This document shows positions 1-32,785 of a stretch of DNA of 32,785 nucleotides, one piece after another (position 1 is the first letter of the stretch; each line of letters opens with the position of its first letter). The translations under genes were made by a program, and so were the position numbers. Source of the DNA: Paenarthrobacter sp. CM16 (GTDB lineage: Bacteria; Actinomycetota; Actinomycetes; Actinomycetales; Micrococcaceae); NCBI RefSeq assembly GCF_013179505.1, contig NZ_JABMCX010000008.1:1-32785 (forward strand), read 5' to 3'. Under the pieces are notes generated by a model. That model was not told the DNA's origin. It saw nothing but the letters and a program-made list of their open reading frames with translations, and did no database searches.

Positions 1-44
1 TGTGTAAACCGACCTCCGGTCCACACGCATTCCTGACACAAACG

Positions 45-74
45 TTGACAAGCATCACATTCGATCCGTAGGCT
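45..74 (+). promoter_or_regulatory. Putative promoter of the MHS transporter gene
   Basis: A perfect -35 hexamer TTGACA (45-50) is followed after 18 bases by TAGGCT (69-74), which fits the loose actinobacterial TANNNT -10. Transcription would start near 81, leaving a leader of about 185 bases before the start codon at 267. No operator was recognised in the leader. Confidence 0.4.
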
Positions 75-266
75 CAAATGCAACCGATCTCAGCAATCGA
101 TCTCACCAGATCCGTGAGAGCAAGAACAGCCGGAAGCCCGGGCCCTTGAAGAGTCTGCCCTCCGGCCCCATGCTGGCAATAGACGCCCACAGCCCAATCG
201 ACAGCCTGGCCGGCAGCCGCAGATCGAAACCTTTTCCTCCCTAGAATCCAAATTATGGAGAGTTCA

Positions 267-1679
267 ATGAAGACCTCAAAAGACGCGCTGGATAGTCCAG
301 GCTCCGCGGAATTCCCCGAAGCGTCCGAAACGCCACGCCGCAACATCAACATGATCGCGGGTACCATCGGCCATTTCGTGGAGTGGTACGACTGGTACAT
401 CTACGGACTGCTCGCAGCAGTGTTCTCGTCGCAGATTTTTCCGAGTGACTCCGCGTTCGCCTCCCTCGTCGCAGCACTTCTCACATACGCGGTGGGATTC
501 GTGGTTCGGCCTCTCAGCGGCATCATCATCTCCCCACTCGCGGATCGTTACGGCCGACGACTCATTCTGACCCTTTCCATCTCCGGGATGGCTCTCGGAG
601 CCCTGATAATCGGCCTTACGCCCTCCTTTGGAACCATCGGCTACGCAGCCCCGATTCTCTTCTTGGTTGCCCGCATCCTGCAAGGAATCTCGGCCGGAAC
701 CGAGCAGCAGAGCGCGATTGCGTTCATGGTCGAACACGCCCCCGCCAACCGACGAGGCCTCTTCGGCTCGTTCTCCAACATGGCAAGTGGCCTGGCAACT
801 CTCGCCGCGACTGGCGCCGCGGCGATCGTGACTTCAGCCTTCGCCCCCGATGACCTGGCCGCATGGGGCTGGCGCATTCCGTTCGTCGTTGGCGGTCTGT
901 TCGGAGTTGTCGGCCTCATTCTGCGTGCCCGCTCGGATGAAACCCCTGAGTTCGAAGCAAGTGCCGCCGTCGATCAAAAGTCCGCACCGGCGCGCCTGCG
1001 GGATCTCCTGCGGGATCACCCGAAGGCCCTGCTGCAGACAGCAGCCCTTTCAGCTCCCGCCGTGGCTTACTACACCTGGGCGACCTTCCTGCCCACTTAC
1101 GCCAAACTCACGACTGGCCGGGATCTGGCCTCCACGCTTGCAGGGAGTGTCATCGGTCTTTGTCTGCTCGTGATCATTGTGCCCATTTGTGGTTATCTTT
1201 CCGACCGTCTTGGCCGCCGCAAGATTTTCCCCATCATCGGCGCTATCGGCATGATCGCACTGTTCTACCCCCTGCTCTTGCTGTTGAACCAGCCTGGGTT
1301 CGGCGTTTACGTCCTTGTTTCGGCTTCAGGTTGGGTAGTCCTCGGCATCTGGCAGTCGGTTTACCCGACGATTCAAGCGGAACTGTTTCCTGCATCTGTT
1401 CGGGTGTCCGGCATCGGGTTCTCCCACCAGATCGTGATTGCCATCTTCGGCGGGACAGCACCTCTGATCGCTGCTGCCTTTGTTGGCGCCGGACAGCCCA
1501 TGTTCGTTGCGTACTACATGATCGCGATAGTCGCCCTCTGCCTTATCGTGTACTTCACGCTGCCGGAGACCGGCAGCAAAGGCAAACGTGCCACCGTCGC
1601 GCCAGCAGACCCAGAGGTTGTTGAGGGTGAGCACTTGGCCGATGCGACAGGGCACCGCGTAAGGCGTTCGGGCCAGTAG
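267..1679 (+). CDS. MFS transporter, metabolite:H+ symporter (MHS) family
   Basis: Inner-membrane proton symporter of about 470 residues, the usual length for the MHS branch of the major facilitator superfamily, which imports organic acids such as alpha-ketoglutarate, citrate, shikimate or aromatic acids. The family hallmarks are visible: the N-terminal GTIGHFVEWYDWYIYG stretch, the PLADRYGRR loop between helices 2 and 3, a matching SDRLGRRK loop in the second half, and about twelve hydrophobic segments. I place the start at the ATG at 267 rather than the in-frame ATG at 255, because GGAGAG (257-262) sits four bases before it and would be the ribosome site. The gene stands alone, with a promoter upstream and a terminator downstream. 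Its 3' end is homologous to a relic at 31784-31962. The substrate cannot be told; the nearby 3-oxo acid and aromatic-acid genes suggest an organic acid. Confidence 0.9.
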   Translation: MKTSKDALDSPGSAEFPEASETPRRNINMIAGTIGHFVEWYDWYIYGLLAAVFSSQIFPSDSAFASLVAALLTYAVGFVVRPLSGIIISPLADRYGRRLILTLSISGMALGALIIGLTPSFGTIGYAAPILFLVARILQGISAGTEQQSAIAFMVEHAPANRRGLFGSFSNMASGLATLAATGAAAIVTSAFAPDDLAAWGWRIPFVVGGLFGVVGLILRARSDETPEFEASAAVDQKSAPARLRDLLRDHPKALLQTAALSAPAVAYYTWATFLPTYAKLTTGRDLASTLAGSVIGLCLLVIIVPICGYLSDRLGRRKIFPIIGAIGMIALFYPLLLLLNQPGFGVYVLVSASGWVVLGIWQSVYPTIQAELFPASVRVSGIGFSHQIVIAIFGGTAPLIAAAFVGAGQPMFVAYYMIAIVALCLIVYFTLPETGSKGKRATVAPADPEVVEGEHLADATGHRVRRSGQ

Positions 1680-1750
1680 ATCTCTGCAATCCATCGTTAC
1701 CAACTCGCCCGCTTACGTGCTGTAAGGCCCGTCGCCAGTGCGAGCAGGGG

Positions 1751-1784
1751 TAGAGCCCCCTTCTGGTTCCTGTAGGGGGCTCTA
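1751..1784 (+). terminator. Rho-independent-like terminator after the MHS transporter
   Basis: A perfect 11-bp stem, TAGAGCCCCCT (1751-1761) pairing with AGGGGGCTCTA (1774-1784), with a 12-base loop. It is followed by a weakly T-rich stretch (TCTGCTTC). It lies 70 bases after the transporter stop. Confidence 0.7.
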
Positions 1785-1970
1785 TCTGCTTCACTGTCCG
1801 GGCGCTCCAGCGGTTCGTGGGGCCTTCGTTCAGAGAAATGGGAACATGACTAGCCGGCGCGGAAGCCGTCCGCCGCCCAGCCACGTCCATCCGGTCTGAG
1901 CGCTGCCCGGCGGCCGCGGATCGCTTCAGCCGATGTCGATCGCATCTCTAGACCATCGGAAGGCGAGGGA

Positions 1971-2652
1971 ACCGAGCGGTTCAGTACCCTACTCGCTGAG
2001 TTGTCCAGCGAGCATCTAAGAACCGCTGATCTTGTTGCTCAGCTCGTCCGCGAACGACTCGGCGCCGACATCGCAGACATCGCAGACAGCTTTGTCATTG
2101 GGATCTCAGATCACATCAGCACAGCGATTGAACGTGCCCGCAGCGGCCACGCCTTAGACATGCCGCTCGTGGCTGAGATGCCTTACGCCTTCCCTAAGGA
2201 AACGGGCATCGCACGTGAGGTGCTTCATCTGATCCGAGACCGCACTGACGTGGAACTACCAGATGAAGAGGCTGCTGCTCTCGCGCTTCACATCGTTAAT
2301 GCTCGATTCAGCAGCACAGAAATGCCCACAACATTTAAGCTGGCGAGAGTACTGCAAGAATACCTACAGATCGCGGGTGACACGTTTGCCGTTGACCTAG
2401 ATCCTTCTTCAGTCAGCGTAGCGCGATTCGCTACACACCTTCGATTCCTTATAACTCGCCTACAGTCCGGAACGCAGCAAGAAGACGCTTCAGAGTTTCT
2501 GTGGAACGCCGCGAAAACTGCCCGCCCTCGCGAACACTCCTGTGCAGTGAGTGTTGGCATGCTACTTTCCCGAGTAACGAATTTGCCGATTCGAAGGGGA
2601 GGAAGAGCTATACCTCACTCTGCACGTGTTGCGACTGACTACCCGCGTCTAG
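1971..2652 (+). pseudogene. BglG/LicT-family antiterminator remnant (two PRD domains, no CAT domain, frameshifted)
   Basis: Transcription antiterminators of this family carry an N-terminal RNA-binding CAT domain and two PTS-regulation domains (PRDs). Here only the PRDs remain. PRD1 shows ISDHISTAIERARSG and ELPDEEAAALALHIVNARF. PRD2 begins with LARVLQEYLQIAG and FATHLRFLITRLQSG. No CAT sequence precedes them; the reading frame simply runs back, without a start, from the linker TERFSTLLAEL (1971 onward). Near 2595-2601, in a GGGGAGG run, the frame shifts: the original frame runs on to a stop at 2687, whereas the +1 frame gives the expected PRD2 ending EEELYLTLHVLRLTTR and stops at 2652. A single extra base in the G run explains this. 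No PTS or sugar gene is nearby, so the gene is a stranded, probably non-functional fragment. The family assignment is firm; loss of function is inferred. Confidence 0.75.
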
Positions 2653-2689
2653 GTGCTGACCCCGTGAGGACATCACAAGCGGCGTGACC

Positions 2690-3180
2690 CACTTTCTTGA
2701 CCGGAGGCGGTCAACCGCAGCGGCACCAAGCGTCTCCCGTGCGGTGGGTGGTCGCGGGTGCGCTGGGCTAAGGCCGAGAAGGAGTCTTCAGTGGCCGGCA
2801 TTTCTCCCTACACGAATTAGTTAGAGCTTCGGGGCTAGGACTCATCACAAACAGGCCTCGACTCACGACTAAAACCCAGTGGCTCAACATAGGCGCTCGG
2901 CAAAAATTCCACCACAGTCGAAGACCTTGGCCCAATACGCTCCAGCGAGGGGAAATCTTCCCGACCGGGCCATTCCCGGCTCACGAATCCCCGCGGACGC
3001 CAGTTACAGCATGGGAGGCAGAATCCTCGAGAACTCTCGCCCACGGGAACCAGCGATTCCACAGGCCAGGCAACCCCTTGAGCGTGACTCTTGCCCCGTG
3101 CATCCCTAAACGCCCCATATTCTCCCCATGTCCTGGCAGCCTCGGGGCCCGCGGAAGCCATGGTGCAGGTTGGAGCAGCG
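2690..3180. other. About 490 bases without a recognisable gene
   Basis: A long minus-strand open frame covers part of this stretch (2835-3383), but its composition is rich in Ser, Arg and Pro and shows no family pattern. Its upper part overlaps the decayed monooxygenase-like gene in another frame. I see no hairpin, repeat or promoter worth naming. Confidence 0.5.
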
Positions 3181-3484
3181 CTAGTCGCGTTGGACGTTTT
3201 CGATGACCTCATGCCACACAGACTCATGCTCTGGCTGCTGTAAGCCGTCGAGCTTCTGGCGTGTTTTCGATGAAGCTTGGGTCTGTGTGCCAAGCCTCCC
3301 AGTCGCCACGATTCCTCCGGATGCCTACAATCACGCGGGTGCCGGGCGAATCCATGGGCGCGAGAAGATGTCCGGAAATCCACCCTTATCTTTCATGCGC
3401 TGACCAGAATCTCGCTCTGATCAGTTTGTCCCACTCGTTTGCCGTCCGTGGGTCGAGATGCATCGTAGTCATTACCGTCATCAT
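3181..3484 (-). pseudogene. Decayed antibiotic-biosynthesis-monooxygenase (ABM) domain protein
   Basis: Read on the minus strand from the ATG at 3484, with GAGGAA seven bases upstream as a ribosome site, the sequence gives TTMHLDPRTANEWDKL, an in-frame TAA after SAHER (near 3404), and then GWISGHLLAPMDSP, RVIVGI and DWEAWHTDPSF. A +1 slip in an A run near 3270 then moves to a frame reading TRQKLDGLQQPEHESVWHEV and ending at the TAG at 3181. Put together this is about 100 residues, the size and layout of the small dimeric ABM/YgiN-like fold: a strand, a helix with the W-x-A-W pattern, and a final V-W strand. One stop codon and one frameshift make it a pseudogene. The family call rests on overall pattern, not on a catalytic motif. 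Confidence 0.5.
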
Positions 3485-4144
3485 GAGAGCGTTCCTCGCC
3501 TTGGTCTATGGAGCGAAGCTGCGTCTGTGGTTCTCAGGTTAGATTCCAGCCCCTCTCAGAGCAAGGAGCGGCGTTGACTCCTCCGCGTGGCGGCGTGGTT
3601 GAGGTTATCGGTGGAGGTCGGTGAAGCGACCTCTTTGATACAGCTCTCGAGGCCACATTTGCAGGTTGTGACGGACAAGGAGGCTCTGGCTTATCAAGTC
3701 CAGGTCGGCGAAGTCCTAAATCTTGGATCAGCTGAGGGTCAGCCTGATTGCTCAGCGAGCACGCCGCGCCGCTAGAGATTGCTTCCGCACAGGCTGGTGT
3801 CGGGGCGCCCTTCTGCTATTGCAAATCGCTCAGTCCCCCGCTATGGTTTAGATCACCTCGAGCGAACACGCAAATTACGTTCGTCAAGAAATTGTTTCTT
3901 AGGATTTGATATCAAAGAGCTAAAGACACTGTCGTCGCACGGCCACCGAGCATCGGATAGCTGTCCCGAGTGCGGTCATAGGCTCCCCCGGGACGCCGGC
4001 TTGCACTGGTTGGCGGCCTTAACCGGGATAGCACTTACCTCACTCAGCTGCCAGGAGTGTCTGCGTCTGGGACTGAATCCGGGGTGCCAAGACTCAGCCC
4101 ATCTCCGCTATGGCTGACACAATCTGCGGCCAGGACGAGGCGTT
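3485..4144. other. About 660 bases without a convincing gene; faint MerR-like trace
   Basis: Only one stretch looks protein-like. In the plus frame from 3779, RYGLDHLERTRKLR followed by LGFDIKELKTLSS (about 3839-3940) has the spacing of the MerR DNA-binding domain, where a RYxxxxLxRLRFIRxxxxLGFxLxEI pattern is usual. The N-terminal helix-turn-helix and a proper start are missing and the C-terminal part resembles nothing, so at most this is a relic. No promoter or terminator was recognised. Confidence 0.3.
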
Positions 4145-5023
4145 ATGTGCAGCTGCGAATCCCCCGAAGTGAATAGTCGCAGAATCCAAGGCGCTCAAGT
4201 TGTAGGACGCATAGCTGGGCTCCTTCGGATCATCGGACGCGATCCAGAAGGATGTTCATTGTCTGAGCTCGTTGAGAGTTCCGGCCTTACGCGGCCGACT
4301 GCTTATCGATTGGTTACATCGTTGGCTGCGGAGGGAATGCTGGACCAGGACGAACGGAGCGGACACTGGGTGCTAGGGCCTGAGATCATGCTGATGGGGC
4401 TGGTGGCCTCTGCCCGATTTCCCATGGAAGACGTTGTCCGTCCGAGTCTTCGAAGGTTGGCTGCAGAGACGTCGGAAAGTGTCTTCTTCTCTGTTCGGCG
4501 CGGAACGGAAACGGTATGCCTCATGCGCGAAGAGGGTAGTCTGCCCTTGCGTTCTTTCGTGCTGCATGAAGGCGTGCGGATCCCCCTTGGCATCGGTTCG
4601 GCGGGAATCGCAATTCTTGCCCTCCTTCCGCAAGTGGAGCAAGATGCTCTACTTGAAAACTGGGCGTCGCATTCCGACCGTTACGGCCTAACCCACTCCG
4701 TGGACTTGGTCAGAGCGAACATAGGGGCTGCGCGTCAGCGCGGTTTCTCTGTGGACGCCGAGTTCGTGCTAGAAGGCAACTGGGGTCTTGGGGCAGCGGT
4801 AGTGGACTTGTATGGGCGGCCGACATGGGCGCTTTCGATCACAGGCGCTTGCGCCCGCTTTAGGGATGAAGATCGCACGCAGCGTATGGGATGTCTCTTG
4901 ATGGAAGAGGCGCGCCGGATTAGCGATCATCTTCGCCATGCTCACAGACATCAAACCCTTTCGAGAATCAACCCCCTTCCTGCTGACTTTCACAGACCGT
5001 CGTTGAACGGGGCAGTGCATTAA
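4145..5023 (+). CDS. IclR-family transcriptional regulator
   Basis: Protein of 292 residues. The N-terminal winged helix-turn-helix runs from about residue 18 to 75, with LSELVESSGLTRPTAYRLVT as the recognition-helix region and LAAEGMLDQDERSG as the wing. The C-terminal effector-binding domain (about 90-265) includes RRGTETVCLMREEG, LGIGSAGIAILA and the late GAAVVDLYGRPTWALSITG segment typical of IclR proteins. Members usually control a neighbouring catabolic operon by binding a small acid. Here a CoA-transferase/thiolase operon starts 146 bases downstream on the same strand and is the obvious target. The tail after residue 265 is basic and unlike the family. The ATG at 4145 is chosen because GAGG lies just upstream, and it gives a full-length domain. 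Confidence 0.9.
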   Translation: MCSCESPEVNSRRIQGAQVVGRIAGLLRIIGRDPEGCSLSELVESSGLTRPTAYRLVTSLAAEGMLDQDERSGHWVLGPEIMLMGLVASARFPMEDVVRPSLRRLAAETSESVFFSVRRGTETVCLMREEGSLPLRSFVLHEGVRIPLGIGSAGIAILALLPQVEQDALLENWASHSDRYGLTHSVDLVRANIGAARQRGFSVDAEFVLEGNWGLGAAVVDLYGRPTWALSITGACARFRDEDRTQRMGCLLMEEARRISDHLRHAHRHQTLSRINPLPADFHRPSLNGAVH

Positions 5024-5169
5024 ACAAAACGGTGTCCGCTGCACTCCGCGTCCAAAGTGGCGGAGGCACAAACCGAAAACTTGTCGTCGTTGTTCTACAC
5101 CAAGCGCTGGGTGATGAACGACTGCCCGCACTGAAGCAACAAACACACCACTAATTGAAGGAAAACCAA

Positions 5170-5916
5170 ATGTCGAAGATTAGATGCGGAGCGTCGTCAG
5201 CGCTCCATGACTTGATGGCAGACGGCCTGACAATCGCCGTCGGCGGTTTTGGTCTTAGCGGTATCCCCGCGGACTTGATCGACGCCGTTCGTGAATCGGG
5301 TGCCAAGGACCTCACTATCGTGTCAAACAACATGGGCGTGGACGGCAAGGGGCTTGGTGTCCTGATTGAGGCGGGGCAGGTCCGTAAGGTCGTCGCTTCC
5401 TACGTGGGTGAGAACAAGCTCTTCGCCGAGCAATACCTGGCGGGGAAGCTCGAGGTTGAATTCACTCCTCAGGGCACCCTCGCCGAACGCCTCCGGGCCG
5501 GGGGCGCCGGCATTCCCGCCTTCTATACCCGGACGGGCGTGGGAACCTTGGTTGCCGAAGGCAAGCCGCTGGAAGAGTTCGACGGCGTGACGTACGTCCG
5601 CGAGCGTGCCATCACTGCCGACGTCGCACTGGTTCATGCACACACTGCCGATACGGACGGCAACCTGATCTACCGCTACACGGCGCGGAACTTCAACCCG
5701 GTGGTGGCTACCGCCGGGGCAGTGACCATCGCCGAGGCTGAGGTCATTGTGCAGCCGGGCGAGCTGGACCCCAACCACGTTGTCACCCCCGGCGTGTATG
5801 TGCAGCGGCTGGTTCAGGCCACGGATCGGGTCAAGGACATTGAACAGCGCACGGTCCGCCAGCGGGCAGAGACAGCCTGCCCCGGGACACAACGCGCCGA
5901 ATCCCTCACGGTTTAG
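5170..5916 (+). CDS. 3-oxoacid CoA-transferase, subunit A
   Basis: Alpha subunit (248 residues) of a class I CoA-transferase, which moves CoA from succinyl-CoA or acetyl-CoA onto a 3-oxo acid such as acetoacetate or 3-oxoadipate. Visible features are the [15 protein letters not shown] glycine-rich loop, the SNNMG motif, and [16 protein letters not shown] followed by [17 protein letters not shown], all standard for the A subunit. The ATG at 5170 has GAAGGA (5157-5162) seven bases before it; the upstream in-frame TTG at 5155 lacks such a site. The B subunit follows after 20 bases and a thiolase overlaps that, so the three form an operon. The exact acid is not decided by the sequence; the pairing with an SCPx-type thiolase argues against a classical 3-oxoadipate (Pca) set. 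Confidence 0.9.
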
Positions 5917-5936
5917 AAGCAAAGGAGCTCATCACC

Positions 5937-6653
5937 ATGGCATGGACACGGGATCAAATGGCTGCCATCGCGGCCGAAGAATTGAACGACGGCGACTACG
6001 TCAACCTTGGCATCGGCATTCCCACGCTGGTTGCCAACAACCTGCCCGACGGCGTGCGGGTGGTCCTCCAGAGCGAGAACGGCCTGCTGGGCATGGGCCC
6101 TTTCCCGTATGAGGGCGAGGAAGATGCCGACCTTATTAACGCGGGCAAGCAGACTGTCACCATCACTCCCGGGGGGAGCATTTTCGACTCCGCCACCTCG
6201 TTCGGAATGATCCGTGGCGGGCATGTGAAGGTGGCCATCCTGGGCGCCATGCAGGTTTCCGGCGGAGGGGACCTGGCCAACTGGACCATCCCCGGCAAGA
6301 TGGTCAAGGGCATGGGCGGGGCCATGGATTTGGTGGCCGGGACTCCGCGGGTGGTGGTCCTCACCGAGCACAACGCCAAGGACGGTTCGGCCAAGATCGT
6401 CACCGAATGCACGCTCCCGCTCACCGGACTGAAGTGCGTTGACCGGATCATCACGGACCTCGCCGTTTTCGACATCGAGGAAGCACGGCTGCTGCTGACC
6501 CGGCTCGCCCCGGGCGTCACGGTGGAAGAGATTCGCAGCAAGACCGACGCGGAGTTCAGCGTGGCGCTGACGTCAGAGGAAGCCACGTCTGTTGAACCCA
6601 CGTCTGTTGAACCCACGTCTGTTGAACCCACGTTTGAAGGAGCACCCGCATGA
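5937..6653 (+). CDS. 3-oxoacid CoA-transferase, subunit B
   Basis: Beta subunit of the same enzyme, 238 residues. The catalytic glutamate that forms the glutamyl-CoA intermediate is in the [10 protein letters not shown] motif (Glu47 here), following the [13 protein letters not shown] loop. The rest of the domain is present ([26 protein letters not shown]). AAGGAG lies upstream of the ATG. The C terminus is unusual: after the normal end near residue 212 there is a tail built from three repeats of SVEPT encoded by a 15-bp tandem repeat. The stop TGA overlaps the ATG of the next gene (ATGA), which implies translational coupling. Confidence 0.9.
6585..6629 (+). repeat. Three perfect 15-bp tandem repeats at the 3' end of subunit B
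   Basis: The unit ACGTCTGTTGAACCC occurs at 6585-6599, 6600-6614 and 6615-6629, followed by a partial fourth unit. Each copy adds one TSVEP pentapeptide to the C-terminal tail of the CoA-transferase B subunit. Because 15 is a multiple of three, copy-number change keeps the reading frame. The thiolase ribosome site (GAAGGAG, 6636-6642) follows directly. Confidence 0.95.
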
Positions 6654-7864
6654 GCCTGACGGAACAATTTGGCAAGGACATCCTGCTCACCGGGTGGGGC
6701 CACAGCAAGTTCGGGAAACTGACGGATGAGACCCTGGAGTCGCTGATCGTTCAAGTGGCCGGCGAAGCCATCAAGAACTCCGGGCTGGACCCCAAGGACA
6801 TTGACGAGATCTACCTCGGGCAATTCAACTCGGGCATGCAGCCCCTGGGGTTCACGTCGTCGTTGGCGCTTCAGTTGTCCGCAGATCTGGCCAATGTCCC
6901 GGCTACGCGCACAGAAAACGCCTGCGCTTCGGGGTCGGCGGCTTTCCAACAGGGCGTCAAAGCTGTCCTGGCCGGAACTGCGCGCAACGTCCTGGTGATC
7001 GGGGCGGAGAAAATGACCGACGCCGGTGCGGACGTTGTGGGTGCTGCCCTCTTGGGTGCGTCGTACGAAATGGCCGGTAAAGCCTCCAGCACCGGGTTCA
7101 CGGGCCTGTTTGCGGAGGTGGCCAAGCACTACGGGAAGCGCTACGGCGCTGGTATCAGCGGGCCGGGTTTCGAAGGCGGACTCGGCGATGTCCTCGGTTC
7201 CATCGCTGCCAAGAACCACCGCAACGGCATGGACAACCCGTACGCCCAGATGCACCGGGACTTCGGCGAGGAGTTCTGCCGGACCATTTCGGAGAAGAAC
7301 CCCATGGTGGCCGAGCCCTTGCGCCGCACTGACTGTTCGCCGGTCTCGGACGGTGCTGCCGCCGTCGTGCTTTCCACCTCCGCCACCGGGGGCGCTACCG
7401 CGCCGGTGCGCCTGGCCGGTTTTGGTCACGCCAATGACTTCTTTCCCGCGGAGAAGCGCGATCCCACCGAGTTCGCAGCCACCCGGGCTTCCTGGGAACG
7501 CGCGTTCACCATGGCAGGCGTGGGGCTTGAGGGCCTGGACTTCGCCGAGGTGCACGACTGTTTCACCATTGCCGAGCTCATCATGTATGAAGCCATGGGC
7601 CTCACTCCCCGCGGCGAGGGCGCGCGAGCCATCCAGGAAGGCTGGGTTTACAAGGACGGCAAGCTGCCCGTGAACGTCTCCGGTGGACTCAAGGCGAAGG
7701 GACACCCGGTGGGCGCTACCGGTGTGTCGCAGCATGTGATCGCCGCGATGCAGCTCACGGGGACCGCCGGGGACATGCAATTGCCCCATGCCCGCCGTGG
7801 CGCGGTACAGAACATGGGCGGCGTAGGCATCGCCAACTACGTGAGCGTGCTCGAAGCCCTGTGA
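6650..7864 (+). CDS. Thiolase (acetyl-CoA acetyltransferase, SCPx-type)
   Basis: Thiolase-fold enzyme of 404 residues that would cleave a 3-oxoacyl-CoA such as acetoacetyl-CoA with CoA. The nucleophilic cysteine is in [11 protein letters not shown] (Cys92). The second signature [11 protein letters not shown] and the [13 protein letters not shown] segment place it in the SCP2/SCPx-like thiolase branch rather than with biosynthetic or Pca thiolases. GAAGGAG lies seven bases before the ATG, which overlaps the stop of subunit B. Together with the CoA-transferase it could convert a free 3-oxo acid to acyl-CoA plus acetyl-CoA. SCPx-type thiolases in actinobacteria often work with a small OB-fold (DUF35) partner; none is encoded beside it here. 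Confidence 0.88.
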
Positions 7865-8054
7865 CAGTGAGACTGATGGGGCCGTCAGGCGTATCTGGAA
7901 GAGTTGGCGTTCGTCCTGCGATAAAGCCCGCTTCTGAACGTGCCGAACGTCCGCCCCGTACCGCCGTGAACTTCCTTGCCGAACGAAGCCAACGCCCGGG
8001 TTCAACAAACGGTTCAGCCCAGACAAGTCACCAGCAAGTAAGGGTGCTCTGCTC

Positions 8055-8240
8055 GTGCGGTCCTGGAGAGAATTGCGTCGAAACTACCGAGTCCAAGTGC
8101 GCAGAGAAGGACGCTTCCTCGGCGAAGGAGTGGTCGACGAGGTCACTGCGGACGGGAACATTGTGTGGGTTCACCTCGCCCAAGGTTTCGGCCGGATTCT
8201 GATCCTAGCTGACGAGGGCATCGAACTCTGGCGGTCCTGA
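8055..8240 (+). CDS. Small hypothetical protein
   Basis: A 61-residue frame starting at GTG 8055. It looks like real protein: a basic start (SWRELRRNYRVQVRREG) followed by alternating strands (FLGEGVVDEVTADGNIVWVH, GRILILADEGIELW), consistent with a small beta-barrel. I do not recognise a family. AAGG near 8040 is a weak, distant ribosome site. It lies alone between the thiolase and the molybdenum cofactor genes, so no function can be assigned. Confidence 0.4.
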   Translation: MRSWRELRRNYRVQVRREGRFLGEGVVDEVTADGNIVWVHLAQGFGRILILADEGIELWRS

Positions 8241-8938
8241 AAGGAGTCCGACCCAAACAAAGTTCGCAGCGTCGTCCATGATGCCCGCGGCGGGGTGGCT
8301 AGGTGATCACCCGGGTCACCGACATCGCAACATAACCACCTCGCCGCGTCCCACCGCTAATGACACGCCAGGTGCGCACCCCGAAGCGAGATAGCCGATG
8401 CGAGGCACCATCAGATGCCAGGGCCAAGGGCCCGCCTCCAAACGATGCCACGGGCGGCAACCCGACTCCGGTGCTGGGGTGTCGAGAGCCCTGATATTAT
8501 CAACGATCTCATCACAGATTTGGTGCGAAGTGGTCGATCCTGGTGCAAGGGGCTCGGTTGCGTGAGCAAAGCCAGGCACTGCGGCGCCAGTGCCTATCTT
8601 TTCGCACGGGAACGGGTGTCCTTTCGCGGTGGGACCCAAGCCCCAGGCGAGTCCATTGTTGTGGACATTCCAAATGTTATTCCTTGCGCGAACTGGCTCC
8701 TGAGGGTGAACGATGCGCTGTTGCTGGATCAAGATGGGAGCGGTGTTCCTTGATGCCTCACACGTCCAAGTCGCTCCAGGGTGGCAGGGGATGCTCTCTC
8801 TGGATGGAATCCGCTTCTCAGGGAAGCACTCCTACGCCGACGGGAAACCTGGGCCGCTCCCCCGGACCGTGGTCACTCACGTTTGTGTGCGCCAACGCCA
8901 CCACAGTCACTCTCACAAGTGGAGGGGCTCTCTGTCTC
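8241..8938. other. About 700 bases with no assignable gene
   Basis: Both strands have open frames, the longest a 138-codon minus-strand frame (8316-8732), but none shows a family pattern or a good ribosome site. A perfect 10-bp palindrome GGTGATCACC lies at 8302-8311 with no partner gene to suggest a role. Confidence 0.5.
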
Positions 8939-9376
8939 TTACAGCCCCACCCATTCCGACAAACCGGAGGAGAGGTGCTGCCGCTTCCAGATGGGCACCG
9001 TGTCCTTAATGGATTGCACCAAGGCTTCGCACGCCAGGAACGCTGCTCGGCGGTGAGCGGCCGCCACTGCAACAGACAAAGCGAGGTCACCGATGGTGAG
9101 AGGGCCCACTCTATGGGCCGCCGCTACCCGAACCTTCATATCCCGGGAGATGCGGTCGCAGCATTCAGCGAGGTACTCCTCAGCACGCGGGTGAGCTTGG
9201 TACTCCAGACCGTCTACGGGTTGTCCTAGATCATGATCGCGGACCCGTCCCTGGAAGGAGACCACCGCGCCGTCGTCTTTCCGGCAGACCAAGAGCTCGA
9301 GAGACAGGTCTTCAATAGGGTCGTGAGTAACTACGCTTAGAAGAGTGGCCATTTCGGTTCCAATAAGGTCGGACAT
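8939..9376 (-). CDS. moaE: Molybdopterin synthase catalytic subunit MoaE
   Basis: Large subunit (145 residues) of molybdopterin synthase. With the thiocarboxylated MoaD it inserts two sulfurs into cyclic pyranopterin monophosphate to make molybdopterin. Typical features are GAVVSFQGRVRDHD, GLEYQAHPRAEEYL, HRVGPLTIGDLALSVAVAA, HRRAAFLACEALVQSIKDT and the active-site lysine in VPIWKRQ. It is the last moa gene of the minus-strand group and is separated from moaD and moaA by an MFS transporter. The cofactor serves enzymes such as the molybdenum hydroxylase at 20.1-23.9 kb. Confidence 0.93.
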   Translation of the reverse strand: MSDLIGTEMATLLSVVTHDPIEDLSLELLVCRKDDGAVVSFQGRVRDHDLGQPVDGLEYQAHPRAEEYLAECCDRISRDMKVRVAAAHRVGPLTIGDLALSVAVAAAHRRAAFLACEALVQSIKDTVPIWKRQHLSSGLSEWVGL

Positions 9377-9438
9377 AAGTTCTGGTCCTAGGGATTGGTT
9401 TGTTCAAGGGGGAAGGTTTGTTAAGTGCGTGATGACGA

Positions 9439-9472
9439 CCATGGCCCTCTCTCTGGGGAAGGAAGGGCATGG
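9439..9472 (-). terminator. Possible terminator after the MFS transporter
   Basis: CCATGGCCCT (9439-9448) can pair with AGGGCATGG (9464-9472) with one bulged base. It lies about 20 bases past the stop of the minus-strand transporter. There is no strong T run on the exit side, so termination is uncertain. Confidence 0.3.
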
Positions 9473-9492
9473 CCGCCACTCCTGCAATTAGT

Positions 9493-10740
9493 TCACACGC
9501 GTGATTCAGCTGCTGGTTCGTTGTGGACGGCCAGGTCAGAGGTTCCGGTCGGGCTGTACCTCGGGAGGGTCAGCAACAAAGCCGATCCTGCAACGAGAAG
9601 GACTGCTACTGTGATCAGCGCCCCGTCGTACGTCCCGGTGCGGTCAAAAAACGCGCCGGCCCAAACAGGCCCGACGGCCACTGCGACGGTGAAGACACCG
9701 TAAATCAGGCCGTAAATGAACCCGTAACTTTTCAATCCGAAGTAGTTTCCGCAAAGAAAGGCAATCAGGTCCGCTTCGGCGCCGAAAGACACGCCGATCA
9801 TTAGAGCCGCGATGGGGGCGACGGACGGGCCTCCCCACATCAGAAGTACGCAGCCGGCCGCTGTGACCAAAAAGAGGGGTGCGGCTACGAAGGGGGCAAA
9901 GAACCTGTCCACCAGGAATCCGATGCTTAACCGGCCCACAATCACGCCCAGCCCGATGAGGGCCGCAATAGCCGCTGCCGCAGCAGGGGTAAGTCCTGCA
10001 TCAGTGAGCATGGGCACCATGTGAGGTATGACCGCCGGTACAGACCCGCCCACAAGGACGAAGGCTACGAGGATGATCCAGAACGACCTGCTGCTCAAGG
10101 CTTCTAAACGGCTTTTACCGGTTAGGGCCAGGCCTGCGGCGGCGGCAACCGTGGTCGTTCTGAGTCGGAAAAAGATGAAGGGAAGCACGATCAATGACAG
10201 AACCGCCAAGGCTGCAAATCCTGCTCTCCAGCCATAGGCCTGCACAACTCCTACGATCAATGGCGGCAGGATCAGTGCAGCCGCGCCCAGACCGGTAAGT
10301 GTGATCCCGAGGGCAAGGCCCCTGGACTTGAAGAACGCTGCGTTGACTGCCTTGGTATAGACGATGGACGTCGTGCCTGCTCCCAAGAGCCCGGCCAGCC
10401 CGAAAAGCAGGTTGAAGTGGATAAGTTCGCCGTTGAACTGGCTCAGCAGCACGAGCGAGAGCGTGAATCCTGGAACGGAAACCAAGGCGATGCGCCAGGA
10501 GCCGTAGCGGTCAAGCAGCCATCCTAGCGGTACTGCGGAAAGCGTCAGCGCCACGGTCATGTAGAGGAGCGACGACGAGACCTCGGCCCGGTTCCAGCCG
10601 AATTCTGCCTGTAGTCCTGCTGTCAGGGATCCGAGACTGTAGAAGAGGAGCGCTGTGACGCTGACAGCTGAGCCGACCGTAGCGGAAAGGACTGTAGGCC
10701 AGCCTTTCCGGAATTCTGAGTAGCGGGTAACACTCGCCAT
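9493..10740 (-). CDS. MFS transporter, oxalate/formate-antiporter-like
   Basis: Major facilitator of about 415 residues with twelve hydrophobic segments. It shows the FGWNRAEVSSSLLY entry loop, the VPLGWLLDRYGSWR motif between helices 2 and 3, and GLALGITLTGLGAAALILPP, a pattern seen in the OFA/monocarboxylate branch that imports organic acids. The ATG at 10740 has AGGA (on the minus strand) six bases before it and is preferred over the in-frame TTG at 10755. It sits between moaD and moaE, so it is probably co-transcribed with cofactor genes. It may import the aromatic or N-heterocyclic substrate or another carboxylate; the sequence does not decide this. Confidence 0.85.
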   Translation of the reverse strand: MASVTRYSEFRKGWPTVLSATVGSAVSVTALLFYSLGSLTAGLQAEFGWNRAEVSSSLLYMTVALTLSAVPLGWLLDRYGSWRIALVSVPGFTLSLVLLSQFNGELIHFNLLFGLAGLLGAGTTSIVYTKAVNAAFFKSRGLALGITLTGLGAAALILPPLIVGVVQAYGWRAGFAALAVLSLIVLPFIFFRLRTTTVAAAAGLALTGKSRLEALSSRSFWIILVAFVLVGGSVPAVIPHMVPMLTDAGLTPAAAAAIAALIGLGVIVGRLSIGFLVDRFFAPFVAAPLFLVTAAGCVLLMWGGPSVAPIAALMIGVSFGAEADLIAFLCGNYFGLKSYGFIYGLIYGVFTVAVAVGPVWAGAFFDRTGTYDGALITVAVLLVAGSALLLTLPRYSPTGTSDLAVHNEPAAESRV

Positions 10741-10887
10741 CGCGTGTCCTATCAATGAGGTGGAGATCCCGGGTATATCGACCAGGTTGTGCCGTCCGGG
10801 GAGTGAAAAGTGCGTAAATGAAGTAAATCGTGGTGCCGGGTCAGCAACTGCGGCGCCATGTTTTGGTACTGGCTTACACCTGCGGGC

Positions 10888-11151
10888 TTAGCCGCCTGCG
10901 AACGGCGGCAGAACGTCGATCTCACCGCTGGCTGGGAGGGCAAGATCCCGACGGGTGATGCCGTTCACCAGAAACGAGCATCGGGCCAGGACCGTATTTA
11001 GGGAGCTTCCATGGAGGTGAACAGCCCCTGCGAGGATCTGTTCAAGATTGGCTCCGGGGCGGACGCTGAGCCACTCTTCCTGGCACCCTGCAGCCTCTGC
11101 AGCGGCAGCAAAGTAACGTACTAAAACACGCTTTTCGATGGTTTCAGCCAC
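10888..11151 (-). CDS. moaD: Molybdopterin synthase sulfur-carrier subunit MoaD
   Basis: Small ubiquitin-like protein of about 87 residues. Its C-terminal Gly-Gly (LPPFAGG) is the site that becomes a thiocarboxylate and donates sulfur to MoaE. The N-terminal strand [14 protein letters not shown] and the middle FLVNGI segment fit MoaD. Two in-frame GTG codons (11160 and 11151) precede the first strand; I choose 11151, whose first bases overlap the last eight bases of moaA, which suggests coupled translation. The start is uncertain by a few codons. Confidence 0.85.
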
Positions 11152-12208
11152 CGATTGCACCCATGCTGCGATGCGGAGGAACAAACGTCTGCTCCTCCAT
11201 TCCGTGTCCTGCCGGCTTGTTCCACATAGCGGCTCGCCACGTGTCTGCAATCAAAGCATCGTCCGCGCCTGATCTGAGAAGGTTTACAAGGTCTGTCTCA
11301 TCGTCACTGAACAAGCAGGTTCGGATGGTCCCCTCGGCAGTGATCCTGGTGCGGTCGCAGTCTGCACAAAAGGGACGGGTTACCGCCGCGATGATTCCGA
11401 CGGTGTAGGGCCCGCCATTGATGAGCCATTCCTCGGCGGGCGCTGACGGGTCCGTCCTGAAAGGGTTCGTTAGTGTGAATCTTTCCCTCAGGACCCCGAG
11501 TAACTCTTCAGCCGGAACCATCGTGTTTTTGGCCCAGGCATGATCGGCATCTAGAGGCATCTGTTCTATGAACCGGAGCTTGTGTCCGTGTTCGAGGGCC
11601 CAGGCCAGGAGATCTGGTGCCTGATCAAGAGTTTCCTGCATCAGGACTGCGTTGATCTTCAGCGGGTGACGGGTCGTTGTGGATGCAGCCCGTATGCCGG
11701 ACAGGACATCCTTCAATCGGTCCCTTCTGGTCAGACGGGCGAAAGCCGATCTGTCGATGGTGTCCAAAGAGATGTTGAGACGATTGAGGCCGGCCTCGAC
11801 CAATCCATTGATCCGTCGATCTAAGCCAATGGCATTTGTAGTGATGGAAAGGTCTGTGTCGGGGGCAACCGACCTGCTTTCGGCCACAATGTCTTCCAGA
11901 TCGGCGCGCATGAGGGGTTCTCCCCCGGTAAAACGAACTTCCCGAATGCCGAGCATTGTTGTGGCGATCCGGACAAGCCGGCCGATTTCGGCCGGCGACA
12001 GAAGACACTGCCGGGGGATGGCTGGAAGACCTTCCTCTGGCATGCAATAGGTGCACTTCAGGGAACATTTTTCAGTGACTGAGATTCTAAGGTCGCGGGC
12101 AGTGCGCCCCATCCTATCGACAAGCTGCGAGGACGTGGGCCGATCCGTTTGCCGGAAGACCAAGGGGCTCGGACGAAGCCGCGGAAAGCCCAAGCTTACA
12201 GTGGTCAT
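11144..12208 (-). CDS. moaA: GTP 3',8-cyclase MoaA
   Basis: Radical-SAM enzyme (354 residues) that starts molybdenum cofactor synthesis by rearranging GTP. The N-terminal cluster motif is CSLKCTYC (Cys48, Cys52, Cys55), followed by the [12 protein letters not shown]-binding motif. The second, C-terminal cluster is in FCADCDRTR with a third cysteine 13 residues later (IRTCLF). The protein ends in Gly-Gly, as MoaA does and as its activity needs. The N-terminal 30 residues are longer than in many homologues. AGGAG lies before the ATG at 12208. It overlaps moaD; moaC and moaB are not in the window and must lie elsewhere. Confidence 0.95.
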
Positions 12209-12331
12209 GCTCCGCTCCTACTCAAGGGGACGCGACAAGTTGAGATTGGCGTCAGTTGGGGTCTCGCCGGTCAAGCAGAATGTCTGGGTTGCGGTCATCC
12301 TGGGCGAACGTGTTTACAGCTGGTGCAAGGT

Positions 12332-12368
12332 CTGCGTGTGGCCGTGTTCACGACACGGCCACACGCAG
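12332..12368 (-). terminator. Strong hairpin after the BKACE operon
   Basis: A perfect 16-bp stem (12332-12347 with 12353-12368) and a 5-base loop start six bases past the BKACE stop codon on the minus strand. It most likely ends the 18.7-12.4 kb operon. The minus-strand exit side lacks a T run; the plus-strand side has TCGTTTT. Confidence 0.65.
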
Positions 12369-12373
12369 TCGTT

Positions 12374-13294
12374 TTAGCCGACCGCGAATTCCGGTCGCGC
12401 TGGGGCGCCCTTGAGCGGCAGACCGATGATTTCCCGCGCTTCAGAGGGGGTTGCCGGTTCAAAGCCCATTTCGCGTACGAGCCGAACGAGTCGCTCGATG
12501 AGCTGGACGTTCGAAGCGACTTCGCCCTTCCGATAGAACAAGTTGTCCTCCAGACCGACCCGGACGTGGCCGCCCAGGAGAAGGGAGTTCATGGCGGCCG
12601 GGAGTTGAGCGGGGCCCATTCCGCTAACGCAGAACTGCGAGTTTTTGGGCAGCAAATCGACCATCTGTTGCAGGTACCGCGGAGAGTATGGCATGGTCCC
12701 CTGGAAGCCTTTGTTCATTCCCAGGACGATGTTCACAAAGGGCGGTTCCTCATCGAGTCCCAAATCGAGAACCGCGGGAACATCCTGGATGAGGTGCGGC
12801 GGGCTGAAGACCTCCCATTCGGGCTTGATGCCGCGCTTGTACATCTCTTCGGCCAGCTTCTTGGTCCGCTCCGGCGAGGTGTTCATGACCATTTCTTTGC
12901 CGAGGAAGGATGCGACCATTGTGATGGGGTCAAGGGTGCACATCTCCGCCCCGGCATCGATCCCTTTGAGACGTTCCTCGAAGCTGACTTCCCAACCGTT
13001 TTCGGGCGTCTCGATCAGCATGTCGCCGTTCATGCCGCCGCCGGTTGAGTTGTTGATGATGATGTCGCATTTTTCTCGAATGAGACCGTTGATCTGGCGG
13101 TAGATAGAGGAGTTACAGGTTGCCAGGTCGTCGGGGGTGCGGGCGTGGATAGCCACCATGGACGCGCCTGCGTTGTAGCACTCGTAGACGTCCTTGGCGA
13201 TTTCCTCAGGCTGCGTTGGCAGATGAGGATTCTGTGCTTTAGTCGCCACCCCGCCCGTAGGGGCGATGGTGATGACTACTTTGTTTGAGGACAT
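12374..13294 (-). CDS. Beta-keto acid cleavage enzyme (BKACE, 3-keto-5-aminohexanoate cleavage family)
   Basis: TIM-barrel enzyme of 306 residues (DUF849/BKACE). The family joins a beta-keto acid with acetyl-CoA and releases acetoacetate plus a CoA ester. Seen here are the start VVITIAPTGG, NPHLPTQPEEIA, the INNSTGGG strand, and VRVGLEDNLFYRKGE near the C terminus, which holds the conserved metal-ligand glutamate. The zinc-binding motif usually reads H-x-H-x-R; here the matching stretch is VAIHARTPDD, so the first histidine appears to be alanine. This may mark a subfamily. AAAGG lies seven bases before the ATG. It is the last gene of the operon led by the flavin monooxygenase. Confidence 0.85.
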   Translation of the reverse strand: MSSNKVVITIAPTGGVATKAQNPHLPTQPEEIAKDVYECYNAGASMVAIHARTPDDLATCNSSIYRQINGLIREKCDIIINNSTGGGMNGDMLIETPENGWEVSFEERLKGIDAGAEMCTLDPITMVASFLGKEMVMNTSPERTKKLAEEMYKRGIKPEWEVFSPPHLIQDVPAVLDLGLDEEPPFVNIVLGMNKGFQGTMPYSPRYLQQMVDLLPKNSQFCVSGMGPAQLPAAMNSLLLGGHVRVGLEDNLFYRKGEVASNVQLIERLVRLVREMGFEPATPSEAREIIGLPLKGAPARPEFAVG

Positions 13295-13342
13295 TTCTTT
13301 GCCTTTCGCTGATGCTTGCTAACTTCGTTGTCAGACCACTGT

Positions 13343-13876
13343 TTAGGGCTGCGCTGTGCCGCCGACCAGGACAAAGGCGACGACGGCGGGCCGGGTAGAA
13401 CGGTTGGACCAAGCGTGGGCGGTGCCACGCTGGATGAGAACGTCACCGGGACCCATACGGCGTTCACCGCGTTCCAAAACTGCCCAGATCTCTCCGCTGA
13501 GCACAATTGCGTAATCCAATGAAGGGGTCGCGTGGACCATCAGGTCACGTATCCCCGGCTGGTGGTCCCAGTCGGAATCAGGTGGAAATTCAACCATCCG
13601 GAAGATGCTTCCCCGCTCGGGCGGAGCAATGCCGCCCGGAGATCCGAGTCCGTCGTCTGAGGGGCCGGAGTTATCCACCGGAGTTGTGGGGGCGCACCAG
13701 AGGTTGGTGTAGGCAAAGGTGTCCAGGTCCGCTATGACATGCACATCCGTGGCGGTTTCGTCTTCCAGGAAGATTGACCGCCCGTCCGCGTCGACTCCGG
13801 TCACCAGGCGCCTGTATGTCTGTACTGAGGCTGCCGGTTTCACTTCAGTTGAGGAAACCGGGATATTCTCGGCCAT
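13343..13876 (-). CDS. Cupin-domain protein
   Basis: Protein of 177 residues with one C-terminal cupin domain: MVHATPSLDYAIVLSGEI, followed by MGPGDVLIQRGTAHAWSN, the two conserved cupin motifs. The first motif lacks the usual H-x-H pair, so metal binding is doubtful. Single-cupin proteins of this layout are common beside aromatic-acid degradation genes, but their reaction is generally unknown. The ATG at 13876 is chosen over an upstream in-frame ATG because AAGGAGG sits five bases before it. It lies between the FAH-family hydrolase and the BKACE gene with short gaps, so it belongs to the same operon. Confidence 0.8.
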   Translation of the reverse strand: MAENIPVSSTEVKPAASVQTYRRLVTGVDADGRSIFLEDETATDVHVIADLDTFAYTNLWCAPTTPVDNSGPSDDGLGSPGGIAPPERGSIFRMVEFPPDSDWDHQPGIRDLMVHATPSLDYAIVLSGEIWAVLERGERRMGPGDVLIQRGTAHAWSNRSTRPAVVAFVLVGGTAQP

Positions 13877-13938
13877 GTGGCCCTCCTTGATCTGTTTTAT
13901 CCGGATTCCGGACTTTTGCACTCAGCAGTGGCGTTCGG

Positions 13939-14823
13939 CTACGCCCTGCTCTGTGCAAGCTCGGGGTAGAACTGGGCGCCGGGACGGCGGTTGTAAGGAA
14001 TCGACCCGGTAGAAGTAACGCCAACTTCGAGCCGTCCAATATTGGTGATTTCCATGGAGACGGTGTCCCCATCAGAGAGCGGACCAACGCCTGCCGGGGT
14101 ACCTGTGGCAATGATGTCACCAGGTTCGAGGGTCATGATCGAACTCGCGTATGAGATCAGCAGCGGCACATCAAATATCAGGTCCGCGAGAGACGTGTCC
14201 TGACGCAGTTCTCCGTTGACCCAGCATTGCATGTGCAATGCGGCGGGGTCAGCGATCTCATCGGCTGACACAATCCACGGCCCGACTGGTGTAAACGTGT
14301 CGAACGATTTCCTTGTCGACCGGTCTTCCGTTGACCGCATGCTCATGTCGAAGAGGCAGCTGTAGCCGAAGATAATGTCCTTGGCTTCGTCCGGGGTGAC
14401 GTTGTTCGCCGTTTTGCCGATGATGACCGCCAATTCGGCTTCCTGGTCGAACCGTTGATCAGAGTAGGGCAGAACTACGTTCTCCAAAGGTCCGATCGTG
14501 CTCGTTCGGGCCTTGAGGAAAATGCCCAAGTCCGCCACCGTGTGAGCATATTTCATTTCCACCTGGTGATCGAGGTAGTTCACGGGAGCCGCGATGATCT
14601 TGGGCGGGAGCGGGAGTGGGTTGCGAATCGTGATATCCGCCAAGGCATGACGGGTGCGGTTGCCACCTTCAATGTCTGCACCGCTGATCTTACCAACAGC
14701 CAGGGCCTCAATGTATGCCTGCAGCCGGCCAGCGGAGGTGCCGCAGACGCTGTCCGAGATATCGATGACCTCGTCGCCGTCGATCACCCCGAGCTTGTCG
14801 TCGTCGAACCGTACAAGTTTCAC
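13939..14823 (-). CDS. Fumarylacetoacetate hydrolase (FAH) family protein, possible fumarylpyruvate hydrolase
   Basis: Protein of 294 residues with an N-terminal 70-residue cap and a C-terminal FAH domain. Features include KIIAAPVNYLDHQVEMK, the metal-binding acidic pair in FDQEAELAVIIGK, and MTLEPGDIIATGTPAGVG. The family hydrolyses C-C bonds in products of aromatic ring cleavage. With gentisate dioxygenase and maleylpyruvate isomerase in the same window, the likely substrate is fumarylpyruvate, giving fumarate and pyruvate; this is inference. The start is GTG, preceded by AGGAGG, and its GTGA overlaps the stop of the upstream ligase, so translation is coupled. Confidence 0.85.
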   Translation of the reverse strand: MKLVRFDDDKLGVIDGDEVIDISDSVCGTSAGRLQAYIEALAVGKISGADIEGGNRTRHALADITIRNPLPLPPKIIAAPVNYLDHQVEMKYAHTVADLGIFLKARTSTIGPLENVVLPYSDQRFDQEAELAVIIGKTANNVTPDEAKDIIFGYSCLFDMSMRSTEDRSTRKSFDTFTPVGPWIVSADEIADPAALHMQCWVNGELRQDTSLADLIFDVPLLISYASSIMTLEPGDIIATGTPAGVGPLSDGDTVSMEITNIGRLEVGVTSTGSIPYNRRPGAQFYPELAQSRA

Positions 14824-16934
14824 TTTAAGTCCTCCTGAAAGGTTAGAGCAGCATCGGCAGGGTCCAGCATAAACACAGCGTCTAGGGCGATCAGGCCGTC
14901 AGGTGTTGACCTGAGTGGATTGATGTCCAGCTCCTTGATCTCCGGATGGGCGGCAAGAAACGCTGCGACATCGAATACGACCTGACCTAGCTCGGCACAG
15001 ACATCCGGACCAAGCGCCGCGATCAGCGCCTGCGGTAGCTGCCGGATCATTTCATCCGCCTCGACAGTGCTCAGCGGGGCCGTCCTGATAACCGGGGGCT
15101 GACCCCACTCGACGTCGACGCCGCCGGCTCCGATAATGACTGCGGCGCCGAAAGATGGATCGTTGACGCCACCGATAATGAGCTCGATGCCTTGCCCCAC
15201 CTGTTCTTCAAGCAGCCAGCGCGCCTCTGCGCTGCTGGAGGCACGACCCGTTTCTTCCAATGCAATTGCCAGGTCGGCCAGAGAGGCCACCCCGAGCTTC
15301 ACACCGCCGGCAGCGCTCTTATGCAGGACGTTCGAGTCGAGCACTTTGACGACGATCGGCTTGTTCAATTCCTTGAAGGCAGCTTCGGCATCGTCGCGGG
15401 ACTCGCAGGCGACGCGCCGTGGTGTCCTGAGCCCGATGCTTCGAAGCAGATCTTTGCCCAGGTTCTCGTCCAGGGCGCTATGACCGGGGATACGGTCAGC
15501 GACGCGTACAGGAGGCGCGGAAGCGGCAGCCCTAATATGCTGGGCTTTTGCGTCGGCGATCATGGCGGACATGGCGAACGCCCCCCTGTCCGGCGTTGCA
15601 ACCGTCCAGATGCCCGATCCCTTAAGCGCATCACGCTGGGCGATAACATCGTCCTCAGGGCCTCCGGTTACCATCAGCGTGGGGACTGCGGAGCGACGTT
15701 CAGAGCTCTCGGTCAGGGCGTCGACCACAGCCTTCGTTCCCCCTTCCTGAAGTGCATAGACCAGGACAGCATCGATAGCCTCATCGTCACCGACGGCTGC
15801 CAACACATCAACGAATGTGGGTCCAGGGCGACCGGTGTCGACAGGATTACGCTGATAAGTCAGCGGAGGAAGCAGCGTGGACAGCTTCTCCGTAGTAGCC
15901 GCAGAGACCTCGGGAACCTTGACTTTCGCTGAGGTCAGGGTGTCGACGATGATCAGCCCCGGGCCGGCCTGACCTGTGACGATACCAACGCCGGGGTCTT
16001 TGGACGGCTGAAGCCGCGTGACGGAAAGGGCGGCAGCAGCTTCCACAAGGTCGGTGAGGGAGTCTACGACCACTGCACCGGCTTGCGCCAGACCGGCCCG
16101 TGCCACGGCCCAGTTTCCGGCGAGGGCTCCCGTATGGGACTGTGCGAAGTCACCGACGTCTGACTTTCCGACTTTCAGTGCGATTACCGGCTTCCGGGCG
16201 CAAGCCCGTTCGATAGCGGCCATAAGTGCCCGGCCATCGGCTACACCTTCGATATGCAGGGCAATCGCGGAGGTGTCCTCGTCCTGGGCCAGGTGGTCCA
16301 GGACGTCGGCAAAGTCCACATCAACGGCGTTGCCCAGTCCAACCGCTGTGCTGATGCCGACACCCAGACCGGCGGCCATAAAAGCCGATGCCAGGTTAAC
16401 TCCCCCGCTTTGAGCGACGATGGCTAAGTTCCCGGCGGGCAGTGCGTGCACACCTGGCATGAACGTGGCATGCAGGTTCAAGGCCGGGACAATAAATCCG
16501 GAGGTGTTGGGGCCAAGCAGCCGTATTCCGGTCTCCTTGGCGACGGCAATAACTTCGGCTTGGAGTTGCGCGCCTTCCGGTCCGGATTCTGCGAATCCGC
16601 CTGTGCAAATGATGGCTGCGCCGACACCGGCTGCCCCGCAGTCACGGAGCACATCCGCAACAGCTGCTGGAGGTACAGCGATGACGGCGAGGTCGACCTC
16701 GTCAGGCACGTCGGATACGGCCTTGTAGGCCTGTCGTCCGGAAATGACGTCTGCTGAGGAGTTGATTGGATGGAGTTTTCCGGGAAAGGTTCGGAGGACA
16801 TCCATTAGTGCACCCCCAGCCTTTTCCGCTGAATTTGATGCGCCAACCACGGCGATCACTTGCGGCTTGAAGAGCCGGTTGAGGCTTTGAGTTTTTGTCA
16901 CCCGGGTCGTGCCGGGTTCGGCTGAGATGGTCAT
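14820..16934 (-). CDS. ADP-forming acyl-CoA synthetase (acetate-CoA ligase family)
   Basis: Single-chain NDP-forming acyl-CoA synthetase, 704 residues. Order: CoA-binding Rossmann domain (about 20-130; VIAVVGASNSAEKAGG), the succinyl-CoA-ligase-like domains with the phosphorylated-histidine region SHTGALAGNW (about 265), and an ATP-grasp domain from about 490 (KPIVVKVLDSNVLHKSAAGG, ending ELDINPLR). Such enzymes make a CoA ester from an acid with ATP, releasing ADP. It lies between the monooxygenase and the FAH hydrolase, so it probably activates the aromatic acid hydroxylated by its neighbour, replacing the AMP-forming ligase usual for salicylyl-CoA pathways. AAAGG lies before the ATG. The substrate is inferred from context only. 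Confidence 0.9.
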   Translation of the reverse strand: MTISAEPGTTRVTKTQSLNRLFKPQVIAVVGASNSAEKAGGALMDVLRTFPGKLHPINSSADVISGRQAYKAVSDVPDEVDLAVIAVPPAAVADVLRDCGAAGVGAAIICTGGFAESGPEGAQLQAEVIAVAKETGIRLLGPNTSGFIVPALNLHATFMPGVHALPAGNLAIVAQSGGVNLASAFMAAGLGVGISTAVGLGNAVDVDFADVLDHLAQDEDTSAIALHIEGVADGRALMAAIERACARKPVIALKVGKSDVGDFAQSHTGALAGNWAVARAGLAQAGAVVVDSLTDLVEAAAALSVTRLQPSKDPGVGIVTGQAGPGLIIVDTLTSAKVKVPEVSAATTEKLSTLLPPLTYQRNPVDTGRPGPTFVDVLAAVGDDEAIDAVLVYALQEGGTKAVVDALTESSERRSAVPTLMVTGGPEDDVIAQRDALKGSGIWTVATPDRGAFAMSAMIADAKAQHIRAAASAPPVRVADRIPGHSALDENLGKDLLRSIGLRTPRRVACESRDDAEAAFKELNKPIVVKVLDSNVLHKSAAGGVKLGVASLADLAIALEETGRASSSAEARWLLEEQVGQGIELIIGGVNDPSFGAAVIIGAGGVDVEWGQPPVIRTAPLSTVEADEMIRQLPQALIAALGPDVCAELGQVVFDVAAFLAAHPEIKELDINPLRSTPDGLIALDAVFMLDPADAALTFQEDLK

Positions 16935-17015
16935 GGGTGGCCTTTCAGGCTGGCTGGGTTGACCGTGTTCATCGCCTGTGCGGGCTATGCACAGAACTGG
17001 AAGTCAATGGGCAAG

Positions 17016-18728
17016 TTATGCATGGATGGCCAGCTCTTCATCAAGGAGACCTTTGACCTGGGCGACGGGAACAGCGACGAGGTCGGTCCTGCCGGAGATG
17101 ATCAGGGACGCTGCGACGTCGGCAGTGCAGTCGCGAAGCACGAGGGCTACCACGAAGCCGTGCCGGAGCCGGAGGATCTCCGCCACGCGCTGCTGGGCCA
17201 CAGCGGCATCGGCGGCTGCCCTAATATCACCGTCATCAACGGGAGCGGCTTCTACGATGACCAGCGGATCGGCACCAAAGGCACCAACTGACTCCTTGAC
17301 GAATTCTTCTGTCTGGTCAGGATGTGCTGGCGCACAGCACCAGATCCCGGACCCTTGGCCAGCGAAGATGGCAATTTCACGCTGGGTTCCGGGGCGGACC
17401 CGGCCATGCAGATCAGGGATTGCCGATTCCAGCTGTGCATCGATTGAGCCGCTGCCCGGGCCGACCGGGGTTGTCTGAGGGGCAAGACCAAGGATGCGTG
17501 AGGAGAAGCTGAGTTCTGAGTTGGCTTTGTATTCAGTGTTCAGAATCGGTGCCGTAGCGCTGCCCAGGAGGGCTCCGAGTGACCTTTTGACAAACTCCGG
17601 GTCGGACCGTTCCAGCCGGCGCCGTCCCAGCCGCCCGCTGCGGGTAAGGAAGTGGAAGGTGAACTGCGCCGCAGGCATCTCGGCGTATTCACCAAAGTGC
17701 TCCCACCAGGACAAGCTCGGGCGGGCGAGGTCCTGAATGCGGCGGACATCCTGGCGGCGCTCGTCCTCATAGCTGGAAAGTGCGGAGTCAACGTCCTGCT
17801 CTCCGGCTACGACTGCCGCGATCCGTTCCGCAAGGCACAGGGCATCTTCCATGGCCATCTTTGTGCCGGAGCCGACAGAAAAGTGAGCCGTGTGGGCTGC
17901 ATCTCCCAAAAGTACCGTCTTGCTGTCCACCTTCCAGTCCCTGGTGCGCACAGTTCGGAAGTTGGCCCACCGGGAGTTGTTGACAATCATCCGGCCGCCG
18001 TCGAGGTGCTTGGCGAACAACTTTTCGACATAGGCGGCGGTTGCCTCATCGGACGCCCCGGGTGGCTGAGTTGTGTCGAAGGCGTCTAGGCCGGCGCGTC
18101 GCCACGTTGCTTCATCCGTTTCGACAACGAAGGTGCTTGCCTCGTTGTTGTAGGGGTACGCGTGAACAGCGAACCATCCGTGTTCGTTCTTCTCGAACAG
18201 GAATGTCATCTCATCGAAGACCTTTGTCGTACCGAACCAGATGAATTTCGCCGATGCGGTTTCTACTGTCGCGCCAAGATCTGCGGCCTGCTGAGTCCGC
18301 CACATGCTGTTTCCTCCGTCGGCAACGACGACGATGTCTGCATCTGCGAGTTCGGGGGACTCCGGAGTGATGAGCGTTTCGTAGTGCATTTCAGTGCCGG
18401 CGCGGTCTGCACGTTCATGCAGGACATTTAGGAGGCGGCGTCGCTCGATAGCCGAAAATCCGTTCCCGTCACAGCGCCACACTTCGTCCCGAATCTTGAT
18501 GTCGATTCCCGGCCATTTGGCAGCGGAAGCAAAGAGCTCTTCGAATCCTGCCGGGTCATTGTTCTTCAGGTTTTGCATGGTGGGCTCACTGAAGACCACA
18601 CCGAAACCGTAGGTGGCTCCCAGCGGGTTGCGCTCATAGAGCGTCACTTCTGCTGAGGGCACACGTTCTCCAAGCAAACTCGCCAGGTACAGACCGCCAG
18701 GTCCTCCGCCGATGATTGTTACCTTCAT
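17016..18728 (-). CDS. FAD-dependent monooxygenase, salicylyl-CoA 5-hydroxylase-like
   Basis: Flavoprotein of 570 residues. The N-terminal 380 residues are a group A aromatic hydroxylase: FAD-binding VTIIGGGPGGLYLASLL, GATYGFGVVFSE, and the second FAD motif LLGDAAHTAHFSVGSGTKMA, a form shared with salicylyl-CoA 5-hydroxylase (SdgC) and anthraniloyl-CoA monooxygenase. These act on aryl-CoA thioesters. In many homologues the C-terminal half is an Old Yellow Enzyme domain. Here only about 180 residues follow and no flavin-barrel start is seen, though the end (ADVAASLIISGRTDLVAV) looks like the last barrel segment. It is the first gene of the operon with the ligase, hydrolase, cupin and BKACE genes, and has an operator-like site upstream. 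The exact aryl-CoA is unknown. Confidence 0.85.
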   Translation of the reverse strand: MKVTIIGGGPGGLYLASLLGERVPSAEVTLYERNPLGATYGFGVVFSEPTMQNLKNNDPAGFEELFASAAKWPGIDIKIRDEVWRCDGNGFSAIERRRLLNVLHERADRAGTEMHYETLITPESPELADADIVVVADGGNSMWRTQQAADLGATVETASAKFIWFGTTKVFDEMTFLFEKNEHGWFAVHAYPYNNEASTFVVETDEATWRRAGLDAFDTTQPPGASDEATAAYVEKLFAKHLDGGRMIVNNSRWANFRTVRTRDWKVDSKTVLLGDAAHTAHFSVGSGTKMAMEDALCLAERIAAVVAGEQDVDSALSSYEDERRQDVRRIQDLARPSLSWWEHFGEYAEMPAAQFTFHFLTRSGRLGRRRLERSDPEFVKRSLGALLGSATAPILNTEYKANSELSFSSRILGLAPQTTPVGPGSGSIDAQLESAIPDLHGRVRPGTQREIAIFAGQGSGIWCCAPAHPDQTEEFVKESVGAFGADPLVIVEAAPVDDGDIRAAADAAVAQQRVAEILRLRHGFVVALVLRDCTADVAASLIISGRTDLVAVPVAQVKGLLDEELAIHA

Positions 18729-18791
18729 CCGGGCAACCTCTCTACTTGATGCCCGCAGGCACCGATGTCAGCTTTGACATCTCCCATAATT

Positions 18792-18833
18792 GAAACAGTA
18801 AATTTACGAAGTATCAAGACCCTGTTTCGTAAA
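18792..18833 (-). promoter_or_regulatory. Operator-like inverted repeats upstream of the monooxygenase operon
   Basis: Two nested inverted repeats: TTTACGAA (18803-18810) with TTCGTAAA (18826-18833), and GAAACAG (18792-18798) with CTGTTTC (18822-18828). The left side reads GAAACA-N7-TACGAA, a motif also found at 28693-28711 and, on the other strand, at 24191-24209. It lies 65-105 bases before the monooxygenase start. PaaX, encoded nearby, is the leading candidate to bind it. Confidence 0.55.
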
Positions 18834-18931
18834 ATTGTGATGCGGCTCTCATTCAGTTGACGTGTAAGCAGTTTTAGAAGCCGCGGCGCAGTCGAACTCC
18901 GTGACGTATTGTCTGCTCATATGCAGCACGA

Positions 18932-18962
18932 AGAGCGGCCCTCCATAATGAAGGGCCGCTCT
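18932..18962 (-). terminator. Terminator hairpin after the ligase relic
   Basis: A perfect 11-bp stem, AGAGCGGCCCT (18932-18942) pairing with AGGGCCGCTCT (18952-18962), with a 9-base loop. It lies 17 bases past the stop of the AMP-ligase relic on the minus strand, so it was probably that gene's terminator and now ends the hydroxylase/PaaX operon. A diverged copy of this sequence lies at 19235-19280. Confidence 0.65.
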
Positions 18963-19280
18963 AGGTGGAGTACAGAAGTCAGTCCGGGGTGAAGAGGCGG
19001 CGAACCGCCGCTTTGTCGATCTTTCCGACCTTGGTCAAGGGCAGGTCATCGACGGAGCGAACCTGTTGCGGGATCTTGAACGCAGCCACGCCCGCTGCGA
19101 GCAGGCCGGAGCGAACCCACTCGACAGTGGGTGCTCGGATGGGTTGACCGGCACGATCACCGCACCTATGCCCTCACCGAGCGTCGTGTCGGGGGTCGCG
19201 ACCACCGCCACCCGAAGCAGACCGGGAAGCGCGTAGCGGCCCTCCTCAATGAAGGGCTCCAACATGGGGACAGAGGTCAG
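18934..19280. repeat. Two diverged direct copies of a ~47-bp gene-end sequence, ~300 bp apart
   Basis: The stretch 18934-18982 (AGCGGCCCTCC, ATGAAGGG, then ACAGAAGTCAGTCC) matches 19235-19280 (AGCGGCCCTCC, ATGAAGGG, then ACAGAGGTCAG). Both copies cover a stop codon (minus strand) and the terminator region after it: one for the ligase relic and one for PaaX. The relic lies between them and begins exactly where the second copy ends. Confidence 0.6.
18979..19235 (-). pseudogene. 3' remnant of an AMP-forming aryl-acid ligase (salicylyl/2,3-dihydroxybenzoyl-AMP ligase type)
   Basis: Minus-strand reading gives LRVAVVATPDTTLGEGIGAV, the start of the C-terminal domain of ANL adenylating enzymes. After a one-base deletion near 19125-19130 another frame reads EWVRSGLLAAGVAAFKIPQQ followed by DDLPLTKVGKIDKAAVRRLF and the stop at 18979. 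The KIPQQ...LPLTKVGKIDK ending is typical of aryl-acid AMP ligases. About 85 residues remain of an enzyme normally around 540 long. The fragment lies between PaaX and the monooxygenase operon, where a ligase gene would fit functionally. It is clearly dead. Which aryl acid the ancestor used is inferred. Confidence 0.75.
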
Positions 19281-20074
19281 CCCTGGGTCAGGCTCTCGTA
19301 GTACTTGACAGCCTCGGGACGAAGCCTGTCGAACGCCTGAAGAAACTTTGAGTGCGCCTCCACGGCCGGCCAGTCCGCGGGTAGCAGCTCCGGCGGAAGT
19401 CCAGGGTCCCGGAAGGGAAATTTGCGATAATCGTGAATGAGCCTGGTTCGTGTAATGAGGGCCGAGCGGCCAGTATACGCAGACTCGGAGGCGCTGATAA
19501 TTTCATCGCATCTGGGGATAAAGGACCGGTACTCGTGCGCAAGTTCTTGGAGGTCCCAGCTTTGCGCTGCCCGCTCCCGGTCGTCTTTGAGACCTCGACT
19601 GCGGGCCTCAAAGAGGTCGTACTTAGCACTGGGCTCGCCTTGCAGCGCTTCTTCAGCCTCATCCAATTTGTCATGGGGGGCGAGCCAAGTGGCCGGGGCC
19701 AGTTGACCGAAACCGAGCCAAGACAGGGTGGTTTTCAATCTCGATCTTGCCGCCCGGTCACGTTCAGGGACACTGAAAATAACCAGGTACCAGATGCCAT
19801 TCCACTTTTCCTGAGAGGGCGACTGCATGATGCGCTGCAGGCCCGAGTCAAGAAGATCCCATCCTTTTGCCGACGGCGTGTAGGTGCTGGTGCGACCCGC
19901 ACGGGTGGCGTCGAACCATCCCTCCCTGGTAACCCTGGACATAATGACACGGGCCGAATCAGGGGCTACGTCAAAGCATTCGAGGAGAGCGGAGAGTTTC
20001 TGCAATGAAATAGATCCGCCATCCTCACGGATGTAATCGCCGAAAAGGTCAAAAACCACGGACCTTGCCTGCAT
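19277..20074 (-). CDS. PaaX-family transcriptional regulator
   Basis: Protein of 265 residues. The N-terminal winged helix (about 5-75) shows VVFDLFGDYIREDG, LLECFDVAPDSARVIMSRVT and REGWFDATRAGRTSTYTPS. The middle WYLVIFSVPERDRAARSRLK and LGFGQLAPATWLAPHD are characteristic of PaaX, followed by the C-terminal helical domain. PaaX in E. coli represses phenylacetate genes and is released by phenylacetyl-CoA; relatives respond to aryl-CoA esters. Here an aryl-CoA ligand made by the ADP-forming ligase is plausible. AGGAGAGG precedes the ATG. It follows the hydroxylase small-subunit gene by about 30 bases and is likely the last gene of that operon, giving feedback control. Confidence 0.88.
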   Translation of the reverse strand: MQARSVVFDLFGDYIREDGGSISLQKLSALLECFDVAPDSARVIMSRVTREGWFDATRAGRTSTYTPSAKGWDLLDSGLQRIMQSPSQEKWNGIWYLVIFSVPERDRAARSRLKTTLSWLGFGQLAPATWLAPHDKLDEAEEALQGEPSAKYDLFEARSRGLKDDRERAAQSWDLQELAHEYRSFIPRCDEIISASESAYTGRSALITRTRLIHDYRKFPFRDPGLPPELLPADWPAVEAHSKFLQAFDRLRPEAVKYYESLTQG

Positions 20075-20105
20075 GATGCCCGCCTCTCCTGATCCGAAAC
20101 TCGAT

Positions 20106-20633
20106 TCACCCGTTCAGGGCAGTTGCTTCTAATGGAGCAGCTGAGGTCACGTCCGGGTTGCCCGACGGAGCGTCTTTGCTGGCCTGCTGAACCGCTTTGA
20201 TAATCTTGTCATAGCCAGTGCATCTGCAGAGGTTACCTTTGAGGCCCACACGAATTTCTTCTTCTGTCGGCTCGCTCTTCGTCTTGAGCAAGGCACAGGC
20301 GGACATGATCATGCCTGGAGTGCAGAATCCGCACTGCAGCGCTTGATTGCGGCTGAAAGCTTCCTGCATGGGATGTAGTTCCCCACCCTGGCTGAGCTGT
20401 TCAATTGTCGTGACCTCGCTGCCGTCGACCTCCGCGGCCATGACGCAGCAGGACTTCACTGTGGCGCCGTCAAGCTCCACTGTGCAGGCGCCGCAGTTAC
20501 CGGTTTTGCAGCCGATGTGGGTGCCGGTGAGCTGAAAGTCGTCGCGGAGCATCACGGCGAGGGTCTTGCGGGCGTCAACGGAGTGCCGGACGGGCGTTCC
20601 GTTGATCGTGGTGTCTATTTCGAAGGTGCTCAT
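20106..20633 (-). CDS. Molybdenum hydroxylase small subunit, two [2Fe-2S] clusters
   Basis: Iron-sulfur subunit of 175 residues in the xanthine dehydrogenase/CO dehydrogenase superfamily; it passes electrons from the molybdenum site to FAD. The plant-ferredoxin-type cluster uses Cys42, Cys47, Cys50 and Cys62 (GCKTGNCGACTVELDG). The second cluster uses Cys101, Cys104, Cys136 and Cys138 (CGFCTPGM, NLCRCTGYDKI). All eight cysteines are present. It lacks a Tat signal, as usual for cytoplasmic actinobacterial enzymes of this type. AGGAGA lies before the ATG, 20 bases after the medium-subunit stop. The order large-medium-small differs from the medium-small-large order common in other clusters. Confidence 0.95.
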   Translation of the reverse strand: MSTFEIDTTINGTPVRHSVDARKTLAVMLRDDFQLTGTHIGCKTGNCGACTVELDGATVKSCCVMAAEVDGSEVTTIEQLSQGGELHPMQEAFSRNQALQCGFCTPGMIMSACALLKTKSEPTEEEIRVGLKGNLCRCTGYDKIIKAVQQASKDAPSGNPDVTSAAPLEATALNG

Positions 20634-20653
20634 AATTTCTCCTGAAGAACGCT

Positions 20654-21463
20654 CTAGTTACCCAGTGCAAGGTCAATAGCCCTGTGGGCCAGCACGCCGG
20701 CCATCGCGACCCTGTATTCGGCTGTTGCCATGTGGTCGGAATAGGACTCTTTGCAGGCGTCACGGGCGGCGCCTTCGAAGTCAGCATCAAGGTGGGATTC
20801 CACCACAATGGGACGATACTTTGCCCCCCCGAATCCGAGGGTTACTGAACGGTCATTCCTGACCAGAGCAACGACGTTGACCGTTGAATAGTTACCCATG
20901 ACGCGGGCGAACCTGATGTAAGCGGTGCGTACCTCAGGTGCCAGAGTAGGGACGCGGACCTCTGTGATGATTTCATCGGGACGGACGACGGTTTCCAATC
21001 GGCCCACGTTGAGGTCCCGGACGGGCAGTTCGCGGGATGTGCCAGCGCTGTGCAGAACGGCGGTTGCTCCAAGGGCGCTGAGGACGGTCGGGTATTCAGC
21101 ACCCGGGTATCCGTGGGCAAGGGAACCGCCGATAGTGCCGCGATTTCTTACCTGCACGTCCGCAATCTTGCTAGCAGCGTCAGCCAGGGGAGGACAAAGC
21201 CTGGCTATCCCAGGATTTGAGGCGATCTCCACGTGGGTGACTGTTCCCCCGATCCTGAGTAGATCACCGCGGCTTTCGATGAATTTCAGCTCGTCAATCC
21301 GCCTAAGGGAAACGAGACCTGTAGCCGTTCGGGTACCTAGGTTGATCAGCGGAAGCAGGCTCATTCCGCCACCAAGTGCCTGTGGTGTCCCCTCTCCGGA
21401 CAGCAGCTCCAGAGCCTCCTCAACTGTCTTTGGGGCGTGGAAAGTGAATTCCTGGGGAAGCAC
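20654..21463 (-). CDS. Molybdenum hydroxylase medium subunit, FAD-binding
   Basis: FAD subunit of 269 residues (CoxM/XdhB-like). The FAD-contact motifs are ALGGGMSLLPLINLG (about 31-45) and NRGTIGGSLAHGYPGAEYPT (about 105-125), followed by the CO-dehydrogenase-flavoprotein C-terminal domain. It takes electrons from the iron-sulfur subunit and hands them to an acceptor. The start is GTG directly after the TAA of the large subunit, with AAGGAGAT inside the upstream gene as ribosome site, so translation of the two is coupled. Confidence 0.94.
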   Translation of the reverse strand: MLPQEFTFHAPKTVEEALELLSGEGTPQALGGGMSLLPLINLGTRTATGLVSLRRIDELKFIESRGDLLRIGGTVTHVEIASNPGIARLCPPLADAASKIADVQVRNRGTIGGSLAHGYPGAEYPTVLSALGATAVLHSAGTSRELPVRDLNVGRLETVVRPDEIITEVRVPTLAPEVRTAYIRFARVMGNYSTVNVVALVRNDRSVTLGFGGAKYRPIVVESHLDADFEGAARDACKESYSDHMATAEYRVAMAGVLAHRAIDLALGN

Positions 21464-23878
21464 TTAGACCATCTCCTTTTCGGGCGCTTGCGCAGCTTCG
21501 GCCATGACGTTTGTTTTAGCCGCTTGAATTGCGGTCCAGAGACGGCTGGGGGTGACTGGTAGTTCGGTCAAGCGAACACCCAGGTCACTAAGCGCATCCT
21601 CGATCGCCGCGGTGATGGCTCCCGGTGGACTTCCGACCCCCGACTCACCAACGCCTTTTGTGCCCAGAGGGGTGAAGGGCGACGGAGTGTTCTGGTGACC
21701 AACTTCGATGTCCACTGCTTCCTGGGACGTGACCATGGTGTAGTCCATGAAGCTTCTTGTGATGGGCTGCGCTTCGTCGTCATAGGCAACAAATTCATAC
21801 AGTGTCGAACCTATCCCCTGCGTGATGGCCCCCTGCAACTGGGCCTCCGCCAGGAGCGGGTTCACAATTGGCCCGCAGTCATGAATGAGAACAAACTTCT
21901 CCACTTTCACCACGCCGGTTTCAGGATCAACTTCGACGACGGCTCCCGAACTGGCATTGGACCATGTTGGGTAGCCGTTGAATTTTCCGTCCACCTCCGG
22001 CTGATGGTAAACGTTGCCTATTTTGAAGCTTTTTGTCGTGTCCAACCCGGGATCGGTGTTGTCCATGTGTTTGCCATGGGGAAAGAGGTACACCTGCTGC
22101 ACTACCTCGCTGAACGTAACCGTCGCCTCGGGAGCCTCGGTAGAGCTGAACACATCTTCCGTGATGCTCACTGTGTCCGCCGAAACGCCCAGCATGCTGG
22201 CCGCTACCGTTGTCATCTGCTTCTTGATCTCCAAAGCCGCCAGGTGTGCCGCGGAACCGCCCAGCATAAGCGATCTGGAACTGTAGTTGCCCGAACCCAT
22301 AGGGCACGAGTCCGTGTCTCCCTGTGTGACACGTATTCTGTTCAGGCTGCAGCCCAGCGCATCTGCAACGATCTGGGCGATGCCGGTTTCGTTGCCTGTC
22401 CCGGGAGATGTAACACCGGTCAGGACCGAGACGTCACCTCCGGGAGTTACTCGAACAGTAGAAGCTTCGTAGCCGGCATAAAGACTGCCGGGCATGCAGA
22501 AGCCCTCCGGTGTCAGTTCTTGGCCCAGCCCGATCCCGAGGTACTTTCCCTGCCTGCGGGCTTCGGCTTTGCGTGCGGCAAATCCTTCGAAATCAAGCTT
22601 CTCCAAAAGCTTATCCAGTGTTCCGGCATAGTTGCCGCTGTCCAGGATGGCGCCCGTCGGCTGCATGAATGGGAATTCGTTTTCGGGAATGAAATTCCGG
22701 TGACGCACGACGGAACTGGGAAGTCCGGCCTCTTTGGCAACATGTTCGACGACCCGGTCGAGGAAGAACGACGCCGTGTCCTTGCCGTAGCCCCGGTACG
22801 CCTGCCAAGGGCTCTTATTGGTGACGACTGCTATGAGTTCGGTCTCAAGATTGGCGATCTTGTAGGGCCCCGGTACGCAGAGCCAGGTCACGTAGGCCAT
22901 CCCCCAGCCGGCAAGGGCAATCGGTGCACCAACATCGGCGATCATCCGCATCTGCAGCGATGTTATGGCTCCATCTGAACTGAAGGCGGCGGTGTACTCC
23001 GCCTCTACATCCCGGGCGTGCCCGGCTGCGAGGAGGTGCTCTTGGCGGTCTTCTATCCACCTGACGGTCCGCTGTGTCCGCTTTGCCATGTAGGAGGTAA
23101 GAACCTCTTCCTGCGTCGTGGGGCACTTGATGCCGAAAGCACCCCCCACGTCAGGCTGGATGACCCTCACATCATTTTCGGACAACCTCATGGCCTCAGC
23201 GAGGTAGGTCCGCAAGACGTGGGGGGCCTGAGTTGAGGACCAGCAGGTTAGACGCTTCCGGTGCTGGTCCCAGGAAGCAACCACGCCGCGGGTTTCAACA
23301 GGTGAAGCCTGGATTCGAGCCGACTTGATACGCCCGCTTACGGTGCCGGCAGCGTCCCGTAATGCCTGCTCCGGATCTCCTGTGACCAGTTTCTGCCGGA
23401 TCAGGACGTTGTCGGTCCATCCGGGCTCGACCAGGGGCGCTCCTTCCGCAAGCGCCGCTTCCGCATTGGGGATGACAGGGAGCAGTTCGTAATCTACTTC
23501 GATCAGATCGCGTGCAGCCAGAGCTGTCGCTTCGTCTTCCGCCAGAACAGCAGCTACTGCTTCGCCAACGTAGCGGGCCCGATCCACGCACAGGGCGTAC
23601 CACGGCGCATACTGGGCTCCCAACGCCCTGGTGTTAATGGCCTCAGGGATGGGATTTGTGTTTTCGCGGATCTCGGAGGGCGTCAAGACGTAAATTACAC
23701 CTTCAACCGCCTGCGCTTGGGAGGTATCGATCGACTTGATCCGAGCGTTGGGGTGGGGGCTGCGAAGGACGACCATTGTCGCCACGCCCCGCGGCTGAAC
23801 GTCTGCTATGTATGAACCGCCTCCTGCTACAAGACGATCATTGTTCATGCCCTTGATGGGTTTACCAACGTTAACCAC
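21464..23878 (-). CDS. Molybdenum hydroxylase large (molybdopterin-binding) subunit
   Basis: Catalytic subunit of about 804 residues in the xanthine dehydrogenase/aldehyde oxidase family, hydroxylating a carbon next to nitrogen in a ring, or a related substrate, with water. It shows the DVGGAFGIK motif, SPWQAYRGYGKDTASFF in place of the usual AYRGAGRPEA, GSGNYSSRS, and the C-terminal GTKGVGESGVGSPPGA with the catalytic glutamate. The AYXCSFR motif of true CO dehydrogenase is absent, so CO is unlikely to be the substrate. I place the start at GTG 23878, with AAGGAAGG upstream, rather than the GTG at 23929, which has no ribosome site. The substrate is unknown; an N-heterocyclic or aromatic acid fits the surroundings. 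Confidence 0.92.
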   Translation of the reverse strand: MVNVGKPIKGMNNDRLVAGGGSYIADVQPRGVATMVVLRSPHPNARIKSIDTSQAQAVEGVIYVLTPSEIRENTNPIPEAINTRALGAQYAPWYALCVDRARYVGEAVAAVLAEDEATALAARDLIEVDYELLPVIPNAEAALAEGAPLVEPGWTDNVLIRQKLVTGDPEQALRDAAGTVSGRIKSARIQASPVETRGVVASWDQHRKRLTCWSSTQAPHVLRTYLAEAMRLSENDVRVIQPDVGGAFGIKCPTTQEEVLTSYMAKRTQRTVRWIEDRQEHLLAAGHARDVEAEYTAAFSSDGAITSLQMRMIADVGAPIALAGWGMAYVTWLCVPGPYKIANLETELIAVVTNKSPWQAYRGYGKDTASFFLDRVVEHVAKEAGLPSSVVRHRNFIPENEFPFMQPTGAILDSGNYAGTLDKLLEKLDFEGFAARKAEARRQGKYLGIGLGQELTPEGFCMPGSLYAGYEASTVRVTPGGDVSVLTGVTSPGTGNETGIAQIVADALGCSLNRIRVTQGDTDSCPMGSGNYSSRSLMLGGSAAHLAALEIKKQMTTVAASMLGVSADTVSITEDVFSSTEAPEATVTFSEVVQQVYLFPHGKHMDNTDPGLDTTKSFKIGNVYHQPEVDGKFNGYPTWSNASSGAVVEVDPETGVVKVEKFVLIHDCGPIVNPLLAEAQLQGAITQGIGSTLYEFVAYDDEAQPITRSFMDYTMVTSQEAVDIEVGHQNTPSPFTPLGTKGVGESGVGSPPGAITAAIEDALSDLGVRLTELPVTPSRLWTAIQAAKTNVMAEAAQAPEKEMV

Positions 23879-24178
23879 AAGTGCACCTTCCTTGGTGATT
23901 GTTTGGGGAGGTCGTGGGGTTTGCGCCACAAATCGGATTCTGCTTACGGTGACCGGAGCAGCCCGCCGATGCAGCGGAGCGCAGAATTATCACTTCGCTC
24001 ACGGGGGAAACATGCTGATGGCTTCGCCCGCGGCGACTCCTTGGCGTGTTCGTTACCGGCCTGTCCTGGGACAAACAGTGTCGAGCCCCGTGGCTCCGAG
24101 TGCGATATAGATGCGTCGACATTGGCGCTCGTATCGTCCTTTCGATCCTTGCCCCCTTTGGCATAATTAGCGTATCAT

Positions 24179-24209
24179 TACGAAATACGTTCGTCTATGA
24201 GATGTTTCA
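24179..24209 (-). promoter_or_regulatory. Promoter/operator between the hydroxylase operon and xdhC
   Basis: On the minus strand TTGAAA (24209-24204), 17 bases, then TATTTC (24186-24181) could be the hydroxylase promoter. The same stretch contains GAAACA-N7-GACGAA (minus strand, 24209-24191) and the inverted repeat ACGAA-N5-TTCGT (24180-24194). The motif matches sites at 18792 and 28693. A protein bound here would block the -35 region and could also affect the divergent xdhC gene. Confidence 0.5.
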
Positions 24210-24340
24210 AAAAAAATCCGATCGCGGTCGGGGACAGTGTGGATCCTGACGGCCAACGCATGCTGCAAAGGGCTTGACGTTCCAGGAGCCGGATCGCAGC
24301 TTTGGCACTGAGCGCGGAACATGAAAGGCGGGACAACAGC

Positions 24341-25492
24341 ATGAAGGAAGTCATTTCCGAGCTCTCCAGACAGCTCGCCCTGGGACAGCCGGTGGCGCTG
24401 GCAACGGTCGTTCGGACGCAGCACTCCGCCCCCCGCCCGGAGGGTTCTTCGATGCTTCGCCTTCATGACGGAAGTGCCGTCGGTTCCATATCCGGCGGGT
24501 GCGTTGAAGGGGCGGTCTATGAACTCGGGGCTGCCGTACTGGCATCGGGGAAGCCCGAGTTGGAGACCTACGGGTTCAGTGACGACGATGCATTTGCCGT
24601 CGGCCTTACATGCGGAGGCATGCTGGACGTCTTCGTGGAACCCGTCACGGGAGAAAGCTTCCCCGAACTTGATTCCCTCGCGGCCGCCATCGGCGCTGAC
24701 CGGCCAGTGGCCCTGGCTACCGTAATCGCCAGTCCCGAGCCAAACTCCGTTGGACGTCATTTGGTCATCGATGCTAGACGCGTCAGGGGAACCACAGGAG
24801 ATCCCAGGGCAGACAACGTCATCGCTGACGATGCACGTGGACTCCTTGCATCCGGCACGTCTTCAATCCTGACGTACGGACCGGAGGGCCAGCGGCTCGG
24901 CACGGGAGTGCAGATCTTCGTGAATTCATTCGCCCCTAAGCCGCGAATGATCGTATTTGGTGCAGTTGATTTTGCATCAGCTCTTGCTCAGCAAGGGAAG
25001 TTTCTTGGCTATCACGTAACCGTATGCGACGCGCGGCCTATCTTTGCCACACCCGCCCGCTTCCCGAGCGCCGACGCTGTGGTCGTCCAATGGCCTCACA
25101 AATACCTGGAAGATGAGGCCTCTGCCGGGCGCATCGACGCCAATACTGTTTTGTGTGTCCTGACTCACGACCCAAAGTTCGATGTGCCGGTCATTGATGT
25201 AGCTTTGCGGCTCCCGGCCATCGGCTATCTCGGGGCCATGGGCTCTCAGCGCACCCATCAAGACAGGGTCGCCCGGCTGCTAAGTGTGGGACTCCTGGAA
25301 GAGCAGATTTCCCGCGTGGCAAGCCCGATTGGCTTGGACATTGGTGGACGGACTCCAGAAGAGACTGCAGTCTCCATAGCCGCCGAGATAGTCGCTTCCC
25401 GGTGGGGAGGCAGCGGCAGGCCATTGAGCAATAACCGAGGTCGCATACACTCCCCGGACCGCCGGATCGTGGTCAGTGCGACGGCCGGCTAG
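24341..25492 (+). CDS. xdhC: XdhC/CoxI-family molybdenum-enzyme maturation factor
   Basis: Protein of 383 residues. The N-terminal CoxI/XdhC domain has ALATVVRTQHSAPRPEGSSM and SISGGCVEGAVYE. The C-terminal Rossmann-type domain begins near PKPRMIVFGAVDFASALA and ends with LGAMGSQRTHQDR and GLDIGGRTPEETAVSIAAEI. XdhC binds molybdenum cofactor, promotes its sulfuration and inserts it into the hydroxylase. It is transcribed away from the large-subunit gene, so it serves that enzyme. The ATG at 24341 is preferred; an in-frame TTG at 24302 has no ribosome site. The IS481 element is inserted nine bases after the stop, leaving the gene intact. Confidence 0.9.
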   Translation: MKEVISELSRQLALGQPVALATVVRTQHSAPRPEGSSMLRLHDGSAVGSISGGCVEGAVYELGAAVLASGKPELETYGFSDDDAFAVGLTCGGMLDVFVEPVTGESFPELDSLAAAIGADRPVALATVIASPEPNSVGRHLVIDARRVRGTTGDPRADNVIADDARGLLASGTSSILTYGPEGQRLGTGVQIFVNSFAPKPRMIVFGAVDFASALAQQGKFLGYHVTVCDARPIFATPARFPSADAVVVQWPHKYLEDEASAGRIDANTVLCVLTHDPKFDVPVIDVALRLPAIGYLGAMGSQRTHQDRVARLLSVGLLEEQISRVASPIGLDIGGRTPEETAVSIAAEIVASRWGGSGRPLSNNRGRIHSPDRRIVVSATAG

Positions 25493-25506
25493 TCGATCCG
25501 ACTAGC

Positions 25507-26629
25507 TGTACTGCCCGGGGAGGTTGGTTGAGGCCGTGTGAGGACACGGCGTGAGATTTCCGGGATGACGAAGGCCTCCTAGGTGTGGAGTGGAGCTGTC
25601 TAGTCTAAGAAACCGCTGCACACCTAGGAGGCCTTCGTGTCCCACGCTAACGCAATGTTGACCCCAAAAGCCCGTTTGAAGCTCGCCCAATTGGTCGTTG
25701 AACAGCATTGGACGATCACCGAGGCAGCCAAGCACTACATGGTCTCCTGGCCCACCGCTAAACGTTGGTTCACCCGCTACCTCGAACGCGTGCCCGAATG
25801 AATGGAGGACAAGTCATCCCGTCCCCGCCGCAGCCCCAACCGGACCCCGGGGAAACTGGTCAAGCGCATCGTTGCCCTGCGATGGCCCAAGCGGATGGGG
25901 CCGGTGCAGATCGCCGGGCGGCTAGGCATTCCGGCCTCGACCGTGCACGCCGTCCTGGTCCGCTGCCGGATCAACCGGCTGCGCTACATCGACCGGCTCA
26001 CCGGCGAAACGATCCGCCGCTACGAACGCACGGCCCCAGGCGAGATGCTCCACGTCGATGTCACCAAGTTCGGGAACATCCCCGACGGCGGCGGCCACCG
26101 CTACCTTGGCAGGTCGAGGGCGGAAAGAATTCCAGAACCTCAGCGGCGCGCAGCGGCTACACCCGCTCCAGCAAACACCCCAGAAACGGCACCGCCTACG
26201 TTCACACGGTCTTGGATGACTACTCCCGTGTTGCCTACGCTGAAATCCACCACGATGAGAAAGCCGTCACTGCCGTCGCCGTTCTCCAGCGGGCCGTGGC
26301 CTGGTTCGCCGGGCAGGGGATCATCACCACACGGGTGCTCTCGGACAACGGATCCGCCTACGTCTCCAAGGCCTGGAAAGCCGCCTGCGCCGAGCTGGAC
26401 ATCACCGCGAAACGAACCCGCCCCTACAGGCCCCAGACCAACGGAAAAATCGAACGGTTCCACCGCACACTCAACGACGGCTGGGCCTACGCCAAGTTCT
26501 ACGGCACCGAAACAACCCGCAGAGAAGCCCTACCCGGCTGGATTCACTACTACAATCACCACAGGCCCCACATCGCACTCGGGAACAGGCCACCCGTCAG
26601 CCGGCTAAACAACCTCCCTGAGCAGTACA
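25507..26629 (+). mobile_element. IS481-family insertion sequence, complete ends but inactive
   Basis: The element is 1123 bp. The left end reads TGTACTGCCCGGGGAGGTTG (25507 on) and the right end, as reverse complement, TGTACTGCTCAGGGAGGTTG (26629 backward), matching at 18 of 20 positions. It is flanked by the 6-bp direct repeat ACTAGC (25501-25506 and 26630-26635), the target duplication. It carries one transposase gene broken by a stop and a frameshift. Intact ends and duplication mean it came by transposition and has not moved since. Confidence 0.9.
25568..25638 (+). promoter_or_regulatory. Long hairpin covering the transposase ribosome site
   Basis: A perfect 20-bp inverted repeat (25568-25587 with 25619-25638) encloses a 31-base loop. 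The right arm contains the ribosome site AGGAGG (25626-25631) and the first two bases of the GTG start (25637). In a transcript reading in from outside the hairpin would hide the translation start; a transcript starting in the loop would leave it open. Confidence 0.7.
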
Positions 26630-26634
26630 ACTAG
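25637..26634 (+). pseudogene. IS481-family transposase, disrupted
   Basis: DDE transposase of about 330 residues. The N-terminal helix-turn-helix (QHWTITEAAKHYMVSWPTAK) is followed by an in-frame TGA at 25799; the same frame continues with EDKSSRPRRSPNRTPG and a second helix-turn-helix (GPVQIAGRLGIPASTVHAVL) to GGHRYLGR. Near 26108-26125 the frame shifts, after which HTVLDDYSRVAYAEIH, RVLSDNGSAYVS, RTRPYRPQTNGKIERFHRTL and NHHRPHIALGNRPP complete the integrase core and the stop at 26632-26634. The catalytic aspartates and glutamate (DD...E) are kept. One nonsense codon and one frameshift make an active protein unlikely, unless both are bypassed. Confidence 0.88.
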
Positions 26635-26786
26635 CCGGCCCGACCGGCCTCCATTGCTCTTTACATGCTAACGCCGTTGGTAAGAATTGCCGTGTCGCTC
26701 CGGGGTTACGCCGCCCTGAGCGATAGACGTAAGGCCGTTTTCATGATCTCTGGCACAAAAAGCCTCGCCCGTGGTGGCTTCGGGGC

Positions 26787-27512
26787 CTAGACCCACAACC
26801 GTCGCTCCGACAACACCCTGCCGTTCGACGCTGTGAGTATGCCTCTGCCCGATGCCCATTTGGCGAGCTCATATGCAGACCGCTGCCTCTGGTGCGCCCA
26901 TTCATAGGCTGATACTGGCTGAACATCAAGGCCGGACATGATCGTGGACTCCTCACGGACCTGTACCGTCAAGCCCGAGTCTTCAGAGAGGTCCGACAAT
27001 ATTCGGGAGACGAACTGGTGGGGCAAGGATGAAAAGGACAATCCCGTATTCAGGTCCAGGGCTCGAAGCCACACTTCCCGCGCCCTCAACCACACCATGG
27101 CCTTCAACGTGACGGCGTCATTGTCTCGTTGTACAGCCAGTGACCACCGATCGTCCCTCAAATCACGCCATGCAACGCTCAGGTGAACGGCAGCGTGTTC
27201 TGAGAGGTTCCTCAGCGACTGCGGTGGAAGCGTCGAGGCAAACGCAGCCTCAGAATTCACTCGCGCTTCGGATGTCACGAGAGTTGAGCTGCCACTCTCA
27301 GCATCGTCGGCAAGGAGAGCTATGTCGCGGGCATTCAATGCCACGTGCGCAATCAGTCGGCGTCGGCTCCAGCCGGGGACGAGCGATGGATCATCCAGCT
27401 CTTTGTCCCCGGCCTGCTTTAGAGCACGGTTATAAAAGGCCTGACCACGTCGGGCGAGGAGTAGGTCAGCTACGAGGTCCTGATCAGTTGCCTTATCTGT
27501 TCGGGCAGCCAT
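26787..27512 (-). CDS. Mycothiol-dependent maleylpyruvate isomerase
   Basis: Protein of 241 residues of the MDMPI family, which uses mycothiol and a divalent metal to turn maleylpyruvate into fumarylpyruvate in the gentisate pathway of actinobacteria. Features are the N-terminal DinB-like helical bundle with VPGWSRRRLIAHVALNAR (the His is a metal ligand), AAVHLSVAWRDL, and AMVWLRAREVWLRALDLNTG with the second metal-site region, then a small C-terminal domain. AAGGAA precedes the ATG. It follows gentisate dioxygenase by 67 bases on the same strand, so the two form an operon and catalyse consecutive steps. Confidence 0.85.
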   Translation of the reverse strand: MAARTDKATDQDLVADLLLARRGQAFYNRALKQAGDKELDDPSLVPGWSRRRLIAHVALNARDIALLADDAESGSSTLVTSEARVNSEAAFASTLPPQSLRNLSEHAAVHLSVAWRDLRDDRWSLAVQRDNDAVTLKAMVWLRAREVWLRALDLNTGLSFSSLPHQFVSRILSDLSEDSGLTVQVREESTIMSGLDVQPVSAYEWAHQRQRSAYELAKWASGRGILTASNGRVLSERRLWV

Positions 27513-27579
27513 TGGAAGTTCCTTTTTGCCTGGGAGGGTGCGCAGACATGAGGGCCTGGCGCCCAGAGATGGTTGCGAG

Positions 27580-28659
27580 CTAGTTTTTAGCGCCGGGGAT
27601 GAAGGTCCTGGAAAAATTCAAACGGTCCATGATCGGGCCATCGTTGTAGCGGAAGAGGTCAAATTCCGTATCCGCATGCAAAGACCATGAGACCCAACTG
27701 GGCACGGCAAAAAGGTCGCCTTTTTCGAGCTTGGTCTCAACGCCCCCGAGTACAACTGTTCCGGTTCCCTCAAAAACCTGCCAGACTGACGAGCCAACTT
27801 CGTGCCGGGTGGGTGTGTCCGCGCCTGCCCGCAGCCTGTGGAACTCGCAGCGCAGAGTCGGCATGACATCCCCGCCTGTTGTCGGGTTTACATAGCGGAT
27901 GGCCGCGTGTCCTTGCTCGACAGTCGCTGGATGGCCTTCGTCTTCAAGCCTCAGCTGTTCGCGCAAGGCAGCGTCGGTATATTCCCATCGGTATGCTGCA
28001 AGCGGCGAACAGGTCTTGTTGTCAAGCTCCGAGAGCGGGCGCAGGCCGGGATGGGCCCAGAGCCTCTCGCTTCGAGAGACGGACGGAGATGCTTCATCGG
28101 TGACGCGCTCAGACCCGAATTCGAAGAAGCCCACATCCATGTACCTGGAGAAGGGAACGTCCAAGCCATCGATCCACGCCATTGGCTTATCGGTGTCGTT
28201 GTGATGACCGTGGAAGTTCCATCCTGGAGTCAGGAGGAGGTCCCCGCGTCTCATGGCGACGGGGTCACCGTTCACTACAGTCCAGACTCCCTCGCCCTCA
28301 ACGACAAAACGGAAGGCATTCTGGGCGTGGCGGTGTTCGGGTGCGGTCTCGTGTCCACCGAGGTACTGGATGGCGCACCATAGGGTGGGAGTGGCATACG
28401 CGGTGCCCACCAACCCGGGGTTGGCAAGGCCGATTGCCCGGCGCTCTCCGCCGCGCCCAACCGGCACGAGCTCCCCGCTCCTCTCGGCGATGTCGAACAG
28501 AGTGCGCCACCTCCACACAAAGGGAACGGCATCCGACTCAGGCACCATGGGCATCAGGTCATCGCGCTGCGTCCAGAGCGGGGCGAGGCTGTTGGCCTCA
28601 AAATCCGAATACAGCTTGGTAAGTTCCGGTGTAAGTGCGTTCTCATTTGTCGACTGCAT
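27580..28659 (-). CDS. Gentisate 1,2-dioxygenase
   Basis: Iron(II) ring-cleavage dioxygenase of the bicupin family, 359 residues, converting gentisate to maleylpyruvate with O2. The N-terminal cupin has the metal ligands His109, His111 and His150 in PEHRHAQNAFRFVVEGEG and LTPGWNFHGHHND. The C-terminal cupin is RHEVGSSVWQVFEGTGTVVL and LFAVPSWVSWSLHAD. The PLWTQRDDLMPMVPES start and LANPGLVGTAYATPTLWCAI segment are typical. The ATG at 28659, with GAGGGAG six bases upstream, is preferred over an in-frame start at 28689. A promoter and operator-like site lie just before it. It supports the view that the nearby monooxygenase yields a gentisyl product. Confidence 0.93.
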   Translation of the reverse strand: MQSTNENALTPELTKLYSDFEANSLAPLWTQRDDLMPMVPESDAVPFVWRWRTLFDIAERSGELVPVGRGGERRAIGLANPGLVGTAYATPTLWCAIQYLGGHETAPEHRHAQNAFRFVVEGEGVWTVVNGDPVAMRRGDLLLTPGWNFHGHHNDTDKPMAWIDGLDVPFSRYMDVGFFEFGSERVTDEASPSVSRSERLWAHPGLRPLSELDNKTCSPLAAYRWEYTDAALREQLRLEDEGHPATVEQGHAAIRYVNPTTGGDVMPTLRCEFHRLRAGADTPTRHEVGSSVWQVFEGTGTVVLGGVETKLEKGDLFAVPSWVSWSLHADTEFDLFRYNDGPIMDRLNFSRTFIPGAKN

Positions 28660-28692
28660 GGCAGGCTCCCTCGTCATCGAAAAGACCAATGC

Positions 28693-28739
28693 GAAACATC
28701 ATTGGTACGAACTGTAATAGAGTGTTTCATAAAAGACAA
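28693..28739 (-). promoter_or_regulatory. Promoter and operator of the gentisate dioxygenase operon
   Basis: On the minus strand TTGTCT (28739-28734), 17 bases, then TACAGT (28716-28711) form a good promoter. The plus-strand sequence GAAACA-N7-TACGAA (28693-28711) overlaps the -10 and start point, and TGTTTC (28723-28728) lies between the hexamers. The arrangement GAAACA-N7-TACGAA-N11-TGTTTC nearly repeats the one at 18792-18828, where the last gap is 12. This placement suits a repressor. Confidence 0.6.
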
Positions 28740-28999
28740 GGAGTTCGCTGCTCCAAGCTGTTTGCCCGGTGCTACCCGCAGCAGGCTGGTAGATGCGTTT
28801 CGAATGGCTATGACGCAACTGCCCAAGCAGCACCATAAGCTGCGGACCCTTCGGCCGAAGGGAAAAGCCCCGACGGACTACAGCCCAGAGCCCCACCGCC
28901 GCCCGGGCCAAGTCCTAAACGGCGGTCTTTCTTAGCGACCTGAACGCGGCAAGCTCATGAGTGGATGGCGAAGCGGTTCCCGGAACGAATGGAGGAGTA

Positions 29000-29920
29000 A
29001 TGCACAACTTCTACAAGCGATGGCAGGGTGAGCTCAAACGGGCTTTTACAGGCACTCCGGATGCCACCCCCGATTGGGTGCTCCGTCTGGCCGATGGTGA
29101 CGACAACGGCTACTATCTGCCTGGTTCGGCCGTCTGGGCCGTTCACGGAAGCATGTCAACCATTATCGCCGGAATCCGGGCGCTACTCATGCAGACTCTT
29201 CACCCCGGAGCCCTTGCGGGTGTAAACGATCACTCGCGCTTCCGGGCAGACCCGTTGGGGCGACTGGCAGGGACCATCCGGTGGGTCTTTACCGTCTCAT
29301 ACGGATCGACAGCAGCTGCACATTCAGCATCCGACTGGGTAACCCGCCTGCATCAGCACGTCCACGGTGAGTACATGGACAGAAGTGGCAGACCCCGACG
29401 GTATGCGGCGAACGATCCTGAACTGCTTCTCTGGGTCCACATAACCTACACCGACGCCTTCCTCAGCGCCCACAAACTCTGGGGAGGCAGGATCCCCGGT
29501 GGACCGGATGCATACGTGAGCGAATGGGCCACGGCTGGACTTCTTATGGGAGTCGAGTCCCCGCCGATGACCGAAAAGGACATGCGCCAACAGCTGGAGC
29601 GATGGTACGACAACGGTGAGCTCGTAGCTGATGAGAGGGTTAAAGAAACCGTGTCGTTCATTCGCAATCCGCCTCTTCACTCGCTACTCAGGCCGGGTTA
29701 CCACTTGCTTTTCGCAGCCGCCGTGATGAGCCTGGAGCCAAAGTACCGGAAGTTGCTTGGCGTCAGGACACCAACCCTTGGCCCCCTACCACTCCCCATA
29801 AAGGCGGCAGCCCGGGTGGCCCTTGTCCTCGTGCACATTGCGCTAGGGCGGGTGTCACCGAGTGAGAAGGCTGCACGCAAACGGCTCCGCCGGATAGCGG
29901 GCTCGAACATGCGGCGTTGA
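29000..29920 (+). CDS. MpaB-like oxygenase (DUF2236 family)
   Basis: Protein of about 306 residues of the ER-bound-oxygenase MpaB/DUF2236 family, which includes the latex-clearing and mycophenolate prenyl-cleaving oxygenases; most bacterial members are of unknown substrate. Recognisable are GSAVWAVHGSMSTIIAGIRA, LMQTLHPGALAGVNDHSRFR, DPLGRLAGTIRWVFTVSYG, and the histidine-bearing LLLWVHITYTDAFLSAHKLW (a probable haem-ligand region). A hydrophobic stretch near the C terminus could touch membrane. The ATG at 29000 has GGAGGAG just upstream. It diverges from gentisate dioxygenase across 340 bases and has no partner gene, so its role is open. Confidence 0.8.
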   Translation: MHNFYKRWQGELKRAFTGTPDATPDWVLRLADGDDNGYYLPGSAVWAVHGSMSTIIAGIRALLMQTLHPGALAGVNDHSRFRADPLGRLAGTIRWVFTVSYGSTAAAHSASDWVTRLHQHVHGEYMDRSGRPRRYAANDPELLLWVHITYTDAFLSAHKLWGGRIPGGPDAYVSEWATAGLLMGVESPPMTEKDMRQQLERWYDNGELVADERVKETVSFIRNPPLHSLLRPGYHLLFAAAVMSLEPKYRKLLGVRTPTLGPLPLPIKAAARVALVLVHIALGRVSPSEKAARKRLRRIAGSNMRR

Positions 29921-30305
29921 TCGGCGACAGAAAAGCCCAAGAGCTGAACAAAGGCCCACCACACAGTTCAAAACCAGCAGCCTACCGATGACAACCATCT
30001 TTCAACGATGCGCAGCCGACCGCGGCGGACGGTAAAGCGCGTCCCGGCGATTTTCAAGCAGGCTTCGCTCAAGCGTCTATGAATTCACTCACGACGACGA
30101 TTGCACCTCGGTTTAGGCCGCCGGACCTATCCGCGCGAACGCTTTTTGGCCTATCAAGAACCCCGCGTTCCTGGGCAGCAGCGCCGGGTGCCAGAAATGC
30201 CTCGAATACCTCGCCGGGTAAGCATTCACCCAACCAACGTTTCACGGATGGTCTCGAATAACGACGATCTCATCATCAGGCTCTGTTCGGCCCTTGTTGT
30301 TACTG
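29921..30305. other. About 385 bases without a recognisable gene
   Basis: This stretch lies between the 3' ends of the MpaB-like and HxlR genes. Open frames on both strands are short and without family pattern. No clear terminator hairpin was found although two genes converge here. Confidence 0.45.
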
Positions 30306-30782
30306 CTACGACGCCGGATCCGCGCCGGCCGCTGACACGAGCGGCCCGAACATCAGACTTCCTGGGGTGAACTCGTCCCCGCATTCAGCGCACGACAACA
30401 CCGGTTTCAGGTCGGCCCCGCAAGTGTGCCGGTAGGAGGAGCGGGGTGTCTCGTCGCGCATCCATGTGCTGCTCCACGCTGCCAGTGAAATGAGGATGGG
30501 CGCGACTTCGGCTCCTGAGGTTGTGAGGTGGTACTCGTAGCGCGGAGGGCGCTCGGAGTATTGGACACGCTCGATCACGCTGTGGCTTTCGAGAGTGCGC
30601 AAGCGGCCTGCCAGGATGTCGCGGGACGCGCCGGTATTTCCAGCGATCTGATCGAACCGGTGAACGCCCAAGGACATCTCACGAAGCGCCAGCAGCGCCC
30701 ACCTCTCCCCCAGGACCCCGAGGCCCGTCGCAATGAAACACGCTCTGGGGCCATCTGCTGTCTTGTCGGCTGGATTCTTCAA
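30306..30782 (-). CDS. HxlR-family transcriptional regulator
   Basis: Winged helix-turn-helix protein of about 158 residues. The HxlR signature is GLGVLGERWALLALREMSLG, HRFDQIAGNTGASRDILAGR, LRTLESHSVIERVQYSERPP and RYEYHLTTSGAEVAPIL. The C terminus has the four-cysteine-like HTCGADLKPVLSCAECGDEF common in the family. The frame stays open to 30839, but that part overlaps a putative promoter (TATACT on the minus strand at 30818-30813) and the operator dyad, so I place the start at TTG 30782, which has GAGGAA before it. It faces away from a PaaI-type thioesterase gene and probably controls that gene and itself. Confidence 0.8.
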   Translation of the reverse strand: MKNPADKTADGPRACFIATGLGVLGERWALLALREMSLGVHRFDQIAGNTGASRDILAGRLRTLESHSVIERVQYSERPPRYEYHLTTSGAEVAPILISLAAWSSTWMRDETPRSSYRHTCGADLKPVLSCAECGDEFTPGSLMFGPLVSAAGADPAS

Positions 30783-30812
30783 TCGTTCCTCTGCTTTCAG
30801 TACCTTTCCTCG

Positions 30813-30855
30813 AGTATATGAGTTAGTTGGAGAATCCAACCTACTCAGTTACTGT
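30813..30855. promoter_or_regulatory. Divergent promoters around a 29-bp operator dyad
   Basis: The dyad TGAGT-N2-GTTGGA-N3-TCCAAC-N2-ACTCA covers 30819-30847 with eleven paired positions per arm. To the right, TTGGAG (30827-30832), 17 bases, TACTGT (30850-30855) form a promoter toward the thioesterase. To the left, TATACT (minus strand, 30818-30813) is a good -10 toward the HxlR gene, with TTGGAT 15 bases before it. Both -35 regions lie within the dyad. Confidence 0.6.
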
Positions 30856-30910
30856 GATGTTCCAAGGTCACGACAAGCACGTCGCCGCCTTTCTAGGATC
30901 AGGAGAATCC

Positions 30911-30958
30911 ATGCCATTGCTATCTGACGCCGCCCTGGCCGCCAACACCCCGGCATGA
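30911..30958 (+). CDS. Short leader ORF before the thioesterase
   Basis: A 15-codon frame, MPLLSDAALAANTPA, has AGGAGA (30901-30906) four bases before its ATG. Its TGA overlaps an ATG (ATGA at 30955) in the frame of the thioesterase. Part of it repeats the true thioesterase start region: GCCAACACCCCGGCA here against GCGAACACCCCGGCA about 69 bases later. It could be a leader peptide or the leftover of a duplicated gene start. Confidence 0.3.
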   Translation: MPLLSDAALAANTPA

Positions 30959-31002
30959 CCACAGCAATCCCCAGCCCACAGAGCCCCAAGGAGGAATCCC
31001 CG

Positions 31003-31533
31003 GTGGCAGCGAACACCCCGGCACAACGCTCGGAAACCTTTACCTGGATTGATCCGGCAATCGCACTGGAGAAACTTCCCCACTTGTCGGGCCTGGAATA
31101 CTTTTCCGGCCTCCGCGACGGCAGCATCGACCCGCCGCCGATTGCTTCGCTCATGAAATTCGAGTTCATCAACGCGAGCTACGGACAGGTCGAGTTCCAG
31201 TGCACACCTGGCGAAGCGCACTATAACCCCCTCGGAATGGTCCACGGCGGCCTCGCATGCACACTCCTGGACACAGTCCTCGGCTGCGCAGCACACACCA
31301 TCCTGGATGCGGGAATTGGTTACACCTCCATCGACTTGGCGGTTAAGTACCTGCGACCCATCACACTCCAGCAGGGTCCACTACGCGCAGATGCATCAGT
31401 GGTGAAATCCGGGCCGCGGGTCATCTTCACCGAGGGCCGCCTCAGCACCACCGACGGAAAGCTCCTCGCCACCGCCACCAGCGCGCTGCTCATCTTTCCC
31501 CACCAACCCGGCACCGCAAAAGCATTTGAATGA
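31003..31533 (+). CDS. PaaI-family hotdog thioesterase
   Basis: Acyl-CoA thioesterase of about 176 residues. The hotdog-fold signature is NPLGMVHGGLACTLLDTVLGCAAH, where the HGG loop binds the thioester and the aspartate in LLDT takes part in catalysis, followed by SIDLAVKYLRPI and SGPRVIFTEGRLSTTDGKLLATAT. The family hydrolyses aryl- or acyl-CoA esters, often as a safety valve in aromatic degradation. I choose GTG 31003 because AAGGAGG (30988-30994) lies eight bases upstream; an in-frame ATG at 30955 would give 192 residues with a low-complexity start. It diverges from the HxlR regulator, which probably controls it. Confidence 0.88.
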   Translation: MAANTPAQRSETFTWIDPAIALEKLPHLSGLEYFSGLRDGSIDPPPIASLMKFEFINASYGQVEFQCTPGEAHYNPLGMVHGGLACTLLDTVLGCAAHTILDAGIGYTSIDLAVKYLRPITLQQGPLRADASVVKSGPRVIFTEGRLSTTDGKLLATATSALLIFPHQPGTAKAFE

Positions 31534-31554
31534 TAGAGGCGCATCCGTTACCTA

Positions 31555-31584
31555 AAAAGCTGCCGCTCCTCGGGTTCAGCTTTT
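31555..31584 (+). terminator. Terminator after the thioesterase
   Basis: AAAAGCTG (31555-31562) pairs with CAGCTTTT (31577-31584), and CCG/CGG can extend the stem inward. The right arm supplies the T run. It lies 22 bases after the thioesterase stop. Confidence 0.7.
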
Positions 31585-31683
31585 GGTCTGGCATGCGCGC
31601 TGACCCGCATCAACGTATCCTCTGGGCCGGCCAGCCCTAGGGGTGTCTGGTCCCCGTCAGGGCCTCACTTGCCGCTACCTGTG

Positions 31684-31716
31684 GGGGTTGCCTTGACATG
31701 ACGGCAAGGCAACCCC
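31684..31716. terminator. Second hairpin, possibly a terminator
   Basis: A perfect 12-bp stem, GGGGTTGCCTTG (31684-31695) with CAAGGCAACCCC (31705-31716), and a 9-base loop. There is no T run on either side. It could be a back-up terminator or a remnant belonging to a lost gene. Confidence 0.4.
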
Positions 31717-31783
31717 ACACACAACGCGGCTGGAACTCAGCTAACTCTGTGAAGCCAGCACTCTAAACTCTCACGTCAGGCAT

Positions 31784-31962
31784 CTCATATTCGTTGCCTA
31801 CTACATGACGGCGATAGTGGTCCTCTGCTTGGTCAATTACTTCGCACTCCCCGAAACCGCAGCAAAGGCCGGCGTGCAATCGTCGCTCCGGCAGATCCCG
31901 GAGTATTGACAGGTGAGCACCTGGGCGCGTCGACAAAGATCGGCACGAATGGTTCGCGGAGG
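31784..31962 (+). pseudogene. 3' relic of an MHS-family transporter
   Basis: Translation gives LIFVAYYMTAIVVLCLVNYF and ALPETAAK; after a frame change within AAGGCCGGCGTGC it reads RAIVAPADPGVLTGEHLG. This matches, position by position, the last 45 residues of the intact MHS transporter at the left of the window (MFVAYYMIAIVALCLIVYF, LPETGSK, RATVAPADPEVVEGEHLA). Only the C-terminal helix and tail remain, with at least one frameshift. It stands in the plus orientation, like the intact copy, about 30 kb away and shortly before aceA. Confidence 0.8.
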
Positions 31963-32042
31963 TAAATGCCGACGGCCCACAGCCGTAGGCCCTCTACGTC
32001 ATCTGGCGTGGTAGCTCACCGCCCATGACCTCTCATATCGGG

Positions 32043-32303
32043 CTATATGACAGTCTGCCTCGCCTTGAGTAGCTGTCCGGCGGCCATCGATGACTTTCCT
32101 GAGTGATCTGCGCTCAGGCGAAAGCCGATCGGCTTGAAGACGCTGCGCTCGAACAGCCACACCGGGGCAATGTTCTCCTTCTGGTTGGTAGTAAATGGGT
32201 CCGTTGGGTGAGCGTTACCGCGGCATTTCGCGACGAGGGCTCGCGTGACTCTTGGCCAAAGGCCGTTTTTTGAGAATACGCGAAGAAGTGCATTTCTTTC
32301 CAC
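32043..32303 (-). CDS. Uncertain small ORF
   Basis: An 86-residue frame starting at GTG 32303 with GAGGAAA five bases upstream. The middle (KENIAPVWLFERSVFKPIGF) looks protein-like but I recognise no family. It lies in the region between the transporter relic and aceA, reading away from aceA, so it could be another decayed fragment or noise. Confidence 0.25.
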   Translation of the reverse strand: MERNALLRVFSKNGLWPRVTRALVAKCRGNAHPTDPFTTNQKENIAPVWLFERSVFKPIGFRLSADHSGKSSMAAGQLLKARQTVI

Positions 32304-32436
32304 GCTTTTCCTCTAGTAACCCTCTTGGAAGTGCAGAAAAGTAGGTCTTACGAAAAGAAATACAGATCCCGGACAAGCCGGCCGACGCAGCAAAGGCGCA
32401 GCGGAGGCCGGCCCGGGCACCACATAGGAGATAAAA

Positions 32437-32785
32437 ATGACCGCATCATTTGAACCCGCAGAGCAGTCCGCAGAGCAGCAGGCCGCAGCGCTGGAACTTG
32501 AATGGTCCGCCAACCCGCGTTGGGAAGGCGTCACCCGCGATTACTCGGCCACCGACGTCGTCCGCCTCCGCGGTCGCGTCTCCGAAGAGCACACCCTGGC
32601 CCGCCGCGGTTCGGAGAAGCTCTGGAAGCAGCTCACCGAGGGAGCCCCCACGGGCGGCTACACCAACGCTTTGGGCGCACTGACCGGAAACCAGGCAGTG
32701 CAGCAGGTCAAGGCCGGACTCCGCGCCATCTACCTCTCCGGCTGGCAGGTCGCCGCAGACGCCAACCTCTCCGGCCAGACCTACC
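32437..32785 (+). CDS. aceA: Isocitrate lyase (partial, 5' end)
   Basis: The first 116 residues of isocitrate lyase, which splits isocitrate to glyoxylate and succinate in the glyoxylate shunt. The N-terminal [40 protein letters not shown] and [20 protein letters not shown], then [16 protein letters not shown], are highly conserved in bacterial AceA. AGGAG (32426-32430) lies six bases before the ATG. The gene runs off the window, so the catalytic KKCGH region is not seen. It is needed for growth on acetate or on compounds broken down to acetyl-CoA, which fits the catabolic genes to the left, although it is usually a core gene. Confidence 0.95.

Follow-up and report, generated by a model that had tools for sequence, protein, structure and literature searches.

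MeqR2, encoded on plasmid pAL1 of Arthrobacter sp. Rue61a, is a PaaX-type repressor responding to anthraniloyl-CoA, and its operator is a palindrome that we take to be TGACGNNCGTCA. For E. coli PaaX, the excerpted part of a review gives TGATTC(N27)GAATCA as the operator and phenylacetyl-CoA as the effector (PMC9493321), and the excerpted part of a survey of IclR-family operators lists TGRAACA and RYGRAMC as half-sites and also mentions sites made of three boxes (PMC8222616).

The window, meaning the whole 32,785-nucleotide stretch of Paenarthrobacter sp. CM16 DNA that was analysed, carries a PaaX-family gene within a gene island (Table 1). The encoded protein matched Pfam PaaX, PaaX_M (Cas2-like) and PaaX_C at 58.2, 78.5 and 77.5 bits, all above gathering, and is related to the PaaX repressor of solved structure 8a39 (E 5.3e-31); against TIGR02277, the model of PaaX proper (the phenylacetate repressor), it scored 177.8 bits, short of the cutoff of 264.55. 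The FAD monooxygenase matched NF006101 at 410.7 bits, below the cutoff of 1078 and over residues 1-383 only, and heads an operon (18728 to about 9493) with ADP-forming CoA ligase, FAH-family, cupin, BKACE-type, moaA-like, moaD-like and MFS genes. The large subunit of the molybdenum hydroxylase belongs to the xanthine dehydrogenase/CO dehydrogenase superfamily with every score below cutoff, and the medium and small subunits were named from reading the translations. A maleylpyruvate-isomerase-like gene accompanies the gentisate-dioxygenase-like gene, and the IclR gene is followed by CoA-transferase and thiolase genes. Many of these names are family-level only, since scores were below curated cutoffs or names came from reading the translation. 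A search of the strain's own genome for a CoA ligase thought to be missing, run without a positive control, was empty.

Table 1. Predicted operators and principal genes of the window (positions in the 32,785-nucleotide stretch).
Feature	Position	Strand	Remarks
S1 operator (predicted)	3863..3898	-	GAAAC-N26-GTTCG; exact motif; profile E 4.8e-5
S2 operator (predicted)	18792..18828	+	GAAAC-N27-GTTTC; upstream of flavin monooxygenase operon (minus-strand genes); conserved in P2b
S3 operator (predicted)	24172..24208	-	right arm weak, GATAC at N27; conserved in P2b
S4 operator (predicted)	28693..28728	+	GAAAC-N26-GTTTC; conserved in P2b
PaaX-family regulator, 265 aa	19277..20074	-	last gene of molybdenum hydroxylase operon; proposed repressor
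FAD monooxygenase, salicylyl-CoA 5-hydroxylase-related	17016..18728	-	first gene behind S2
Molybdenum hydroxylase, large/medium/small subunits	21464-23929, 20654-21463, 20106-20633	-	ORFs; behind S3
XdhC-family protein (molybdenum hydroxylase maturation)	24341..25492	+	Pfam XdhC_C, XdhC_CoxI; start from P2b comparison
Gentisate 1,2-dioxygenase-like cupin	27580..28689	-	TIGR02272 250.2 bits, below cutoff 442.1; behind S4
IclR-family regulator	4145..5023	+	Pfam HTH_IclR, IclR_C; behind S1

Exactly four exact copies of GAAACA-N7-KACGAA were found in the window (mean 0.00 in 100 shuffles), and tolerating up to two mismatches added one further match. Three copies had been picked out in the initial annotation: those at 18792-18810 (+) and 28693-28711 (+) match exactly, as does the minus-strand copy, which lies at 24190-24208 (-), one base away from the 24191-24209 first given. 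The fourth, at 3880-3898 (-), had been overlooked, and the motif is not confined to the three promoters originally named. A TGTTTC arm, previously noted at two sites, was recovered at N11 (28.7 kb) and N12 (18.8 kb). By sequence, the motif is the left arm plus inner box of a longer predicted site of 36-37 bp, GAAAC-N26/27-GTTTC, in which the inner KACGAA box begins at the ninth base past the left GAAAC; S1 comprises the left arm GAAACA (3898-3893), the inner box GACGAA (3885-3880) and a weak right arm. S3 lies in the divergent region between the molybdenum hydroxylase/paaX operon (start 23929, minus) and xdhC (ATG 24341, plus), and S4 lies 33 bp upstream of the minus-strand gentisate-dioxygenase-like gene, whose ATG is probably the one at 28659. 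Sigma-70 consensus scans found no promoter at S1, S2 or S4, including the good promoter that had been read at 28.7 kb, and one promoter-like site at 24149-24178 (plus, towards xdhC), overlapping S3.

In the strain's own genome (4.98 Mb), four of the six exact copies of GAAACA-N7-KACGAA fall inside this 32.8-kb contig. A sequence-only profile of 43 positions was trained on the four window sites and five sites of Arthrobacter sp. P2b, and a search of the own genome (50 candidates from a loose first look scored) returned S1-S4 alone at E<=10. Since window sites helped build the model, the informative result is the absence of other places; the random equal-scoring matches that a weight-matrix scan of window and genome might have turned up did not appear. 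In the P2b genome the same search recovered the five sites used for training, at E 1.4e-5 to 1.9e-4, plus two weak matches (E 0.24 and 0.35).

Arthrobacter sp. P2b shares stretches of about 95% DNA identity with the window, and its genome holds six copies of the window pattern, five of them on one contig at 22.6-52.1 kb, matching the island. Three of these are orthologous to S2, S3 and S4, and the conservation by which the motif was to be judged is borne out for those sites in this one relative; in the P2b copy of S3, three spacer bases are changed and both conserved boxes are intact. Of the two extra sites, one is flanked by a mocA-like gene and a small ORF that reads as monooxygenase-like, and the other is upstream of a run of MFS, CoA-ligase and acyl-CoA-dehydrogenase-like genes. 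GAAACA and ACGAA are invariant in all nine window and P2b sites. Homology of the S1 flank to P2b C2:52125, suspected by eye, was no better than in shuffles.

The PaaX clusters of less close relatives gave no match to the exact window motif, and some of their promoters were therefore read by eye, whereby GTAAC-N26/27-GTTAC arms were noticed upstream in several PaaX relatives; the arms of most relatives are GTAAC, not the GAAAC of the window. The spacing was evaluated in 17 related loci (14 in genomes of the same family and the same order and 3 on plasmids; PaaX 39-47% identical), with promoter intervals taken as 350 bp before to 30 bp into the paaX, monooxygenase and gentisate-dioxygenase matches. 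TGNAAC-N26/27-GTTNCA (at most one mismatch) was present in promoter intervals of 12 of the 17 loci, or 11 of 16 once the near-duplicate G123 is left out, with other adjacent spacer pairs in the same loci reaching at most 3 loci (mean 1.18), and 300 dinucleotide shuffles of the 17-locus test giving a mean of 0.49 loci (max 3). The promoter intervals, 18,042 of 317,738 bases (5.7%), contained 18 of the 23 sites. In the 19-locus spacer count (75,832 bases), from which L030 and L031 were dropped for their overlap with L008 and L009, the same arms (at most one mismatch) occurred nine times at N26 and seven times at N27, and at most three times at every other spacer from 10 to 45. The G123 locus (L065) was kept among the 17 though close to L064 (G244), and was left out of the inner-box count.

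The loci read by eye were not blind, because the spacer tests came afterwards; eight loci fetched after the arms had been noticed were blind except for the third arm position, which was loosened to N after these 3.8-kb loci had been viewed. Six of the eight had a promoter site with relaxed arms, and three (L073, L074 and L076) kept one with unrelaxed arms (pure TGTAAC or pure TGAAAC pairs, at most one mismatch). Over all 17 loci, unrelaxed arms gave a promoter site in 8 at up to one mismatch (other spacer pairs max 1) and in 13 at up to two (max 5), and the window's own arm TGAAAC alone in 3 (others max 1) and 7 (others max 4), respectively. Against the clade consensus TGNAAC-N26/27-GTTNCA, S1 has three mismatches and S3 two, so that two of the four window sites would miss the one-mismatch cut applied to the relatives.

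Besides PaaX, 12 of the 17 loci hold monooxygenase, ADP-forming ligase, AMP ligase, gentisate dioxygenase, FAH and isomerase matches, and the gentisate-dioxygenase-like protein has a 54-77% identical counterpart in 14 loci, with none found in the other three; these clusters look like salicylyl-CoA/gentisate operons. Where the cluster ends with paaX (L069, L072 and L075), the site is at the monooxygenase promoter, and L074 has one site before gentisate dioxygenase and a second before the monooxygenase/paaX pair. Five of the 17 loci (L033, L034, L067, L070 and L071) had no promoter site at up to one mismatch, and the Rhodococcus p52 locus, which among the 17 has the PaaX nearest to that of the window (47%), is among the loci without one. 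A Rhodococcus plasmid stretch that was also read added nothing further. The spacing peak was absent from 17 outgroup loci whose PaaX proteins are more remote (27-37% identical; scanned as 3.8-kb loci, and including near-duplicates such as L019 and L020), and all four out-of-class loci lacked a TGNAAC-N26/27-GTTNCA site. Two out-of-class monooxygenase promoters show, by eye, a different repeated arrangement with a ACGNNCGT core.

Within the spacer, TGACG or CGTCA was present in 8 of 15 relatives' sites (shuffled spacers: mean 0.56, max 3 of 15). Counted from the nearer arm, TGACG starts at spacer position 8 or 9 in six of the eight and elsewhere in two, and KACG of the window starts at spacer position 9; the GACG register equals that of the window KACG in three of the eight and is one base off in another three. 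In some relatives the inner box reads TTGACG, which resembles, and may also be, a -35 element; at S2 and S4 the box is not a -35 element, because it faces against the gene.

Compared with the E. coli PaaX operator as the review excerpt gives it (PMC9493321), the sites here belong to the same regulator family and have inverted 6-bp arms of the form TGnnnC/GnnnCA, at N26 or N27 in the window (right arm weak in two sites) and in 12 of 17 related loci, against N27 in E. coli. The differences are in the arm letters (TGAAAC in the window, with arms reading GAAAC/GTTTC, and TGNAAC in the relatives), in the KACG/TGACG inner box near the left arm, and in the genes predicted to be controlled. A poor match to the E. 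coli site had been remarked on at the outset, and this is true of the letters and not of the geometry. TGATTC/GAATCA at N26/27 had no match in the related loci even with two mismatches. In E. coli K-12, the paaZ-paaA gap contains TGATTC-N27-GAATCG and, nearer paaZ, TGTTTC-N28-GAATCA, with one mismatch each, and upstream of paaX the pairs are all imperfect and differently spaced (22, 26 and 31). Since form and near-equal spacing are the same and the letters are not, we argue for a shared mode of binding: the arm spacing in common with E. coli PaaX suggests a conserved binding geometry.

The likeness to MeqR2 and pAL1 lies in the PaaX family and in a plasmid gene set with molybdenum hydroxylase, moaA and salicylyl-CoA-hydroxylase-like genes, whereas PaaX identity is only about 30%. 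The palindrome TGACGNNCGTCA is present three times in the pAL1 stretches read and has no exact copy in the window, where the S1 inner box matches it with one mismatch and the other sites with three to five. The arms do not occur at the pAL1 palindromes: there are none in L036, and the one match in the first 22 kb, at 20895, is distant from them.

Taken together, the four sites are predicted to be operators of the PaaX-family repressor encoded at 19.3-20.1 kb, to which we assign a probability of roughly 0.85. The same reading had been offered in the initial annotation, and the comparative evidence (arm spacing, related arm, inner-box subset and matching promoters) lends it support. The best-surviving alternative, though an improbable one, is that the sites are operators of the IclR-family regulator, since aromatic pathways are often under IclR protein control and S1 sits 246 bp upstream of the IclR gene start. 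The half-site TGRAACA in the excerpted IclR survey also resembles TGAAACA, and three-box IclR sites are described there, but its half-sites are 1-4 bp apart, as against 26-27 bp here, and neither TGRAACAN1-2TGTTYCA nor GKTYCRYW3-4RYGRAMC has an exact match in the window, with at least three mismatches at each site (PMC8222616). P2b moreover has the sites and a PaaX 98% identical to that of the window, whereas the closest counterpart there of the window IclR reaches 60% identity and is encoded on a different contig (C15); it was through PaaX that the loci carrying the arm pattern came to light, and the promoters at which their sites lie belong to PaaX-linked genes.

Slightly more improbable is that the binding protein is a third regulator (the HxlR protein at 30.3 kb, or another encoded outside the window) and that PaaX merely co-occurs in these islands. 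By ORF reading, the P2b island does have further regulators (an IclR beside paaX, another IclR, and MarR-like proteins), yet the arm pattern recurs across several genera and families in loci picked for PaaX alone, and the window HxlR gene lies beyond window position 29969, where the similarity to P2b stops. That the sites are a dispersed promoter or structural repeat served by no regulator of its own, or arose by chance, is very improbable despite the -35-like TTGACG of some relatives, given the shuffle, spacer-pair and genome profile results, the invariant ACGAA box and its orientation against the gene at S2 and S4.

If PaaX is the regulator, a PaaX dimer would grip the two arms, which are separated by 32-33 bp from centre to centre (about three helical turns) and would share one face of the DNA; the bound protein would block RNA polymerase. 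Because paaX ends the molybdenum hydroxylase operon, PaaX would also repress its own gene through S3. Release is probably by an aryl-CoA thioester of the pathway, by analogy with the family ligands phenylacetyl-CoA (E. coli PaaX) and anthraniloyl-CoA (MeqR2), and the units would then be switched on together. The releasing ligand would most likely be a salicylyl-CoA-type substrate or product of the monooxygenase; the enzyme being a salicylyl-CoA 5-hydroxylase by type, the leading candidate is salicylyl-CoA itself or something closely analogous. More tentatively, and with the odds against it, PaaX repressors of aryl-CoA/gentisate pathways might use a three-part operator, combining arms spaced by three helical turns, as in E. 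coli PaaX, with an off-centre TGACG/KACG box (half of the MeqR2 palindrome), such that the seemingly unrelated E. coli and MeqR2 operators would be two reductions of one ancestral composite that kept different contacts.

Among the matches listed in open-licence PMC articles, no description of such a site was found. The sites provide a concrete candidate operator and regulon for an actinobacterial PaaX subfamily that accompanies CoA-dependent salicylate/gentisate-type clusters, in which one switch would tie molybdenum hydroxylase, aryl-CoA monooxygenase and gentisate cleavage together, and the inner box may connect E. coli-type and MeqR2-type sites.

Comparison of the window with Arthrobacter sp. 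P2b, a close relative carrying a matching island, showed that ~8.2 kb of P2b is missing from the window between paaX and the monooxygenase operon, and that only the final ~260 bp of the aryl-AMP ligase gene are kept, adjoining paaX. A search performed without a positive control gave no match to this ligase elsewhere in the window's own genome at E<=1e-40. P2b is without the transposase-like segment, and its flanks meet there with an 18-bp overlap.

Coordinates of features in the window and related loci
Feature	Coordinates	Description
Transposase-like ORF segment	window 25518-26630	between xdhC and maleylpyruvate-isomerase-like gene; ORF named by reading
P2b-only segment	L037 (P2b) 10839-18993	IclR, ABC transporter, ThDP enzyme, most of aryl-AMP ligase
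Aryl-AMP ligase remnant	window 18978-19235	
Palindrome	window 24180-24194	ACGAA-ATACG-TTCGT
Gene or remnant	window 3200-3436	
PaaX	window 19277-20074 (-)	
Tandem paaX pair	L064 (G244) 8611-10510	likewise in G123

The candidate operator S3, in the divergent region between the Mo-hydroxylase operon and xdhC, overlaps the palindrome, a single arm base of which is changed in P2b. S1, the candidate operator before the IclR gene, may also be related to the gene or remnant listed, since this has 69% DNA identity to a small monooxygenase-like ORF beside the operator-like P2b site C2:22592.

Among other genomes, paaX occurs as a tandem pair in G244 and G123; three sites resembling the operator flank the two genes or lie in the gap separating them. 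Inspection by eye of the out-of-class clusters L083 and L084 revealed a common GAACGTTGACA...ACGNNCGT...ACGTTATGT upstream of the monooxygenase, perhaps the PaaX operator of that lineage.

The window PaaX was 47% identical to that of Rhodococcus p52 and 46% to those of two MAGs, one from Streptosporangiales and one from Chloroflexi, and the top same-family PaaX, from 295 sampled genomes, reached only 44%; this greater nearness to proteins outside the sampled family hints at horizontal transfer of the window PaaX.
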